NCBI RefSeq assembly: GCF_017355935.1
Contig: NZ_JAFIQT010000001.1
Span: forward strand, 1,612,001-1,676,000
DNA length: 64,000 bases
DNA from: Telluribacter humicola
GTDB taxonomy: Bacteria; Bacteroidota; Bacteroidia; Cytophagales; Spirosomataceae
Direction of reading: 5' to 3'
The position numbers and the translations under genes were made by a program. The notes below the pieces were generated by a model. That model was given only the letters and a program-made list of their open reading frames with translations, was not told where the DNA came from and ran no database searches. Every line of letters begins with the position of its first letter. The stretch's first letter is position 1. Positions 1 through 64,000 of the stretch are shown here, one piece after another.

Positions 1-1107
1 GGTAACTCGTACTTCCCGGATACTGAGCGCCGCGTGGTGACTCTGGAAGAAAAAGGCATCCATTTCTTCGGAATGGGTGTGTCAGGTGGTGAAAAAGGAG
101 CCCGTTACGGCCCGAGCATGATGCCCGGTGGAAACCGTGATGCCTACGAACGCCTACGCCCGATATTTGAGGCCATTGCCGCCAAGGTAGATGGCGAACC
201 CTGCGTAGCTTATCTGGGAAGTGGCTCGGCGGGTAACTACGTCAAGATGGTGCATAATGGTATCGAGTACGGGATCATGCAGCTCATCTCCGAAGCCTAC
301 GACCTGCTCAGACGCGGGGTAGGGCTCAACGATGACGAACTGCAGGCGGTGTTCCAGGAGTGGAATCAATCGGAGCTGCAGTCATTCCTGATCGAGATTA
401 CGGCTGAAATCCTCAAGAAAGTGGATCAGGATACCGGTAAACGTCTGGTAAGTGTGATCTCGGACCGGGCCCGCTCCAAAGGCACCGGCAAGTGGACGTC
501 ACAAAACGCCATGGACCTGCAGGTACCGGTACCTACCATTGATACGGCGGTACTCATGCGTGATATATCCAAGTATAAGGAAGAGCGGGTAGAAGCCTCT
601 AAGCTACTCCCCAATAAGGCCCTTGAGGTAGCATTTGACGGAGATCGTCAGGAGCTGGTCAACCAGATGCGCAATGCCTTCTACTTCGCCATGATCTCTA
701 CCTACGCGCAGGGCCTCGCTCAGCTAACGGTGGCATCCGAAGCCTATAACTACGGATTGCGACTGAATGAGGTGGCCAAGATCTGGCGCGGGGGCTGTAT
801 CATCCGGGCGGTATGTCTGAATGATATCCGGGCGGCGTATGAGAAAAATCCTCAGCTGCCTAACCTGTTGCTGGACCCCAAGGTAGGTGGTGACCTGCTG
901 GATCGTCAGCTGGCTATGCGGGCCATCCTGAAACTATCCATCGATAAGGGGATCGCCATGCCGGCCTTCATGTCGTCCCTGGCTTACTTTGATGCCTATC
1001 GTACCGAGGTATTACCTACCAACCTGATCCAGGCGCAGCGCGACTACTTCGGCGCGCATACCTACGAGCGGATAGATCGGGAGGGTATTTTCCATACTGA
1101 GTGGTAA
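1..1107 (+). CDS. gnd: 6-phosphogluconate dehydrogenase, decarboxylating (5' end outside the window)
   Basis: Oxidises 6-phosphogluconate to ribulose 5-phosphate and CO2 with NADP+ in the oxidative pentose phosphate pathway. The reading frame is open from base 1 (it begins [11 protein letters not shown]), so the gene enters from the left and the first in-frame GTG at 34 is not the true start. The visible 368 codons contain the substrate-binding stretch [18 protein letters not shown], the helix with [11 protein letters not shown], and the family signature [13 protein letters not shown]. Families of this type are about 470 residues, so roughly the N-terminal NADP-binding part is missing. It is followed by zwf (64 bp gap) and pgl, which cover the other steps of the same branch and support an operon. 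Confidence 0.97.
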
Positions 1108-1171
1108 TCTATATTTTCTGAAGGAGAGCTCTTCCGGGAGCTTTCCTGGCTTATTATTTACTGTTTTGACT

Positions 1172-2680
1172 ATGAATTCAATCAATAAAGCCGCCCCTAC
1201 CATTGCTGTTATCTTTGGTGGAACCGGCGACCTGACCAAGCGTAAACTGGTTCCGGCCTTTTACAACCTGTTTCTGGATGGGTGGATGCCGGAGCACTTT
1301 GCCGTGATAGGCCTGGGGCGTACCGCAACGGATGATGTCAAATACCGGGAGCATCTGCGGGAGGGACTCAACGAGTTTTCGCGTAGCGGCAAACCCGAGG
1401 ACGCCCCCTGGGAGAAGTTCCGCGACTCTATCTACTACCTGCAGTCCAACATCAACGATCCGGCTTCCTATGAGGAACTGGCCGATAAGATCCACGCGCT
1501 GGAAGAGTCCTGGGGAACGCGGGCCAACCGGTTGTTCTACCTGTCGGTAGCGCCTAACTTCATAGAACCCATCACGGTCAATCTGTCTAATGTGGGTATT
1601 GCTAGTGATGTGGAGCGTGACCGGATCGTGGTAGAGAAACCCTTCGGACATGATCTGGGGTCGGCCCGGCAGTTGAACCAGTTGCTGACCCGTACCTTCC
1701 AGGAGTCCCAGATCTACCGGATCGACCACTACCTGGGTAAGGAGACCGTGCAGAACATACTGGCCTTCCGCTTTGCCAATGCCTTATTTGAGCCCCTCTG
1801 GAACCGTAACTATATTGACTACGTCCAGATCACCGTGGCGGAAGAGGTAGGCGTGGAGGACCGGGGCGGTTACTACGAAGGCTCGGGTGCTCTCCGTGAT
1901 ATGATCCAGAACCACCTCCTGCAGCTACTTTGTATGGTGGCCATGGAGCCACCGGTCACGTTCGAGGCTGAAGAAATACGCAATCGGAAGGTTGACGTTC
2001 TGGAGGCTATTCGTCGGTTTTCGAGGGAAGATGTAGGCAAATATGCTGTACGTGGTCAATATGGTCCTGGCTGGATGAAGGGTAGCCAGGTACCTGGCTA
2101 CCGCGAAGAAGAAGGGGTTGATCCCAAGTCCGGAACGGAGACGTACGCGGCTATCAAGTTCTTCCTGGACAACTGGCGCTGGCAGGGAGTACCGTTCTAT
2201 CTGCGTACCGGTAAGCGGATGCAGGAGAAGAGCTCTTCCATTACCATTCAGTTCCAACCAGTGCCGCACCTGACGTTCCCGACGACGATGTCGGAGAATA
2301 TTCTGCCCAACCGACTGGTCATCAATATTCAGCCTCAGATGGATATCCGTCTGCGTTTCATGGCTAAGAAAACCGGTCTTGAAATGGCATTGACACCGGC
2401 CGAAATGGTATTTGACTTTAACGGAGGTACCACCAAGTCACAGTCGCCTGAGGCGTACGAAACCCTCTTGCTGGATGCCATGCAGGGGGATGCAACCTTA
2501 TTTATGCGTTCGGATCAGGTAGAGGTGGCTTGGGAGGTGATTACACCTATCCTGGAAACCTGGGAGTCGCGGCATTCACTGGAGTTCCCTAACTATGCCG
2601 CTGGTATGTGGGGACCGGAAAACGCCGAGGCTCTGATCGCCCGCGATGGTCACACCTGGACGGTTTCCTTATCCCATTAA
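1172..2680 (+). CDS. zwf: Glucose-6-phosphate 1-dehydrogenase
   Basis: Converts glucose 6-phosphate to 6-phosphogluconolactone, the entry step of the oxidative pentose phosphate pathway. The 502-residue protein has the nucleotide-binding [13 protein letters not shown] near residues 15-27 and the active-site signature RIDHYLGKE near 183-191, and its length is normal for the family. I chose the ATG at 1172; a TTG two codons upstream (1166) is in frame but less likely. It sits between gnd and pgl, with only 11 bp to pgl, so the three genes probably share one transcript ending at the hairpin at 3433-3487. Confidence 0.97.
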
Positions 2681-2691
2681 TAGAGATAGAG

Positions 2692-3423
2692 ATGTTACAG
2701 ATATTTGAAGATAAATCACAGCTTAGCCAGGCAGCCGCCCTGCTATTCGTACAAGCCGCCGAAAAGGCTGTAATCCAGAACGGACGCTTTACGGTGGCCC
2801 TAACGGGGGGATCGTCGCCGGTGCAGCTGTATAACATGCTGGCCGAATCGCCTTACCTGGAGCAGGTACCCTGGCAGAAAACCTATATTTTCTGGGGCGA
2901 TGAGCGCTGGGTACCCCTGACGGATGATCGCAGCAACGCTAAGATGGCGCAGGAAACTTTTCTGAGTAAGGTACCTGTTCCTCAGGAGCAGATTTACCCC
3001 ATGTGGGCGGATAACACGGAGCCGGAGGCTTTTGCCGATCAGTATGAGCAGCTTTTAAAGACGCATTTTGGTCAGGAGGCTCCGCAGTTTGACCTGATCC
3101 TGCTGGGCATGGGGGATGACGGACATACCGCTTCGCTATTCCCGGGTACGGAAGTGCTGCACGAGCCCTCGCGCTGGGTACAGGCTTACTACCTGGAGCC
3201 GCAGTCGATGTACCGCGTTACCCTCACGGCCCCGCTGATCAATCAGGCCAAAGCCATCTGCTTCCTGACATTTGGCAGTAACAAGGCCAAAGCCCTGTAC
3301 GAAGTACTGGAAGGTGAGCGGAATCCGGAGCAGTATCCTTCCCAACTGATCCAGTCCCAGGATGGTGAAGTGATTTGGATGGTAGATGAAGCTGCAGCCG
3401 CTCAGTTGACCAATAAAGGATAA
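2692..3423 (+). CDS. pgl: 6-phosphogluconolactonase
   Basis: Hydrolyses 6-phosphogluconolactone to 6-phosphogluconate, linking Zwf to Gnd. The 243-residue product is of the DevB/SOL type and shows VALTGGSSP near the N-terminus, FWGDERWVP, and the signature LGMGDDGHTASLFPG near residue 135. The open frame extends upstream into zwf, but the ATG at 2692 gives a normal N-terminus (MLQIFEDKSQLSQAA) 11 bp after the zwf stop and is the likely start. It is the last gene of the gnd-zwf-pgl operon and is followed by a strong hairpin. Confidence 0.95.
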   Translation: MLQIFEDKSQLSQAAALLFVQAAEKAVIQNGRFTVALTGGSSPVQLYNMLAESPYLEQVPWQKTYIFWGDERWVPLTDDRSNAKMAQETFLSKVPVPQEQIYPMWADNTEPEAFADQYEQLLKTHFGQEAPQFDLILLGMGDDGHTASLFPGTEVLHEPSRWVQAYYLEPQSMYRVTLTAPLINQAKAICFLTFGSNKAKALYEVLEGERNPEQYPSQLIQSQDGEVIWMVDEAAAAQLTNKG

Positions 3424-3432
3424 CCAGAGTAA

Positions 3433-3487
3433 GCTCTGATAAACAAAAAAGGTGGAGATAGTCTACGCCTTTTTTGTTTATCAGAGC
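3433..3487. terminator. Bidirectional hairpin terminator between pgl and the lipoprotein gene
   Basis: A 22-bp nearly perfect inverted repeat (GCTCTGATAAAC... paired with ...GTTTATCAGAGC) has a short loop and A/T-rich tracts inside the stem. It lies between the convergent pgl and the minus-strand gene at 3502, so it can end transcription from both sides. Confidence 0.85.
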
Positions 3488-3501
3488 TGCATATATTTTA
3501 A

Positions 3502-5001
3502 CTACTTCGGATTACTTACCCAAACACCCTTTTTACCCTGCCAGACAAATTTTTTGGGATTACCTGCTATTTCCTGCTCGGGGGCCTGCGCACGATGGGC
3601 GCGCCACATGGCCGTCACGAAGGGATCATAGGTGGTAGTCTCGGCTTTTGGACGAGGATAATTGCCCCGCGCACTGGCGTAGGGATCATCCTCCCGCATC
3701 CAGCGCTCAATGTAGTCAAAGTGGGCATCGTGGTTCCATAGTTTAATAGCCTTCATGTAGCGGGCGGCTAGGGCGGTGCCGGCCCAGGCGGAGGCATTGC
3801 AGCAGGTACGGTAGCTCTCTGATGTTTTGTCCCATTTCTCCCACTGGCTTGGATGCTTCTCTTCGTAAGGTTCGCGTTGGCCGTGGTGGGTGATCATCTG
3901 CCAGAGCACCGTCTGTCCAAACCAGCCTTTGCCGTAATAGGTCTGCGTATCTTCGTGGAATAGGGCCGTTTCGGGTAGTTGCGCCAGTTCCTGATTATCC
4001 AGCATAAGGCTGGCAAACAGGATGGGCCATTTACGACCGCTGGAATGCCCACCGCCTTCGTTCCAGTAGCCACCCACCATCGTCAGCCCGTACAGATCAA
4101 TACCACGCTGGATCAATTCTATCGTGAGCTTTTCCTTCCGCTCCTGCGGTACATCCAGCATTACCATCAGGCTGGCTATGGATACCAGCCTGGCATACTC
4201 GCGTCCATAGGGAGGCTGATTTTCATTGGGTACCAGTTCCTGCTGTGACCAGCTCATAATATGATCAATCCAGGGGCGCTGAAAGTACCGCTCAAAAGCC
4301 TCCCACGAAGGCACCTCTCCCGCAGGCTGAAGCTTAGGCAGCAGGTTCCACCGGATGTCTTTGACCCGAAGAATGGGTTTGTCCGTACCGGCATAGGGCG
4401 GTCGAAACGCATCGGATGGCGGCTCCTCGTCCAGGCAGGTAAGTACCGCTGCCGCTTTCATTACGACCTGGCTCTGCTTTTCCGCATCCCACATCAGGTC
4501 CTTATTAAAATGGTCTACGGGAAGCGTGGTATTGCTGATCGATGAGATTAGGGAGCGGTTGGTTGCGAGGTCCAGCGGGAGGTTAATTACATCTTTTTTA
4601 GTAAATGAGCCACTACGGGAGTCGTAGCCCTGGGTATAGCCTGCTTTCAAAACGATCATGGAGCCGTTCCGCATGGTGGTGTCCTGCTTAAGACTGGTGT
4701 CGTTCCAGTGGTTTATCCTGATTGAGGAGCTATCAACTTTGGCCGGACCGGGAGCAGGAGTGATTTTTACGATTCGTACCGGACCTACTACCCACCAGTC
4801 GCCGGTTATGAACTGGCCGGTTCTGGCAGGTTTGTCAAACGTCCAGGTAACACCGTACTGGCTGACTTCCCGGCGAAGAGCAACCCCAATAGTCACGCTG
4901 GCGGAATCGTCCCCGGTGGTACTTACGGGTTTGGTACAGGCGAGGGAGATCAGTACTAAAAGTAGAGCGAGGCTGGTTAAACAGGAGGTAAGAGGTTTCA
5001 T
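3502..5001 (-). CDS. Secreted lipoprotein of unknown function, possibly an alpha/alpha-toroid enzyme
   Basis: The 499-residue product starts with a lipoprotein signal peptide with lipobox LISLAC (lipidated Cys22), so it should be anchored in the envelope. I do not recognise the family with certainty. The N-terminal part (about 30-170) looks beta-rich. The C-terminal half (about 200-480) is rich in helices and aromatic residues, with short motifs such as GGYWNEGGGHSSGRKWP, CCNASAWAGTALAARYM and WMREDDPYASARGNYP. That pattern is reminiscent of helical toroid proteins acting on polysaccharides, but this is inference from composition. The gene stands alone between two hairpin terminators, which suggests a single-gene unit. 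Confidence 0.6.
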   Translation of the reverse strand: MKPLTSCLTSLALLLVLISLACTKPVSTTGDDSASVTIGVALRREVSQYGVTWTFDKPARTGQFITGDWWVVGPVRIVKITPAPGPAKVDSSSIRINHWNDTSLKQDTTMRNGSMIVLKAGYTQGYDSRSGSFTKKDVINLPLDLATNRSLISSISNTTLPVDHFNKDLMWDAEKQSQVVMKAAAVLTCLDEEPPSDAFRPPYAGTDKPILRVKDIRWNLLPKLQPAGEVPSWEAFERYFQRPWIDHIMSWSQQELVPNENQPPYGREYARLVSIASLMVMLDVPQERKEKLTIELIQRGIDLYGLTMVGGYWNEGGGHSSGRKWPILFASLMLDNQELAQLPETALFHEDTQTYYGKGWFGQTVLWQMITHHGQREPYEEKHPSQWEKWDKTSESYRTCCNASAWAGTALAARYMKAIKLWNHDAHFDYIERWMREDDPYASARGNYPRPKAETTTYDPFVTAMWRAHRAQAPEQEIAGNPKKFVWQGKKGVWVSNPK

Positions 5002-5017
5002 GCTTCGGGTTGGCTAA

Positions 5018-5051
5018 AGTAGAAAAAGCCGCGAAAGCGGCTTTTTCTACT
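5018..5051 (-). terminator. Hairpin terminator after the GH3/serine hydrolase gene
   Basis: A perfect 15-bp inverted repeat (AGTAGAAAAAGCCGC, loop GAAA, mirror arm) whose arms carry A/T runs. It follows the stop of the minus-strand gene 5069-8038 and precedes the next minus-strand start at 5001. Confidence 0.8.
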
Positions 5052-5068
5052 ATTAAAATTAGTCCTGG

Positions 5069-8038
5069 TTACTTCTTATAAATCTGCTCGTACACGGCGT
5101 CCATAATGGCGGTGCGGATGTTGAGTTGCGAGATCTTGTTGTTGTCACGCGTAGGGTACACCCGGTTGGACAGGAATACGTAGTTGAGGTTGACAGCCGG
5201 GTCCATCCATACCATAATACCCGTAAAGCCGGTATGGCCGTAGCTCATGGGGTGAGCATATTTAGGAGCGTTGCCGGTATAATGGAAGGTAGGCTTATCA
5301 AAACCAATTCCCCGGCGGCTTCCCGTTTCAGGATACTGATATCTTGTGAATTCGGTCAATACATCAGGGCTCAACAGCTGATTGCCGCCGTAATATCCTT
5401 TCTGAAGGTACATCTGCGTCACCTTCATCAGGTCATTGGCATTACCGAATAGTCCGGCGTGGCCACTGAATCCTGCCAGCATCACGGCACCTTCGTCGTG
5501 TACTTTACCACGGATGACCGTCTGACGGAAGAATGTATCGCGCTCGGTGGGTACTATACGGTTGATATCATAAAAGCGTAGTGGATTGTAGGTCAAAGTA
5601 CTAGCTCCTAACTTACTGTAGTAGTGCTTCTTAAGGTACTCTTCCATCTCCATACCGGTCTGGTTTTTGACGATTTGCGGATAGAGGTAGAAAGAAAAGT
5701 CGCTGTATACATAGCCGGGCTCCGGATTCAGAGGAGAGTCGCGGATAGCCTTGAATATCTTCTGGGGATAGTCTTTGTGCAGGTACAGGCTGTCCTGAAC
5801 CACCTCAATCGGAAAGTCCTCCGACTTCCGGGTAGTGAAGGTGTTTTTCTTCCAGGTGCCATTCGGATTTTTAGCGTCACGCCAGAAAGGAATCCATGCC
5901 TTCAATCGGGCCTGATGAGTCAGTACATCCCGCCATTTCAGGTCTGCTTTGTTGGAGCCTTTAAAGAAGGGCAGGTAGTCCTTCATGGTAGCATCCAGAC
6001 TAAACTTCTTCTGATCCCAAAGGCTCATCAGCGCCAGGGTAGAGGCGGACACTTTGGTAACCGAAGCGAGGTCAAACAGATCGCTCAGCTGCGTGGGCTC
6101 TTCCTGCTCGTAGGTATGGGTACCGTAGGCTTTTCTGAAAAATACCTTTCCGTCCTTAGCCAGCTGTACTACGCATCCGGGGGTAGCTTTCTGAGCAATG
6201 GCGTAGTTGGCAATAGAGTCGATCTTATAGGTGATAATCTTCGAATCCAGTCCTAGCTCCTCGGGAATCGTGTACTTCAGCCGTCCGATGGCAGGCAGTT
6301 CGATACCGGCTCCGTAGGCAAAGCGCTCGTTCACCGTTACAGGTAGCTTTCCCTTGGCCGGTATAGCACCAAAGACTAACTGAGCCGCCAGGTCTTCCGT
6401 GTAAGGTGTCATCTGGTAGGTCATCACCAGGGCTTTCGCCTGTTCGGGGTTTTGTACCTTGTTCAGCACGTACGGATTGCCGAAAAGACTTACTACCGCC
6501 TTCCCCGTAGCCGTAAGCTGGTTGAGTATCGCATTCATCTGCTCGGTAAGGCCAAAGTTCAGGCGGGGCGATACGCTGTTGAGGTGTACTCCCACCAGCA
6601 GCAGGTTGTAGTCGTTGAGCTTGGCGTTAAGTGCAGCGAGTTGTGCTTCGGTAGGACGAGCGGGGATACTGATGGTATCCACCTTCGTATACAGACCAGC
6701 TATCTCCTGGAACTTGGTTGGCTTATCAGCTCCCAGGGATATAGCCGCTATTTTGAGCGTATCCAGGCGCTGAAGCGGCAGCAGGCCGCCGTCGTTTTTC
6801 AGTACCGTCAGCGCGTTTTCAACCATGAGTCGGTTGGTCAGTTCGGCGGCTTTGGGATTCAGATCCTCTACCAGATTATTCATATCAACAGGCTTCAAGC
6901 GATCCAGTCCTACCCAGGCTTTGGCGGCCAGTACCTTGCGCACGCGGTCGTCGATTTGGGCCTGTGTGATCTTACCCTCCGCGATGGCCTTCTTTATTTC
7001 GGCGATGGCCATGGGTACATCTTCCGTAAACTCCAGTATATCCATACCTGCTTCCAGACCCATGGCGTCAGCCTTGCCGTTGGAGAAGTACTTGGTAACG
7101 CCCTTCATGTTCATGGCATCGGAGTAGGTCAGCCCGTTGAAGCCCAGCTTGAACTTCAGCAGGTCGGTCACGATGGGCTTCGAGAGCGTAGAGGGCAGGT
7201 TAGGCGTATTGTCCAGCGCGGGTATGCTCAAGTGCGCGATCATCATACCGCTCAGGCCGTTGTTGATCAGCACCCGGAACGGATACAGTTCCAGGGAGTC
7301 CAGTTGGGTAATATCTTTTCCGATCACAGGCAGGTCGTAGTGTGAATCTACTCCTGTATCGCCGTGGCCGGGGAAGTGCTTGGCACTGGTCAACAAGCCG
7401 TGGTCCTGCATCCCTTTCATATAAGCTACTGCCTTCTCGGCTACCCGGTACTTATTTTCTCCGAACGAGCGGAAGCCAATGACCGGGTTATTGGGATTAT
7501 TGTTGACGTCAGCTACGGGCGCAAAGTTGATATGTACCCCCAGGCGGCGCGCCTGCTGGGCCAGTTGCGCTCCCATCTGATAGATGAGGTCGTCGTGGCC
7601 CTGCATGGCCCCCAGGGTGATCTGGTAGGGGTAGCGGACGGTACTGTCGATGCGCATGGCTAAGCCCCATTCGGCATCCATGGCTACCAGCAGAGGTACT
7701 TTGGATATAGACTGAAAGTAGTTGGTCAGCCGGGCCTGTGGTACCGGTCCTCCCTGGAAGAACACCACGCCTCCGATCTTGTTTTCCCGGATTAGCTTCG
7801 CCACAAATGCCGGATTGCTGCGGGCGGTGTCAATAAGAGCCCGTCGGGTATCCGACGTAGCGGCCACCATGATCAGCTGAGCGATACGTTCGTCGGGCGT
7901 AAGGGTCGCGAATACGGAGTCAACCCACTGGCGATTGGCACCTAGAAAATCAGGCGGTGTACTGATCTGGGCAAAGGCAGAAAAATGATAAGTTAAAAAG
8001 GTAATAGTCAGACAGAGGACCGTCAGTACTTTCTTCAT
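5069..8038 (-). CDS. Two-domain GH3 beta-N-acetylglucosaminidase-like / serine beta-lactamase-like hydrolase
   Basis: A 989-residue secreted fusion. The start at 8038 gives a clean signal peptide (MKKVLTVLCLTITF... ending near AFAQ); a longer in-frame start at 8095 adds 19 residues without sense. The N-terminal half is a glycoside hydrolase family 3 domain of the NagZ type, with KHFPGHGDTGVDSH near 219 and the likely nucleophile Asp in SDAMNMKGV near 306. The C-terminal half is a serine hydrolase of the class C beta-lactamase/DD-peptidase fold, with SVTK near 657, YSD near 775 and HTG near 929. Proteins of this layout occur in Bacteroidota and are presumed to act on peptidoglycan-derived sugars or peptides. 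The combined role is inference. It is followed by its own terminator. Confidence 0.88.
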   Translation of the reverse strand: MKKVLTVLCLTITFLTYHFSAFAQISTPPDFLGANRQWVDSVFATLTPDERIAQLIMVAATSDTRRALIDTARSNPAFVAKLIRENKIGGVVFFQGGPVPQARLTNYFQSISKVPLLVAMDAEWGLAMRIDSTVRYPYQITLGAMQGHDDLIYQMGAQLAQQARRLGVHINFAPVADVNNNPNNPVIGFRSFGENKYRVAEKAVAYMKGMQDHGLLTSAKHFPGHGDTGVDSHYDLPVIGKDITQLDSLELYPFRVLINNGLSGMMIAHLSIPALDNTPNLPSTLSKPIVTDLLKFKLGFNGLTYSDAMNMKGVTKYFSNGKADAMGLEAGMDILEFTEDVPMAIAEIKKAIAEGKITQAQIDDRVRKVLAAKAWVGLDRLKPVDMNNLVEDLNPKAAELTNRLMVENALTVLKNDGGLLPLQRLDTLKIAAISLGADKPTKFQEIAGLYTKVDTISIPARPTEAQLAALNAKLNDYNLLLVGVHLNSVSPRLNFGLTEQMNAILNQLTATGKAVVSLFGNPYVLNKVQNPEQAKALVMTYQMTPYTEDLAAQLVFGAIPAKGKLPVTVNERFAYGAGIELPAIGRLKYTIPEELGLDSKIITYKIDSIANYAIAQKATPGCVVQLAKDGKVFFRKAYGTHTYEQEEPTQLSDLFDLASVTKVSASTLALMSLWDQKKFSLDATMKDYLPFFKGSNKADLKWRDVLTHQARLKAWIPFWRDAKNPNGTWKKNTFTTRKSEDFPIEVVQDSLYLHKDYPQKIFKAIRDSPLNPEPGYVYSDFSFYLYPQIVKNQTGMEMEEYLKKHYYSKLGASTLTYNPLRFYDINRIVPTERDTFFRQTVIRGKVHDEGAVMLAGFSGHAGLFGNANDLMKVTQMYLQKGYYGGNQLLSPDVLTEFTRYQYPETGSRRGIGFDKPTFHYTGNAPKYAHPMSYGHTGFTGIMVWMDPAVNLNYVFLSNRVYPTRDNNKISQLNIRTAIMDAVYEQIYKK

Positions 8039-8140
8039 GGGTTTGGAATAAATTAAAATACTTTCAAAGTTTGGAAATCCCCGGCAGGATTGCAACCCTG
8101 TATAGTACGAATATCAGCGAAGTTTCTGATATAGAGTTGC

Positions 8141-9313
8141 TCAAAAAACGAGTCCCAGTAAGAGGCCACCCAGGATGATGAGGTAGGAGGGAACGCGGGT
8201 AAAGTAAAGAATGAGCAGGGTACCTACCACCGTAAGCAGGGGCTGTATCTGCGTCGCCATGGGCTGAAACAGGATAATAGCGGCGGCTATGGTCAGTCCG
8301 CAACTGGCCGCGTGGATACCATCCAGCGAAGCCCGGATACCCCGGTACTTCTTCAGCTGGTCCCAGAAACGGTACACAAAAAAGATCAGGAAGGTACCCG
8401 GAAGAAAAATAGCGACCGTGGCTATAATAGCTCCCAGTATCTGGCCGCTGATGCCGTATTCCTGCATGGACATACCACCCACGTAGGTAGATATAGAGAA
8501 AACCGGCCCCGGTACTACCTGTGTGAGGGCCATACCGGACAGAAACTCCTGCCGGGTCAGGTAGTGCTTAAATACCACAAACTCGTTATAGAGCATCGGG
8601 ATCAGTACCTGTCCGCCCCCAAATACCAAACTACCGTTGCGGTAGAAATTCTCGAACAGACGTACGGGTAGCGATCGGGTAATGGCACCCAGTGACGCCG
8701 CTGCCACCAGTACTCCCAGCCACAGGAAGAAGTTGGCCCACTCGATGCGGAGCGGCTCTTTGTCCATGACCTGATGCTGGCGGTAGTTGAGTGAAGCCAC
8801 CACTCCACCGATCAGGATGAGCAGGGGCGTCACGTAGGGGGAGGGATACAAAAGGGTAGCTGCCGTAGAGAACAGAACCAGTACCCATCCCTGTATGCCA
8901 TGCACTACTTTCTGGGTGATACGATACCCGCCAAACATCAGGAAGGCCACCGCCATGGGGCCTACAAACCGGGTAAAGGACAGGGATATATTATTGACTT
9001 CCAGGTAATGTGTGCCAATGGCCGCCAGGGTCATAAGTACCATGGCCGGGAAAGACCAGACCAGCAACGTAAGGTAAGCCAGGTTGGGACCGCCAATCTT
9101 GAAGCCCAGCGCCGTGACGGTCTGGGTAGAGGTAGGGCCGGGAAGTATCTGGCAGAGCGCCTGCAGTTCGAGGAGTTCTTCCTCGGTGAGGTAGCCGCGC
9201 TTTTGTACGAGTCGTTCCAGCATCATCATCAGGTGTACCTGAGGTCCGCCAAAAGCCGTACAGGCAAGTAGCAGGATGTCTCTCAGATAAATGATATACC
9301 GGAACTTCCGCAT
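8141..9313 (-). CDS. chrA: ChrA-type chromate transporter (CHR family)
   Basis: A 390-residue polytopic membrane protein with two homologous halves, the layout of the long-chain CHR family. Each half carries the family glycine/proline motif: FGGPQVH with LPGPTSTQT in the first, and FGGGQVLIP with VVPGPVFSIST in the second. Family members expel chromate, but many homologues have unproven substrates, so chromate export is an inference. It lies upstream of the GH3 gene on the same strand with a 102-bp gap and no obvious functional link. Confidence 0.88.
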   Translation of the reverse strand: MRKFRYIIYLRDILLLACTAFGGPQVHLMMMLERLVQKRGYLTEEELLELQALCQILPGPTSTQTVTALGFKIGGPNLAYLTLLVWSFPAMVLMTLAAIGTHYLEVNNISLSFTRFVGPMAVAFLMFGGYRITQKVVHGIQGWVLVLFSTAATLLYPSPYVTPLLILIGGVVASLNYRQHQVMDKEPLRIEWANFFLWLGVLVAAASLGAITRSLPVRLFENFYRNGSLVFGGGQVLIPMLYNEFVVFKHYLTRQEFLSGMALTQVVPGPVFSISTYVGGMSMQEYGISGQILGAIIATVAIFLPGTFLIFFVYRFWDQLKKYRGIRASLDGIHAASCGLTIAAAIILFQPMATQIQPLLTVVGTLLILYFTRVPSYLIILGGLLLGLVF

Positions 9314-9355
9314 TAATAAGTGGGGTAGTGGGAATAGTCTGTAAAAATGGTAAAA

Positions 9356-9392
9356 AAAGAACTTCCTGCGTAGTATATGCAGGAAGTTCTTT
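9356..9392 (-). terminator. Hairpin terminator between the oxygenase and chrA genes
   Basis: A perfect 14-bp inverted repeat (AAAGAACTTCCTGC and its complement) with a 9-nt loop, flanked by an A-run that gives U-rich RNA on the minus strand. It follows the oxygenase stop at 9446 and separates that gene from chrA. Confidence 0.8.
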
Positions 9393-9445
9393 ACGAAAAG
9401 GCAATATTCTTTAACAAGACACAGCTTGTATTAAGACAGCTGCGC

Positions 9446-10402
9446 TTATTTTTTCAAACCAAGTTCACGCAGACGCTCATCCAGGAACTCACCGGCCGTC
9501 ATGTCCGTGTATAGCTTGGGATGTTGCTCATCGATACAGCTTTCCAGCGAAGTCAGGTTCATATCGCCACGAGGGTGCATAAAGAAAGGAATCGAGTAGC
9601 GCGAAGTACCCATCTTTTCACGCGGTGGGTTCACCACGCGGTGGATGGTAGACTTAAGCTTGTGGTTGGTGAGGCGGTCGAGCATATCTCCTACGTTCAC
9701 CACGATCTGGTCGGGCAGGGCTGTGATAGCGATCCACTCGCCGTCACGACGCAGCACTTCCAGACCTTCCGCACTGGCTCCCATCAGCAGCGTAATGAGG
9801 TTGATATCACCGTGAGCGGCAGCGCGTACAGCTCCCTCGGGTAGCAAGTCCGGATTTTCGATGGGGAAGTAGTGCAGCGCCCGCAGGATGCTGTCCCCGT
9901 TGCGTACTTTGTCTTCGAAGTAGTCCTCGGGTAGTTCCAGGTAGATGGCAATCGCCCGCAGAAGGGTCTTGCCCGTATTTTCGAAGGTACTATATACCTG
10001 CTGAGTATACCTCTGGAATTCAGGTACCTCCTCCGGGAATATATTCTTGAACATAGTACCTTCGGGATCAGGCTGACCTACATGGTAAAACTCCTTCAGG
10101 TCGGCAACTTTGAAGCCCTTTGCGGTTTCTTTGCCTTTCCCGATATAGCCGCGCTGACCGTGCAGTTCCGGAAATTCGTATTTCTTTTTGACTTCTTCGG
10201 GTTGTTTGAAAAACCGCTCCACCGATGAGTAGAGATTGTGGCGGAGTTCTTCATTCAATCCGTGGTTCTTAATGGCCACGAATCCAATGTTATTAAAAGC
10301 AGCACCCAGGTCTGCTACAAATTTCGCTTTTCGCTCCGGATCACCCGAGGTAAATTCGGCCAGATCGAGCGAGGGTACTTTATCCAGCAATGCTTGTTCC
10401 AT
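9446..10402 (-). CDS. Isopenicillin N synthase-like 2-oxoglutarate/Fe(II) oxygenase
   Basis: A 318-residue cytoplasmic non-haem iron oxygenase. The N-terminal DIOX_N region is followed by the 2OG-Fe(II) core, with the iron ligands in AAHGDINLIT (HxD, about residue 196) and the distal His in KLKSTIHRVVNPP. The co-substrate-binding RxS motif is in SRYSIPFF. The family includes isopenicillin N synthase, ACC oxidase and many bacterial proteins of unknown substrate, so the exact reaction cannot be read from sequence. The gene stands alone between a terminator and a divergent upstream region. Confidence 0.88.
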   Translation of the reverse strand: MEQALLDKVPSLDLAEFTSGDPERKAKFVADLGAAFNNIGFVAIKNHGLNEELRHNLYSSVERFFKQPEEVKKKYEFPELHGQRGYIGKGKETAKGFKVADLKEFYHVGQPDPEGTMFKNIFPEEVPEFQRYTQQVYSTFENTGKTLLRAIAIYLELPEDYFEDKVRNGDSILRALHYFPIENPDLLPEGAVRAAAHGDINLITLLMGASAEGLEVLRRDGEWIAITALPDQIVVNVGDMLDRLTNHKLKSTIHRVVNPPREKMGTSRYSIPFFMHPRGDMNLTSLESCIDEQHPKLYTDMTAGEFLDERLRELGLKK

Positions 10403-10575
10403 AGTAGTAATTTTTTACAAATTTCAGGACAATCTGTTGTTTATGCAACTATAACTTGAGGCAGTACCGAAGAAGGAAATCTGGTGGGAGGATTAACAAA
10501 GAGCATAAGCCAGATAGTGACCCCTGGAAGTCCCTTTCTCTCCTTCGCCTTTTCCTCCCTTCCTCCTTCCCAATG

Positions 10576-10592
10576 TTAACAATTTGTGAACT
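10576..10592 (+). promoter_or_regulatory. TTAACA-N5-TGAACT direct-repeat element upstream of the TPR-HTH gene
   Basis: Two hexamers spaced 11 bp apart (TTAACA and the weaker TGAACT) lie 38 bp before the first start codon of the regulator gene. The 11-bp spacing resembles PhoB/PhoP-type boxes. It is listed because a better copy occurs at 12322-12338, before the receptor gene of the same locus. This is a speculative site. Confidence 0.3.
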
Positions 10593-10629
10593 TACCGGCT
10601 GCCGTATGGGAAATGGCTAATTTGCGACA

Positions 10630-12315
10630 ATGAATCAGCCCGTTACTGCATCCGTGTTACGTTTTGTTTACAACACCCGAGGCCTTGACATGTTTTGGAT
10701 GAGGTCCCTGCTCATGGTCTTTTTAGCCGGAATCTTAACCACAAGCATCGCCGCCGGGAGCCCTCTCTCCATCAATTATCGCCTGGAAACAGAAAAAGCA
10801 GGGGCGGAGGAGCGCCCGGATTCATTACTGCTGCAGCTTCGTAAAAACTACGCCCGGGCGGTCAGCGATAAGAAGGAGGTAGAGGCGGCGCGCTACCTGC
10901 ACGAGATGGGTCGGGTCATGTACCAGACGGGTTACTATCCGCAGGCGCTGGACTACTACCAGCAGGCCGAGAAGCGATTCAGGGAGCAACAGCAGGATGA
11001 GCACCTGGCCCGCAACCTCAACGACCAGGGACTGCTGTACTACTATAGCCATCAGCCGGATCAGGCCCGCCAGTACTATGACAAAGCCCTGGCTATCTAC
11101 CAGCAGAGAGGGGACCGGGCAGGACGGGCCGAGACACTAGGCAAAATAGGACATCTCTACGAAAAACAGCAACGCTACGACAGGGCCTTCCACCTACAGC
11201 GTCAGGCCCTGGCCGATTATCAGCGTGTAGACCACCAGGCAGGTACCGCCAAGATCTACGAAAATCTGGGCAGTATATATGAGGATCTGGAGCAGTACGA
11301 CTCAGCCTACGTGAATTATAGCAAAGCCCTGCTGATCAATAAAAAGAATGGCAACGAAATAGCTCAGATCGAAATCCTCAACAACCTGGGAGATGTACTT
11401 CGCAAAACGGGTCGCTATCGTCAGGGAATGGCTTACAGCTGGCAGGCCCTGGCGCTGGCTCAGCAAAAGGGGGTACGCTATCAGCTTACGAGTGCCTACA
11501 ATGACCTGGCTAAAGGCTATAACCTGCTCAACCGTAACGACAGCGCTTACTACTACCTCTCACTGAGCCGCAGGTACCAGACTGATATTTATTCAGAAGA
11601 GGCCAATAAGCAGATGGCTCTGCTCCAGACGCTGTATGATCTGGAAAAGAAAGACAACGAAATAGAGAGCCTGACCCACGAGCAGGAGCGGGCCCGGCTC
11701 ATTACGGGGTCGGTGGTACTGATCGTGCTATTAGTAGTTGTTGTTGGGGGATTAGTTATCAGCCGCCAGCGTCTCAAGCTCAAAAACGAGCAGGTGCTCC
11801 GCAGCCAGAACGAGGCCCGGAACCAGCTCATGTTGATGGAGCTGAAAAACAAAAAGCTGGAAGAGGAGTCGCTGAGGCAGCAGCTGGAAGTAAATGCCAA
11901 GGGGCTCACCTCCCATACATTGCACCTGATCGAAAAGAATCAGTTTCTGGACGGCCTGCGTAGTACCATGGAGTCGATGGTAAAGGAAGAAAAGCGTGAC
12001 CAAAAAAAGCAGCTGAAGCAGCTCATCGAACAGATCCAGCAGAACATCACCCATGACGATCACTGGAACGAGTTCAGGACTGTTTTTGAGCAGGTACACC
12101 AGTCGTTTCTGACCCGGCTGCAGCAGCAGTGCGACAACCTTACCACCAACGATATTCGCCTAGTAGCGCTCATCCGCATGAATCTTGACTCACGCGATGT
12201 GGCTACGCTACTCGGTGTCTCGACCGATAGCCTCAGGGTAATACGGTACCGCCTGCGCAAAAAACTTAACCTCCCCCAGGGCGATAGCCTTTCTGCCTAC
12301 ATCCAGTCCATCTGA
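10630..12315 (+). CDS. TPR-repeat membrane-anchored protein with C-terminal helix-turn-helix (putative regulator)
   Basis: A protein of up to 561 residues. After a signal-like N-terminus come six or so tetratricopeptide repeats (about 60-340; for example YPQALDYYQQAEKRF and PDQARQYYDKALAIY). One transmembrane helix follows (about 355-377, LITGSVVLIVLLVVVVGGLV), then a long coiled coil and a C-terminal LuxR/GerE-like helix-turn-helix (LTTNDIRLVALIRMNL, VATLLGVSTDSLRVIRYRLR). Bacteroidota have many such TPR-HTH proteins, thought to sense envelope signals and control neighbouring genes. The start is uncertain: ATG 10690 or 10699 would place the signal peptide exactly at the N-terminus. It lies directly upstream of the receptor-phytase genes, which it may control. 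Confidence 0.8.
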   Translation: MNQPVTASVLRFVYNTRGLDMFWMRSLLMVFLAGILTTSIAAGSPLSINYRLETEKAGAEERPDSLLLQLRKNYARAVSDKKEVEAARYLHEMGRVMYQTGYYPQALDYYQQAEKRFREQQQDEHLARNLNDQGLLYYYSHQPDQARQYYDKALAIYQQRGDRAGRAETLGKIGHLYEKQQRYDRAFHLQRQALADYQRVDHQAGTAKIYENLGSIYEDLEQYDSAYVNYSKALLINKKNGNEIAQIEILNNLGDVLRKTGRYRQGMAYSWQALALAQQKGVRYQLTSAYNDLAKGYNLLNRNDSAYYYLSLSRRYQTDIYSEEANKQMALLQTLYDLEKKDNEIESLTHEQERARLITGSVVLIVLLVVVVGGLVISRQRLKLKNEQVLRSQNEARNQLMLMELKNKKLEEESLRQQLEVNAKGLTSHTLHLIEKNQFLDGLRSTMESMVKEEKRDQKKQLKQLIEQIQQNITHDDHWNEFRTVFEQVHQSFLTRLQQQCDNLTTNDIRLVALIRMNLDSRDVATLLGVSTDSLRVIRYRLRKKLNLPQGDSLSAYIQSI

Positions 12316-12321
12316 GTGCGC

Positions 12322-12338
12322 TTAACATTGACATAACA
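12322..12338 (+). promoter_or_regulatory. Pho-box-like direct repeat TTAACA-N5-ATAACA
   Basis: Two near-identical hexamers, TTAACA and ATAACA, are spaced exactly 11 bp apart just after the regulator stop and upstream of the TonB receptor/phytase genes. Pho boxes of PhoB/PhoP response regulators have this one-turn direct-repeat layout. A phosphate-starvation box would fit a phytase locus, but no Bacteroidota consensus was checked. Confidence 0.35.
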
Positions 12339-12365
12339 GTATCGTAATACAAAGATAATGGCTCC

Positions 12366-12472
12366 TTGTTAACGCAGGTGGCGCTTGTAGATCAGGTAGT
12401 TAAGTGCTATTTGTTACGGTTGTTAACGCTTTGTTTATGGTAGGTAACCCGATGTTGCCTGTTTGTTAACGC
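12366..12472 (+). repeat. Three copies of TTGTTAACGC upstream of the TonB receptor gene
   Basis: The decamer TTGTTAACGC occurs at 12366-12375, 12420-12429 and 12463-12472, in a 262-bp gap that holds no gene. Its GTTAAC core is palindromic and also occurs upstream of the TPR-HTH gene (10575-10580). The copies could be operators for the local regulator. Confidence 0.5.
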
Positions 12473-12577
12473 TCCTGATTTGGAGCACTGCCCCTACTGT
12501 ATTCACCTTCGTGCTGTCGTTTGACACCCGCCCCTGCTCAACGGGTCGGGCTATGGTTAAAAAAATAGATTGCACTA

Positions 12578-15334
12578 ATGGCACGTACTCCTTTACTCCT
12601 CCTACTTCTGTGTTTGCTTGTTGGAAGCGCCTCGTCGCAGGTACTCCGGGGGAGGATTGTGGAAGCCGAAACTGGTGAGCCTATAGTAGGCGTCACGCTA
12701 CTTCTCGAAAATACCAGCTACCACGACGTCTCCGGCCTGGACGGCTCTTTTGCCATTGCTAATCTACCCAAAGGCGACTACCGGCTTGTGGTCCGGCACG
12801 TATCCTATGCATCCCAAACGCTGGATGTGAAGGTACCTATGCCACAGGCTCAGCCACTTAATTTGTCCCTGGCACCGGCCGTGTACAGTACCCTGAGTGA
12901 AGTAGCCGTGGTAGGAAAACGGGACGGCGCTTCCGAAACGACCGCCCGCTCCATGGAGCGCAACGCCAGTCAGGTCCTAAATATCGTATCGGGCAAAGCC
13001 ATTGAGCTTTCGCCCGACCTGACGGTAGCCAACGTCATTCAGCGGGTATCGGGGGTATCGGTAGAGCGTAACAGCAACGGGGACGGACAGCACGCCATCC
13101 TGCGCGGCATGGACAAACGCTACAACTATACCCTGGTCAACGGCGTAAAGATCCCCAGCCCCGACAACAAGTACCGCTACGTACCGCTCGATATATTCCC
13201 GGCGGAGCTGCTGGATCGCCTGGAAGTGGTAAAGGCCCTGACCCCCAATATGGAGGGTGACGCTGTGGGTGGAGTCATCAATATGGTGATGAAAGACGCT
13301 CCTGATCACCTGGTGATATCGGGCAACCTGGCTACCGGCTACAATGAGCTGTTCATGCAGCGTCCCTTCACCAGCTACGACCACCGTAACATACAGTCTC
13401 GGTCGCCCTACGAGCGGTTTGGCAACCAGTATAGTGCTACACCAAAGGATTTCTCTAATGCAGCGGTTACCTACCGCTCGCAGTCGCCCCTGCCCAACCT
13501 GGTAGGAGGCCTTTCAATCGGCAATCAGTTCCTGAACCATAAGCTGGGGGTGCTGGTGGCCGGAAGCTTCCAGAATACCTACCGGGGGAGCAACAGTCTG
13601 TTTTTTGACTTCGAAACCGTGGATACCCTGCGCGGCGTCACCCTTAATAAGATGCGGGAGCGCGAGTACTCGGAGCAGCAGCGGCGCTACGGCCTGCATG
13701 CCAAAGTAGAATACCGCTTTAACGAACGCCACCGCCTGGAGTGGTACAACGCCTACATGAACCTGACCAACATTCAGGTCAGGGATCAGAAAACCACCCA
13801 ACTCACCATTGGAGGCTATGATCCGGTGCTGGGCAACGCTACCCTCGGCTACTCGACCCGCTCCCGCCTGACGCGCCAGCAGATCCAAAACAATACTCTG
13901 CAGGGCCAGCACCAGTTGTGGGATGCCCTGATGCTTCGCTGGTCGGCGGTGTACTCGCTGGCTACCAACGAGGAACCCGACAACGTAACGGTACCGCTGG
14001 TGGGTATTCGCGAAAACTTCCTGGAGCGCCGTACTACCATTGACGATGCCTCGCGCCGCTGGGAACATAATACCGACCGTGACCTGGCTGCCTATCTTAA
14101 TCTAACCTATACCCGCAAACTGGGTGAAATGGCTACTGAGTGGTCGGTAGGAGGACTATATCGTGATAAATCCCGCACCAACTTCTACAACAACTACCAG
14201 CTACGCCCTGCCAACCTGTTTGCCCGTTACGGGGAAGACTTTACGGAGTACTCGCAGATCCAGTGGACCATCCAGAACCCGCGCGGAGCGGTAGCCACGG
14301 CCCTCAACTATGACGCTGCCGAAACTATTCAGGCCGGGTACCTGCAGTTCAAGGGACAGGTCCATAATCTGGAAGTACTGAGTGGGGTACGGGCCGAGGC
14401 CACTGATCAGGGCTACACGATGAAGTTCCCCATCGGCGAGGGACGCCCTGCCAGCAGCCAGGTATATACCGACTGGCTCCCCAGCCTGCACCTGACGTAC
14501 AAGCTACTGGGACATACCAACCTGCGGGCTTCCTACTTCCGATCTATTAACCGCCCGGGCTTTTTTGAGATTGTTCCCTATCGCATTGTCAACGAGGAGT
14601 ACCAGGAGCGCGGGAATCCGGATTTGAGACGGACCATCGCTGACAACCTGGACCTGCGCTACGAGCGATACCCCAGCACGTCAGAGCAATTTATGGTAGG
14701 TGTTTTCTATAAATCCATCAAAGACCCCATTGAGTATACCCTGCAGCGCGACGCCATCCGGGGGCAGGACCAGTACTATTCGCCCGGCAACTTCGGTAAC
14801 GCGGTCAACTACGGCCTGGAGGTAGACTACATCCGGTACCTGCGCCGGTGGGGCATCAAGGCCAACTACACCTATACACACTCTACCATCACAACGCTCA
14901 AGTCAAAGCGCATTCGTAACGAGAGCGGCGACCTCGAGACCATCCTGGTCAACCAGACCCGGCCCCTGTTCGGACAGTCGGCGCACGTGGCCAACCTGAC
15001 GCTGCTCTTCAAGGATCCCCGTAGCCAGCTAGACGCCCAGCTGGCCGCGGGCTACACCGGCGACCGCATCAATACTGTATCGCAGTTTGTGGATAACGAC
15101 CTGTGGCAGAAGGGATTTGTACAGGTGGATGCATCGCTGGAAAAGCGACTGGGCAAGGGCTGGAGCCTTTTTGCCAAGGCCAATAACCTGCTCAACACGC
15201 CCATGGAGGTGTACATCAACAACGTAAGCGCCCGCAATGACGGCATTCCGTTCCAGAAGGGAAGCCAGCGCACCCTGATCCGGCGCGACTACTACCAGCG
15301 CTCCTACATCCTGGGCGTACGCTACAAACTTTGA
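12578..15334 (+). CDS. TonB-dependent outer-membrane receptor (phytase-linked)
   Basis: A 918-residue outer-membrane transporter. It has a signal peptide (MARTPLLLLLLCLLVGSASS), then a CarboxypepD_reg-like domain (about 21-105), a plug domain (about 120-230, with AILRGMDKRYNYTLVNGVK and GDAVGGVINMVMK) and a beta-barrel ending in the aromatic C-terminus YILGVRYKL. The plug belongs to the Caulobacter-type TonB receptors rather than SusC, and no SusD partner is nearby. It is followed 47 bp later by a beta-helix lipoprotein and then by a beta-propeller phytase. Phytases of this class are known to sit next to TonB receptors, so uptake of phytate, inositol phosphates or phosphate-metal complexes is the likely role (inference). 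Confidence 0.9.
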   Translation: MARTPLLLLLLCLLVGSASSQVLRGRIVEAETGEPIVGVTLLLENTSYHDVSGLDGSFAIANLPKGDYRLVVRHVSYASQTLDVKVPMPQAQPLNLSLAPAVYSTLSEVAVVGKRDGASETTARSMERNASQVLNIVSGKAIELSPDLTVANVIQRVSGVSVERNSNGDGQHAILRGMDKRYNYTLVNGVKIPSPDNKYRYVPLDIFPAELLDRLEVVKALTPNMEGDAVGGVINMVMKDAPDHLVISGNLATGYNELFMQRPFTSYDHRNIQSRSPYERFGNQYSATPKDFSNAAVTYRSQSPLPNLVGGLSIGNQFLNHKLGVLVAGSFQNTYRGSNSLFFDFETVDTLRGVTLNKMREREYSEQQRRYGLHAKVEYRFNERHRLEWYNAYMNLTNIQVRDQKTTQLTIGGYDPVLGNATLGYSTRSRLTRQQIQNNTLQGQHQLWDALMLRWSAVYSLATNEEPDNVTVPLVGIRENFLERRTTIDDASRRWEHNTDRDLAAYLNLTYTRKLGEMATEWSVGGLYRDKSRTNFYNNYQLRPANLFARYGEDFTEYSQIQWTIQNPRGAVATALNYDAAETIQAGYLQFKGQVHNLEVLSGVRAEATDQGYTMKFPIGEGRPASSQVYTDWLPSLHLTYKLLGHTNLRASYFRSINRPGFFEIVPYRIVNEEYQERGNPDLRRTIADNLDLRYERYPSTSEQFMVGVFYKSIKDPIEYTLQRDAIRGQDQYYSPGNFGNAVNYGLEVDYIRYLRRWGIKANYTYTHSTITTLKSKRIRNESGDLETILVNQTRPLFGQSAHVANLTLLFKDPRSQLDAQLAAGYTGDRINTVSQFVDNDLWQKGFVQVDASLEKRLGKGWSLFAKANNLLNTPMEVYINNVSARNDGIPFQKGSQRTLIRRDYYQRSYILGVRYKL

Positions 15335-15381
15335 GTACTAAACAGTCAATCAATTAATAACAACAAACCATTACGTTAGAA

Positions 15382-16647
15382 ATGAAGAAGGTATTTATGT
15401 ACATGGCCGCCGTTGCCCTGCTTAGCTTCCAGGCTTGTAATAATAATGACACGGAGGTAACTCCCGTTGAGGAAAAACCAACCGTTGAGGAAGCGGTAGC
15501 CGGTGAAGTATCAGGTACCTGGAAAAAAGGAAGTACCTATAAGATCACGGGTCACCTGCAGATTCCCGCTGGCAAGTCTCTGACCATAGAAGAGGGTGTT
15601 ACCGTACTGTTCAGTGACTCGGTAGTGAAGCCCGAGGTAGTAGTACTGGGTAACCTGTACAGCCTGGGTACCACCGAAGCACCCGTGAAGTTTACGGTAC
15701 CCGATGCCTGGAAAACGGCTAAGAATGAATTCGGAAACCTGTGGGGAGGCCTCATCGCCGGTCCTAACGCTAATGAATTGGTGATCAAGAATACCATTCT
15801 GGAGTACGGTGGAGCCGTTACGACGGAGGAGTCTCCTTCGGTGAAGGCGGGCTTGTACAAGGCTGAAGCCGGTGAGCACGTACCTGTTATTTACTATCCG
15901 GCCCTCAACGGTAAGCTGGTAGTAATGAACAGCACGATCCGCAACTTCAACGAGGATGGTTTCTATATTGAAGGCGGTAAGGTGATCATTGCCAACAACC
16001 TGTTCTACACGACGGGTGTATCGGGTGGAGATGCTATCAATATTAAGTCAGGTGTACAGGCTGATATCGCTTTCAACCTAGTGTACAGTCCCAATACCAA
16101 CGCTCTGAAGCTATCCAACTCCGGTGACCGCAGCCCTCAGGCGTACATTGTAGGCTACAACAACACCATCATTAACGCGGGCTGGCGTCGTCCTACTACC
16201 AAAGGTGGATCTATCTGGCTGGAAAAGTCGGTGCGGGCTGACCTGTACAACAACCTTCTGGCCAACGACCGCTTTGGTATCAAGCGTGACAAAGGCGCTC
16301 CCGAGGATAACCGCTCCGTGATTGGTACTACGCTGTACTACGGCCACAGTGAGGATGCTGTGAAGCAGTTCCAGCCTTCTACCGAAATCATCGCCGGTGT
16401 AAATGACCTGCTGGCTGCCAAGGTAGGTGACAACGATCCTAAGTTCGTAAACTACCCCCTGAGCACCAGCATGACCAATCCTACTTTTAATACTGCCTGG
16501 GATTTCCACCTGCAGACAGGTTCACCCGCGCTGGGCAAAGGCCGCACCGACTTCACCCGCCTGTATGCCGATGGCCTTGTTATCAACGGTGTAACGTATA
16601 AGTCGCCCGCGCCTGCTACCCACATCGGTGCCTTTGGTACCAAGTAA
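15382..16647 (+). CDS. Lipoprotein with parallel beta-helix fold, phytase locus
   Basis: A 421-residue envelope lipoprotein (lipobox SFQAC, Cys19). After a short acidic linker rich in E and V, the body carries hydrophobic rung patterns typical of right-handed parallel beta-helix proteins: LTIEEGVTVLF, LVVMNSTIRNF, VIIANNLFYTTG and ADLYNNLLANDRFG. It ends near the motif ATHIGAFGTK. Such proteins often occur beside TonB receptors as surface partners. No catalytic residues are recognised. It lies between the receptor and the phytase with short gaps (47 and 49 bp), so it is probably co-transcribed and takes part in substrate capture. That role is inferred from position only. Confidence 0.78.
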   Translation: MKKVFMYMAAVALLSFQACNNNDTEVTPVEEKPTVEEAVAGEVSGTWKKGSTYKITGHLQIPAGKSLTIEEGVTVLFSDSVVKPEVVVLGNLYSLGTTEAPVKFTVPDAWKTAKNEFGNLWGGLIAGPNANELVIKNTILEYGGAVTTEESPSVKAGLYKAEAGEHVPVIYYPALNGKLVVMNSTIRNFNEDGFYIEGGKVIIANNLFYTTGVSGGDAINIKSGVQADIAFNLVYSPNTNALKLSNSGDRSPQAYIVGYNNTIINAGWRRPTTKGGSIWLEKSVRADLYNNLLANDRFGIKRDKGAPEDNRSVIGTTLYYGHSEDAVKQFQPSTEIIAGVNDLLAAKVGDNDPKFVNYPLSTSMTNPTFNTAWDFHLQTGSPALGKGRTDFTRLYADGLVINGVTYKSPAPATHIGAFGTK

Positions 16648-16696
16648 GCGGTAGCCCCTTTTATAGTTTTGATAGTCGTTGTTAATTGACACAATT

Positions 16697-17776
16697 TTGA
16701 AGAATTACATTCAACTAATTATCGGATGCAGCCTGTTGGCCTATGGATGCCAGACCGCCAACAGCCTGCATACCGACAGCGGAGTAGCCGACTCGTTAAG
16801 CGTAGTAGAGCCGATCTATGTAACAGAGCCGGTAGGGCATGATTCCGACGATCCGGCGGTATGGGTAAATCCTGCTGACTCTGCCCAAAGCCTGATACTA
16901 GGTACTGACAAAGACCAGGACGGTGCGCTGTACGTGTTCAACCTGGAAGGAAAAATCCAACACGATAAGGTAGTACGCGGCTTGCAGCGCCCTAACAACG
17001 TGGATGTGGAGTACGGCCTGATGCTGGGTGGCAAGCCTACCGATATTGCCGTTGTGACCGAGCGCTTCACGCATAAGCTGCGCATCTTCTCTCTGCCCGA
17101 TATGAAGCCCCTTGACCAGGGAGGTATCGAGGTATTTGAAGGGCAGACGGGTAAAGAAGAGCGTGACCTGATGGGCATTGGCCTCTATCGTTCTAAGGCG
17201 GGACAGATCTACGCCATCGTAGGCCGCAAAACCGGCCCCACCGATGGTACTTACCTGTGGCAGTACCTCCTGGAAGACAACAGCAGCGGACAGGTGAAAG
17301 GGACGCTGGTGCGTAAGTTTGGAGCCTACAGCGGGCTGAAAGAGATCGAATCCATTGCCGTAGATGATGAGCTTGGCTATGTGTACTACTCTGATGAAGG
17401 TAAAGGCGTACGGAAGTACTACGCCGATCCTGAGAAAGGAAATAAGGAGCTGGCCCTGTTTGCCACCACCGGTTTTGCCGCCGATCACGAAGGCATCTCC
17501 ATCTACCAGACGTCGCCCACCACGGGTTACATTCTGGTGTCGGACCAGCAGCACAACCAGTTTCATATTTTCCGTCGTGAAGGCGAAGCCGGGGCACCGC
17601 ACCAGCATAATGAGCTGAAGGTAGTCCGGGTAAGAGCGGCGGAGAGCGATGGCTCCGAGGTAGTGTCGCTTCCCCTCGACCGGCTTTTCCAGAAGGGTCT
17701 TTTCGTAGTCATGAGCAACGACCGGACGTTCCACCTATACCGCTGGGAAGATATAGCCGGAACAGAACTTCAGTAG
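16697..17776 (+). CDS. Beta-propeller phytase, lipoprotein, TTG start
   Basis: Releases phosphate from phytate (myo-inositol hexakisphosphate) at the cell surface or in the periplasm. The 359-residue protein has the beta-propeller phytase features: DDPAVWVNP near the N-terminus, GTDKDQDGALYVF, RPNNVDVEYG, ERDLMGIGLY, IESIAVDDELGYVYYSDE and ADHEGISIY, which carry the acidic calcium-binding residues of the family. A lipobox is present (LLAYGC). No ATG lies before the conserved part. Upstream in-frame TAG at 16673 leaves TTG at 16679 or 16697, and 16697 gives a good signal peptide beginning MKNYIQLIIG. It closes the receptor/lipoprotein/phytase unit and is followed by a hairpin terminator. Confidence 0.92.
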   Translation: MKNYIQLIIGCSLLAYGCQTANSLHTDSGVADSLSVVEPIYVTEPVGHDSDDPAVWVNPADSAQSLILGTDKDQDGALYVFNLEGKIQHDKVVRGLQRPNNVDVEYGLMLGGKPTDIAVVTERFTHKLRIFSLPDMKPLDQGGIEVFEGQTGKEERDLMGIGLYRSKAGQIYAIVGRKTGPTDGTYLWQYLLEDNSSGQVKGTLVRKFGAYSGLKEIESIAVDDELGYVYYSDEGKGVRKYYADPEKGNKELALFATTGFAADHEGISIYQTSPTTGYILVSDQQHNQFHIFRREGEAGAPHQHNELKVVRVRAAESDGSEVVSLPLDRLFQKGLFVVMSNDRTFHLYRWEDIAGTELQ

Positions 17777-17810
17777 TAGCTGATCAAGAAGGCTTCGTAT
17801 AGAAATGAGC

Positions 17811-17846
17811 ATACGTCCGGCCCCTGGGGCTGGACGTATTTTTTTG
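17811..17846 (+). terminator. Rho-independent terminator after the phytase gene
   Basis: A GC-rich stem (ATACGTCC.GCCCC pairing with GGGGC.GGACGTAT) is followed directly by a run of seven or more T. It ends the phytase operon. Confidence 0.9.
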
Positions 17847-17973
17847 TAAAAGCTACCTATTTAAATATAACTAGATGAAAAAAAGTAACTAAGAATAGTA
17901 CTATTAAGTAAATAGGCGAGTTGGTATGATTCCATACTTTTATTTTGATATTTTTATAAAATGCAGAATACTA

Positions 17974-18004
17974 TTTTATTAGAATATCGGACTACATACA
18001 TTTG
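17974..18004 (+). promoter_or_regulatory. Bacteroidota-type promoter before the ECF sigma gene
   Basis: A perfect -7 element TACATTTG (17997-18004, consensus TAnnTTTG) is preceded after a 19-bp spacer by TTTT (17974-17977; consensus TTTG). A second TAnnTTTG (TACTTTTG, 18017-18024) lies just before the ATG at 18034 but lacks a well-placed upstream element. The region 17847-18000 is AT-rich and otherwise empty. Confidence 0.5.
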
Positions 18005-18033
18005 GTTTAGCTGGTTTACTTTTGGCTATATCT

Positions 18034-18639
18034 ATGTCACCTGGTCTTTTAAAAAATACAGATGATGCCGTGCTCTGGAACTACCTTAGGGAAGGAGACG
18101 AGGAGGCTTACACCGAGCTGGCCAGGCGGTACTATCGGACCATGCTTCAGTACGGTCAGAAGTTTACGCCTAATGTTCAGATGATCGAGGATGCCATTCA
18201 GGACCTGCTGGTGCATCTGTGGCTGCACCGTGCCTCCCTCAACGACACGCCTTCTGTTAAGTTCTACCTGCTCAAATCATTCCGTCACCGTATTCTCAAA
18301 GCCATAAAGCCCCATTCAAACGAAGTCGAGCTCACCGAACGCTTTGAAGACCTGCTTCCGGACCATTCGTGCGAGGACTCCCTCATCCGCAGCGAAAACG
18401 ACCAGGCTCTTACCCATCAGGTCCAGGTAGTACTTGACCAGCTCCCTGCGCGCCAGCAGGAGGTGATCTACCTCCGTTTCTTCCAGAATCTTAAGCCCGA
18501 AGAAATTGCGGGTCTTCTCTCCATCAATCCCCAATCCGTCAGCAACATTATTCAACGGGCTCTTGGCAACCTCCGTGAGTTGTGGCCTACTGTACAACCG
18601 TATGCTTTGCTTTTTTATGCTTATTGCCAAACATTGTAG
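18034..18639 (+). CDS. ECF-type RNA polymerase sigma factor
   Basis: A 201-residue sigma-70 family factor with region 2 (about 10-80, including YYRTMLQYGQKF and IEDAIQDLLVHLWLHR) and region 4 (about 130-190, LPARQQEVIYLRFFQNLKPEEIAGLLSINPQSVSN). The ATG at 18034 is preferred over the in-frame TTG at 18022. A FecR anti-sigma factor and a SusC receptor with an STN domain follow. That is the standard trans-envelope signalling set in which substrate binding at the outer membrane releases the sigma factor. It probably drives the SusC/SusD and downstream catabolic genes. Confidence 0.93.
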   Translation: MSPGLLKNTDDAVLWNYLREGDEEAYTELARRYYRTMLQYGQKFTPNVQMIEDAIQDLLVHLWLHRASLNDTPSVKFYLLKSFRHRILKAIKPHSNEVELTERFEDLLPDHSCEDSLIRSENDQALTHQVQVVLDQLPARQQEVIYLRFFQNLKPEEIAGLLSINPQSVSNIIQRALGNLRELWPTVQPYALLFYAYCQTL

Positions 18640-18731
18640 TATTATTTAAATAATTTTAAAAATTTCCTTCCGCAAGTGAGTATCCAGGCCATAGAATCGG
18701 ATACTAGTAGAAATAGCACAACAATCCGCGC

Positions 18732-19835
18732 ATGCATCGCTCCTATACCGGCTTACTAGACGCCCTGCTGGCCAATCCTGATTTCCTGCAATGGGCCAGA
18801 GGGGAGAAGCCTGAGGATGATGCACGGTGGGACCAATGGGTGGGCAATAATCCTGACCGCAGAGAGATTCTGCAGAAAGCCCGGGTACTGGCGAAGGTCA
18901 TGGAGGAGGCTCCGGTCGAAGTATCTGACGACTATATAGAATCCAGGATCAGGCAGGCCCTGACTATTGCCAAGCAGAAGGAGGTGAAGTCCTCCCAGGT
19001 GCGAAAGCTACTACCAGCCATAGGCTACCGTTGGGCGGTAGCAGCCTCGCTGCTGCTGGCGGTGGGAATAGGCATGGTCATTTACGGAATGCGGAAAGAC
19101 AACTCTCATGATGCAGTAGTGCTGGCGAAGGAGGAAAGGGGGCAGGCGGCTGACTCTACCCGGATACTGAATATGGACCGCGTGGTAAAGTATGTCCAGC
19201 TGCCGGACGGAAGCTCCGTGGTACTCCACCGAAACAGCAGCATCCGGTTCCCCAACCGGTTCGACCCGGCCAAACGGGAAGTGTACTTATCAGGGGAAGC
19301 ATTCTTTGAAGTGACCAAAAATCCGGCGCAGCCTTTCTATGTGTATGCCAATGAGCTGGTGGCGCAGGTACACGGGACGAGTTTCAGCGTCAAAGCAGGC
19401 CATCAGGACGGGCAGGTAGAGGTAGCCGTAAAGACGGGTAAGGTATGGGTATATACAAATAAGGAAGCGGAGGCGAGCAGGGGTGAGCCGGCAGCCAGAC
19501 TCATACTGACTCAAAACGAGCAGGCGAGTTTTGACCGGAATAATCTGACGCTGGTACGCTCAACGCAGAAGAGCCCTGTACTCCTGAACCTGGTCATCGA
19601 ACATCAGCCTTTTGCCTACTCTGAAGCTCCAATTGGTGAAGTATTCACCGCACTTAGCAAAGCGTATGGGGTAGATATTGAATACAACAAGGACCAGATG
19701 GCCAACTGCAGTATTACGGCTACGCTGGGGGATGAGCCACTGGAAAATAAGATCAAATGGATCTGTACGATACTGGAGGCCGACTACGAGATTACCGAGG
19801 AGAAGATACATATCAGAGGAAATTCCTGTCTATGA
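18732..19835 (+). CDS. FecR-type anti-sigma factor
   Basis: A 367-residue inner-membrane regulator. The cytoplasmic N-terminus (about 1-95) would hold the sigma factor. One transmembrane helix follows (about 99-118, RWAVAASLLLAVGIGMVIYG). The periplasmic FecR domain (about 155-260) has VQLPDGSSVVLHRNSSIRFP and REVYLSGEAFFEVTKN, and the C-terminal DUF4974 domain (about 290-365) has FTALSKAYGVDIEY. It relays the signal from the STN domain of the SusC at 20000 to the sigma factor at 18034. All three lie in order on one strand, which supports a single signalling unit. Confidence 0.93.
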   Translation: MHRSYTGLLDALLANPDFLQWARGEKPEDDARWDQWVGNNPDRREILQKARVLAKVMEEAPVEVSDDYIESRIRQALTIAKQKEVKSSQVRKLLPAIGYRWAVAASLLLAVGIGMVIYGMRKDNSHDAVVLAKEERGQAADSTRILNMDRVVKYVQLPDGSSVVLHRNSSIRFPNRFDPAKREVYLSGEAFFEVTKNPAQPFYVYANELVAQVHGTSFSVKAGHQDGQVEVAVKTGKVWVYTNKEAEASRGEPAARLILTQNEQASFDRNNLTLVRSTQKSPVLLNLVIEHQPFAYSEAPIGEVFTALSKAYGVDIEYNKDQMANCSITATLGDEPLENKIKWICTILEADYEITEEKIHIRGNSCL

Positions 19836-19889
19836 ATTAATAACCTAAACCCCTAACCCTATTCGATAAAACACACAGAGCACAAAAAA

Positions 19890-19917
19890 GGTGAACAGTG
19901 CGGCAACACCGTTCACC
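19890..19917 (+). terminator. Weak hairpin in the leader between fecR and susC
   Basis: GGTGAAC and GTTCACC pair around a 14-nt interval that can add three more pairs. No T-run follows, so it may be an RNA structure in the susC leader rather than a true terminator. Confidence 0.35.
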
Positions 19918-19999
19918 CCGATTGAAAATCCCCCGTTTCTAGGCTGGCGCAAAGAAAAGTCCCCATTGGGGATCAGGGAATTATTTTGCTGATTTTTTT

Positions 20000-22900
20000 A
20001 TGAACAACAAAACAGTCAAAAGTATGAAAAAAACCTTTTACCAGCGGAAATACCTGCTTAGAATTATGAGAATCAGCCTCATACAGTTGTTTGTTATTAT
20101 TCAGTTTTCGGGCTTATCCTTTGCTTCCAGCGGCTTTGCTCAGGAAGTACTGAATCGCCGACTGACGATCAGTGTCAAGGAAGAGCGGATAGGAGCGGCC
20201 CTCGAAAAGATCAGTAAGGCTTCGGGTGTTAACTTCATGTACAGCCCCGAGCTGATACGCTCACAGCGCAAGGTGACCTTCGATGCAAAAGAGGAGAAAC
20301 TGGAGTCGGTACTGAGCAGCTTCCTGGCTCCCCTGCAGATCTCCTACGAAGTATCAGGTACTCAGATCCTCCTGAAAAGATCAGTTGCTAAGCCTGTAGA
20401 TCAGCCGGAGGTGATCAAAACTTCTCAGAATGTGCTATTTCCGGTCAAAGGAAAAGTCGTGGATGGAAGTGGCGAAGGAATACCTGGAGCGACTGTGGTT
20501 GTAAAAAACAGCTCGGTAGGTACCACCACCGATGTGGATGGTAACTTCACCATCAATGTACCCGATGGAAGTACTACCCTGGTTGTATCCTCCATTGGCT
20601 TCCTGACGCAGGAAATCAATGTGGCCAATAAATCACAGGTAACAGTGACGCTGCAGGGCGATATCAAAACCCTGAGCGAAGTAGTCGTAACGGGTTATTC
20701 TTCTCAATCTAAAAGAGATATCACCGGTGCGGTATCTACCGTAGATGCTGCCGAGCTAACCAAAGTAGCGGCTCCTAACGTAGCCCAGCAGCTGCAGGGC
20801 CGCGTATCGGGCGTAACCGTAACCTCCAACAACACCCCCGGTGGTGAAGCTACCGTTCGTATTCGTGGTTTTGGGACGGTCAATGACAACGATCCGCTGT
20901 ACATCATTGACGGGGTACCTACCAAAGGTGGCCTCAACAGCATCAACCCCAATAACATAGAGTCGATGCAGGTACTGAAAGATGCCTCTTCGGCTTCTAT
21001 TTATGGTGCACGCGCGGCCAATGGGGTCATCATCATCACGACCAAGAAAGGAAAGATCGGGGCACCTCAGTTTACATTCAACGGCCGCACCGGTATCCAG
21101 ACAGGTAAGGTGGATCTGGGCCTGATCAGAGATCCGCAGCTATTCGGTGACCTGCTCTGGACCCAGCGCCGGAACGCCGGTGTACTGACCAACGGCAATC
21201 CGTCACACCAGCAGTACGGTAACGGTCCTGCAGCCGTAGTACCTGACTACATACTGGCGGGTTCTGCCTATGGTCTGCCAGCCACGGATCCCCGGGTAAA
21301 TCCTTCGCTGTACAACTACAATGCAGCTGGTTTCTACCAGATCGTAGAAGCAAATAAGGAAGGTACCGACTGGCACCAGGAAATCCTTCGACCGGCGCCT
21401 ATTCAGGAGTACAACCTGGGAGCTACCGGTGGTACCGAAAGCGGCCGCTACGCCATCTCCCTGAACTACTTCAAGCAGGATGGGGTGATGATCCATACTA
21501 CGTTTGACCGTTACTCACTTCGCTCTAACACGGAGTTTACGTTCAGGAAGCGGGTACGTTTCGGCGAAAATCTGGAAGTAAGCTACACCCAGAACAAAGG
21601 ATACTACCACAACAACGGTACCGCCAGCACCGCCAACAACCAGGATGGTAACCCCATCGGTAACGGATATCGTATTCCTTCGATCATTCCGGTGTATGAC
21701 ATCATGGGTAACTTCGCGGCTACCCGTGCGGCTGGCCTTGGGCCCGCTACTAACCCGGTAGCCCAGCTCTGGAGATCGCGCAACAACCAGTTGAATACCT
21801 TCCGTGCCTTCGGAAACGTATACGCCGAAGCAGACATTATGAAGGACCTGGTGGCCCGGACGAGCATAGGTGTCGACTATACCAATGCCAACCGCGTATC
21901 CTACGTACTGATGGACCTGGAAGAGGCCGAGATTGAAGCCGCTAACTCACTGACCAATGCCAACGCCTACGATATCAACTGGACCTGGACCAACACGCTT
22001 AACTACAGCAAATCATTCGCTGATATACATAAGTTGAGCTTACTGGCCGGTACTGAAGCTATCAAAGGTTCAGGTAAAAACTTTACGGCAACCCGTACGA
22101 CCTTCTTCTCGGAAGATCCATTATTCATGTACCTCAACTCGGGTACGGCCGGTATCAACAACAGTGGCACCGGTTACGAGTGGGCGCTCTTCTCAGTATT
22201 CGGTAAGGCTAACTACTCCCTCCTGGACCGCTACCTACTCGAAGCTACCGTACGTCGCGATGGCTCGTCGCGCTTCGGTCAGAACAACCGCTATGGTACC
22301 TTCCCGGCGTTCAGTGCCGGATGGCGCATCTCGCAGGAAGGATTCATGTCGGGTCTGACCTGGCTGGATGATCTGAAGCTGAGAGCAGGCTGGGGACAAA
22401 CCGGTAACCAGGAGATAGGTAACTACAACGGTTTCAGTACCTACCGCTCTACCCTGAACCAGTCGTCTTACCCGATTAACGGTTCCAACAGCTCCGTAGT
22501 GGCTGGATTTGATACCGAAGCTTTTGGTAACCAGGATGCCAAGTGGGAAACTACTACGCAGACCAACATTGGTCTGGACGCGACCTTCCTGAAAGGCAAG
22601 TTTGGCTTCAACCTGGATGTATACAACCGTGTTACATCGGATATGCTGTACCAGGTAGCGCTGCCGGCCACGCAGGGGGTAGCTACTATACCTTTCGTGA
22701 ACGTAGGCGAAATGAGCAACAAGGGACTTGACCTGGCTCTTAACTACAACGACAAAGCCCTGAACGGTGACCTGACCTACTCGGTAGGCCTTAACTTCTC
22801 TACCTATAAGAACAACGTAGTAAAGCTTAACAACAGCGCCACGGCCGTACTGCTGGGACCAGCTATCCGTAGCTATACCTGGACGCGCTCCGTAGCTGGT

Positions 22901-23584
22901 ATGCCGCTGTACTCTTTCTACGGTCTGAAAATCGACGGTATCTATCAGAATCAGGGTGAAGTTGACGCCGGACCCAAGTACCCCGGTTACGCAGCGGTAG
23001 GTAAGTACAAGTACCAGGACACTGACGGTGACGGTACTATTACGGACAACGACCGTGTGTTCCTAGGTAATCCGCATCCTGACTTTACTTACGGTATCAA
23101 CCTGAACCTGGGCTATAAGAACTTCGATTTCTCGGCCTTCCTGCAGGGGGTACAGGGCAACCAGGTACTTAATATGGTGAAGCGTTGGGTTGACTTTAAC
23201 AACCAGGCCGGTAACCGTAGTCTCCGTATGCTGTACGACTCATGGACTCCTGAAAATCCTGACGCCGTACTGCCCATCCTGGATGCCAACGACAGCCGCA
23301 GCCAGCAGCCTTCCAGCTACTTCATTGAAGACGGCTCGTACCTGCGTATGAAGAACATCACCCTGGGCTATACACTGCCTACCACTGCGCTGTCAAAGAT
23401 TGGCTTGTCAAGTGCCCGGGTGTACGTGCAGGCTCAGAACCTGTTCACCATCACCAAGTACAGCGGTATCGATCCTGAGATTACCTCGGTGGGTTCAACA
23501 CCGGGTAGTACTGTGCTGGGTATCGATCAGGGTAACTACCCAAGCGCCAAAATGTACCAGATCGGAATCAACTTCGGATTCTAA
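20000..23584 (+). CDS. SusC-type TonB-dependent receptor with STN signalling domain
   Basis: A 1194-residue outer-membrane transporter for an oligosaccharide or glycoside. Domains in order: signal sequence (about 20-48); STN domain (about 55-130, with LTISVKEERIGAALEKIS); CarboxypepD_reg-like domain (about 150-230); plug (about 240-360, with VVTGYSSQSKRDITGAV, the SusC hallmark LYIIDGVPTKGGLNSINP and ASSASIYGARAANGVIIIT); then a 22-strand-type barrel ending YQIGINFGF. The STN domain is the piece that talks to the FecR protein encoded just upstream. The partner SusD lies 56 bp downstream. The substrate is unknown; the downstream 3-keto-sugar enzymes point to a glycoside. Confidence 0.96.
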   Translation: MNNKTVKSMKKTFYQRKYLLRIMRISLIQLFVIIQFSGLSFASSGFAQEVLNRRLTISVKEERIGAALEKISKASGVNFMYSPELIRSQRKVTFDAKEEKLESVLSSFLAPLQISYEVSGTQILLKRSVAKPVDQPEVIKTSQNVLFPVKGKVVDGSGEGIPGATVVVKNSSVGTTTDVDGNFTINVPDGSTTLVVSSIGFLTQEINVANKSQVTVTLQGDIKTLSEVVVTGYSSQSKRDITGAVSTVDAAELTKVAAPNVAQQLQGRVSGVTVTSNNTPGGEATVRIRGFGTVNDNDPLYIIDGVPTKGGLNSINPNNIESMQVLKDASSASIYGARAANGVIIITTKKGKIGAPQFTFNGRTGIQTGKVDLGLIRDPQLFGDLLWTQRRNAGVLTNGNPSHQQYGNGPAAVVPDYILAGSAYGLPATDPRVNPSLYNYNAAGFYQIVEANKEGTDWHQEILRPAPIQEYNLGATGGTESGRYAISLNYFKQDGVMIHTTFDRYSLRSNTEFTFRKRVRFGENLEVSYTQNKGYYHNNGTASTANNQDGNPIGNGYRIPSIIPVYDIMGNFAATRAAGLGPATNPVAQLWRSRNNQLNTFRAFGNVYAEADIMKDLVARTSIGVDYTNANRVSYVLMDLEEAEIEAANSLTNANAYDINWTWTNTLNYSKSFADIHKLSLLAGTEAIKGSGKNFTATRTTFFSEDPLFMYLNSGTAGINNSGTGYEWALFSVFGKANYSLLDRYLLEATVRRDGSSRFGQNNRYGTFPAFSAGWRISQEGFMSGLTWLDDLKLRAGWGQTGNQEIGNYNGFSTYRSTLNQSSYPINGSNSSVVAGFDTEAFGNQDAKWETTTQTNIGLDATFLKGKFGFNLDVYNRVTSDMLYQVALPATQGVATIPFVNVGEMSNKGLDLALNYNDKALNGDLTYSVGLNFSTYKNNVVKLNNSATAVLLGPAIRSYTWTRSVAGMPLYSFYGLKIDGIYQNQGEVDAGPKYPGYAAVGKYKYQDTDGDGTITDNDRVFLGNPHPDFTYGINLNLGYKNFDFSAFLQGVQGNQVLNMVKRWVDFNNQAGNRSLRMLYDSWTPENPDAVLPILDANDSRSQQPSSYFIEDGSYLRMKNITLGYTLPTTALSKIGLSSARVYVQAQNLFTITKYSGIDPEITSVGSTPGSTVLGIDQGNYPSAKMYQIGINFGF

Positions 23585-23640
23585 TCCGCGGGTGTAGTAA
23601 GAAGTATTTTATCTAAGAACCTCAAGTCTATTCTAAGTAT

Positions 23641-25305
23641 ATGAAAAAGAAAGTCTTAGTAGTTGCGGCATTGGTCAGCATGGGAATGATGACTTCCTGT
23701 GGCAGCGAGTTTCTGGAAACCACTCCGCTGGGTGTAGCCAATGAGCAGATGCTCGCCAACAAAGCAGGTGTAAACGCGGTGTTGATCGGGGCGTACAGCT
23801 TACTGGATGGAGTAGGAGCCGGGCCAACCAACACGGCATCATCCAGTAACTGGATCTACGGATCGGTAGCGTCGGATGATGCTTATAAAGGTAGTGACGT
23901 AGGGGATCAGGCTCAGATCACCACCATCGAGCGGTATCAGAACCAGGCCGATATTGGTGCCTTTAACGATAAGTGGGTAGCTATTTACGATGGCGTATCA
24001 CGCTCCAACGATGTACTTAAGCTGATCGCAAAAGCAAACGATATGTCCGAGGCGGAGAAAAAGCAGGCCATGGGCGAAGCCCGCTTCCTGCGGGCCTGGT
24101 ACCACTTCGAAGCCAAAAAGCTCTGGAACATGGTACCTTACGTGGACGAAAACGTAACTGACTACATCAACCTGCCGAACGATAAGGATATATGGCCTAA
24201 CATTGAGGCTGATTTCCAGTACGCGATAGATAACCTTTCCGAGACCAAAGCGGCCGTAGGTAGAGCCAGTAAGTGGACGGCCAAAGCCGTACTGGCCAAA
24301 GCACACATGTACCAGAGCGACTACGCGGCGGCCAAGCCTCTGCTGGACGATGTGATCACTAATGGGCCGTTCTCGCTGGTCAACAGCTACCACGACAACT
24401 TCCGGATTGCTACCGAAAACAACACTGAGTCGGTATTTGAAGTACAGATGTCGGTAGGTGATGGTGGACTTGGTCAGAATGGTAGCTGGGGCGATAACTG
24501 GAACTTCCCCTACGGATCGGCTCCCGGTGGTTGCTGCGGTTTCTACCAGCCTTCCCAGAACCTGGTGAATGCTTTCAAGACCGATGCCAACGGTTTGCCC
24601 CTGCTGGATACTTTTAATGAGGTAGATGTGAAGAATGACGAAGGCCTGGCTTCATCGGCTGCCTTTACTCCCTACGAAGGTACCCTGGACCCCCGTCTGG
24701 ACTGGACCGTAGGCCGCAGAGGTATCCCCTTCCTGAACTGGGGTGTACACCCCGGTAGAAACTGGATCCGTGATCAGAGCTTTGGTGGTCCGTATACCTT
24801 TAAGAAATTCTTTGCCTATAGCGGCGAAAACGCCGGAGCTGAGTCTCCCCGTGCCAACTCCAATAACTACCGTGCCCTGCGCTTTGCTGACATATTGCTG
24901 ATGCGTGCCGAAGTAGCCGTAGAAGAAGGCGACCTGGACACCGCGCTGAAGATCGTAAACCAGATCAGAACTCGTGCCGGTAACGTAGTCGTAACCACGG
25001 CCGATGGGAAGCCTGCCGCTAACTACCTGGTAAAGCCTTACCCGTCATTCCCAAGTCAGGAGTACGCCCGCAAAGCGGTACGTTTTGAGCGTCGTGTGGA
25101 ACTGGCGATGGAAGGTCACCGCTTCTTTGACCTGGTGCGCTGGGGCGTAGCTGATCAGACGCTGAACGCGTACCTGGCCAAAGAGAGTCAGAAGAGAACC
25201 TACCTGAACGGAGCTACCTTCGTCAAGGGTAAGAATGAGTACTTCCCGATCCCACAGGCTCAGATTGATATCATGGGAGCCAGTGTCCTGAAACAGAATC
25301 CCTAA
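23641..25305 (+). CDS. SusD/RagB-type surface substrate-binding lipoprotein
   Basis: A 554-residue lipoprotein (MKKKVLVVAALVSMGMMTSC, lipidated Cys20) that forms the lid of the SusC transporter and captures the substrate outside the cell. SusD features are FLETTPLGVANEQ after the lipobox, the helical TPR-like region with ARFLRAWYHFEAKKLWNMVP, FADILLMRAEVAVEEGD, and the C-terminal FERRVELAMEGHRFFDLVRWG with YFPIPQAQIDI. It directly follows SusC, and a strong hairpin follows it, so SusC and SusD form a transcription segment of their own. Confidence 0.95.
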   Translation: MKKKVLVVAALVSMGMMTSCGSEFLETTPLGVANEQMLANKAGVNAVLIGAYSLLDGVGAGPTNTASSSNWIYGSVASDDAYKGSDVGDQAQITTIERYQNQADIGAFNDKWVAIYDGVSRSNDVLKLIAKANDMSEAEKKQAMGEARFLRAWYHFEAKKLWNMVPYVDENVTDYINLPNDKDIWPNIEADFQYAIDNLSETKAAVGRASKWTAKAVLAKAHMYQSDYAAAKPLLDDVITNGPFSLVNSYHDNFRIATENNTESVFEVQMSVGDGGLGQNGSWGDNWNFPYGSAPGGCCGFYQPSQNLVNAFKTDANGLPLLDTFNEVDVKNDEGLASSAAFTPYEGTLDPRLDWTVGRRGIPFLNWGVHPGRNWIRDQSFGGPYTFKKFFAYSGENAGAESPRANSNNYRALRFADILLMRAEVAVEEGDLDTALKIVNQIRTRAGNVVVTTADGKPAANYLVKPYPSFPSQEYARKAVRFERRVELAMEGHRFFDLVRWGVADQTLNAYLAKESQKRTYLNGATFVKGKNEYFPIPQAQIDIMGASVLKQNP

Positions 25306-25313
25306 ACTCTTTA

Positions 25314-25352
25314 TTCGCCTGCCTCCTATATATCTGAGGCAGGCGAAAATTT
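25314..25352 (+). terminator. Strong hairpin after susD
   Basis: A perfect 12-bp inverted repeat (TTCGCCTGCCTC with its complement, 10-nt loop) followed by AAAATTTT. It may end the susCD message or only reduce read-through into the downstream enzyme genes, which lie on the same strand. Confidence 0.75.
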
Positions 25353-25410
25353 TATAGGTAAAAACGGTACCTCACCGTGTTTTTATACTATTCCTAACTC
25401 CTTATTAATC

Positions 25411-26388
25411 ATGCAAGATAGTATACGTACTACGGATGAAGCCCATTCATCCAGAAGAAGCTGGCTTAAGGCGACTGCCCTGGCCGGAGCCGCCGTACTA
25501 GCCGGTCAGTCAACCCAGGCTGAGGCCACTGCTGCCCCTGCCGTGGCGCCACCACCTGCCAAAAGGATCCCATTGGCGGTATCCACCTACTCATACTGGC
25601 ACTTTCAGGAGCAGAAGTACCCCATCGAAAAAGTGATCGAAAACGCGGCTCGTCTGGGCTTTGAAGGGGTAGAGATCCTGCACCGCCAGATGAAGAACGA
25701 AACCATTCCGTACATGAATAAGCTCAAGCGTCTGGCGTTTGACAACGGACTGGCCCTGCCGATGCTTTCGATTCACCAGAGCTTTGTACAACCCAAAGCC
25801 GAGGACCGCAAAAAAGACATTGAGCATACTAAGCGCTGCATCGATCTGGCTACCCAGATGGGCATACCCGCTATCCGTATGAACACCGGAAGCTGGCGTA
25901 CCGTCAAGCGCGATGCCAACTACTACAAGACCGGTCAGGAGCCGCCTATTGAAGGCTATACCGATAAAGACGCCATCCAATGGTGCATAGATTCTTTGGG
26001 CGAATGTCTGGTAACGGCCGAAAAAGCCGGTGTGGTGCTGGCCATCGAAAACCACTGGGGACTATCCTCCAACATCGACTACCTGCTCGAAATATATAAG
26101 CCACTCGCTTCATCGCCCGCTATGGGGATGAATGTCGATACGGGCAACTTCGTAGGTGACCCTTACTCACAGTTTGAGCGCCTGGCTCCCTATGCTACTA
26201 TCGTACAGGCCAAGACCTACTACGGCGGAGGTCACTTCTACGATCTGAACCTGGATTACAAAAAGATAGCGAACATCCTGCGTAAGGCCAACTTCAAAGG
26301 CTACGTGTCCCTGGAAATGGAGGGTAAAGAAGATCCCGAAACGGCAGTGCCCAAGAGCCTTAAGGTACTTCGTGATGTATTTAGCTGA
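25411..26388 (+). CDS. Secreted sugar phosphate isomerase/epimerase family TIM-barrel protein
   Basis: A 325-residue AP endonuclease-2/xylose isomerase-like TIM barrel. The N-terminus has a Tat-like signal ([19 protein letters not shown], Arg15-Arg16), suggesting periplasmic location. Barrel motifs include [12 protein letters not shown] (metal-ligand Glu), [21 protein letters not shown] (Glu) and [12 protein letters not shown] (Asp), the usual divalent-metal site. Relatives act on free or keto sugars as epimerases, isomerases or lyases. Next to a GMC dehydrogenase and DUF1080 domains it is a candidate for handling a 3-keto sugar, which is inference. It starts 106 bp after susD, beyond a hairpin. 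Confidence 0.85.
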
Positions 26389-26459
26389 TCATTCCTGACC
26401 TAATACTAATGATAAGATCCATCGGGTCAGGTACCGGATGCTTAAACTACTAGTGCTAC

Positions 26460-26996
26460 ATGAAAAGACGATCCGCTATAAAAAGCCTGGGGCTGGCACT
26501 GGGAGGACTAGTGAGTCTGCCTGCCTGGGCTTCCAACTGGACTCCCGAATCGGTAGGTCCGGCTACTGCGCTTTCTACCGGTGAAGAGGCCCTGCTGGCC
26601 GAGCTGGTAGAAGCCATCATTCCCCGGACTACCAACGCCGCCGGTGTGGTATCGCCCGGTGCCAAAGAATTAGGAGTACACCAGTTCGCCGCCCGCATGA
26701 TCAGGGACTGCCTGGGCGAGCCGGCACAAGCCAGCCTGAAAGAAGGTCTTGTTTCCACCGATAAGCTTTCCAACCAGACGTACCAGAAAGGCTTTGCAGC
26801 CCTTACTCCCAAGGAAAAGGTAGCAGTATTGACCTCCATGAGTAACTCAGCCGATGCTACAACAAAGGGTTTTGTCAGTATGATCAAAAATTTGACGATC
26901 CGGGGCTATACCAACTCGGAGTACTACATGACCCAAGTACTCAAGTACAACATGGCCCCCGGCTACTACCACGGCTGCGTACCTGTAGTGCAATGA
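26460..26996 (+). CDS. Gluconate 2-dehydrogenase subunit 3 family protein (small subunit, Tat-exported)
   Basis: A 178-residue protein of the Gluconate_2-dh3 family. It starts with MKRRSAIKSLGLALGGLVSLP, a twin-arginine-type signal, and carries the family pattern EALLAELVEAIIPRTTNAAG and GAKELGVHQFAARMIRDC, ending YYHGCVPVVQ. In related dehydrogenases this small subunit pairs with a GMC flavoprotein and carries it through the Tat pore. The GMC gene 133 bp downstream has no signal of its own, so the two products very likely form one periplasmic dehydrogenase. Confidence 0.9.
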   Translation: MKRRSAIKSLGLALGGLVSLPAWASNWTPESVGPATALSTGEEALLAELVEAIIPRTTNAAGVVSPGAKELGVHQFAARMIRDCLGEPAQASLKEGLVSTDKLSNQTYQKGFAALTPKEKVAVLTSMSNSADATTKGFVSMIKNLTIRGYTNSEYYMTQVLKYNMAPGYYHGCVPVVQ

Positions 26997-27021
26997 CCAG
27001 TGACCAGTGACCAATGAGTGA
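26994..27021. repeat. Heptanucleotide tandem repeat at the end of the small-subunit gene
   Basis: TGACCAG, TGACCAG, TGACCAA and TGAGTGA follow one another. The first copy begins with the stop codon TGA of the small-subunit gene. It is a short 7-bp-period simple repeat in the 132-bp gap before the GMC gene. Confidence 0.75.
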
Positions 27022-27128
27022 TTTAGTGAATGAGAGAATAAAACAACAATCACAACTCATTAACTAAATAGATCATTCAGAATTCAATATTCAACATCGC
27101 ACCGGCGACCCGGTCAGAATTTCAAGAC

Positions 27129-28847
27129 ATGTCTTATTTCAATATAGATTCTATAAACGAACGTACTTTCGATGCCATCGTAATCGGCTCCGGGATCAGT
27201 GGGGGATGGTCGGCCAAAGAACTGACGGGGAAAGGGCTGCGTACGCTGGTACTTGAGCGGGGGCGTGAGGTAAAGCACGTCACCGACTACCCTACTACCA
27301 TGAAGCAGCCGTGGGAGTTTGACCACCTCGGTCAGCTTCCCAAAACGCTCAAAGATGCCAATCCCATCCTGAGCCGTGCCGGTGCGTGGGCGGAAGATTC
27401 AGAGCATTTTTTCGTCAAAGACAACGAGCACCCTTATATCCAGGACAAGCCATTTGACTGGATTCGGGGCTACCAGACGGGTGGTAAATCGCTGATGTGG
27501 GCGCGGGGCACCCAGCGCTGGTCGCAGTACGACTTCGACGGACCTGTACGTGATAGCTATGCGGTGGAGTGGCCCATTGGCTACAAGGATATCGCCCCCT
27601 GGTACAGCTACGTAGAGAAGTTTGCGGGTATATCAGGAAATAAAGACGGTTTGCCCCAGCTACCCGATGGGGAGTTTCTGCCGCCGCATGAGCAGTCGTG
27701 CGTGGAGAAGCACTTCACGAAGGAGATGGCGAAGCATTACAAAGGTGCCCGCCCGGTCATCATCGGCCGCTGCGCGCACCTGACCAAGCCCCAGCCCATC
27801 CATATTGAGCAGGGGAGAGGCCAGTGTATGAACCGTAACCTGTGCCGCCGGGGCTGCCCGTACGGAGGGTACTTCAGCAGTAACTCGTCTACACTGCCCT
27901 GGGCGGCCAAGACTGGTAAGCTCACCATGCGTCCCGATTCGGTGGTACACTCTATCATTTATGACGAGCAGAAGGGGAATGCCGCGGGCGTACGGGTCAT
28001 TGATGCCCATACCAAAGAGATGACCGAGTACTATGCTAAGATCATTTTCGTGAATGCGTCGGCCTTGAACTCCAATCTGATCCTGCTGAACTCTACCTCC
28101 AGCCGCTTCCCTAACGGATTGGGTAACGACAATGGCCTGCTGGGGAAGTACATCTCTTTCCATAACTTCAGGACGACCATCAGCGCCGAATACGAAGGGC
28201 TGCTGGACTCGAAAACCGAAGGCATTCGTCCGAATAGTAGCTACATACCCCGCTTCCGCAACGTGTTCAAGCAGGAGACCGACTTTCTGCGTGGCTATGC
28301 AGCCGGTTTTGGAAGTAGCCGCATGACATACAGCGATCAGGAGGGTTTTGGGGAAGAGCTGAAAGCCAGCCTGATGAACCGGAAGTTTGGCAACTGGCGC
28401 GTCAACTCCTGGATGATGGGCGAAACCATACCCAAGGAAAGCAACTTCGTAGCGTTGGATTCACAGCAAAAGGATGCGTGGGGAGTGCCTCTGCTACGTA
28501 CCTCGGTAGCCTACGACGACAACGACGAAAAGATGATCCGCGACTTCCACGAGCAGATGACCGAGATGCTGACCGTTGCCGGATTCAAGAACATTCAGAC
28601 CCACGAGAAGCCCGACAAAGCGCCCGGACTGGATATTCACGAAATGGGTGGGGTACGTATGGGTAAAGATCCGAAGACATCGCTTTTGAATAAGTGGAAC
28701 CAGATCCATACCTGCAAAAACGTATTCGTAACGGATGGAGCCTGTATGACTACCAATTCTACCCAGAATCCATCCCTGACCTACATGGCTATTACGGCGC
28801 GTGCCGCCAACCATGCCGTGGAAGAATTAAGGAAAGGGAATCTGTAA
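27129..28847 (+). CDS. GMC-family FAD dehydrogenase, candidate glycoside 3-dehydrogenase large subunit
   Basis: A 572-residue flavoprotein. FAD binds at AIVIGSGISGGWSAKEL (about 16-32) with LVLERG after the next strand. The catalytic pair is His504 in HEMGGVRMG and Asn547 in TQNPSLT, equal in position to the His/His or His/Asn pair of GMC enzymes. A cysteine cluster, Cys233, Cys239 and Cys243 (QCMNRNLCRRGCPYGG), may hold an iron-sulfur centre as in related membrane dehydrogenases. There is no signal peptide, consistent with Tat export together with the small subunit encoded upstream. GMC/small-subunit pairs include gluconate, fructose and glucoside 3-dehydrogenases. The DUF1080 neighbour favours C3 oxidation of a glycoside. 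No cytochrome subunit is visible nearby. Confidence 0.9.
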   Translation: MSYFNIDSINERTFDAIVIGSGISGGWSAKELTGKGLRTLVLERGREVKHVTDYPTTMKQPWEFDHLGQLPKTLKDANPILSRAGAWAEDSEHFFVKDNEHPYIQDKPFDWIRGYQTGGKSLMWARGTQRWSQYDFDGPVRDSYAVEWPIGYKDIAPWYSYVEKFAGISGNKDGLPQLPDGEFLPPHEQSCVEKHFTKEMAKHYKGARPVIIGRCAHLTKPQPIHIEQGRGQCMNRNLCRRGCPYGGYFSSNSSTLPWAAKTGKLTMRPDSVVHSIIYDEQKGNAAGVRVIDAHTKEMTEYYAKIIFVNASALNSNLILLNSTSSRFPNGLGNDNGLLGKYISFHNFRTTISAEYEGLLDSKTEGIRPNSSYIPRFRNVFKQETDFLRGYAAGFGSSRMTYSDQEGFGEELKASLMNRKFGNWRVNSWMMGETIPKESNFVALDSQQKDAWGVPLLRTSVAYDDNDEKMIRDFHEQMTEMLTVAGFKNIQTHEKPDKAPGLDIHEMGGVRMGKDPKTSLLNKWNQIHTCKNVFVTDGACMTTNSTQNPSLTYMAITARAANHAVEELRKGNL

Positions 28848-28898
28848 GTAGGAATATACGTTGTGTAACAGACAGTAAGAGACATGTATACAATTCGG

Positions 28899-28934
28899 AG
28901 GCTCTCTGTTAGACGGAGAGCCTTTATTTTTTAA
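28899..28934 (+). terminator. Rho-independent terminator after the GMC gene
   Basis: AGGCTCTC pairs with GAGAGCCT around a short loop and is followed by a T-rich stretch (TTTATTTTTT). It separates the dehydrogenase pair from the Gfo/Idh gene. The 70 bp after it are AT-rich and presumably hold the next promoter, though no clear TAnnTTTG was found. Confidence 0.8.
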
Positions 28935-29004
28935 ATTTTTTTATAATTAAAAGTAGTTCATCTACTTACTTTACATTCTAATTAACATTCCTATCCCTTA
29001 TAGT

Positions 29005-30279
29005 ATGAAAGAAGAAAAGAAAACGTCCATTGGGAGACGTGACTTCCTCAAAGGCTCACTGGCTACAGTAGCCGCGTTTTCCATTGTTCCCCGGCATGTA
29101 TTAGGTAAAGGCTACCTGGCCCCGAGCGACCAGCTTACCAAAGCGATTGTAGGTGTGGGCTCTATGGGTAGAGGTCACATTCCCTACGCTGGTACCCGGG
29201 TTGTAGCCCTATGTGATGTAGACCGTGGCCACCTTAAGCAGGCTGCCGGTATGGTGGGCAAAGACGTCAAAACATTCAGCGACTATCGGGAGCTGATCCA
29301 GCTACCCGAGGTGGATATTGTACACGTAGCGACTCCTCCTCACTGGCACGGAATCATCGCGGCCGATGCCGCCCGGGCCGGTAAAGATGTGTGGTGCGAA
29401 AAGCCCATGACCCGCACCATTGGCGAAGGAAAGCGCCTCGTGGAAGCGGTACAGCAGCACGGCCGTATATTCCGACTGAACACCTGGTTCCGCTTCGACG
29501 CCAACTTCTACGGTATGAATACTACCGTAAAACCTATCAAGAAACTGGTTGATAGCGGACTGCTGGGATGGCCCCTCAAAGTGACCGTAAGCCGTCACAC
29601 CGGCTTTGACTGGAAGTTCTTCTGGGTAGGACAGACCAACCTTGATCCGCAGCCCGTACCCGCCGACCTCGACTACGAGATGTGGCTCGGTCCCGCGCCT
29701 TACAAGCCGTACCACCCGCACCGCGTACACGGTACCTTCCGGGGCTACTGGGATTACGACGGAGGTGGTCTGGGTGATATGGGTCAGCACTACCTCGACC
29801 CGATCCAGTACTTCCTCGGTAAAGATCACACCAGCCCCGTTAGCGTAGAGATAGACTCCCCTCAGCAGCATACCGATGCCGTAGGTACTTGGCGCCGTAT
29901 CGAGTACACCTACGCCGATGGCTGTAAGATCGTACTGGATGGCGAAGCGAAGGATGCCAATGTACCTTATATCGAAGGACCTAAGGGTAAGCTATATCCT
30001 AACTTCCGCTCGGATATACCTGATCTGGAAAAGAAACTGGCGGCCTTCCCCGATCCTGAGCCTCAGGTGACCGACTTTGTAGAAGCCGTAAAAGAGCGTA
30101 AGAAATTTGCCCTGAACGAAGAGAACGGACACCGCTCGTGTACCCTCGTCAACATGGGACTGATCGCTCTGCGTCTGGGACGTTCGCTGAAATTTGATCC
30201 CGTTAAGCAGGTGTTTATTGATGACGAAGGGGCCAATCGCCTCATCGATCAGCCAATGCGCGCTGCCTGGACCATCTAA
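29005..30279 (+). CDS. Tat-exported Gfo/Idh/MocA family oxidoreductase
   Basis: A 424-residue NAD(P)-dependent sugar oxidoreductase. The N-terminus holds a twin-arginine signal (GRRDFLKGSLATVAAFS), so it probably works in the periplasm with a tightly bound cofactor. A Rossmann motif follows (AIVGVGSMGRGH) and the family active-site Lys in WCEKPMTRTIGEG. The C-terminal domain has GGGLGDMGQHYLDP, with the His near the substrate. Relatives in Bacteroidota act on glycosides and keto sugars, often swapping hydride with a bound NAD. It is placed directly before the DUF1080 protein (32-bp gap), so the pair probably works on the same compound. Confidence 0.92.
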   Translation: MKEEKKTSIGRRDFLKGSLATVAAFSIVPRHVLGKGYLAPSDQLTKAIVGVGSMGRGHIPYAGTRVVALCDVDRGHLKQAAGMVGKDVKTFSDYRELIQLPEVDIVHVATPPHWHGIIAADAARAGKDVWCEKPMTRTIGEGKRLVEAVQQHGRIFRLNTWFRFDANFYGMNTTVKPIKKLVDSGLLGWPLKVTVSRHTGFDWKFFWVGQTNLDPQPVPADLDYEMWLGPAPYKPYHPHRVHGTFRGYWDYDGGGLGDMGQHYLDPIQYFLGKDHTSPVSVEIDSPQQHTDAVGTWRRIEYTYADGCKIVLDGEAKDANVPYIEGPKGKLYPNFRSDIPDLEKKLAAFPDPEPQVTDFVEAVKERKKFALNEENGHRSCTLVNMGLIALRLGRSLKFDPVKQVFIDDEGANRLIDQPMRAAWTI

Positions 30280-30311
30280 TCCTTTTCCTAATCCCTGCAT
30301 TACTTAGAATC

Positions 30312-33300
30312 ATGAAGAAAATAGTATATACGATTGCTGCCCTCTGTATGCTCCATACGGGCGTGATGGCACAGCGTGAAGATAAACGAACGGTTACCAC
30401 CCGCGTGGCCGATGCGCTGGCTATGATGCCGGCTAAGAACGCCGCCCAGCTTACCAAGAACATGGAGGAGCTGGCAGCCCTGGGTAAGCCCGGTCTGGTA
30501 CAGATGGCCAGTATGCTGGTGCCTGCCGAAAAAGGCGATAACACTGCGTTGGAATACGCACTGGGAGGCTTTACCTACTATGTCACCCAGCCCGGCAAAG
30601 AGGCCCTCAGGAAGATGGCTGCTGAAGCCTATGGCGAAGCACTTGGCAAACTGACTGATTCCCAGAACAAGGTATTCCTGATCTACCAACTGCAGACCGT
30701 GGGTAAAAATGAGTCGGTACCTGTATTGCAGTCGTATCTGAAAGACGAGAAGTTGAGCGGTCCTGCCGCCAGAGCGCTGGTAAAAATCGGTACACCGGAA
30801 GCCGGACAGGCGCTGCTAAGCGCCCTGAATGGTACTTCAGGAACAACGCAGCTTTCCCTGGTGGAGGCCCTGGGCGACAGCCGTTTTACTCAAGCGGCCC
30901 CGGCTATCGAAAAGCTGGTAGATGCTCAGGATAATAATCTTCGTAAAGTAGCCCTGTACTCATTGGCTAGCATCGGTGCCCCTTCATCCGAAAAGATACT
31001 GGCGCAGGCGGCTGACAAAGCTACCTTCATCTACAATGAAGCCAACGCTACCGCCGCTTACCTGTACTACCTGAGCCGTCTGGCTGAGGGGGGTAACCGT
31101 CCTGTTGCGGAGAAAGCTGCGGCTGACCTTCTCAAGAAATCAGCCGGAGCCAATCAGGTACATACCCGTACCGCTGCCCTCAAATTATTAGTGGATATGC
31201 AGGGCGAGGCCAGCGTGCCTACCCTGATCAGTGCCATGGGCAGCGACAACGCAGCTTACCGGGCAGCCGCTCTGAAGTACGCTCAGGCGCACACCGGAGT
31301 CGCCAGTACCGCTCTTTGGCTGAAAGCCCTGAAGAAAGCCAAACCAAACGTACAGGCCGAGATCATCAACATGATGGGCATGGCCGGTGCGAAGGACGCT
31401 CTGCCTGCCATTACGAAAGCAATCAATAGCAAGGATAATGGTGTAAAGCTGGCCGCTATCAAAGCTGCCGGCCGCGTAGGGCAGGACGCTGCTATCAATG
31501 ACCTGATGACGGTGCTGAAGAAAGGCAGCGCTGAGGAGGTACAGGCCGTTAAGAACGCTCTCCTCACCATGAAGGGTAATACCGTTGTGGACAAGGTAGC
31601 GGCAACGCTGCCTTCCATGCCAGCTGGTGCGCAGGCGGCCCTCATTGATGTGCTGGCAGCTCGTGCCGCGGATACCAAAATGGACGTCGTACTCAAGCAG
31701 CTCAATAGCTCGGATGCCGGTGTGAAAAAGTCAGCACTGGCTGCTCTGAAGCACATGGCTACTCAGAAGGACCTGCCGACCCTGTTCACGCTGATGGACG
31801 CTTCCGGCCAACTCAGCGAGGTTCAGGAGTTCCAGAACGCGGTAATCGCGGCGGTAAAAGGAGCCGGTACCCAGGCCCAGCAGGCGGATCTGATCCTGAA
31901 GCAGATGAACAGCACGGCTGCCGATAAAAAGAATCGTTACTATCAGGTACTGGCCAGCGTGGGGGGAGACAAAGCCCTGCAAACGGTAGTATCAGCCTAT
32001 AACGGTGGTGATGCCGCTTCCAAACTGGCTTCACTGACTGCTCTCACTAACTGGACCGATGCCAGCGCAGCCAATGAGCTGTACACCATCAGCAAGAACA
32101 CCACCAACGCCGAGCACCTGGATCAGGCGGTACAGGGGTATGTAAAGGCTGTAAGTAAAGCGAAGGAAAATCCGGTACAGAAGGTACTGAAGCTGCGTAA
32201 GGCGCTGGAAGTAGCCAAAACTTCGGCTCAGAAGGAGATAGTCCTGAAAGAGCTGCAACGCAACCGTACTTTCAACGCCATGCTGGTAGCCGGTGACTAC
32301 CTGGACGATCCTCAACTGCAGCAGGCCGCGGCACAGGCCGTTATGAACATTGCCTTAGCTAACAAGGAGTACCAGGGAGATGTAGTACGTAACCTGCTGA
32401 ACAAGACCATCGCGGTACTGAAAGGTCAGGATAGTGAGTATCAGAAGGAGTCGATCCGTAAGCACCTGGCCGAAATGCCTAAGGGTAAAGGCTACGTAGC
32501 CATGTTCAACGGCAAAGACCTGACCGGCTGGAAAGGTCTGGTGGAGAACCCCATCAAGCGCGCCGCCATGCATCCCGATACCCTGGCTGCCAAGCAAGCC
32601 AAGGCCGACGCTAAGGCCAAGAACGACTGGATCGTACGGGATGGAGAACTCGTATTCACCGGGCACGGCGATAACCTGGCTTCGGTGAAGAAGTACGGGG
32701 ATATCGAAATGTACGTAGATTGGAAGATTCAGAAAGACGGTGACGCCGGTATTTATCTGCGGGGTACCCCACAGGTGCAGATCTGGGATACGGCCCGCGT
32801 AAAAGTAGGTGCCCAGGTAGGCTCAGGTGGCTTGTACAACAACCAGAAGCACGAGAGCAAGCCCCTCAAAGTAGCCGACAATGCCGTAGGCGAGTGGAAT
32901 ACCTTCTATATCAAAATGATTGGTGACCGCGTAACGGTACATCTGAACGGTGAACTGGTCGTGGACAACGTACCTCTTGAAAACTACTGGGACCGCAAGC
33001 TGCCTATCTTCCCCGAAGAGCAGATCGAGCTGCAGGCACACGGTACGGAGGTAGCCTATCGTGATATCTATGTCCGCGAACTGCCCCGTACGGAGCCTTT
33101 CAAGCTGAGTCAGGAAGAGCAGAAGGAAGGCTTTAAAGTACTCTTCGACGGTACCAACATGCACGAGTGGACTGGTAATACCAAAGACTATGTTATTGAG
33201 GATGGTAATATAGTCGTCTATCCTGACAAGGGTGGACGGGGCAACCTCTTCACCAAGGACGAGTACAGCGACTTCGTATACCGTTTTGAATTCCAACTAA

Positions 33301-33773
33301 CACCCGGAGCCAACAACGGTCTGGGCGTACGTGCTCCTATGGATGGAGACGCTGCCTATACTGGTATGGAGCTTCAGATCCTGGACAACGAAGCACCCAT
33401 CTACAAAAACCTGCACGAGTACCAGTTCCATGGTTCAGTATATGGTGTGATACCCGCCAAGCGTGGGTACCTGAAGCCAACGGGCGAGTGGAACTACCAG
33501 GAAGTACGTATGCAGGGCTCCAAGATTCAGGTAATCCTGAATGGTACGACCATCCTGGACGGTGATATCGCCGAAGCCAGCAAGAATGGTACCCTGGACC
33601 ACAAAGACCATCCCGGCCTGAAAAGAACATCCGGACATATCGGTTTCCTGGGACATGGCGACGTGGTTCGTTTCCGTAACATCCGGATCAAAGATCTGAG
33701 CAAGCAGCAGGAAGCAAAGACTGAGACAGCAAAGCCTGCCAAGTCAAAAGCGAAGACCAGAGCCAGCAAATAA
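30312..33773 (+). CDS. HEAT-repeat protein with two C-terminal DUF1080 (3-keto-disaccharide hydrolase) domains
   Basis: A 1153-residue exported protein (signal MKKIVYTIAALCMLHTGVMAQ). Residues about 30-720 are a long alpha-solenoid of HEAT/Armadillo-like repeats, seen as recurring patterns such as PAARALVKIGTPEAGQALL and GVKLAAIKAAGRVGQDAAI. Two DUF1080 beta-sandwich domains follow. The first begins near 724 (MFNGKDLTGWKG, with a long insert) and the second near 936 (VLFDGTNMHEWTG, then MELQILDNEAPIY). DUF1080 proteins hydrolyse 3-keto-glycosides. The final tail is Lys/Ala-rich. Many solenoid-DUF1080 proteins exist, but two catalytic-type domains on one solenoid may allow scaffolding or two substrates. 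A terminator follows, so it closes the locus. Confidence 0.9.
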   Translation: MKKIVYTIAALCMLHTGVMAQREDKRTVTTRVADALAMMPAKNAAQLTKNMEELAALGKPGLVQMASMLVPAEKGDNTALEYALGGFTYYVTQPGKEALRKMAAEAYGEALGKLTDSQNKVFLIYQLQTVGKNESVPVLQSYLKDEKLSGPAARALVKIGTPEAGQALLSALNGTSGTTQLSLVEALGDSRFTQAAPAIEKLVDAQDNNLRKVALYSLASIGAPSSEKILAQAADKATFIYNEANATAAYLYYLSRLAEGGNRPVAEKAAADLLKKSAGANQVHTRTAALKLLVDMQGEASVPTLISAMGSDNAAYRAAALKYAQAHTGVASTALWLKALKKAKPNVQAEIINMMGMAGAKDALPAITKAINSKDNGVKLAAIKAAGRVGQDAAINDLMTVLKKGSAEEVQAVKNALLTMKGNTVVDKVAATLPSMPAGAQAALIDVLAARAADTKMDVVLKQLNSSDAGVKKSALAALKHMATQKDLPTLFTLMDASGQLSEVQEFQNAVIAAVKGAGTQAQQADLILKQMNSTAADKKNRYYQVLASVGGDKALQTVVSAYNGGDAASKLASLTALTNWTDASAANELYTISKNTTNAEHLDQAVQGYVKAVSKAKENPVQKVLKLRKALEVAKTSAQKEIVLKELQRNRTFNAMLVAGDYLDDPQLQQAAAQAVMNIALANKEYQGDVVRNLLNKTIAVLKGQDSEYQKESIRKHLAEMPKGKGYVAMFNGKDLTGWKGLVENPIKRAAMHPDTLAAKQAKADAKAKNDWIVRDGELVFTGHGDNLASVKKYGDIEMYVDWKIQKDGDAGIYLRGTPQVQIWDTARVKVGAQVGSGGLYNNQKHESKPLKVADNAVGEWNTFYIKMIGDRVTVHLNGELVVDNVPLENYWDRKLPIFPEEQIELQAHGTEVAYRDIYVRELPRTEPFKLSQEEQKEGFKVLFDGTNMHEWTGNTKDYVIEDGNIVVYPDKGGRGNLFTKDEYSDFVYRFEFQLTPGANNGLGVRAPMDGDAAYTGMELQILDNEAPIYKNLHEYQFHGSVYGVIPAKRGYLKPTGEWNYQEVRMQGSKIQVILNGTTILDGDIAEASKNGTLDHKDHPGLKRTSGHIGFLGHGDVVRFRNIRIKDLSKQQEAKTETAKPAKSKAKTRASK

Positions 33774-33799
33774 TACGCTGCTAAGTCATACAGTAGTAC

Positions 33800-33829
33800 A
33801 AAGCCCGGTGACCCTTCACCGGGCTTTTT
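33800..33829 (+). terminator. Rho-independent terminator closing the 3-keto-glycoside locus
   Basis: AAAGCCCGGTGA pairs with TCACCGGGCTTT around a CCCT loop and is followed by T residues. Confidence 0.9.
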
Positions 33830-33999
33830 CTATTTTGGAGTTGTTTACTACTCCTTTTGCCTGTATTAGTAGGGCTTTGATTTTAGCAGTAACTATATGT
33901 CGCTAAGTCCGTTAAATCTTAGTAACCTATTCATCAGAGCGAATATGAGCTTTTATTGTAGGTAAAAACGGACCATTTTTGCTCTTTACTCTTAAAAAC

Positions 34000-34935
34000 A
34001 TGTACATATACGTCCATACACTACTAGATGAATCGCTGCGAAAGCAGCTACGATCGGCTCTCCCGACCGAGCATCATCTGTATTTTCGTTCTGAAAAGGA
34101 TTCCGACAACGAACTGGTAGAAGTATTCAACCGGGCTGACATGATGCTGGGAAACCCTCCGCTGGAATGGTTTCAGTCGCCGCCTGCTAACCTGCAGTTC
34201 TGGCAGCTCGACTCCGCCGGCTTTGACAAGTACCAGGGGCTGGAGCTGAATGCCCGGGTCGCCAACATGGGTGACTGGTTTGCGCGGCCCTGCGCCGAAA
34301 CCATCGTAGGGGGTATCCTGGCTCTGTACCGCGGAGTGGACGTACTGACGCTGCTACGGCAGCGCAAGGAATGGATAGGCAGCGGCCTTCGTCCGTATCT
34401 GGGTACCCTGTACCGGCAGAAAGTCATTGTACTGGGCAGTGGTACCATTGGTACCGCCGTGCGTGATATACTGGAAGGCTTCCGCTGCCGGGTACTTACC
34501 CTGGCCCGTACTTCCCCTTCGGCCGATCTGCACAGCCGTGAGGAGTTTCTGAGTGAGCTGAGTGATACGGATCTGGTGGTCAATACGCTGCCTGGTACGG
34601 TACATCACTTTGTGGATAGAGAAGTACTGACTACCATGCGCCAGGGGAGCGTCTACGCCAATGTAGGGCGGGGCAGTACTACCGACGAGCGGGCCCTCAT
34701 TGAGGTACTACAGTCGGGCCACCTGAGCGGAGCCGTGCTGGACGTGACCGAGATTGAGCCTCTACCCGTTGAAAGTGAACTATGGTCGCTGCCCAACGTA
34801 GTACTCACCCAGCATACCGGTGGAGGTCAGGTGAAGGAAGATGACGGAAAAGTAGAGCTGTTCCTCCACAATTTTCAAAAGCTGCAGAGAGACCACCTGC
34901 TCGATAATGAAGTAGACCTGAGAAGAGGGTACTAA
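34000..34935 (+). CDS. D-isomer-specific 2-hydroxyacid dehydrogenase family protein
   Basis: A 311-residue NAD(P)-dependent dehydrogenase. The NAD-binding domain has VLGSGTIGTAVRDIL. The catalytic set is visible as Arg in YANVGRGSTTDERAL, Glu in DVTEIEPLPVESELW and His in VLTQHTGGG. The ATG at 34000 is preferred; an in-frame TTG at 33979 adds seven residues. Substrate cannot be told, since relatives reduce glyoxylate, hydroxypyruvate and other 2-keto acids. It lies 82 bp before galK on the same strand, and a functional link is not evident. Confidence 0.9.
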   Translation: MYIYVHTLLDESLRKQLRSALPTEHHLYFRSEKDSDNELVEVFNRADMMLGNPPLEWFQSPPANLQFWQLDSAGFDKYQGLELNARVANMGDWFARPCAETIVGGILALYRGVDVLTLLRQRKEWIGSGLRPYLGTLYRQKVIVLGSGTIGTAVRDILEGFRCRVLTLARTSPSADLHSREEFLSELSDTDLVVNTLPGTVHHFVDREVLTTMRQGSVYANVGRGSTTDERALIEVLQSGHLSGAVLDVTEIEPLPVESELWSLPNVVLTQHTGGGQVKEDDGKVELFLHNFQKLQRDHLLDNEVDLRRGY

Positions 34936-35017
34936 AGATACGTTGTGCAATAAAGCCGTAGTACCTGATTCGTGAATATAGTACCAGGATACCTGAGGCA
35001 TCTTATTTTATTCTTTT

Positions 35018-36193
35018 ATGGAAAATACAGTTTGCAGTAACGCTGACCGCGTCAGCAATAAATTCATAGAGTTGTTTGGTGAAACGCCCCGGCTGTTTCG
35101 CTCACCCGGACGTATCAACCTTATTGGTGAGCACACCGACTACAACCAGGGCTTTGTACTACCGGCCAGTCTGGATAAGGCCGTTTTCTTTGCTATTACG
35201 CCCCGCAAGGACAACCGGGTAATCCTGCACGCGGTGGACCTGGACGAAACCTACGAGTTTACCCTGGACGACCTCTCCAAGCCCGAGCAGACCTGGGCGT
35301 ACTACCAGTTAGCCGTCGTAGATCAGCTTCATAAAAATGGCTACAGCATCGGAGGGTTTCAGACAGCCTTTGGGGGAGATATCCCGCTGGGCGCCGGTAT
35401 GTCCTCTTCGGCCGCTCTGGAATGCTGCCTGATGTTTGCCCTGAACGAACTATTCGGGCTGGGACTGGACCGGATGGAGATCGTAAAGCTGGCCCAGAAG
35501 TCCGAGAACCAGTACGTAGGAGTGCAGTCAGGTATTATGGACCAGTTTGCTTCGGTATTCGGCAAAGAAGAGTCGGTGATTCGCCTCGACTGCCGGTCGC
35601 TGGACTATGAGTACTTTCCCTTTCCGATGAATGAGTACCTGCTCGTACTCTGTGATACCAACGTAAAACATTCCCTGGCCAGCTCAGAATACAATACCCG
35701 CCGTAAAGAATGCGAAGCCGGAGTGGCTATTTTTCAGAAGTACCATCCCGACGTACAGAGCCTGCGCGATGCTACCCCCGCTATGGTGGAGCAGCACCGG
35801 GAGGAGCTAGGCGATGTAATTTACCGCCGCTGTAAGTATGTCACAGAAGAAATAGTACGGGTACAGGAAGCCTGTGAATTGCTATTGCAGGGTGATCTGG
35901 CCAGCTTCGGGGCCAAGATGTACGAGACCCACGATGGCCTGCAGCACGAGTACGAAGTAAGCTGTGAGGAGCTTGACTTCCTGGTGGATCAGACCCGCTC
36001 CAATCCCGAGGTACTCGGTGCCCGTATGATGGGGGGAGGCTTTGGCGGATGTACCATCAATCTTATTAAGAATACCGCCATTGAGGCATTCGAACAGCAG
36101 ATGAAGGAGGCCTACCAGCAGGCTTTTAGTCGTGATTTGCCCTGCTACCGCGTCCGAATTATGGACGGAACGGGCGAAGTGCATAGAATTTAA
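35018..36193 (+). CDS. galK: Galactokinase
   Basis: Phosphorylates alpha-D-galactose at C1 with ATP, the first committed step of the Leloir pathway. The 391-residue GHMP kinase shows the galactokinase signature GRINLIGEHTDYNQGFVLP (about 31-49), the ATP-binding PLGAGMSSSAALE (about 122-134) and the C-terminal MMGGGFGGCTINLI (about 336-349). Length is standard. A lipoprotein galM follows 49 bp downstream, giving a galactose-use pair. GalT and GalE are not in the window. Confidence 0.97.
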   Translation: MENTVCSNADRVSNKFIELFGETPRLFRSPGRINLIGEHTDYNQGFVLPASLDKAVFFAITPRKDNRVILHAVDLDETYEFTLDDLSKPEQTWAYYQLAVVDQLHKNGYSIGGFQTAFGGDIPLGAGMSSSAALECCLMFALNELFGLGLDRMEIVKLAQKSENQYVGVQSGIMDQFASVFGKEESVIRLDCRSLDYEYFPFPMNEYLLVLCDTNVKHSLASSEYNTRRKECEAGVAIFQKYHPDVQSLRDATPAMVEQHREELGDVIYRRCKYVTEEIVRVQEACELLLQGDLASFGAKMYETHDGLQHEYEVSCEELDFLVDQTRSNPEVLGARMMGGGFGGCTINLIKNTAIEAFEQQMKEAYQQAFSRDLPCYRVRIMDGTGEVHRI

Positions 36194-36242
36194 GTACTAC
36201 CTGCTTTTACCCGTAAACCAACCTTTTTCCGTATACTAACTT

Positions 36243-37388
36243 ATGAAGCACTACTTTTTTCTGGCATCCATGCTGGTTGGGCTCAGCCTGGCCGGATGTC
36301 AGTCCCAAAAACCAGATGAATCTATGCAATTAACTGTAACCAAAGCCGATTACGGGCAACTGCCGGACGGGCAGAAGGCCGAACTTTACACCCTCACCAA
36401 TGCCAACGGAATGACCGTGAAGATCACCAACTACGGGGGCATTATTACCAACATCATGGTTCCCGATAAGAACGGTAACTTCGAGGATGTAGCACTGGGC
36501 TTTGACTCCTTATCTTCTTACGTCAATGGAAACCCCTTCTTCGGTGCGCTCGTAGGTCGCTACGGCAACCGCATCGCCAAGGGCAAATTCGAACTGGAGG
36601 GACAGACCTATACCCTCGTAACCAACAATGGTCCAAATCACCTGCACGGTGGTAAGAAAGGCTTTGATAAAGTAATCTGGCAAACCGAAGAGTTCAAATC
36701 GGAGGAGGGAGTAGGCCTGCGCATGAAGTACGTGAGCAAGGATATGGAAGAAGGCTACCCCGGCAACCTGGATGTGACCGTGACCTATACCCTGGCCGAT
36801 GACAATAGCCTGCTGATCGATTACAAAGCGACTACGGACAAGCCAACGGTCGTCAACCTGACCAACCACTCGTACTTCAACCTGAGCGGTAAAGACCAGA
36901 CCATCCTGGACCACGTAGTACAACTGGATGCCGACAGCCTGGTACCCGTAGATGCTACCCTGATCCCTACCGGCAAACTGATCCCGGTGGCAGGTACCCC
37001 TTTTGACTTTACCAAGCCTACGCCTATCGGAGCCCGCATCGATGACCTGAGCGACGAGCAGGTGAAGAATGGCGGTGGCTACGATCACTGCTGGGTCATC
37101 AACCGGGGCAATGAAAGCGGAATGGTGAAGTTCGCTACGGTAACGGAGCCTCAGAGCGGCCGCGTGATGGAGGTGTCTACGACCGAGCCGGGGGTACAAT
37201 TCTACACCGGTAACTTCCTGACTGGTGCCCACAAAGGCAAAGGCAAGACCTATAACAAGCGCACCGGTTTCTGCCTCGAAACCCAGCACTTCCCCGACTC
37301 ACCTAACCAGCCCGGGTTCCCCTCGGTAGTACTCCGCCCCGGCGAGCAGTACCACACCATGACGAAGTTTACTTTCTCAGCGAAGTAG
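36243..37388 (+). CDS. galM: Aldose 1-epimerase (galactose mutarotase), lipoprotein
   Basis: Interconverts alpha and beta anomers of hexoses so that galactokinase receives the alpha form. The 381-residue protein carries the mutarotase motifs NHLHGGKKGFDKV, NLTNHSYFNLSG (catalytic His), YDHCWVINRG, and EPGVQFYTGNFL with the catalytic Glu near FCLETQHFPDSPNQPGFP. A lipoprotein signal with lipobox LSLAGC (Cys19) places it in the envelope, common in Bacteroidota. It follows galK and ends at a hairpin. Confidence 0.95.
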   Translation: MKHYFFLASMLVGLSLAGCQSQKPDESMQLTVTKADYGQLPDGQKAELYTLTNANGMTVKITNYGGIITNIMVPDKNGNFEDVALGFDSLSSYVNGNPFFGALVGRYGNRIAKGKFELEGQTYTLVTNNGPNHLHGGKKGFDKVIWQTEEFKSEEGVGLRMKYVSKDMEEGYPGNLDVTVTYTLADDNSLLIDYKATTDKPTVVNLTNHSYFNLSGKDQTILDHVVQLDADSLVPVDATLIPTGKLIPVAGTPFDFTKPTPIGARIDDLSDEQVKNGGGYDHCWVINRGNESGMVKFATVTEPQSGRVMEVSTTEPGVQFYTGNFLTGAHKGKGKTYNKRTGFCLETQHFPDSPNQPGFPSVVLRPGEQYHTMTKFTFSAK

Positions 37389-37416
37389 GGGGTAGGCGAT
37401 TAGGTTTTTTCTATTG

Positions 37417-37440
37417 GCCCGTGCTTGCACGGGCTTTTTT
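37417..37440 (+). terminator. Rho-independent terminator after galM
   Basis: GCCCGTGC and GCACGGGC pair with a TT loop, followed by TTTTTT. It ends the galK-galM unit. Confidence 0.9.
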
Positions 37441-37739
37441 GTGTGTGGGAGAAAAGCCTAAGTATAATAGTTTAATATATTGGTACGTCAGAAGGCAGGC
37501 ACCAATACTAGGCATATGCAGGAACTACGCTATAACCATGTGAGCAAGAAAGCTCTATAAAAGTCACTTTAACTAAATTTATCTTAATATGGATTAACTT
37601 ATACCCGGCGCGCTTCTTTTGCGGTCGCTGAGTGGTGGAGGATAGCTTTGTTAATAAATTCGTTACCAAAAATGCTATATTTTGCAAGTAAAGTATAAAT
37701 AAATGAAGAAGGTACTGCAAAAATTACTTATATTTAAGA
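37441..37739. other. AT-rich non-coding stretch before the cassette-like gene
   Basis: About 300 bp without a supported gene. Base composition shifts to clearly AT-rich toward its end, matching the orphan gene that follows rather than galM. No promoter with a full TAnnTTTG was found. Confidence 0.5.
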
Positions 37740-38380
37740 GTTAGCCACAATTATAAAACCACAATGAAACATATAGTTATATTGACAATTTTGGGCACTT
37801 TAACTTCATACAGTTTGAAGAAGTCCTTGATATTTAATTTAAATAATGTAGAACAAGTTGAAATTTACCTAGAAAATATAGTACAAATAAAAGGAGGTTT
37901 TGGAAAAGAATTTATTAAAAACCTGAATAAATCGAAAGAACTAGGTCCGACAAAGTATATGAAGACTAATATAATTTCAATTCATTATAAAAACGGAGAA
38001 ACAGGCACAGTCCATACGAATGGAAGTATTCACAGTTTCAAAAATTGGTACAAATCTGATGGAAATTTAATTGAAAAATATTCTGCAAGGCAAACAATTT
38101 TAACTGACACAATAATTGGGCAGCTCATGACAGTTGAAAAACTGAAAAAGTTAATGTATGAAAAAAAGTATAACCAAGTTGTATTATTGTTCTCTAAACA
38201 ACAACAAAAGATTATAAACGATATTAAAAAGGAGCCTGAAATGTTTAATTATTGGTGTTCGGCTTGGACACTTGATGAAGCAAAATATGAAAGATATATA
38301 AAAAGAATTAAGGCAGGCAAAGGAGTATTTGTATTTGAAGACAATGAATGGAAAATAGACGAAAAATAACTGTGGCTAAC
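37740..38380. repeat. 15-bp inverted repeats bounding an AT-rich single-gene segment
   Basis: The left arm GTTAGCCACAATTAT (37740-37754) and the right arm ATAACTGTGGCTAAC (38366-38380) are inverted copies matching at 14 of 15 bases. They enclose one gene almost exactly; the right arm overlaps its stop codon. The GTTAGCC...GGCTAAC edges recall the ends of integron cassettes or a small mobile element. They fit the RYYYAAC/GTTRRRY core imperfectly, so the class is unresolved. Confidence 0.7.
37764..38369 (+). CDS. Orphan protein of unknown function in an AT-rich cassette
   Basis: A 201-residue protein not recognised. The N-terminus (MKHIVILTILGTLTSYSL) could be a weak signal or membrane-leading sequence. 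The rest is rich in Lys, Asn, Ile and Tyr, with patterns such as ISIHYKNGETGTVHTNGSIH and FVFEDNEWKIDEK. Codons are strongly A/T-biased compared with all neighbours, for example AAA and ATA in place of AAG and ATC, which points to recent acquisition. It is enclosed by 15-bp inverted repeats and precedes a toxin-antitoxin pair. Confidence 0.65.
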   Translation: MKHIVILTILGTLTSYSLKKSLIFNLNNVEQVEIYLENIVQIKGGFGKEFIKNLNKSKELGPTKYMKTNIISIHYKNGETGTVHTNGSIHSFKNWYKSDGNLIEKYSARQTILTDTIIGQLMTVEKLKKLMYEKKYNQVVLLFSKQQQKIINDIKKEPEMFNYWCSAWTLDEAKYERYIKRIKAGKGVFVFEDNEWKIDEK

Positions 38381-38550
38381 AAGGTATTTTCAAAAGCGGG
38401 GCTGAACGGCTTCTATTGAATTTTGTGCAAAGTCCAATTTCTGTTCTTCGATTGAACTTTAATGCTAGAATCCCCGCCTTCGGCAGTACGCGAACCGTAT
38501 ATCGTATACCGATTGCCCAACTTCTCAATAAACTATTATTAAATTCGATT
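38381..38550. other. Structured non-coding DNA between cassette gene and toxin-antitoxin pair
   Basis: AAGCGGGG (38395-38402) can pair with CCCCGCC (38472-38478) to close a stem of about 80 bp. Inside it lies an imperfect direct repeat, CTTCTATTGAATTTT and CTTCGATTGAACTTT. The region looks like the folded spacer of a cassette or a dispersed repeat. It has no supported gene. Confidence 0.4.
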
Positions 38551-38778
38551 ATGATAACCTATCAAGTAGATATAATTGACCCAAAAGCTGACCGGCTTTT
38601 GAAAGACTTGGCCGACATGAACCTGATTGCAATTAAGCAAACAGACAGCGATGGATTTATGCAGGTAATTGAAAGGCTTCGTTCAAAGGCAGAGCAACTT
38701 GGACCGCCGACGATGGAAGAAATAACGCAGGAAGTAGAAGCAGTCAGAACCGAACGCTATGCCAGAAGAAAAGCATAG
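38551..38778 (+). CDS. Probable antitoxin of a PIN-domain toxin-antitoxin pair
   Basis: A 75-residue charged protein. The start at 38551 (MITYQVDIIDPKADRLLKDL) is chosen because the longer frame from 38416 runs back into non-coding repeat DNA. It has a beta-alpha-alpha pattern with ADLNLI-type helices and a basic C-terminus (RTERYARRKA), similar to small partners of PIN-family toxins. The last 20 bp overlap the toxin gene, the usual layout for such pairs. Identification depends mostly on this context. Confidence 0.65.
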   Translation: MITYQVDIIDPKADRLLKDLADMNLIAIKQTDSDGFMQVIERLRSKAEQLGPPTMEEITQEVEAVRTERYARRKA

Positions 38779-39169
38779 GGTCGTTGTTGATACTAATCTT
38801 TGGATCAGCTTTCTGCTTACCAGAAACTTTACCAGACTCGACCAGCTCATAATGTCAGACCGGACGGTTTTGTTGATAAGCCAGGAGTTGCTGGAGGAGA
38901 TAGTGGAAGTTGCTGAGCGGCCAAAATTCAGAAAATACTTCGACCTCTCCGACTTGATTGACTTTTTGGTGAATCTCAAACTAAAAGCTGAATTGGTCCA
39001 CGTCAGTTCGCAAGTGAACGTTTGTCGTGACGATAAAGATAATTTTCTACTTTCGCTTGCGGTTGACGGTTCAGCTACTCATATTTTGACGGGAGATAAA
39101 GATCTGCTGGTTCTGCATCCATTTAGTAAGACACAAATACTTACAGTTACAGAATATTTCTCTGTCTAG
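38759..39169 (+). CDS. PIN-domain toxin, putative toxin-antitoxin component (COG1569-type)
   Basis: A 136-residue predicted Mg-dependent ribonuclease. The acidic PIN residues are visible: Asp in VVVDTNLWISFLL, Glu in ISQELLEEIVEV, Asp in CRDDKDNFLLSLA and Asp in THILTGDKDLLVL. It overlaps the antitoxin gene by 20 bp, indicating translational coupling. It lies in an island with an AT-rich cassette-like gene, a common place for such modules. RNase activity is a family expectation, not seen directly. Confidence 0.82.
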   Translation: MPEEKHRVVVDTNLWISFLLTRNFTRLDQLIMSDRTVLLISQELLEEIVEVAERPKFRKYFDLSDLIDFLVNLKLKAELVHVSSQVNVCRDDKDNFLLSLAVDGSATHILTGDKDLLVLHPFSKTQILTVTEYFSV

Positions 39170-39315
39170 TAGCTCGCCCTCACTTCCCAGTCAATATTTG
39201 TTGATAAAAATACCAACAAGGGCTAAAAGTCCGCAATGACAACTTCTTTGTGATTACTCTCTCCTTAGCTACTGTGCCTCAAAATTCACCACTTTCATCA
39301 ACAATTGGGAGCAGC

Positions 39316-40053
39316 ATGCACGAAAACCTATACATCGGCACCTCGGGCTGGAGCTATACCTGGAAAGGCATTTTCTATCCCGAAGAGCTGAAATCGGCCG
39401 ATTACCTGCCCTACTTTGCCGGGTACTTTAATACCACCGAGGTAAACAGCAGCCACTACCATTACACCATGGCCAAAACCATCCAAAAGTGGCTGGCTCA
39501 GACTCCCGCCCACTTTAATTTTGCCGCCAAGCTGCACAAAGAGATAACCCACGAAAAGCGCCTGGTGGATGTGGCCGATCAGCTGGAAAAATGGATGAGC
39601 CGCTTCCTGATCATGGGTGACCGTCTGGGCCCGGTACTTATTCAGCTTCCGGCCAGTTTTCATTTTAAGGTGGAAGTGGCCGAAAGTTTTTTCTCGCTGC
39701 TGCGCGACAAGTACCCTACCCAGCCCTTTGCGCTGGAAGTGCGGCATAAATCGTGGTTGGTGGAGGAGTCAATCGAAATGCTGCGGTACTACCACATTGC
39801 TTTTGTGATTGCCGATTCGCCCCGCTGGCCCAAGCTCGAAACCGTCACGGCCGACCAGGTGTACCTGCGCCTGCACGGAGAAGAAAAGATGTACTCAGGC
39901 CCTTACTCAGACGAGGCCCTGGAGCGCTTCAGCTACATGATTAACGACTGGCTGATGGACGAAAAAGAAGTATGGGTATTCTTCAACAACACCATTGGCG
40001 GCACCGCAACCAAAGATGCCGAAAAGCTCCAGAAGATGCTGGAGAATATGTAG
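39316..40053 (+). CDS. DUF72 family protein
   Basis: A 245-residue TIM-barrel-like protein of the widespread YecE/DUF72 family, whose biochemical role is not established. Family features are LYIGTSGWSYTWKGIFYP near the start, FNTTEVNSSHYHYTMAKTI, FAAKLHKEITHEKRL, and VWVFFNNTIGGTATKDAEKL at the end. The start at 39316 is chosen because the longer frame (from 39250) adds 22 residues not typical of the family. Confidence 0.9.
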   Translation: MHENLYIGTSGWSYTWKGIFYPEELKSADYLPYFAGYFNTTEVNSSHYHYTMAKTIQKWLAQTPAHFNFAAKLHKEITHEKRLVDVADQLEKWMSRFLIMGDRLGPVLIQLPASFHFKVEVAESFFSLLRDKYPTQPFALEVRHKSWLVEESIEMLRYYHIAFVIADSPRWPKLETVTADQVYLRLHGEEKMYSGPYSDEALERFSYMINDWLMDEKEVWVFFNNTIGGTATKDAEKLQKMLENM

Positions 40054-40559
40054 GGGAGCGTTTGGTTTAAACCCGGAATCCTGTACCGCATATTCCTGAG
40101 GGATTTAATGGGTAAGCAGTCAGTTTTCGTTGGCCTTTTCTAAGCATTCTTCTACTACGAATGCGATAGAGCTTTTATGTAAGGAAGTAGTTGCTAAGCC
40201 GCTTTAAATCAGTCCTTTGTCAATCAAGTGACCGTTTGATAATATAAATAGATTCTTCTTGCTAATGATGAAGGATTTAAGCACTATTACATCACTTTTA
40301 TACTACCCGCTGCTTTCACCATTTTCATGATATAAGTTATTGAACATCAGGGCAAACCCATAAGGTAGTGTGAGTTCAGTTACTGGTTGTGCGTTCACAT
40401 ATACATTACTTGCTAAGCAGGTCGCGAGCTACATTTTCCAGGACCTGATTAAGCCAATTTATTCCCCCATTTCAGATTCACGTGCGATAGATAAAAAGCC
40501 TCAATAAGGCAGGCTGATCCCAGGCACTGGTAACTCGTTACTCCTAAACCTACTATACC
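40054..40559. other. Intergenic stretch without recognised features
   Basis: About 500 bp with no supported gene, RNA or strong hairpin. It is moderately AT-rich. No TAnnTTTG promoter was found immediately before the next gene. Confidence 0.5.
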
Positions 40560-40952
40560 ATGAATGCTAAAAATCTATTTACATTCGTAGCAATTATCGT
40601 TTCGCTCTTCGGTCTCGGATTTACGTTTGCCCCTGAGTTCATGGGTGAGCAATATCTGACAAATCCCGCTTGGATAAATGACGGGACTAAAGTATTAGCA
40701 CAGGCTTATGGTACTCACTTGATTGCCTATGCTGTGGCTTGCTGGTATGTCCGCGATGCGGGCTCCTCAATAGGTGGTAAAGTAATGCTCTTGTCGGTGT
40801 TCTTGTCCAATCTGGCTCTTATCGTCATTACCTCAATGGCTGTTCTGAACGGCATTGAAAAAACGACAGGGTGGGGGCAGGTTGTACTTTCGCTCGTGCT
40901 TGCCGCGTGGTCAGGGATGCTCCTGCGGCAAACAGACCGGGTAGTAGCTTGA
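40560..40952 (+). CDS. Small four-helix membrane protein of unknown function
   Basis: A 130-residue inner-membrane protein with four hydrophobic segments (about 5-22, 46-66, 73-95 and 105-122). The N-terminal pattern FGLGFTFAPEFMGEQYL is seen in small DUF4345-like or DoxX-like membrane proteins, but assignment is not secure. It stands alone and is followed by a weak terminator. Confidence 0.65.
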   Translation: MNAKNLFTFVAIIVSLFGLGFTFAPEFMGEQYLTNPAWINDGTKVLAQAYGTHLIAYAVACWYVRDAGSSIGGKVMLLSVFLSNLALIVITSMAVLNGIEKTTGWGQVVLSLVLAAWSGMLLRQTDRVVA

Positions 40953-40989
40953 GTCTGTAAAGTTTGGAAGCAGCAAGCGCTATAACTAA

Positions 40990-41014
40990 GGCCCGTATCA
41001 CCACGGGTTTTTTT
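40990..41014 (+). terminator. Short hairpin terminator
   Basis: CCCGT and ACGGG pair around a 6-nt loop, followed by seven T. The stem is short but placed 38 bp after the stop of the small membrane protein gene. Confidence 0.6.
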
Positions 41015-41199
41015 ATTAGTAACGTTAGGTCGCTTAGCCGTTGTAGGTGATAACACCTCCAATAGTTAATTAACCCAATGAAATTAGTATCAGGTAAGTC
41101 AATACCTTACGGTTACTAACCCGGGGCTCACCTACAAAAAAGCGTAGTACTTCCCTTTTTAAACTATATTGACCACTGGTACCACCCATACATACGACC

Positions 41200-42510
41200 A
41201 TGAATGAGCCTGTACTTGACGTTGTTGTAATTGGTGCGGGGCACGCGGGCCTCTGTATCAGCAAACTGTTGTCCGGCCAGGGACTTACCCACCGGGTATT
41301 TGAGCGGGGTACCATTGGGGAGTCGTGGCGCTCCCAGCGTTGGGATTCGTTCAAACTTAATTCAACGAATCGGCACAACCTGCTTCCGGGACAGACGCCT
41401 GTTTTTCAGGATCCGGAAGCTTTTGCCACTGCTTCTGCTTTTGTGTCGCACCTGCGGGCCTACGCTGAGGAATTTAGATTGCCTGTTACTGAATACGCGG
41501 TTGTTACCTCGGTCGAAAAAGACGAAGCGCACTCCTGCTTTTCGGTGGCGGTTACGGTCAACGGCCTGTCGGAGGTGTTTTACAGCCAACAGGTAGTAGT
41601 GGCGTCCGGTAGTCAAAACCAGATAACTATTCCGCATTTTGCCCGAAACCTGGCTCCCGGCATCGTTCAGAAACACGCCAGTGAGTACCGTCACGCGGGG
41701 CAACTGCCAGAGGGAGCGGTGCTGGTAGTAGGCAGCGCGCAATCGGGAACGCAGATCGCCGAAGATCTGACCAACGCCGGCCGTCAGGTGTACCTGTGTA
41801 CCTGTAAGGTGGGGCGCATGCCCCGAACCTACCGGGGCCGGGATATTTTTGACTGGCTGTTTGAAATGGGCTTGTACGATACGCTGCGGGAGGAAGCAAG
41901 CCCGGAATTACTACGATTGCGGCCGCCTCAGGTGTCGGGGGTGGGTGTGCGCGGAAAAACCTGCAGCCTGCAGTCGCTGGCCCGAATGGGCGCAATTATT
42001 CTGGGCAAAGCCGACGGCGCCGACAGTGATACTGTGTACCTGCAACCTAATGCGGCAGAGCACGTACTGTTTGCCGATAGGTTTTCCAGTGCGTTAAAGG
42101 CGACCATTGACGGGTATATTCTCCGGCAGGCTATCACCGCCCCGGCGCCAACACCCGACCCGAACGAACTGCCCGACGAAACCGCTGCCTGCGCTTCCCC
42201 CTTAGCTACCCTATCGCTGAAAGACTACGGGATCACGTCGGTAATTTGGGCCACGGGCTTCTCCGGGGATTTCAGGTACTTAAAATTACCGGTTTTTAAC
42301 GATGACAACAGCCTAAAACACCACAACGGCATCTCCGAGGTGAAAGGCTTGTATTTTCTGGGGCTGCCCTGGCTGCGCAAACGCAAGTCGGGCATTATCT
42401 TCGGCGTGGCCGATGACGCCTCCTACATCCTCGATCGGATACAGCAGTTTGGGGCCGCCTTCCGGCCTATTGTTTCGGGGCCCGCCACGCCAGCCGAAGC
42501 ACCTAATTAA
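41200..42510 (+). CDS. Flavin-dependent monooxygenase-like oxidoreductase
   Basis: A 436-residue two-dinucleotide-binding protein. The FAD site is VVIGAGHAGLCISKLL (about 9-24), followed by GESWRSQRWDSFKLN as in flavin-containing monooxygenases. The NADPH site is VLVVGSAQSGTQIAEDL (about 174-190). The C-terminal part has VIWATGFSGDFRYLKLP and YFLGLPWLRKRKSG, as in the group annotated as MSMEG_0569-type oxidoreductases. The substrate is unknown. It stands alone on the plus strand between a small membrane protein gene and a hypothetical gene. Confidence 0.85.
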   Translation: MNEPVLDVVVIGAGHAGLCISKLLSGQGLTHRVFERGTIGESWRSQRWDSFKLNSTNRHNLLPGQTPVFQDPEAFATASAFVSHLRAYAEEFRLPVTEYAVVTSVEKDEAHSCFSVAVTVNGLSEVFYSQQVVVASGSQNQITIPHFARNLAPGIVQKHASEYRHAGQLPEGAVLVVGSAQSGTQIAEDLTNAGRQVYLCTCKVGRMPRTYRGRDIFDWLFEMGLYDTLREEASPELLRLRPPQVSGVGVRGKTCSLQSLARMGAIILGKADGADSDTVYLQPNAAEHVLFADRFSSALKATIDGYILRQAITAPAPTPDPNELPDETAACASPLATLSLKDYGITSVIWATGFSGDFRYLKLPVFNDDNSLKHHNGISEVKGLYFLGLPWLRKRKSGIIFGVADDASYILDRIQQFGAAFRPIVSGPATPAEAPN

Positions 42511-42590
42511 ACTTTACGCACAGACTGATGAATTTATTAGGTACTGTATGCCGATCAAGAGCCTGCTGATTACCCTTTAAAATTTTTTTA

Positions 42591-42905
42591 GTGGAGAAAA
42601 TATTCTGGACCGGGTATAGTAAGGAAGAAAGACACGTGGCTATCAACATGGTCAAAAGTGTGGTTTCATTATACGGAGATATAGTCGACTTTAAACTTTT
42701 CTCAGATCTGTCGATCACGATGGTTATCGAAATAGAAGAGTTAAAAGTGGATGGGCTTTATAATGATTTACTCAAAATCACTGGTATGGAATATTTTGAG
42801 TGCCTGCATTCAACTTCCAGAAGAGAGAGAAGAATCTATCTGAATATTACATTTACCAGAGGTACCGGAAACCTGCTTATCGAGGTACCGTCAGTACCGG
42901 GATGA
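42591..42905 (+). CDS. Small hypothetical protein, GTG start
   Basis: A 104-residue protein beginning MEKIFWTGYSKEERHVAI. An in-frame TGA at 42567 and the absence of ATG before the conserved part leave GTG 42591 as start. Alternating strands and helices (VKSVVSLYGDIVDFKLF, ITMVIEIEELKVDGLYNDL) suggest a small alpha/beta fold, perhaps ferredoxin-like. No family is recognised, and it is not clearly linked to its neighbours. Confidence 0.55.
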   Translation: MEKIFWTGYSKEERHVAINMVKSVVSLYGDIVDFKLFSDLSITMVIEIEELKVDGLYNDLLKITGMEYFECLHSTSRRERRIYLNITFTRGTGNLLIEVPSVPG

Positions 42906-43011
42906 TGCTGTGCTATCTGGTTCCTGCCCCATAGGCTTTATAGAGTAAATACTTCGGAAAGTCTCCATGAGACAGCGGAAATGGTTGAGGAACCACCTCT
43001 TTTGTGACGCC

Positions 43012-43164
43012 TTACTCTCCCTTCTTCAGCCTGACAGGTACCGTCTTGTAAACGGACGTGTTGCTTTTGCGGGCGGTGGTGCTGATGGGTACCAGTACGT
43101 TGGCCTCGGGGAAGTGGGTTGCCAGGCAGCGCTGCGGGATGTCGTAGGGGAACAGCACGAAGGT
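43012..43164 (-). pseudogene. Relic of the 3' end of an FdhF/YdeP-type oxidoreductase gene
   Basis: On the minus strand this stretch translates as TFVLFPYDIPQRCLATHFP...TVPVRLKKGE and stop. It matches the last 50 or so residues of the intact oxidoreductase at 47052-49364 (TFILVAYDIPQGCIATYFP...TVPVKLRKG) at most positions. Upstream of this segment the homology ends abruptly, so only the C-terminal tail survives. About four fifths of the bases agree by eye, which suggests an old paralogue or duplication rather than a fresh copy. Confidence 0.85.
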
Positions 43165-43289
43165 AAAAGCATATTCGTGCCATCGCAAAGCAAACCACGA
43201 CCGCCTGATGAAAACGAGTACCTGCCCCTCCCGTATGACCGCGCAGTAAGACTACCAGAAAGCCGGGCTTTTTTCTTTTCTTTGTAAAA

Positions 43290-43303
43290 ATACTAAGCAG
43301 TAT
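43290..43303. promoter_or_regulatory. TetR operator 1 (ATACT-N4-AGTAT) upstream of the tetR gene
   Basis: ATACTAAGCAGTAT is an inverted repeat with 5-bp half-sites and a 4-bp spacer, 5 bp before the tetR start codon. The same half-sites and spacing recur at 43916-43929, which argues for autoregulation. Confidence 0.75.
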
Positions 43304-43308
43304 CTTTT

Positions 43309-43899
43309 ATGAAAAAGGCGGAGGCAACGCGGCTGATGATCTTGCAGAAAGCGTTTGAGCTGATATACGTGAATGGGTATCAGACCACAAGCATTGACCA
43401 CATTATTGCTACCACGCAGGTAACGAAGGGGGCATTTTACTACCATTTCAAGACTAAAGACGAAATGGGATTGGCCATCATCAATGAGATATTGAAACCA
43501 ACCCTTACCAGTAGTTTTATTGACCCGCTGCAGAAAGAGCAGAATCCATTAGACGCCATCTACAACCTGATGCACCATCTGCTCATGGAAAATGAATTTA
43601 TGAAAGTGGAATATGGTTGCCCCGTTGCTAATTTCACTCAGGAGATGACACCCTGGAATGCTGACTTCAGCCAAGTACTGGACGAACTAACCCGGCAGTG
43701 GGCACAGGTACTGACAGCAACTATCGAAAAGGGAAAGGAAAACGGGTCTATACGTGGAGACGTCAATGCAAAGCAGGTAGCCCTATTTGTCATGTCAGGC
43801 TACTGGGGCATCCGAAATTTTGGGAAGCTGGAGAATAGTAAGGGAGTGTACGTGCCTTATTTAAAGGAGCTTAGGAGGTACCTTAATGGGCTAAAATAA
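43309..43899 (+). CDS. TetR/AcrR family transcriptional repressor
   Basis: A 196-residue regulator. The N-terminal helix-turn-helix (about 5-60) contains TRLMILQKAFELIYVNGYQTT, SIDHIIATTQVTKGAFYYHFKTKDEM, typical of TetR proteins. The C-terminal domain (about 80-190) would bind a ligand and dimerise. Identical-architecture palindromes precede it and follow it, so it probably represses itself and the two membrane-protein genes at 43977 and 44416. The ligand is unknown. Confidence 0.93.
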   Translation: MKKAEATRLMILQKAFELIYVNGYQTTSIDHIIATTQVTKGAFYYHFKTKDEMGLAIINEILKPTLTSSFIDPLQKEQNPLDAIYNLMHHLLMENEFMKVEYGCPVANFTQEMTPWNADFSQVLDELTRQWAQVLTATIEKGKENGSIRGDVNAKQVALFVMSGYWGIRNFGKLENSKGVYVPYLKELRRYLNGLK

Positions 43900-43915
43900 T
43901 TTTTTCTGCAAAAAC

Positions 43916-43929
43916 ATACTACTTAGTAT
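43916..43929. promoter_or_regulatory. TetR operator 2 (ATACT-N4-AGTAT) upstream of the membrane-protein pair
   Basis: ATACTACTTAGTAT is the core of a longer perfect inverted repeat: AAAAACATACTA and its complement with a 2-bp spacer, 43910-43935. It shares half-sites and spacing with the element at 43290-43303 and lies 47 bp before the start of the next gene. Confidence 0.8.
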
Positions 43930-43976
43930 GTTTTTGGTTTTACTTTAGCATCAGAAAAGGTCAAAACTCAAAGAAT

Positions 43977-44414
43977 ATGGAGACATATAATCATGTAGTC
44001 CCTGAATTTACACTCGTTAATGCACTTGCTGCGGTGCTGATTGCTTTTGTATTTATCGCCCTGATGTCATTGGTAAAAGAGCCCGGCAGACAAAAAATCA
44101 ATGCCATACTCATCGCAGGAGCAGGCGGAGTGTACTGGAGTGGCGGCTTAGGAATTTGGGAATTTATGTTCGGTACAGTAATGCTATTTGTCGCCTACAA
44201 AGGACTGCAGCACTATTACTTTATTGGGATCGGCTGGCTACTTCATACTATTTGGGACATACTACACCATTTTTATGGCGATCCGATCGTGTACCTTGAA
44301 CCCTCTTCGTCGGCTGGTTGTGCAGTCTGTGACCCCATTCTGGCTATTTGGTTCTTCTTTGGAGCCCCTTCGGTTTGGAACCTCATCAGAAAGCAAAAGA
44401 TAATTACAACATAA
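43977..44414 (+). CDS. DUF6010-family membrane protein
   Basis: A 145-residue polytopic membrane protein with about four helices. It carries the family pattern AGAGGVYWSGGLGIWEF, a conserved LQHYYFIGIGWLLHTIWDILHH rich in His and Trp, and CAVCDPILAIWFF near the C-terminus. Its function is unknown. It is separated by 1 bp from the next membrane-protein gene and lies behind a TetR operator, so the two are co-regulated. Confidence 0.78.
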   Translation: METYNHVVPEFTLVNALAAVLIAFVFIALMSLVKEPGRQKINAILIAGAGGVYWSGGLGIWEFMFGTVMLFVAYKGLQHYYFIGIGWLLHTIWDILHHFYGDPIVYLEPSSSAGCAVCDPILAIWFFFGAPSVWNLIRKQKIITT

Positions 44415-44415
44415 T

Positions 44416-44880
44416 ATGTATTCTACATTTCTGGCCTTACATTCTTTAACGCGCTGGCTGGTACTGGTAAGTCTGCTTTTTGCCATTTTTCGTGCGTATT
44501 GGGGTTGGCTTTCCAGGAGGGAGTTCACCAGGCTTGACAATTCCGTCCGGCATTGGACTGCCACCATAGCACACATTCAGCTGATGCTTGGACTTGGGTT
44601 GTACTTCATCAGCCCGATCATTGACTACTTCCTGCACAATTTTTGGGACGCTATCCACCAGAGAGAAATCCGCTTCTTCGGAATGGAACACAGCTCCATG
44701 ATGATCGCTGCAGTGGTTGTTATCACCATCGGTTCAGCCAAAGCAAAACGCAGACAGACCGACGCCGAAAAGTTCAGAACTATGGCCATCTGGTTTGCCA
44801 TAGGACTTTTTATCATCCTGACCTCTATACCCTGGTCATTTTCACCCCTAACAAGCCGGCCTAATTTTCGGGCGTTTTAG
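44416..44880 (+). CDS. Four-helix membrane protein with conserved histidines, TetR-controlled
   Basis: A 154-residue membrane protein (hydrophobic segments about 10-30, 50-72, 95-112 and 125-142). Histidines sit in or near helices (LALHSLTRW, VRHWTATIAHIQ, GMEHSSMM), a pattern seen in small b-type cytochrome or quinol-type membrane proteins. Haem binding is only a possibility. The start lies 1 bp after the DUF6010 gene stop, so translation is probably coupled. Confidence 0.7.
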   Translation: MYSTFLALHSLTRWLVLVSLLFAIFRAYWGWLSRREFTRLDNSVRHWTATIAHIQLMLGLGLYFISPIIDYFLHNFWDAIHQREIRFFGMEHSSMMIAAVVVITIGSAKAKRRQTDAEKFRTMAIWFAIGLFIILTSIPWSFSPLTSRPNFRAF

Positions 44881-44904
44881 ATGAAGGAAGAGTGAAAACA
44901 GAAA

Positions 44905-44951
44905 GTCCATCGATACTGATGAATGCAGGTACAATCAAAGTATCGATGGAC
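44905..44951 (-). terminator. Long-stem hairpin after the SBBP-repeat gene
   Basis: GTCCATCGATACT and its exact complement form a 13-bp stem around a 21-nt loop. On the minus strand it is followed by a T-rich stretch (TTTCTGTTTTC). It sits 16 bp past the stop of the minus-strand gene and 24 bp past the convergent plus-strand gene. Confidence 0.65.
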
Positions 44952-44967
44952 GGTAGTAATAATAGTA

Positions 44968-46674
44968 TTACTCCTTAAACCATTGCACATATACATCTGA
45001 GCCACCACTGGAAGTGAGGGTAGTGGAACCATATGTGCCTGTACCATGGAAGAATCCAGTTACATAGGTATTGCCTTTGCCATCTGTGGCAACGCCTCTT
45101 CCTGAATTGTTTGTTCCGCCTTTCTGCAGCCACTGTACGGTACCATTGCTGCTATACTTCACGACAAACATGTCATTCATAACAGCAGTAAGGGAAATGG
45201 AGCCAAAAGTGGCAGTGTTATTGAAGAATCCAGTTACATACACATTGCCGTTACCATCAACAGCTATACCTTGTGCATTATCCTGATTATTCCCTCCTCC
45301 TTGTCGGGCCCATTCAAGATTTCCAATGCTATTAATCTTAATCACAAATACATCCCGAGAGCCACTGGAAGTAAGGGATGTGAAACCAAAGTTGATAGTG
45401 CCATCAAAGAAACCGGCAATATATACATTCCCACTGCTGTCTAAGCCAATACCAGTAGCATGATCATTGCTAGTTCCTCCTCCAGGATATATCCATTGCA
45501 TAGTTCCATTGCTGCTGTACTTAACAACAAAAACGTCACTACTACCGACGGATGTAAGGGTAACGAAGCCAAAGGTAGCAGTAGCATTGAAGTAGCCGGC
45601 AACATACACATTGCCGTTCCCGTCTACGGCTATGCTAAGCCCGGCATCTTCACCGGTTCCTCCGCCTTTCTGCGCCCACTGCACGGTACCACTACTACTA
45701 TATTTAGCGACAAACATATCACCTTCAGCACTGGAGATTAAGGTAGTGGAGCCAAAAGTAGCAGTGCCCTGAAAGTTCCCTGTTACATATACATTGCCGT
45801 TTCCATCGACGGTGATGCCCCTTCCGTATGCATATGCGTTTGCTTCCCCCTTCTGCTCCCACTGCAGAGCTCCACTACTGTTGTACTTAACAACAAACAT
45901 AGCCGTACTACCAATACCAGGTGCATTAAAGCCGGCGGTGCCATTATAAAACCCTGTCACGTATGCATTACCGTTGTTATCTACGGCTACGCTCTGTCCT
46001 GCGTCAAAGCTAGATCCACCCCGTTGCTGTGCCCATAGTACAGTACCACTACTGCTATACTTAACAATAAACATATCAGTACTACCAGCAGAAGTAAGGA
46101 TAGTAGAACCAAAAGCAACAGATCCCTCAAAATATCCGGTTATATATACATTGCCGCTGCCATCTACAGCAACGCTGTTTCCGTAGTCATAACTAGTTCC
46201 ACCGGCTTTCCAGGCCATGCTTGCCGGTGATACATCCCCTGGCGACTTATAGCTGCACCCCCACTTGCTGCCATTATATACACGAAGGCAATCAAACGTC
46301 AGGTCATAGGCCAAATCACCCCGCTTAGGAGAAGGGAGCGCTTCTATTTCTTCGGTAGAAAGGCGCAGGGGGTAGGTAAGAGCCGGTTCCGACTTGGCGA
46401 GACAAATCCAGTTACCGGAGGTAAATAACTGCAAACAGTTAAGAGTGGTGTTGTAGATGACCATCCCTTTGGCTGGCTCAGCAATAGCATCGCGCTGGGA
46501 GGTGGTCATTCGTGGAGGTAGGAACCCCTTGTTGGTACTTTCCAGCTCCAGTACTGCCGAGGGATGAGGTTCACCGGAACCATCACCCAACTTAAGCTGA
46601 GCTGTGGCTGATTGAGGAATAAAAAAAGGGCTTAAGCCCAGAACTACTAGAACCAGGTAAAGATGTTTACGCAT
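44968..46674 (-). CDS. Secreted SBBP-repeat beta-propeller protein
   Basis: A 568-residue exported protein (signal peptide ending near SATAQ). An N-terminal region common in Bacteroidota surface proteins (SAVLELESTNKGFLPPRMT, GMVIYNTTLNCLQLF, about 35-95) is followed by eight or so SBBP repeats of about 50 residues (about 155-560). Each has VAVDGSGNVYITGYF-like and DMFIVKYSSSGTVLWAQ-like parts. The repeats fold as a beta-propeller and may mediate binding. They are also visible as imperfect tandem repeats in DNA, which may allow copy-number change by recombination. No C-terminal sorting domain is evident. No partner gene is obvious nearby. Confidence 0.85.
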   Translation of the reverse strand: MRKHLYLVLVVLGLSPFFIPQSATAQLKLGDGSGEPHPSAVLELESTNKGFLPPRMTTSQRDAIAEPAKGMVIYNTTLNCLQLFTSGNWICLAKSEPALTYPLRLSTEEIEALPSPKRGDLAYDLTFDCLRVYNGSKWGCSYKSPGDVSPASMAWKAGGTSYDYGNSVAVDGSGNVYITGYFEGSVAFGSTILTSAGSTDMFIVKYSSSGTVLWAQQRGGSSFDAGQSVAVDNNGNAYVTGFYNGTAGFNAPGIGSTAMFVVKYNSSGALQWEQKGEANAYAYGRGITVDGNGNVYVTGNFQGTATFGSTTLISSAEGDMFVAKYSSSGTVQWAQKGGGTGEDAGLSIAVDGNGNVYVAGYFNATATFGFVTLTSVGSSDVFVVKYSSNGTMQWIYPGGGTSNDHATGIGLDSSGNVYIAGFFDGTINFGFTSLTSSGSRDVFVIKINSIGNLEWARQGGGNNQDNAQGIAVDGNGNVYVTGFFNNTATFGSISLTAVMNDMFVVKYSSNGTVQWLQKGGTNNSGRGVATDGKGNTYVTGFFHGTGTYGSTTLTSSGGSDVYVQWFKE

Positions 46675-47051
46675 GAATGTTAGTCTGGAGGGTTTTAAAA
46701 TATACTGGTTGTAAAAAGCAGATAGTAGGGTACCTTTTCGGCTTTTGAACCGTCAGCCTGATCTATCTGCTCGAAACCACACCAAAAACGATGCCATTAA
46801 AGCACCTGCTTCTTTAAGTTGTATATAGAATTCAAAAGGAGGAATAAGGAAGTACTGGATATATCAGCATATGTATCTTATACTAGTGAGCATAGAGTGT
46901 CCTTTTTGAACAGTATAGCTACATATGTTGGATTCAGAAGTCGAGCAACAGCTGAATCCGTGCCTTAAGTTCTTTATATAAAGTGTCGGCAATCAAGCCT
47001 GTAAGACACAGGGCTAATAAAAGTACAAGTTGAATTGCCAATAGCTACCAC
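46675..47051. other. Intergenic stretch between SBBP gene and oxidoreductase gene
   Basis: About 380 bp with no supported gene. It contains the upstream region of the SBBP gene on the minus strand and the downstream region of the oxidoreductase. No complete TAnnTTTG element was seen upstream of the SBBP start, where TATATTTT is the nearest match. Confidence 0.45.
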
Positions 47052-49364
47052 CTAACTACTCCCTAACCCCTTCCTCAACTTCACCGGCACCGTCTTGTAC
47101 ACCGGCGTATTGCTCTTGCTGGCGGTGGTGCTGATGGGGACCAGTACGTTGGCTTCGGGGAAGTAGGTGGCGATACACCCCTGGGGGATATCGTAAGCCA
47201 CCAGGATAAAGGTGCGGGCTACACGCTCTTGGCCGTCGGTTGTATTGTAGATATCTACTACCTCAGCCGGTTTATAACCGGCTTCTGATATGTCCTTTGG
47301 ATTCATGAATACCACGCGGCGTTCATTGCGGACGCCCCGGTAGCGGTCGTCGAGGCCGTAGATAGTGGTATTGAACTGGTCGTGGCTGCGGATGGTCATC
47401 ATGTGGTACTCACCGGCGGCCAATGTGGGTACCGAGGCGAGTGCTACGTTGAAATTAGCCTTGCCGTTGCGGGTGGTGAACCGCCTTTCGCGGGCACCAT
47501 TGGGCAGGTAAAAGCCGGCTGGCTGACGAACCTTCTCGTTATAGTCCTCAAAGCCGGGTATGACCTGCGCGATTTCATTCCGGATAAAGTCGTAGTGCTG
47601 CTCGTAGGTGTCCCAGTTGATGCGGGTACGTCCGGCCAGGGTGGCTTTGGCCAACCGGCATACGATAGCGGGCTCGCTCAGCAACTGGTCAGAGATGGGC
47701 TCTAGCACACCCCGTGAGGCCTGCACGATACCCATGGAGTTTTCACAACTGATAAACTGGTCGGTACCTCCGGTGAGGTCGCGGTCGCTGCGGCCCAGGG
47801 TAGGGAGGATCAGCGCCTCCCGGCCGTGCACCAGGTGGCTCCGGTTGAGCTTGGTAGATACGTGTACCGTCAGCTGGCAGCGGCGCAGCGCTTCGGCCGT
47901 ATACTGCGTATCGGGCGTAGCCGACAGGAAGTTGCCACCCATGGCAAAAAATACCCTGGCCCGGCCCTCATGCATGGCTCGGATGGCTTCTACGGTGTCG
48001 TAGCCGTGGTGGTGGGGAGGCTCAAAGCCGAAGCGAGCCTTAATGGCATCCAGCAGAGGCCGGGGCGGCTTTTCCCAGATGCCCATGGTGCGGTCGCCCT
48101 GTACGTTGCTGTGCCCACGGACGGGGCAGGTACCCGCGCCCGGTTTGCCGATGCTGCCTTTCAGCAGCAGCAGGTTTACAACCTCGCGAATGGTATCTAC
48201 CGCGTTGGCATGTTGGGTGAGGCCCATGGCCCAGCAGATAATGATCTTACTCTTATGTTTCAGGAGGTCGACAGCTTCCTGTATCTGCGACAGAGGTACG
48301 CCACTGAGGGCGGCCAGTTCGGCGGCATTCTGCTGCCGCAGGTGTTGTATCAGGGTTTCGTAGCCTTCGGTATGTTCGTTGATAAAGTGGTGGTCAAATA
48401 CCTGACCCGGCTGTTTGTCTTCTTCGTCCAGCAGGAGTCGCTCCATGGCCTGCAGCAGCGCCATATCCCCGTTGAGCTTTACCTGCAGGAACAGATCAGT
48501 CAGCTGGCTGTCCATACTCAGGGCACCTTTCAGGGTTTGAGGGTTGTTAAAGCCCATCAGCCCTGCCTCCTGGAGTGGATTAACCGCTATGATCTTGGCA
48601 CCGTTGCGATGGGCCTTCTGTAAAGCCGTCAACATACGCGGGTGGTTCGTACCCGGATTCTGCCCCATCACGATAATGACCTCTGCCTCGTAGAAATCAT
48701 CCAGCGTAACGCTACCTTTTCCGATACCTACCGATTCTGACAGAGCCACTCCGCTGGACTCATGGCACATGTTGGAGCAGTCGGGGAGGTTGTTGGTACC
48801 GTATTCGCGGACGAGGAGCTGGTAGAGAAAAGCGGCCTCGTTGCTGGTACGGCCGGAGGTATAAAATACTGCCTCGTCGGGTGAATAGAGGCTGTTGAGA
48901 TGTGTGGCTATTTTATCAAATGCGGCCTCCCAGCTGATGGGCTGGTAGTGCGTAGCGCCCGCGGGAAGGTACATGGGCTCGGCCACGCGCCCTTGCTTCC
49001 CAATATCACGATCCGATAGTTGAGCCAGATCAGCTACTGAGTGCTGCGCAAAGAAATCGGCAAAGAGAGCCTTTTCGGTGGCTTCTTCGGCTACGGCCTT
49101 GGCACCGTTCTCACAGTATTCGGCTATGGATGACCGATGCCCATCCGGATCAGGCCAGGCACAGCTCGGGCAGTCAAATCCACCTTTCTGATTGAGCTTG
49201 AATAGTGCTTTCAGACCTCGATTGACGCCCGCTTCCTCGTAGACTGTCTTCATACTCACGGCCACGGCCTCCATACCGGCGGCTACAGCATAGGGCTTAT
49301 CCAGTTTCAGGCCAGTCAGTCGGGCCGGATTTTCGGCTTGAGGGGTAGGTGTTTGATTTGCCAT
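47052..49364 (-). CDS. FdhF/YdeP family molybdopterin-dependent oxidoreductase
   Basis: A 770-residue molybdopterin enzyme related to formate dehydrogenase H and YdeP. The N-terminus has FDCPSCAWPDPDG (Cys pair typical of this family), then SNMCHESSGVALSESVGIGKG and VIIVMGQNPGTNHPRM in the cofactor-binding domains. TTRNGKANFNV and the NERRVVFMNPKDI region belong to the C-terminal molydop_binding domain. The substrate of YdeP-type proteins is not settled, so formate oxidation cannot be assumed. The fdhD gene lies 33 bp upstream on the same strand, which supports a sulfurated Mo or W cofactor. A degenerate copy of its 3' end lies at 43012-43164. Confidence 0.93.
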   Translation of the reverse strand: MANQTPTPQAENPARLTGLKLDKPYAVAAGMEAVAVSMKTVYEEAGVNRGLKALFKLNQKGGFDCPSCAWPDPDGHRSSIAEYCENGAKAVAEEATEKALFADFFAQHSVADLAQLSDRDIGKQGRVAEPMYLPAGATHYQPISWEAAFDKIATHLNSLYSPDEAVFYTSGRTSNEAAFLYQLLVREYGTNNLPDCSNMCHESSGVALSESVGIGKGSVTLDDFYEAEVIIVMGQNPGTNHPRMLTALQKAHRNGAKIIAVNPLQEAGLMGFNNPQTLKGALSMDSQLTDLFLQVKLNGDMALLQAMERLLLDEEDKQPGQVFDHHFINEHTEGYETLIQHLRQQNAAELAALSGVPLSQIQEAVDLLKHKSKIIICWAMGLTQHANAVDTIREVVNLLLLKGSIGKPGAGTCPVRGHSNVQGDRTMGIWEKPPRPLLDAIKARFGFEPPHHHGYDTVEAIRAMHEGRARVFFAMGGNFLSATPDTQYTAEALRRCQLTVHVSTKLNRSHLVHGREALILPTLGRSDRDLTGGTDQFISCENSMGIVQASRGVLEPISDQLLSEPAIVCRLAKATLAGRTRINWDTYEQHYDFIRNEIAQVIPGFEDYNEKVRQPAGFYLPNGARERRFTTRNGKANFNVALASVPTLAAGEYHMMTIRSHDQFNTTIYGLDDRYRGVRNERRVVFMNPKDISEAGYKPAEVVDIYNTTDGQERVARTFILVAYDIPQGCIATYFPEANVLVPISTTASKSNTPVYKTVPVKLRKGLGSS

Positions 49365-49392
49365 GTTTTTCTATCTATGGTAGCCTGATAAA

Positions 49393-49424
49393 CAAAGCTA
49401 CGTTACCAGGCCCGGGTTGTCAAC
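49393..49424 (-). promoter_or_regulatory. Possible internal promoter before the oxidoreductase gene
   Basis: On the minus strand TAGCTTTG (49393-49400) matches the -7 consensus TAnnTTTG exactly and overlaps the fdhD stop codon. GTTG (49421-49424) lies 20 bp upstream as an imperfect -33 TTTG. It would allow expression of the oxidoreductase independently of fdhD. Confidence 0.4.
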
Positions 49425-50228
49425 TCTGTGGGAGCCGGTGTACACATTAAAAGAGTTTTTCCGGAGGAAGCCTACTAATGTTATACCGAGTTCTTCGGCG
49501 AGCTGAACGGCCAGGCTGGAAGGAGCGCCCACGGCTGCTACAAACCCAATTCCGGCCATACCGGCTTTCTGGACTAATTCAAAACTAGCCCGGCCGCTTA
49601 GCAGCAGCAGGTACTGGCTGAGGGGAACCCGGTTGGATTGTAGGGCTGAGCCTATGAGTTTATCGAGTGCATTATGTCTGCCGACATCTTCGCGTATTGA
49701 CAGCAACTGTCCCGTCTGGTCAAAGAGGGCTGAGGCATGTAGTCCTCCGGTATGTTCAAACAGGCTCTGGTGTTGACGGAGCCGATCAGGCAACGGGTGC
49801 AGCAGTGTAGGGGAGATGTGCCAATCAGCACTGGTATTCTGCTCTCGCGAAGCCACTTTTATGGCCTCAATGGACGCTTTACCACATATACCACAACTGG
49901 AAGTCGTGTAGAAGTTACGGTCCAGGCTTTGTACGTCCAGCAGTACGTCTTCCCGTAGGATCACCGTTACCCGGTTGTCGTCGTCTCTGCGGATCTCTAC
50001 TACTTCATCGGCTTTGCGGATAATCCCTTCGGTAAACAAGAAACCCAGCGCCAGCTCTACGTCATGCCCCGGCGTCCGCATGGTCACGGCCAGGTTCTTC
50101 CGCTTGCGGTCCTGATCGTACAGTACCGCTATGCCCAGTGGTTCCTCCACGGCCAGTACATCGTCAGCGGTACGTAGTTGCCCGTCCTGGTACTTAAGAA
50201 TGGAGGTCGGTTGGGTAGAGGAAGACAT
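49398..50228 (-). CDS. fdhD: Formate dehydrogenase accessory sulfurtransferase FdhD
   Basis: A 276-residue protein that transfers sulfur to the molybdenum cofactor of formate dehydrogenase-type enzymes. The essential cysteine motif is TTSSCGICGKASIEA (about 110-124). Later motifs are GGLHASALFDQTGQLL, REDVGRHNALDKLIGSAL and LSGRASFELVQKAGMAGIGF, all typical of FdhD. It is the first gene of a two-gene unit with the FdhF/YdeP-type oxidoreductase, its likely client. Confidence 0.95.
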   Translation of the reverse strand: MSSSTQPTSILKYQDGQLRTADDVLAVEEPLGIAVLYDQDRKRKNLAVTMRTPGHDVELALGFLFTEGIIRKADEVVEIRRDDDNRVTVILREDVLLDVQSLDRNFYTTSSCGICGKASIEAIKVASREQNTSADWHISPTLLHPLPDRLRQHQSLFEHTGGLHASALFDQTGQLLSIREDVGRHNALDKLIGSALQSNRVPLSQYLLLLSGRASFELVQKAGMAGIGFVAAVGAPSSLAVQLAEELGITLVGFLRKNSFNVYTGSHRVDNPGLVT

Positions 50229-50466
50229 ATTTTAGGCGGTAAGCTGTGTGCTTTAAGCATTAGGCTTCTTTTATACTATAAAGATATAGGGTTACCAGTA
50301 CATTACTCATGAATTTTAAACTTATATGCTCCATATCAAACCTTCAATATCTCCCATTAGGCCTTTTCCCGGGCTGGCGGGGCAAAGGCAGCCCATAACA
50401 AAAAGTGAAGCTCCATCCGAAACTACGCAGCAAAGGGGCATTTTGTAAGCCAGGGGCATAAAAAAA
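50229..50466. other. Non-coding stretch upstream of fdhD
   Basis: Together with the hairpin after it, this is about 317 bp without a gene. A near-consensus element TATCTTTA on the minus strand (50279-50286) could serve fdhD, but it lacks the final G. Confidence 0.35.
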
Positions 50467-50496
50467 GAGCCGCCCATTTGTACAAATGGGCGGCTC
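50467..50496 (-). terminator. Perfect 30-bp palindromic terminator
   Basis: A complete palindrome made of GAGCCGCCCATTTGT and its exact complement, flanked by an A-run that gives a U-tract on the minus strand. It lies 49 bp past the stop of the small secreted protein gene at 50546. Confidence 0.9.
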
Positions 50497-50545
50497 CCTT
50501 CAAGTAATCAGGCAAGAGCTATACGGTAGTCCGTTGACTCATGAT

Positions 50546-50932
50546 TTATTTAACGAGGTTAGCAGATACTGTGCGGGTAACTTCGGTTTTGATTTCAAAA
50601 GGTTTCGCTACGTAACCATTGGTAGTTTCTACTACGAATGTATACGTACCATCTTCCAGGTTCGACAGGTCGAAAATCTTAGAGATGTTTTCAGTTTTGG
50701 TTGCATACTCGTAGTAAAGTACTTTACCTTCGGCATTGCGGATCGCGATATAAGCGCGGGTAGGCAGGCTCTGAGCGGTCAGTCTGAACTTCAGGTCTTT
50801 TGTTGCCTGGATGCTAAGTTCTTCTGAATCGTTGGTACGAACTTCTACTTTCTTAGTTTCGTCGTTTGCTACAACCAGGTTTGCAGTTGATACTCCCATC
50901 AAAACTGCCAGTATTAGATATGTCTTTTTCAT
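50546..50932 (-). CDS. Small secreted protein with immunoglobulin-like fold, unknown function
   Basis: A 128-residue exported protein. The start at 50932 gives a signal peptide (MKKTYLILAVLMGVSTANLVVA); the open frame extends 51 codons upstream without coding sense. The mature part is a single beta-sandwich-like domain with FRLTAQSLPTRAYIAIRN, KIFDLSNLEDGTYTFVVETTNG and FEIKTEVTRTVSANL. Similar short DUF3244-like proteins are common in Bacteroidota. It stands alone and is closed by a strong palindromic terminator. Confidence 0.75.
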   Translation of the reverse strand: MKKTYLILAVLMGVSTANLVVANDETKKVEVRTNDSEELSIQATKDLKFRLTAQSLPTRAYIAIRNAEGKVLYYEYATKTENISKIFDLSNLEDGTYTFVVETTNGYVAKPFEIKTEVTRTVSANLVK

Positions 50933-51539
50933 AATTGTTATCAATGTTAATTTTTTGTGATGTTGTTGTTGTATTATTTTAATACTAAATAAGTACTTGC
51001 CTAATACTTGTTTTGTCAATCCCGAGAGCCTTTCTTTTTGCTCTTGGTTGATACAAACGTAGATAAAACCTTGTATATAAGTCAACAGGCTGGTTTTTAT
51101 ATTTGAAAGTTCATGCTACGATCCTATGTATAAATTGGAATAGTACCACACATATAGAAAAAGTACAACAGATAGTTCATACGATTATAGGCCTATTTTC
51201 AGTAAAATTCCAAGAATTGAGAATATGTATTTGTATTATTTGCAGAAAATACTATATGATACAACCATAGCTCCCAATGGGCATATTGGTAGCCGGGGCC
51301 AGGGATAGGCTATACGAGCGGAAACAGATAGTTCTAGGCTTGATTTAGCCGAATAGCAAGTGAATTTTCTGTACTACCTATCCGGAGGTAGAGTAATGGG
51401 GGAGTAGTAGCATACTACTAGAAAAGCTTTCCCAGTAGTACCTGATTAGATCTTCCCTAAGCGCAGGATAAGTAGCGGTACCATCCCGCTAAGACAATCG
51501 AATTGATAATGAGTATAGGCAGGGGAGACTGCCAACCGG
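50933..51539. other. Long intergenic region between secreted protein and DEAD-box helicase genes
   Basis: About 600 bp with no supported gene, AT-rich near the secreted-protein start. A hairpin formed by GGGAGACT (51523-51530) and AGTCTCCC (51542-51549) overlaps the helicase stop codon and may help end its transcript, but no clear U-tract follows on the minus strand. Confidence 0.5.
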
Positions 51540-52877
51540 CTAGTCTCCCTTGTTTTTTCTGGTTTTCTTGATGGGGCGGCCGTACTTCAGCCGCTTTTCC
51601 TCCAGGTGGTTACGGCGCACATTCACCTTTTTATTCTTATCTATCTTTTCATGGAAGGCTCCACCACCGTCTTCCGGCCGGGTTACTTTAACGGGAGCAT
51701 TCTTCATGAACACCTTCGGCTGTTCATCCTCCGTCAGTACTTCAGATACCACTACCTCAGCTGGTAGTTCAGCTACCGGGATGATGTAGTTCATCAGGCC
51801 TTCGATGGCCGCCAGGAGCTCCTTTTCATTTTCAGTCACCAGGCTTATAGCTATTCCCTGCTTGTCGGCCCGGCCTGTCCGTCCGATCCGGTGAATGTAG
51901 CTCTCGGGATCCTCAGGTACGTCAAAATTAATAACGTGCGATACCCCCGCCACATCCAGTCCGCGGGCTATGATATCCGTAGCGATCAGGATACGGTGCT
52001 GGCCTACCTGAAACTGCTTTACGGTATTAAATCGATTATTCTGGGCTTTATTAGAGTGAATCACACCTACCCCTTCCCTGAACCGGGCTTCTATCTCTTC
52101 GTAGAGCTGGTCGGCCAGTTGCTTGGTAGCCACGAATATCAGCACTTTGGTCATGTCCGTATCCTGGCTCAGTACCCATTTCAGGTAGTTGACCTTTGTA
52201 AAGAAGTTCGGGACGTAGTAGCCACTCTGGGTGATGTTATCGAGCGGAGTACCCACGGGGGCGGCCTCTATCAGTACCGGACTGTTGAAGTGGGTGTCCA
52301 GAAGTGTCTCCACCTCCAGTGACAGGGTAGCCGAGAAGAGCAGATTCTGTCGTCGCTGGGGCAGCAGGTCCAGGATGGTGTCGATCTGGCTACGGAAGCC
52401 CAGATTCAGCATTTCATCAAATTCGTCGATAACCAGCCGTTTGATACCTTTTACCTTGAGGGTACCATTCAGGGCCAGGTCAATCAGTCGGCCCGGCGTA
52501 GCTACTACCACGTCGGCTCCCTGCTGGAGCTCGGCGATCTGGTGCTTGACGTTGCTGCCGCCGTACAGGCCTACTACGCTCAGACTCATGTAGGTACTCA
52601 ACTTCTGAATTGTCTCTATGACCTGCACCACCAGCTCGCGCGTTGGTACCAGGATCAGAACCTGCGGGAGCTTCTCCTTAGAAAACTGGTGCAAGCGAAG
52701 GCAGGGGAGCAGATAAGCCAGGGTTTTACCGGTACCCGTCTGGGCTATTCCACACACATCTTTTCCCGACATCACCACCGGAAACGCCTTCTGCTGAATG
52801 GTGGTGGGTGTGGTATAGCCCAGGTCATTCAGCGCGTTCAGTACGGGCTTATTTATATTCAGTTCGTCAAAAGTCAT
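51540..52877 (-). CDS. DEAD-box-family RNA helicase (DEFD variant)
   Basis: A 445-residue ATP-dependent RNA helicase of the RhlE-like type. It has the Q-motif (LGYTTPTTIQQKAFP), Walker A AQTGTGKT (about 44-51), motif Ib TPGR, motif III SAT, and motif VI HRIGRTGR. Motif II reads VIDEFDEM, so the canonical DEAD is DEFD: the catalytic Asp-Glu pair is kept and only the third position differs. The C-terminus is a short basic tail (about 400-445, rich in Lys and Arg), common for RNA contact. It probably acts in ribosome assembly or RNA decay. Confidence 0.93.
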   Translation of the reverse strand: MTFDELNINKPVLNALNDLGYTTPTTIQQKAFPVVMSGKDVCGIAQTGTGKTLAYLLPCLRLHQFSKEKLPQVLILVPTRELVVQVIETIQKLSTYMSLSVVGLYGGSNVKHQIAELQQGADVVVATPGRLIDLALNGTLKVKGIKRLVIDEFDEMLNLGFRSQIDTILDLLPQRRQNLLFSATLSLEVETLLDTHFNSPVLIEAAPVGTPLDNITQSGYYVPNFFTKVNYLKWVLSQDTDMTKVLIFVATKQLADQLYEEIEARFREGVGVIHSNKAQNNRFNTVKQFQVGQHRILIATDIIARGLDVAGVSHVINFDVPEDPESYIHRIGRTGRADKQGIAISLVTENEKELLAAIEGLMNYIIPVAELPAEVVVSEVLTEDEQPKVFMKNAPVKVTRPEDGGGAFHEKIDKNKKVNVRRNHLEEKRLKYGRPIKKTRKNKGD

Positions 52878-52900
52878 AGCACATGTATTACAATAGGATA

Positions 52901-52908
52901 CAAAGGTA
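52901..52908 (-). promoter_or_regulatory. -7 promoter element of the helicase gene
   Basis: TACCTTTG on the minus strand matches TAnnTTTG exactly, 23 bp before the helicase start and just past the upstream hydrolase stop. No matching TTTG was found at the expected -33 distance. Confidence 0.4.
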
Positions 52909-52911
52909 GAG

Positions 52912-53796
52912 CTATTCCTCCATAAATCGGCGTATCTGGTCGTAGCGTGGGTTCCAGGTGAAGAAAAACTGGAGAATCATGCCGATGTGCCCTTTGCCTT
53001 CCTGAATGTGGTAGTTGGGCTCAGGTACGTAGGTATCTAGCGCCGTTATAAATCGTTCAGTGCTTTTGATGATGGAGGGGTAGGTCTTGCCACCGCGGTA
53101 GATGAGCATCGGAGGCATGCCCTCGTGTAGATGAAAAATAGGTGAGGCTTTTTTCCAAATAGCAGGACTGGTAGTAAAGGTTTTGAGGTAGGTATGGCTA
53201 CTGTCAAACTTCTGCTCCATCAGGTACCCATACATATCCAGCCCGGCCGCGTCGATGAGGATGGTACCTTTGATGGGATTGGCAATACCTAAAGAATCAA
53301 AATAGGTATTATCTAGTGAAATAAGCGCGGCCAGGTGACCACCCGCTGAGTGACCCGAAACAAAGATGCGCTCCGGGTTACCCCCATACTGCCGGATGTT
53401 TTCTTTTACCCATTTTACTGCCTTCGCCGATGCGGCAGCCATCTGTTGATAGTTGGCCTGTGGGCTAAGTGGATAGCCGACTATGACCGTTACGACGCCT
53501 TTACGAGCCCACCGATTACCAAAAAAGTTGTACAGATCCTTGTCCCCCGAGTTCCAGCTTCCGCCATGAATAAACACCAGTACACTTTTGAGGCCGTCCC
53601 GCGTACGAGGAGCAAAAATATTCAGCTTCTGATCAGCAGTACCCGTGGCCGGATCGGCATGAGCATAGGGTATATCATTAACCCTATTAACCCTTCTGAA
53701 CGCGCAGCCTGATACTGATAGAATCAGCACGCACAGTACAAACGGAAACTGCAGTGGAGAACCTGGTACTTTTACTTTCTGCGGGGAAAAACTCAT
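52912..53796 (-). CDS. Alpha/beta hydrolase lipoprotein (carboxylesterase-like)
   Basis: A 294-residue envelope hydrolase. A hydrophobic segment ends in a lipobox (LSVSGC, Cys31). The alpha/beta hydrolase core shows the oxyanion motif FIHGGSWNSG, the nucleophile elbow SGHSAGGHLAAL with catalytic Ser, and a late His in EGKGHIGMILQ. It is related to BD-FAE/carboxylesterase types acting on small esters. The gene starts 3 bp after the stop of the SLC4-like transporter gene, so both are probably co-transcribed, although no functional link is clear. Confidence 0.85.
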   Translation of the reverse strand: MSFSPQKVKVPGSPLQFPFVLCVLILSVSGCAFRRVNRVNDIPYAHADPATGTADQKLNIFAPRTRDGLKSVLVFIHGGSWNSGDKDLYNFFGNRWARKGVVTVIVGYPLSPQANYQQMAAASAKAVKWVKENIRQYGGNPERIFVSGHSAGGHLAALISLDNTYFDSLGIANPIKGTILIDAAGLDMYGYLMEQKFDSSHTYLKTFTTSPAIWKKASPIFHLHEGMPPMLIYRGGKTYPSIIKSTERFITALDTYVPEPNYHIQEGKGHIGMILQFFFTWNPRYDQIRRFMEE

Positions 53797-53799
53797 TTC

Positions 53800-55347
53800 T
53801 TAATCAAATAGGTGAATATCGTCTTCCTCGTCAAAGTCTTCGGCGGATAAGACATCAACGTGCTCTTCCGGTATAAAGCGGGGTAGTGCCAGCTGAATGA
53901 GCACCAGGCCGGCAATCATCAACGGAAACAGGATACCGAACTGCGATGATTTGAGTGCCCACAAGGCTACAAAGCAAACCAGCTGAATGATCGTGAACCG
54001 GTGAATCCATTTTTTGGGTACCCGTTCGGTATAAGGAGTTTGGGGATAGTACTTCGGGTCAGTAATCCAAAGCATAAGACGATCGAAAAACTGATTTCCA
54101 CCCAGCGAAGCAAAGCCCATGTAGAGGAATAAACCGAACAATACCGCCATTGGGATATAGCCGAAGTAGTCCAGCAGGAATATAGATCCGGCGATCATCA
54201 GGTGAATAATCAGGCCTGAAAGCCGGTTTTCTCTGACTTTAACGATTACATCTTTACTAATACCACCCGCATCCACGGTTTTGGTTTCGGCCAGGCTCTT
54301 CACATGATTAAGTGAATGAACAGTGGCTGCTACAATCCAGGGTAAGGCAAAAAGGCTTCCTACCAGTACTATAAGTCCTACTATAGCCAGGTCCAGATGA
54401 TAACCTCCTCCTTTTTTAAGCTTATAATCGGGGGAGTTGACAAGTCGGGTTGTAATATTCTGATCAAGAAAAAGCAGGATCGTTGCCAGTATGGCCGGAC
54501 CTATAGAAGCAAATATAACCCAGGTAGGTATGGCAAAAATATCTACCAGCCAGGGTCTTCCGGAGGTAGTTTCAATACTATCGGGTACTTTAGGTGTACT
54601 GAGCTTCACATCCGGAAAAAGCAGTGCAAAGGCTGTCATACCGATAATGGCCAGTGCAGGCCCGAAATCACTCAGAAAATTGCGTACTCCAGTGCTCAAA
54701 AAGCGGGAGCCGGTAAAATCTTTCAGGCTACGGGCTAGCATGAAAGTACCCAGCGCCAAAATTACCGTCAGGAAGGCACTCGATAAACCGAAGCCTTCTG
54801 GCCCGAAGGAATTGACCGTATCCGAAACTGCCTCAACGATGAATATGACCGATATAAGAGCAGCAAAGATTTCGTCAGTAAAGCGCGAAAAATACTTCAT
54901 CAGAGCACTCGCATCCGTAAAGGCGCAGATCAGCAGAATAATACCTGACCAGATACCCACCCAGGCGTAGGTCGCCAGAAAGGGTATGTTATACTGATTA
55001 CAGATGGTATAGAGCAAACCCGTAAAAATCACGATCGGGCCTGTACCTCCCAAAATAGTCAGAGGCTGACCCGAAAACAGGGCGAATATAATTCCTCCTA
55101 CCGCTGTAACAGCCAGCATCTCGATGATTCCAATCTGATTCCCCGTTAGCAGCCCCGTCAGAGCACCAAAAGCAATGGCATTGGCCAGTGCAGCGAAGTA
55201 CAGAAACAGAGTAGTACCCGCCACTTTTGAGTGAAGTCCATCTTTGAAATCACTCGCGTAGTGGGGAGCTTTCCTGCGGATATCATCCCTTATACCACCG
55301 AATAAGCGACCGGTCCATTCAAGTTCATTACCATGTATGTTACTCAT
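53800..55347 (-). CDS. SLC4-type bicarbonate transporter (HCO3_cotransp family)
   Basis: A 515-residue polytopic protein homologous to the membrane domain of eukaryotic SLC4 anion exchangers. It has FKDGLHSKVAGTTLFLYFAAL, the family hallmark FALFSGQPLTILGGTGPIVIF (about 92-112), FTDEIFAALISVIFIVEA, and a late LPRFIPEEHVDVL. The cytoplasmic N-terminal domain of animal SLC4 proteins is missing, as usual in bacteria. The C-terminus is very acidic (EDFDEEDDIHLFD). It probably moves bicarbonate, perhaps with sodium. A palindrome and a -7 element precede it. Confidence 0.85.
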   Translation of the reverse strand: MSNIHGNELEWTGRLFGGIRDDIRRKAPHYASDFKDGLHSKVAGTTLFLYFAALANAIAFGALTGLLTGNQIGIIEMLAVTAVGGIIFALFSGQPLTILGGTGPIVIFTGLLYTICNQYNIPFLATYAWVGIWSGIILLICAFTDASALMKYFSRFTDEIFAALISVIFIVEAVSDTVNSFGPEGFGLSSAFLTVILALGTFMLARSLKDFTGSRFLSTGVRNFLSDFGPALAIIGMTAFALLFPDVKLSTPKVPDSIETTSGRPWLVDIFAIPTWVIFASIGPAILATILLFLDQNITTRLVNSPDYKLKKGGGYHLDLAIVGLIVLVGSLFALPWIVAATVHSLNHVKSLAETKTVDAGGISKDVIVKVRENRLSGLIIHLMIAGSIFLLDYFGYIPMAVLFGLFLYMGFASLGGNQFFDRLMLWITDPKYYPQTPYTERVPKKWIHRFTIIQLVCFVALWALKSSQFGILFPLMIAGLVLIQLALPRFIPEEHVDVLSAEDFDEEDDIHLFD

Positions 55348-55351
55348 CTAT

Positions 55352-55399
55352 ATTAGATTTATCTAATTTGTTGAAATTATAAGATTAAATACAAATCTA
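55352..55399 (-). promoter_or_regulatory. Promoter and palindrome upstream of the SLC4-like gene
   Basis: On the minus strand TAGATTTG (55392-55399) matches the -7 consensus TAnnTTTG. Between it and the start codon lies a perfect palindrome, ATTAGAT-TT-ATCTAAT (55352-55367), a possible repressor site 4 bp before the ATG. Confidence 0.5.
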
Positions 55400-55726
55400 T
55401 CGAATTTTGTGGGAGAATCCTATTTTAATGGGATCCTGCACCGTCAGAAGAACCTTGTTTTCAGGTGTAGAAATATGAGGAGGTAGCTTGTAAAATAGGA
55501 ATAGTACAATTGTAGTACCAACGGTTTTGACCAGATTTTATACAATATATTACTGTACGAACATGGAGATATTGCCCCTGCTAAACTAGAAGGTGTAGTT
55601 TCAAAACTTTTGTGCCAGCTTTGTTTAAACCGGTAACATAAAGGAGGGGGCTAACTATGGATTGGATAATCAGGTCCATAGAAACCTCATAAAGGGGTAG
55701 AAATAATTATTCAGGGAAGGAAAATT
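55400..55726. other. Intergenic region without recognised genes
   Basis: About 330 bp separating the SLC4-like gene from the APC permease gene, both on the minus strand. It is AT-rich. No RNA gene, repeat or clear terminator was seen. Confidence 0.45.
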
Positions 55727-57061
55727 TTATCTGCCCATCTTCTGCAGTACCCAGTACAGTGGGGCGCCGCCCAGAAATAGGCTCCAGCCGATAAGAGCCG
55801 AGGAAGGATCGGTAATGATGACATTGATAGCGATCACAAGCAGGAACAGCACAAAGAATGCCGGAAGCCACGGATACCCCATCACCTTGAAGCCCTGATG
55901 CGGATCGTTGGAGCCTGCCTTTTTTCTGAAGACAAAAAGCGTAGCCGCCGCACTGGCCAGCGCGATACTATCCACCGACATCACGTAGTTAACGATCTGC
56001 TCGAAGGTATCCAGGAGCCAGAGCGAGGCCAGGGTAGTTACGATCAGGAACGTCAGGGCAAACTCCTGTACCTGTGTGCGGGAGTTGACTTTCTTGAAGG
56101 CCGGGGGGAGTATGTTGTCATCAGCCAGGGCGTAGTACACCCGGGGGAGTGACAGCATATTGGCATTGATAAAGCCCAGTACCGACAGGAATATCGCTAC
56201 TGAAAAGAATATCTGTCCCCACGGACCGAATAAGGCACGGGCGGTATCGGAGGCAATGAGGTTGGAAGCCTGCAGCCCCTCAAAGCCCAGTGTATGGTAG
56301 TAGGTATAGTTGAGAGTCAGGTACAGGCCCAGGATCAGGAACATCCCGATAAAGATACCGCGTGGCGTGTTGCGGACGGGATCTTTGATGTCAGCGCCAA
56401 AGTTGAGGGTCTGCTGGTAGCCGCCGTAGGTATAAAACACCGCGATAAGGCTGGCACCGAAGGCCGTAAACCAGGAGCCGGATGCATCCGGAACTGATAT
56501 AGTAGGAGTAGCCACAGTAGGTACATCATAAAATACACCTACGCATAGCATGAGCATCATCAGGATTTTGAGGCCGCTGAGGAGGTTTTGGGTACGTGCT
56601 CCCGAGCGTATACCCAGCATGTTGACCACGTAGAAGAATACCAGCGTAGCGATGGCGGTACTACGTATCCCCGTAGGGCCGTGCAAGGCAGTGGGCAGGA
56701 GCGGGTTGATGTACTCGGAGCCGATCAGGGCTACTCCGGCCATACCGGCGCCGTAGGTCAGCACGATCACCCAGTTGATCATGAAGGAGTACAGGGGGTG
56801 AAAGGCCGTAGAAATAAGCTTGTAAAACCCACCCGGGAAGTGGTGGCGCGAGCCGATCTCGGCAAATACAAAGGCTCCAATCAGACTGACTAGCCCTCCG
56901 GCTACCCAAGCCGAAAAGAAAATCTCCGGTGAACCCGCCTGCCGGGCCACAATTGCGGGCGTCCGGAAGATACCAATACCAATGACTAAACTAATGACAA
57001 TCATGCCCAGATCGAAGGCACCGATCTGCGGGCGAATGGTAGTGGAGGGCTCAGACGACAT
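55727..57061 (-). CDS. APC-family amino acid permease
   Basis: A 444-residue transporter with about 12 hydrophobic helices. The first helices carry GMIVISLVIGIGIFRTPAIVA and AGGLVSLIGAFVFAEIGSR, the glycine-rich substrate region of LAT/APC amino acid transporters. The end reads ALIGWSLFLGGAPLYWVLQ. It lies 12 bp after the SpmA/SpmB-type gene (same strand), and a second permease is three genes upstream. Substrate specificity cannot be deduced. Confidence 0.88.
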   Translation of the reverse strand: MSSEPSTTIRPQIGAFDLGMIVISLVIGIGIFRTPAIVARQAGSPEIFFSAWVAGGLVSLIGAFVFAEIGSRHHFPGGFYKLISTAFHPLYSFMINWVIVLTYGAGMAGVALIGSEYINPLLPTALHGPTGIRSTAIATLVFFYVVNMLGIRSGARTQNLLSGLKILMMLMLCVGVFYDVPTVATPTISVPDASGSWFTAFGASLIAVFYTYGGYQQTLNFGADIKDPVRNTPRGIFIGMFLILGLYLTLNYTYYHTLGFEGLQASNLIASDTARALFGPWGQIFFSVAIFLSVLGFINANMLSLPRVYYALADDNILPPAFKKVNSRTQVQEFALTFLIVTTLASLWLLDTFEQIVNYVMSVDSIALASAAATLFVFRKKAGSNDPHQGFKVMGYPWLPAFFVLFLLVIAINVIITDPSSALIGWSLFLGGAPLYWVLQKMGR

Positions 57062-57073
57062 AGAAGAGGTTTA

Positions 57074-58309
57074 TCAATGAAAGAACATATACCCCAGCCA
57101 GATACCCGCCAGTACGCCCACAAAGTCGGCAATAAGGCCGGCCACGATAGCGTAGCGGGTGTTTTTGATTCCTACCGAGCCAAAGTAGAGCGCCACGATG
57201 TAAAGGGTAGTATCGGCCGACCCCTGGAATATACACACCAGTCGCCCGATGAACGAATCAGGCCCGAACTGCTTCATGGCGTCGATCATCAGAGCTCGGG
57301 CACCACTACCGCTCAAGGGCTTCATGAGGGCTACGGGCAGGGCATCGGTAAAGTCGGTATTGAAGCTGGCAAAGGAAAAGAGGTACTTCAGGCCATTGAC
57401 GAGGTAATCCATGGCTCCGCAGTTACGGAAGGCGCTGATGGCGACCAGCATCCCCACCAGGTATGGAATGATCATGACGGAGGTAGAGAACCCATTCTTG
57501 GCTCCATCTATAAAGGCTTCAAATACGTTGACCTTCTTATACAGCGCACCAGCCAGAAACCCGGTTACGATCAGCAGAAGCAGGGAGTTACCTAGTACCA
57601 CCGATACGGTTTCAATCTGTGCCTGAGGTAAAGTAGACAGGTAAGCCAGCAGGACGCCCAATACGGCCGTTACGCCTCCCAGTCCCAGTATTACCGTGCG
57701 ATTAAACAGGTTGATGCGCTGCCAGAAGGCCGTAATGATCATACTTACCACCGTAGTCACATAGGTGCCCACCACGCAGGGAATAAATACATCCGAAGGA
57801 CTTTCGGCACCAAGTATAGCGCGCTGAGCTATAATACTGAGGGGGATGATCTGCAAGCCCGAAGTATGCAGTACCAGAAACATGATCTGAGCGTTGGAGG
57901 CCGTATCCTTATCGGGATTCAGCTCCTGCAGACTCTGCATGGCTTTGAGTCCGAAGGGCGTGGCGGCATTATCCAGACCGATCATATTGGCCGCGAAGTT
58001 CATGATCATCTGGCCATTGGCCGGGTGATCTTTGGGTACCTCGGGAAAAAGTTTATTGAAGAAAGGGCCAATCACCCGCGCCAGTACATTGATAGCTCCG
58101 GCCCGCTCACCTACGTTAAGGATGCCCAGGAAGAAGGTCATCACTCCGGCCAGCGGTAGGGCTATATCCATCACGGCTAGCTCGGCCATGTCCAGCATGC
58201 CCTCTACGATGGCTTTGAAGGTCAGGACGTCCCCCAGGAAAATAAACTTGAAAAGCGCAATAAAAAACGCAATAACAAAGAAAAAAACGAAAATATAATT
58301 CAGAGCCAT
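57074..58309 (-). CDS. Fused spore maturation SpmA/SpmB-type membrane protein
   Basis: A 411-residue membrane protein joining the two nucleoside-recognition (Gate) domains that form separate SpmA and SpmB proteins in Bacillus. The first half (about 1-200) has the SpmA hallmark NFAANMIGLDNAATPFGLKAM. The second (about 230-411) has the SpmB-type pattern VFEAFIDGAKNGFSTSVMIIPYLVGMLVAI and IGRLVCIFQGSADTTLYIVALYFGSVG. ATG 58309 is preferred to TTG 58330. The organism is not expected to sporulate. These proteins occur widely and may transport a small molecule. It precedes the permease gene by 12 bp. Confidence 0.92.
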   Translation of the reverse strand: MALNYIFVFFFVIAFFIALFKFIFLGDVLTFKAIVEGMLDMAELAVMDIALPLAGVMTFFLGILNVGERAGAINVLARVIGPFFNKLFPEVPKDHPANGQMIMNFAANMIGLDNAATPFGLKAMQSLQELNPDKDTASNAQIMFLVLHTSGLQIIPLSIIAQRAILGAESPSDVFIPCVVGTYVTTVVSMIITAFWQRINLFNRTVILGLGGVTAVLGVLLAYLSTLPQAQIETVSVVLGNSLLLLIVTGFLAGALYKKVNVFEAFIDGAKNGFSTSVMIIPYLVGMLVAISAFRNCGAMDYLVNGLKYLFSFASFNTDFTDALPVALMKPLSGSGARALMIDAMKQFGPDSFIGRLVCIFQGSADTTLYIVALYFGSVGIKNTRYAIVAGLIADFVGVLAGIWLGYMFFH

Positions 58310-58335
58310 GGAGGACAAATTAAACAACAAGTCTA

Positions 58336-59469
58336 CTAATTATGGCTCGATTTACCAACACGCTGCTCCAATAGTCTTTTCACAATTTTGCCGGATTCAA
58401 TATTGATACTGCGGAGGATACCTGTCAGCGGCACCGAAAATCCCAGGAAGTACAGGCCCGGCAGGTCGTCGTACCATAACTGGCCGGGGCAGCCCCGCTC
58501 GTTGAGGCGCGGACGGAGCCCTTCCACCAGTTCACCCAGTAAGGCCCGGTAGCCAGTAGCCAATATGACGGCATCCAATGGCAGGCGGGTTCCATCTACA
58601 AACAGCACCCCATTGGCCGTGAAATGTTCAATATCCCGCTTTACTTTGATCTTTCCAGCCTTAATCTGAGCCACGGTACCTACATCCAGTACCGGAATAT
58701 GCCCCATCCGGATGCCTTTGGCGGGCGCAAAATCAGGTCTGTCGATGCCATAAGGACTTAGGTCCCCGATGGTCTTTTTCTGTACTATCCGCGACAGCTG
58801 GTCATAGGCCCAGTTGGGCAGCAGAGTACTTAGTACAATGGCCGAGAGCTGGGTAGGTTTGCCGCCAATGTCGCGGTTCATGATGTTGACCGGGCTGCGT
58901 AGCGACAGGTAGGTTTCCACCCCGTTTTCGCTCAAATCGAGGGCTATTTCGGCGCCGCTGTTGCCCATACCCACGACTAGTACCCGCTTGCCCCGGTACG
59001 GCTCGGCGTTGCGGTACTGGCTGCTGTGGATGATCTCCCCTTCAAACAGTGTTTTGTCGCCCGGCCAGTGGGGGATGTTGGGTATACGGTTGTAGCCCGT
59101 ACACATTACTACCCCATCGGCCTCGTACTCGTCGGTAGTTGTTACTACTTTCCAGCGCTCGCCGTGGCGGTAGATCTTCTTTACTTCCTGGTTGAATCTG
59201 GGCCTGATGCCGTAGTGATCAGCGTAGTCCTGCCAGTAGCTGATGAGTTTTTCTTTTGGGACAAACACGGGGTATGACTCAGGGATGGGCCGGTGGGGAA
59301 GCCCCGAGAACCGGCGGTCGGTGTGCAGGTGCAGGCGGTCGTAGTGGTGGTGCCAGGCTTCGCCAATATGCTGTCCCTTTTCCAGCATCAGGTACGGTAC
59401 CTTTTTCTCGGCCAGGCGTCCGGCCACGGCCAGTCCCGAGGGACCGGCTCCTATAATAATAATATCCAT
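58336..59469 (-). CDS. Flavin-containing monooxygenase-like protein
   Basis: A 377-residue FAD/NADPH oxidoreductase. FAD binds at IIIGAGPSGLAVAGRL (about 4-19) with GEAWHHHYDRLHLHT after it. NADPH binds at VLVVGMGNSGAEIALDL (about 165-181), and VILATGYRALLGELVEG closes the FAD domain. It resembles bacterial FMO/YUCCA-like enzymes that hydroxylate nitrogen or sulfur compounds, or decarboxylate indole-pyruvate. It lies between two transporters of amino acid/amine type, so an amine substrate is plausible, but this is inference. Confidence 0.87.
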   Translation of the reverse strand: MDIIIIGAGPSGLAVAGRLAEKKVPYLMLEKGQHIGEAWHHHYDRLHLHTDRRFSGLPHRPIPESYPVFVPKEKLISYWQDYADHYGIRPRFNQEVKKIYRHGERWKVVTTTDEYEADGVVMCTGYNRIPNIPHWPGDKTLFEGEIIHSSQYRNAEPYRGKRVLVVGMGNSGAEIALDLSENGVETYLSLRSPVNIMNRDIGGKPTQLSAIVLSTLLPNWAYDQLSRIVQKKTIGDLSPYGIDRPDFAPAKGIRMGHIPVLDVGTVAQIKAGKIKVKRDIEHFTANGVLFVDGTRLPLDAVILATGYRALLGELVEGLRPRLNERGCPGQLWYDDLPGLYFLGFSVPLTGILRSINIESGKIVKRLLEQRVGKSSHN

Positions 59470-59506
59470 GGCTACTAGTAGTAGTTAAATAGGCCAATCG
59501 GGAGGG

Positions 59507-60835
59507 TCAGACGGCGTCGGTATTCAGGCGCCTGCCGGGCAGTAACCGGTGCATCACAAAGCTCCCGACCATAATCAGTGCAAATATAAGCGCCGATTGC
59601 GGGTTGAAGAGGGATAATGCCACCAAAGAACTTACCGAGATCAGGAGTGCCAGATAGGGAACCAACGGGTAGCCCGGCGTACGAAACGGACGCGGTAGTC
59701 CGGGCTCCGTCCTTCTCAAAATTAAAAAAGAAATGACGGATAAACTATACATCAGCAGGGCTCCGAAAGCTGAAAGTACAATAATATCGGCCGTGGTACG
59801 GGTAGCCAGGGCGGCTATCCCGATCAGCATATTAACGAGCAAGGCCGGAGCGGGTGTCCGGAAGCGGGGATGTACCCTGCCCAGCCAGGCGGGCCCGTTG
59901 CCCATGCGGCAAAACTCGTAGGTAGAGCGTCCGGCCGCCAGCAGCAAACCATGAAACGAAGCCACCAACCCGAACAGCCCAAACACTACTACCAATGTAT
60001 ACAGAATATGTCCTTCGCCCACCAACTGCTGCAGGGCCAGCGGCAGGGGCGAGTCAGAGGGCTGTCCCGATGCATCGTATACGACACCATCCCAGCCGGC
60101 TACTCCGACGGAGGCGACGAAGGTGAGGGCACAAAGCGCTACCAGAGTTGCCATGGCCGAACCAAAGCCACTCGTCAGGTCGCGCTGCGGATTGATGCTC
60201 TCTTCGGCTACGTTGGCCAGTCCCTCTATACCCAGGAAGAACCAGATTGCAAAGGGAATGGCGGCCAGTACACCCGTCCAGCCGTTGGGGAGACTATTTT
60301 CAGTAAGGGTAGTAGTACTCATCTCGGGCAAGGCTATACCCGCAAAGAGGAGCAGCCCCGCCACTGCCACCACCGTTACAACCAACTCAAAGGTGGCCGC
60401 TATGTGGGTACCCCATACATTGAGCAGGGTAAAGAGCAGATACACCCCAATGGCAATAGCGGTAGGGGAGAGCTGGGGCAGGAAAAGATTGAGGTAGGCA
60501 CCAATACCCGCCGCAATGGCCGGAGGGGCGAACAGAAATTCTATATTCTGCGCCATACCCGCCATAAAACCTCCCCGCGCGCCCATGGCCCGTCCGGCGT
60601 AGTCAAAGGCACCCCCGGCTTTGGGAATGGCGCAGGCCAGCTCGGCGTAGCTGAGCGTGAAGCAGACGTACATCACCACCACCACTCCCGTCGCCACAGC
60701 CATACCCCCGGTACCCCCTTTTTCAAGGCCGAGGTTCCAGCCAAAGTACATACCGGATATTACGTAGCCGACGCCCAGCCCCCATAGCAGCGTAGGGGTG
60801 AGGGTACGTTGAAGTTGGGAAGTGTCCTGCGACAT
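59507..60835 (-). CDS. Ethanolamine permease-like APC transporter
   Basis: A 442-residue APC transporter. The opening TLLWGLGVGYVISGMYFGWN and LEKGGTGGMAVAT match the pattern of ethanolamine permeases (Eat/EutP type), and SYAELACAIPKAGGAFDYAGRAMG is the usual second helix region. About 12 hydrophobic helices follow, ending with FVMHRLLPGRRL. Ethanolamine ammonia-lyase genes are not in the window, so the substrate could be another small amine or amino acid. It is probably the first gene of the minus-strand run with the FMO gene (37 bp gap). Confidence 0.8.
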   Translation of the reverse strand: MSQDTSQLQRTLTPTLLWGLGVGYVISGMYFGWNLGLEKGGTGGMAVATGVVVVMYVCFTLSYAELACAIPKAGGAFDYAGRAMGARGGFMAGMAQNIEFLFAPPAIAAGIGAYLNLFLPQLSPTAIAIGVYLLFTLLNVWGTHIAATFELVVTVVAVAGLLLFAGIALPEMSTTTLTENSLPNGWTGVLAAIPFAIWFFLGIEGLANVAEESINPQRDLTSGFGSAMATLVALCALTFVASVGVAGWDGVVYDASGQPSDSPLPLALQQLVGEGHILYTLVVVFGLFGLVASFHGLLLAAGRSTYEFCRMGNGPAWLGRVHPRFRTPAPALLVNMLIGIAALATRTTADIIVLSAFGALLMYSLSVISFLILRRTEPGLPRPFRTPGYPLVPYLALLISVSSLVALSLFNPQSALIFALIMVGSFVMHRLLPGRRLNTDAV

Positions 60836-61176
60836 TCTGAACGGGAAGGTTTAGGTTATCTTCCCAATTTCGTAAATTGTGTTTGGTAATCCAAAAAGTG
60901 CCTTAAACCACACCCTGATGCGCTTTAGAAATTATCAACAACTCTTCTTTGTAGGTTTACCTGCTCCTGCCTGGTTGTAAGCCCAAAGAGCCCGCTATCA
61001 CCTGCCGGTATTTGGAAGGTATTGTTTCCCATAATGATTTTATAGCCCAAGAGGCAATTATAGATTAGGAAAGGAAAAAAGATTTATTTTCGTAAGGATT
61101 CCGACGGAAGCTATATGAAGGATTTCTACTACTTTCAAATAGATTTCTAAAAATAACTCTCGCCAATGATGTGTAA
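60836..61176. other. Intergenic region upstream of the permease gene
   Basis: About 340 bp between divergent genes, AT-rich, with no supported gene. TTTTTGG (minus strand) and TACGAAAT lie at roughly promoter spacing before the permease start, but neither is a full consensus. Confidence 0.4.
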
Positions 61177-61228
61177 ACACCAACTCCGGGCGAGGGGCTT
61201 ACACGTTATTTATACTTGCCGTTGTGTG
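61177..61228 (+). other. attC-like recombination site
   Basis: The order ACACCAAC (61177-61184), GGGCGAG (61188-61194), a 20-nt AT-rich loop, CTTGCC (61215-61220), GTTGTGTG (61221-61228) has the R''-L''-L'-R' arrangement of integron attC sites. Outer boxes are complementary apart from one extra base and inner boxes match at 5 of 6. A gene starts 24 bp later. The outer box does not fit the RYYYAAC/GTTRRRY core exactly, and no integrase is in the window. Confidence 0.4.
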
Positions 61229-61252
61229 CCATTTAATGGAGATAACTATTAA

Positions 61253-62050
61253 ATGATAAATAGAAGAATTCCTTATTCAATGAATAATGATCAGTTAGGA
61301 GTAAAGAATATTTTTCGCAAAATGGATGAGAAGGGCCCTGAGAACCACGACTTTTGGTTCCCAGGGCGATACATCGGTGGTATATCAACAACGATTGCGC
61401 CGATTGTACTTCTAATCGGCGTATTGCTCCGCATGCCGTTTCACTTTTTCTTTCCGCAACAGCTTGCTGCGTTTAACGATCACCCTACGCTAATGGTAAC
61501 GTCCTATAATTTTTTTGTAGTAGGAAATATTTTACTTTGGCCCGCCATCATCACCCTTTCCCGGGAAATTGGAAAAAAAAGGAGCCAATTGGCTTTGTGG
61601 GGTGGAACATTTGTTCTATTCGGACTTTTTGCCAGAACCTTCCACGGCGGCGTTGACCATCTATCGTTTCAATTGGTGCGAATTGAGGGGTTAGAAAATG
61701 CCACAAAAATTGTTGCTGACTCTTATGGTGCGTTTAGCATCATTGCTACATTAAACGGAGCGATTTTGGCTGGTTGGATCATACTTTCAATAGGTGCTTT
61801 TCTCTCCAATACGCTTGGAATCATTCGTTCTGTTGCATTAGGATTAATGTCCATGCTTATGCTAGGTGTACTCAAAGGAAGTTCCTGGGGTTCTGTAGTA
61901 GCCGTTACTGGACTTTGTGTTGCCCTTATTCCACTGGGCATCAAAGTTCTGAAAGAGGGTCCGAGACCAAGTTATAAAAGCATGATAGTTTGGTCGTTAA
62001 TTATCACTGTGATAATTGCTTCACTTTATTTTATTGGACAACAGGGATAA
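61253..62050 (+). CDS. Polytopic membrane protein of unknown function
   Basis: A protein of up to 265 residues. A polar N-terminus is followed by about six hydrophobic segments (about 45-65, 85-105, 115-130, 165-185, 190-230 and 245-262) and charged loops such as RIEGLENATKIVADSYGAF. No family is recognised with confidence; the layout recalls DUF4386-like membrane proteins. Codon use is more AT-rich than in the nearby permease operon, and the gene lies just after an attC-like site, so transfer is possible. ATG 61280 is an alternative start. Confidence 0.6.
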   Translation: MINRRIPYSMNNDQLGVKNIFRKMDEKGPENHDFWFPGRYIGGISTTIAPIVLLIGVLLRMPFHFFFPQQLAAFNDHPTLMVTSYNFFVVGNILLWPAIITLSREIGKKRSQLALWGGTFVLFGLFARTFHGGVDHLSFQLVRIEGLENATKIVADSYGAFSIIATLNGAILAGWIILSIGAFLSNTLGIIRSVALGLMSMLMLGVLKGSSWGSVVAVTGLCVALIPLGIKVLKEGPRPSYKSMIVWSLIITVIIASLYFIGQQG

Positions 62051-62096
62051 AGAATAGAATATTACATAACAAACAATAAGCTCACTGAGCAAATAA

Positions 62097-62402
62097 ATGT
62101 CCAACCTCCAGAGAGCATGGAGTGACTCAATTGAATCGATTTCGATTGAGGATGTAATGGAGGCCATTTCGGAGATACAGGAAGTGGATGACGAGCATGG
62201 AGCCTTTTGGGTGGGGATATTTGAGGAAGATGAATATGTGTTGGAAGTTGATAAAAATCTAAACCTGGTAGGAGAGTTCGGCTCGGAGTCTGATGAGCAA
62301 ATCGAATTCAAAGCTGAGAGTTGGGAAGAAGTTGAGAAGCTATATAGATTGTTTCTGGACGGTCATATAGAGGCCGTTAAAAAGATAATGGAAAAACGCT
62401 AG
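62097..62402 (+). CDS. Small acidic protein of unknown function
   Basis: A 101-residue, strongly acidic protein with a helix-strand-helix pattern (SISIEDVMEAISEIQEVDD, GAFWVGIFEEDEYVLEVDK, SWEEVEKLYRLFLDGHIEAV). The size, charge and fold pattern resemble SMI1/Imm-type immunity proteins of polymorphic toxin systems, but no toxin gene is next to it. No assignment is made beyond that. Confidence 0.5.
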   Translation: MSNLQRAWSDSIESISIEDVMEAISEIQEVDDEHGAFWVGIFEEDEYVLEVDKNLNLVGEFGSESDEQIEFKAESWEEVEKLYRLFLDGHIEAVKKIMEKR

Positions 62403-62469
62403 GTATAGCCTTGCGGGCAACTACTTGGGCATTGATATACTCATACCACTACTAGCCATAGATCTAGAA

Positions 62470-62916
62470 ATGAGTAAGTTGATATATAGTGTCAGCTGGT
62501 ATTTCAGGGAGCATTCTTTTGAGAACGGAGGTCTAGTTTACAAGAAGGTTGGGATTCATCACTTTAAGAAGATCGTACCTTTTGGAGATTATTTCTTTGT
62601 TCTGGTTAGGTTATTTAAGCCTGGTATTTCCATGGCCCAAAATAGGAGCTTACTAAAAAATGAAGCTGCTAACCTGATTATGATGACTGCACTAATAGAG
62701 TCCATTCATATCCTGGGCTTCTTCTTTATGAGTTACCTGTTTCTAAGAAAGTATGTATTAACAGGAGAATTGAGATGGAAAATTATCCTTCTCAATATCA
62801 TAGTTAACCTTATGCCAGTTTTGGTACAGCGGTATAATCGGATCAGGATAGTAAGGACTTTTGATATCTGTCAGTCATTAAGAATGAGGGGGGGCGACAG
62901 CAGTCGCCCCATTTAA
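62470..62916 (+). CDS. CrtO-like glycosyl-diaponeurosporenoate acyltransferase family membrane protein
   Basis: A 148-residue membrane protein; ATG 62470 is chosen, and TTG 62425 would add 15 residues. The family pattern FENGGLVYKKVGIHHFKKIVP (about 15-35) and the C-terminal IIVNLMPVLVQRYNRIRI (about 112-129) match CrtO-type acyltransferases that finish carotenoid glycoside synthesis. Many bacterial homologues are of unknown use. The last residues (GGDSSRPI) are encoded by a REP-like palindrome, so the original 3' end may have been replaced. No carotenoid genes are nearby. Confidence 0.55.
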   Translation: MSKLIYSVSWYFREHSFENGGLVYKKVGIHHFKKIVPFGDYFFVLVRLFKPGISMAQNRSLLKNEAANLIMMTALIESIHILGFFFMSYLFLRKYVLTGELRWKIILLNIIVNLMPVLVQRYNRIRIVRTFDICQSLRMRGGDSSRPI

Positions 62917-62934
62917 TCCTGATTTGCAATCAGG
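62891..62934. repeat. REP-like double palindrome at the end of the CrtO-like gene
   Basis: GGGGCGAC and GTCGCCCC (62891-62898 and 62903-62910) form one hairpin, and CCTGATT and AATCAGG (62918-62924 and 62928-62934) form a second directly after it. A CCCCCGCTGGGCGCGAG stretch follows. The pattern resembles dispersed REP-type elements of Bacteroidota. The first palindrome lies inside the coding frame. Confidence 0.6.
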
Positions 62935-63327
62935 ACGGTCCCCCGCTGGGCGCGAGTCAACTTTCCGCAGCCGTTTGGTCCAGACGAATGGCATGCCGCG
63001 CGGTAGTGACTATGAGGGGTTCTTCGAGCGGTTGCGTAGACAATTTGGTGATGGAGAAATTTCTATTTACATTGAGTTACTTCAACACCGCCACCTTTTG
63101 TTTATTAGTAACCATTTTAACATTCGAGATAAAGTTAAGTAGACCGTACACCGGCAATCTGGCTGGTTGTCCAGGTACTGAGAACAGATGCCGGAGAGTG
63201 GGACGGGCATTTCAGCAGATAGGAGTTTGCAGGCATACTAGTTACCTTACTTGGATAGTCTTTTCGAGTACGAATCCAGGGACATTTATCAATACACGTG
63301 TACAGTGCTCAACAAACTTCCAAAGGC
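62935..63327. other. Intergenic region with REP-like tail and no supported gene
   Basis: About 390 bp. Two short open frames run here, but neither has recognisable protein features or supported starts. A short hydrophobic stretch (MEKFLFTLSYFNT, from 63051) could be a tiny membrane peptide but is not claimed. Confidence 0.45.
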
Positions 63328-64000
63328 ATGAAAAGACTACTGCTAGGGTTCTGCATTTTACTGATGTACCACGCGAAAGCTCAGACAGCCCATCCGCCTA
63401 AGGAAGATCCGATCATTTATTTCAATAGCATTCAAAAGTTTACTAATAATAACCTGGACCAGGACTCTGCCTTATACTATTTGCAGAAGTTAGCTTTGAT
63501 TACTGCCTATGAGCCATTCCTGAAAGATTTGCTTCATAATTCATTTGCACAGCAATTCCGGCAGAGGGACTTATCAAAGAGTGACACAAGTGTAATCAAT
63601 GCGTATAACCGGAGGCTGCTTTTCAGTAAAGGGTTACTGCAGAAGATGGCGTTTGATAGCAACAAAGTTCTACAACAATCAGCAAGACCATTATACCTAC
63701 TACTAAGAGCACAGGATAACCACACTGATCCGGTTGTCCTGACAGCCATTGCCAATGAATTTGTCCATAAGGAGCTGTTGCCGGATAATATTCATGAAAA
63801 TCGACAGGGGCGCTATGGACTGCTTATTCATCAGATACTTTCAAAACAGGAGGCTACGAAACCTTTGGCGCAAGAGTTGCTTATGACCCTAAAGTCGAAG
63901 CTGGAAAAAGGTCAGACAAAAGTAACCGACTCCACCTCTCGGGTTGAGTTGGGAAAACGAGCCTGGTACCGCTATCTGTATGCCTATGCAAACTATATAG
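63328..64000 (+). CDS. Secreted protein, cut by the window end (possible thioredoxin-family protein)
   Basis: An open frame of 224 codons from ATG 63328 runs off the right edge without a stop. The start gives a signal peptide (MKRLLLGFCILLMYHAKAQ). The visible part is helical (IYFNSIQKFTNNNLDQDSAL, YYLQKLALITAYEPFLKDLL, LELGKRAWYRYLYAY-like segments). It resembles the N-terminal helical region of Bacteroidota TlpA-like thioredoxin proteins, which carry the redox domain further downstream, but that part is outside the window. The function is therefore open. Confidence 0.7.
   Translation, partial: MKRLLLGFCILLMYHAKAQTAHPPKEDPIIYFNSIQKFTNNNLDQDSALYYLQKLALITAYEPFLKDLLHNSFAQQFRQRDLSKSDTSVINAYNRRLLFSKGLLQKMAFDSNKVLQQSARPLYLLLRAQDNHTDPVVLTAIANEFVHKELLPDNIHENRQGRYGLLIHQILSKQEATKPLAQELLMTLKSKLEKGQTKVTDSTSRVELGKRAWYRYLYAYANYI

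Follow-up and report, generated by a model that had tools for sequence, protein, structure and literature searches.

Described relatives of the locus

PF06439 (3-keto-disaccharide hydrolase, DUF1080) is an abundant domain with 26 matches in the genome of Telluribacter humicola, and the open-licence literature reports a role for only a few of its members. In Bacteroides thetaiotaomicron, H275 of a lyase is reported as required for the hydration of 2-hydroxy-3-keto-glucal (accessible part of PMC13273386). We infer that this lyase is BT2157, whose residue 275 is the histidine of a QDHG motif. That histidine has index 250 in the 3osd sequence, whose last residue is one short of 290, and BT2157 is 290 residues long. 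For levoglucosan, a four-enzyme version of a cycle of oxidation, elimination, hydration and reduction has been demonstrated (excerpt of PMC7676230). D3dgpA, from the same superfamily as the Gfo/Idh proteins, is reported to hold near-equimolar NAD(H) that is re-oxidised by 3-oxo-glucose (accessible text of PMC11239390). In Caulobacter, LacABC and DUF1080 proteins such as CCNA_01705 are proposed to work together, with the oxidation placed in the periplasm (PMC9007349, in the part available).

The window is the whole stretch of T. humicola DNA that was analysed, 64,000 nucleotides long, and positions are counted from its first letter. It encodes a protein with a solenoid of about 700 residues followed by two PF06439 domains, D1 and D2, beside a Gfo/Idh oxidoreductase gene. 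When the whole protein model is searched with Foldseek, 4jqt (BT3469) comes out on top. In all 30 loci of the BT3469 type that were examined each chain has two PF06439 domains, the first with Gln and the second with Glu in the motif and both with the histidine, and 25 of the 30 have a Gfo/Idh-type ORF within flanks of ~1.5 kb. However, this type has no solenoid. Its second domain belongs to another clade than D2 (p-AU 0.006, for a group named after the FastTree tree was seen), and its neighbouring Gfo/Idh ORFs are not orthologs (the best reaches 134 bits against the window protein).

BT2157 (3osd, 8tda, 8rr2) shares the PF06439 fold, and D2 matches 8tda and 8rr2 with Z 22.8 and 2.5 A over 202 residues. 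BT2157 and the BT2156-BT2160 genes also have the QxHG histidine and Gfo/Idh neighbours, and H910 of D1 and H1115 of D2 both align with the position of BT2157 residue 275. Unlike the window protein, BT2157 is a single domain without a solenoid. The window's Gfo/Idh protein also scores well short of both the BT_2158 and the BT_2159 family cut-offs (157.7 bits against 750 for NCBIfam NF058561, the BT2158 glycoside 3-dehydrogenase family, which makes it related but not a member), so its substrate may differ from that of BT2158. The four-step scheme, in which oxidation is followed by elimination, hydration and reduction, is shared with the LgdA-LgdB1-LgdB2-LgdC pathway and the GH4-type enzymes (PMC7676230, same excerpt), but the former is four separate enzymes and the latter one polypeptide, whereas we propose two. 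The Caulobacter system has a LacABC-type dehydrogenase rather than the window's type of Gfo/Idh and, in the available text, a single DUF1080 domain. The biochemical evidence for PF06439 comes from subfamilies other than those of D1 and D2.

The solenoid protein and its partner gene

The ORF (30312-33773, + strand) has an ATG start and encodes 1153 residues. Residues ~1-21, MKKIVYTIAALCMLHTGVMAQ (30312..30374, +), are a likely Sec-type signal peptide, with the boundary set by eye. Many orthologs have a similar hydrophobic N-terminus ending in AQ, and residues 12-25 have pLDDT <50 in the AlphaFold2 model. The original prediction of about 700 HEAT-like residues followed by two DUF1080 domains is borne out by both Pfam and the model. 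HEAT_2 scores 108.8 bits (cut-off 27.7) and PF06439 scores 275.4 bits over two stretches of the whole protein (cut-off 26.8). The model (mean pLDDT 86.7, pTM 0.59) has helices at residues 28-721, which is the solenoid (30393..32474, +), and beta domains at 729-923 and 942-1128. The solenoid matches alphaRep, importin-alpha and beta-catenin structures (alphaRep 4zv6: Z 17.7, 6.3 A, 276 residues, 25% identity).

This layout was suspected to be common, and it is. Protein similarity brought together 28 loci. A single ORF carries the full layout in 18 of them, and in eight both DUF1080 domains follow a short N-terminal part (proteins of 659-756 aa); of the remaining two, one runs into a contig end and the other is split into two ORFs. 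Our survey covered Bacteroidota genomes, 200 from the window's family and 296 from the phylum, and a match of some layout is present in 101 of the 200 Spirosomataceae. In the open-licence literature we found no description of HEAT and DUF1080 in one protein; one paper lists both terms, as separate proteins in a table.

The gene upstream (29005..30279, +) encodes a Gfo/Idh/MocA oxidoreductase with a twin-arginine motif (PF19051 500.6 bits, PF01408 76 bits). Among solved structures, 8tdf and 8tdh come closest to it. K133, D258, H262 and D265 are invariant in all 37 orthologs, and 32 of the 37 N-termini have the RR motif. This gene is the conserved partner. It is upstream in all 26 similarity-fetched loci that have upstream sequence, and it lies 36-164 bp upstream of all 61 full-length copies in the 200 family genomes. 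In the 296 phylum genomes, with a limited number of candidates scored per genome, it adjoins 8/8 solenoid-bearing copies and 0/14 solenoid-free D1 or D2 matches. These are raw counts given with no p-value, since a Fisher test included G227, found through its Gfo/Idh gene, and took no account of kinship. One of the 14 (G308) is truncated at the end of its contig, so that its D2 may not be standalone. In the phylum draw, one genome of ten (G182) has an orphan Gfo/Idh gene without the solenoid protein.

It is worth considering whether this linkage reflects contact. The solenoid could be a passive spacer or a wall-binding part, with the linkage due to shared regulation or descent, and we give this close to an even chance. 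Conservation is lowest in the solenoid (relative entropy 2.15-2.50 versus ~3.2 for the DUF1080 domains), and the stretch before the first DUF1080 domain varies from ~250 residues (L063) to ~725. Ten variants were scanned with Pfam; five have no HEAT match at all and a sixth is below the cut-off. The eight loci with proteins of 659-756 aa all retain the Gfo/Idh gene, so a large solenoid is not essential for the pairing, and membership of one operon is enough to explain the adjacency. The solenoid-free matches argue the other way. None of the 14 has an adjacent Gfo/Idh gene, and for 13 of them the limited number of candidates scored in the genome included no ortholog. In the family, four genomes with a standalone D2 (G015, G017, G021, G034) have no Gfo/Idh gene beside it. 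Two genomes (G432, G487) carry both kinds, and there the Gfo/Idh gene is only beside the solenoid copy. With regard to a possible binding groove, the conserved solenoid residues lie chiefly on every other helix in the N-terminal half and include polar and aromatic positions, though several are at what we judge to be structural HEAT positions, so we do not argue for a groove from them. Docking of the Gfo/Idh protein by the solenoid is plausible, and we put it forward as a tentative suggestion that falls short of even. The protein had been proposed as a scaffold for the window's oxidoreductases; for the Gfo/Idh enzyme it is gene linkage that speaks for this, and the part concerning the GMC enzyme did not survive.

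The two DUF1080 domains

D1 comprises residues 727-925 (32490..33086, +) and contains Q821-x-Q823 and H910. D2 comprises residues 936-1130 (33117..33701, +) and contains E1020-x-Q1022 and H1115. When scored apart both are well above the PF06439 cut-off, and D2 is the closer match as predicted, by a small margin (150.5 versus 137.8 bits). They do differ in sequence, with 23% identity. The Lys/Ala-rich insert expected in D1 is present as a predicted helix pair at residues 747-772 (AlphaFold2), and it is a trait of the subfamily. A segment of 33-38 residues occupies this site in 21 of 24 D1-type domains, the three exceptions being FG-GAP-fused proteins, while among 62 other domains the site is 7-21 residues long in 59 and 26-39 in the remaining three. 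Among solved structures D1 matches 4qhz (Z 21.4, 2.2 A, 177 residues) and D2 matches 3u1x (Z 25.7, 2.1 A, 200 residues). By title, the PDB relatives of D2 are a 3-keto-2-hydroxy-glucal hydratase (8v31, 8tda) and a 3-keto-glycoside eliminase/hydratase (9fbe, 8rr2).

Conservation was examined in an alignment of 27 of the 28 loci with the window, the split ORF (L055) being excluded. H910 and H1115 are kept in all 28 sequences, as are the Gln of D1 (Q821) and the Glu of D2 (E1020), together with Q823 and Q1022 of the same motifs. The QxHG column is His in 24/24 D1-type, 33/33 D2-type and 17/29 other domains, in counts that, like the FastTree tree, omit four weak paralogs of the window's own genome (L167-L170). 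A degenerate first domain is thus unsupported, and on conservation both D1 and D2 look intact. The idea of two hydrolases with different preferences is supported in that both domains look intact and differ consistently, in keeping with two active sites of different roles, but not in its label: lyase/hydratase suits better than hydrolase because that is how the solved relatives of D2 are titled.

In our best reading both domains are catalytic; that they divide elimination from hydration is a working proposal that is rather less than even. Another possibility is that D1 and D2 do one reaction on different anomers or sugars, which would widen the substrate range with no division of steps. The two are distinct subfamilies that each also occur standalone, as this scenario expects. 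Against it, the Q-then-E order is constant in three tandem designs and makes a fixed pairing likelier, a weak point given that the Q side may go back to a single origin. We consider this scenario unlikely. More doubtful still is that D2 is the sole enzyme and that D1, without the Glu of E-x-Q, is carbohydrate-binding or regulatory. The Gln is in all 24 D1-type domains as well as the 28 aligned sequences. Furthermore, CBM66-type lectins share the fold, and CBM66 (4azz) resembles the core model (Z 16.6, 2.6 A, 152 residues), though it aligned onto D2. D1 is also missing at five loci (L068, L098, L107, L110, L141) that retain the D2-type domain and the Gfo/Idh gene. Two domains are therefore not required for pairing with Gfo/Idh, and given these losses of D1, D2 would be expected to manage both elimination and hydration. 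However, D1 is conserved like D2 (mean relative entropy 3.27 versus 3.17 in 19 full-length rows), its histidine is universal among D1-type domains, and it stands alone in L105, L106 and L112. It must be noted that several lineages have kept the Gfo/Idh gene while shortening the N-terminal part or losing D1.

The low identity of D1 and D2, and the grouping of each with standalone proteins, lend no support to the idea that one DUF1080 domain was recently duplicated within the protein. FastTree places other families between them. A very old duplication would still be compatible with the trees, since under the mixture model a clade uniting D1 and D2 is not rejected by the AU test (p 0.448), and in the mixture-model tree the branch that sets D2 apart has a support of only 38. 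The AU tests and this tree used 67 of 86 rows, with 19 left out to thin near-copies. In the better tree a single branch (support 72) has every Q-type domain on the same side, so we dropped the idea that the Q-then-E order arose by several independent fusions; the Q side may have a single origin. The E-side partners differ, because a clade of D2 with the second domain of the tandem type is rejected by the AU test given above.

A possible two-gene cycle

The two strongest terminator-like hairpins of the window bracket exactly the Gfo/Idh and solenoid genes. One has 13 pairs and lies between the GMC and Gfo/Idh genes (28897..28925, +), and the other has 12 pairs and lies 3' of the solenoid gene (33800..33827, +). 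There are 20 terminator-like sites in total versus 13.1 (sd 3.8) in shuffles, and only the 12- and 13-pair stems were used, the next best having 8 pairs. TAnnTTTG is the Bacteroidota promoter element. It has no match in the six gaps examined, and sigma-70-like sites are not enriched (6 versus 10.1 in shuffles). Our best reading is that the two genes form an operon.

It is improbable that the enzyme partner is instead the GMC dehydrogenase, in a lactose-type 3-dehydrogenase locus as the upstream GMC and Gluconate_2-dh3 genes, the downstream galactokinase and mutarotase genes and the Caulobacter proposal might suggest: the GMC and small-subunit genes are present in the window and its Telluribacter sister (L039) but were matched in none of the 27 remaining loci (flanks <=~9 kb, several ended by a contig), on which we reject GMC as the conserved partner, and the 13-pair hairpin separates it from the Gfo/Idh gene.

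The best reading of the gene product is a soluble periplasmic enzyme of a 3-keto-glycoside pathway, and by our analysis it probably acts jointly with the Gfo/Idh protein in 3-keto-glycoside cleavage. The Tat-exported Gfo/Idh with bound NAD+ would oxidise C3 of the glycoside. One DUF1080 domain would then eliminate the aglycone to give 2-hydroxy-3-keto-glucal, and a DUF1080 domain would hydrate this to the 3-keto-sugar. The same Gfo/Idh would reduce the 3-keto-sugar and recover its NAD+. The net outcome would be hydrolysis with no free cofactor. Two reports count against this. For a Thermogutta DUF1080 protein, the reported activity is that of an ordinary endo-glucanase acting on xanthan (excerpt of PMC10881899). 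In one study, deleting BT2157 or BT2158 left growth on raffinose-family sugars without a reported defect (accessible part of PMC11501099).

Taken to its full extent, the proposal is a redox-closed machine of two polypeptides, with the cofactor-retaining Gfo/Idh docked beside the Q-type and E-type sites by a solenoid that would gather the parts, and with these sites carrying out elimination and hydration in turn so that reactive keto-sugars are never released. This complete version is speculative and we think it unlikely as a whole. The linkage of the two genes suggests a two-protein machine that cleaves sugar bonds without ordinary hydrolysis. If the cycle does close on bound cofactor, it would account for the operation of an NAD-dependent pathway in the periplasm. 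If the full version is true, the two half-reactions could be read off from the Q-then-E order that is fixed across the tandem designs. The partner gene and the domain order are fixed and the motif difference is simple, which makes the question of which domain is the eliminator and which the hydrator testable with two genes.

Layout and distribution of the protein

The ORF at 30312-33773 (+) encodes 1153 aa, and the original prediction of a solenoid followed by two DUF1080 domains is borne out. Pfam finds HEAT_2 and two PF06439 stretches. An AlphaFold2 model of the whole protein has 40 helices of at least 4 residues across residues 28-721, then two beta domains that correspond to D1 (727-925) and D2 (936-1130). 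With 28 sequences as input its pLDDT is 86.7 and its pTM 0.59; since that pTM is low, the relative placement of the solenoid and DUF1080 parts is unsure. A separate model of the two domains (416 residues) has a pLDDT of 83.3 and a pTM of 0.79. The insert predicted for D1 is present too, as a helix pair in the model, and 21 of 24 domains of the D1 subfamily (D1-type) have a segment of similar length.

Telluribacter sp. SYSU D00476 (Spirosomataceae by NCBI names) carries a copy that is 95% identical, which makes the organism of the window closely related to it. A protein similarity search that reaches close relatives only gave 28 loci, all Bacteroidota by their titles, the one phylum covered. 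The full layout is in a single ORF in 18 of them. Another 8, of 659-756 aa, keep both D1 and D2 but have a shorter N-terminal part, one ends at a contig edge and one is two separate ORFs. In this split locus, L055 (3831-7310), the gene lies in ORFs of 981 and 162 aa with the break inside D2, pointing either to gene decay or to an error in the assembly. Drawing 296 genomes from across the phylum gave 21 that carry a match (E <=1e-40, mixed layouts); in a family draw, 101 of 200 have one at 1e-60.

Linkage to the Gfo/Idh gene

A Gfo/Idh gene lies immediately upstream in 26 of the 28 loci, and the remaining two (L047, L049) have almost no upstream sequence. In the window it occupies 29005-30279 (+), and the two terminator-like stems with the most pairs in the window, at 28897-28925 and 33800-33827, bracket exactly these two genes. 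All 61 full-length matches in the family draw have a same-strand Gfo/Idh gene, with 36-164 bp between the two matches. Among matches to the conserved C-terminal segment, 24 of 31 have it alongside; in six of the other seven the ORF itself extends past the contig end, and in the seventh (G501) a fragment of the Gfo/Idh gene is visible there. Matches to D2 only have it in 5 of 12 cases. These five sit in open frames of 602-683 aa, and the one that was read (L068) is a solenoid with D2. Of the seven without it, G486 lies at a contig end and the other six are in open frames only 235-292 aa long.

The reverse search gave 94 Gfo/Idh matches in 93 of the 200 family genomes, and a DUF1080 match is downstream of 90. 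Among the other four, G014 is truncated at a contig end, and G492 shows the beginning of a downstream frame that has a weak solenoid match. In G510 and G507 a stretch of downstream sequence has no solenoid profile match ahead of the contig end, so both stay unconfirmed.

Across the phylum, where six candidates were scored in each genome, the Gfo/Idh ortholog is sharply separated: 10 of 296 genomes have one at >=583 bits and the next best is 211. The solenoid-DUF1080 gene adjoins it in 9 of the 10, judged in G000 (the own genome) and G031 from the coordinates of the two genome-wide searches. The exception is G182 (L140, 6257-7528, 784 bits), where the next downstream gene looks peroxiredoxin-like by eye. 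Of 22 phylum matches, 8 bear a solenoid and all 8 have the ortholog beside them; G206 counts as solenoid-bearing by our own profiles only, Pfam having no HEAT match there. The ortholog is beside none of the 14 solenoid-free matches. For 12 of these the neighbourhood was read and for G312 and G223 the genome-wide search was used; G308 is interrupted by the end of its contig.

No third neighbour recurs in all of the 12 loci inspected by eye. SusC/SusD-type genes are upstream in L042, L043 and L046, and L046 additionally carries the genes for hydroxyacid dehydrogenase, galactokinase and mutarotase on its downstream side. The window pair adjoins a SusC/SusD pair, a GMC dehydrogenase and galactose genes, which do not accompany it in most of the 28 loci. 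At 25411-28847 a TIM-barrel (AP_endonuc_2) gene precedes Gluconate_2-dh3 and GMC genes. The latter two resemble the LacABC-type 3-dehydrogenase and may offer a second route into 3-keto-sugars, in addition to the Gfo/Idh pair.

Domain combinations and active-site motifs

D1 stands alone in L105, L106 and L112; in L112 (G258, 6267-8733) a run of three DUF1080 genes has the D1-type one in the middle. D2 stands alone in L067, L069-L071, L099-L101 and L103, with L102 cut by a contig end. It is attached to an amidohydrolase in L104 (G191), whose 1258-aa PD40-amidohydrolase protein (8806-12582) ends in a D2-type domain. FG-GAP repeats (scanned in L109) carry a D1-type and another DUF1080 domain in L108, L109 and L111, and a solenoid precedes a single D2-type domain in L068, L098, L107, L110 and L141. 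The usual set is therefore Gfo/Idh, a solenoid-related N-terminal part and a D2-type domain, with D1 common yet absent from some loci. In short forms Pfam frequently does not recognize HEAT in the N-terminal part.

The PDB neighbours of D2 include 9fbe, 8rr2, 8v31 and 8tda, with titles naming 3-keto-glycoside eliminase/hydratase and 3-keto-2-hydroxy-glucal hydratase. In a B. thetaiotaomicron lyase, H275 is needed for hydration of 2-hydroxy-3-keto-glucal, as PMC13273386 reports from the H275N form. The lyase has no locus name there, and we infer it to be BT2157. That protein is 290 aa according to PMC11003636, and the 3osd chain ends at residue 290, so residue 275 is the QDHG histidine. This histidine aligns with H910 in D1 and H1115 in D2. 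It is kept in 24/24 D1-type, 33/33 D2-type and only 17/29 other domains, so its retention is not automatic. The first residue of the E-x-Q motif is Glu in 33/33 D2-type domains, Gln in 24/24 D1-type domains and Glu in 24/29 others.

BT3469-type tandems likewise have Gln in the first domain and Glu in the second, both with His, in all 30 loci read; these 30 scored best among 68 matches, which come from 64 of 296 genomes and are not all tandem. The same order is found in 3/3 FG-GAP proteins read. Judging from the tree, all Q-type domains may share a single origin; the recurring order would then reflect one kind of domain joined again and again to differing E-type partners, rather than an arrangement invented several times. 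The own genome has 26 PF06439 matches, 25 above the cut-off. Besides D1 and D2, 20 of its domains were compared at the QxHG histidine: 12 have it, 7 have Glu and 1 has Asp. Given this mixture, PF06439 proteins may differ in the chemistry they carry out.

Possible scaffold and proposed cycle

Conservation within the protein is lowest in the solenoid, which can be short. Its strong gene-level link to Gfo/Idh is the best argument for contact, which is plausible, but operon organisation would account for that link as well. In the own genome (L154, G000:C24 near 14058-14657) a single chain has a PQQ dehydrogenase propeller and cytochrome c domain followed by a DUF1080 domain. Such a fusion of oxidoreductase and DUF1080 domain is consistent with the two steps being physically coupled.

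The solenoid-DUF1080 and Gfo/Idh proteins both look exported. A twin-arginine motif is at the Gfo/Idh N-terminus in 32 of 37 orthologs; L056 and L061 apparently reflect start-codon calls, and L107, L110 and L141 have RK. Residues K133, D258, H262 and D265, which we take to be the catalytic motifs, are invariant in all 37.

The Gfo/Idh enzyme D3dgpA is described in PMC11239390 as having near-equimolar NAD(H) bound and a ping-pong mechanism with 3-oxo-glucose as oxidant. For levoglucosan use, PMC7676230 lists four enzymes for oxidation, elimination, hydration and reduction. We suggest that Gfo/Idh would be the oxidoreductase of such a cycle, able to carry out the last (reduction) step as well, and that two lyase/hydratase-type sites of the solenoid-DUF1080 protein would supply the remaining steps. 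The two-gene pair would then have what an oxidation-elimination-hydration-reduction cycle needs.
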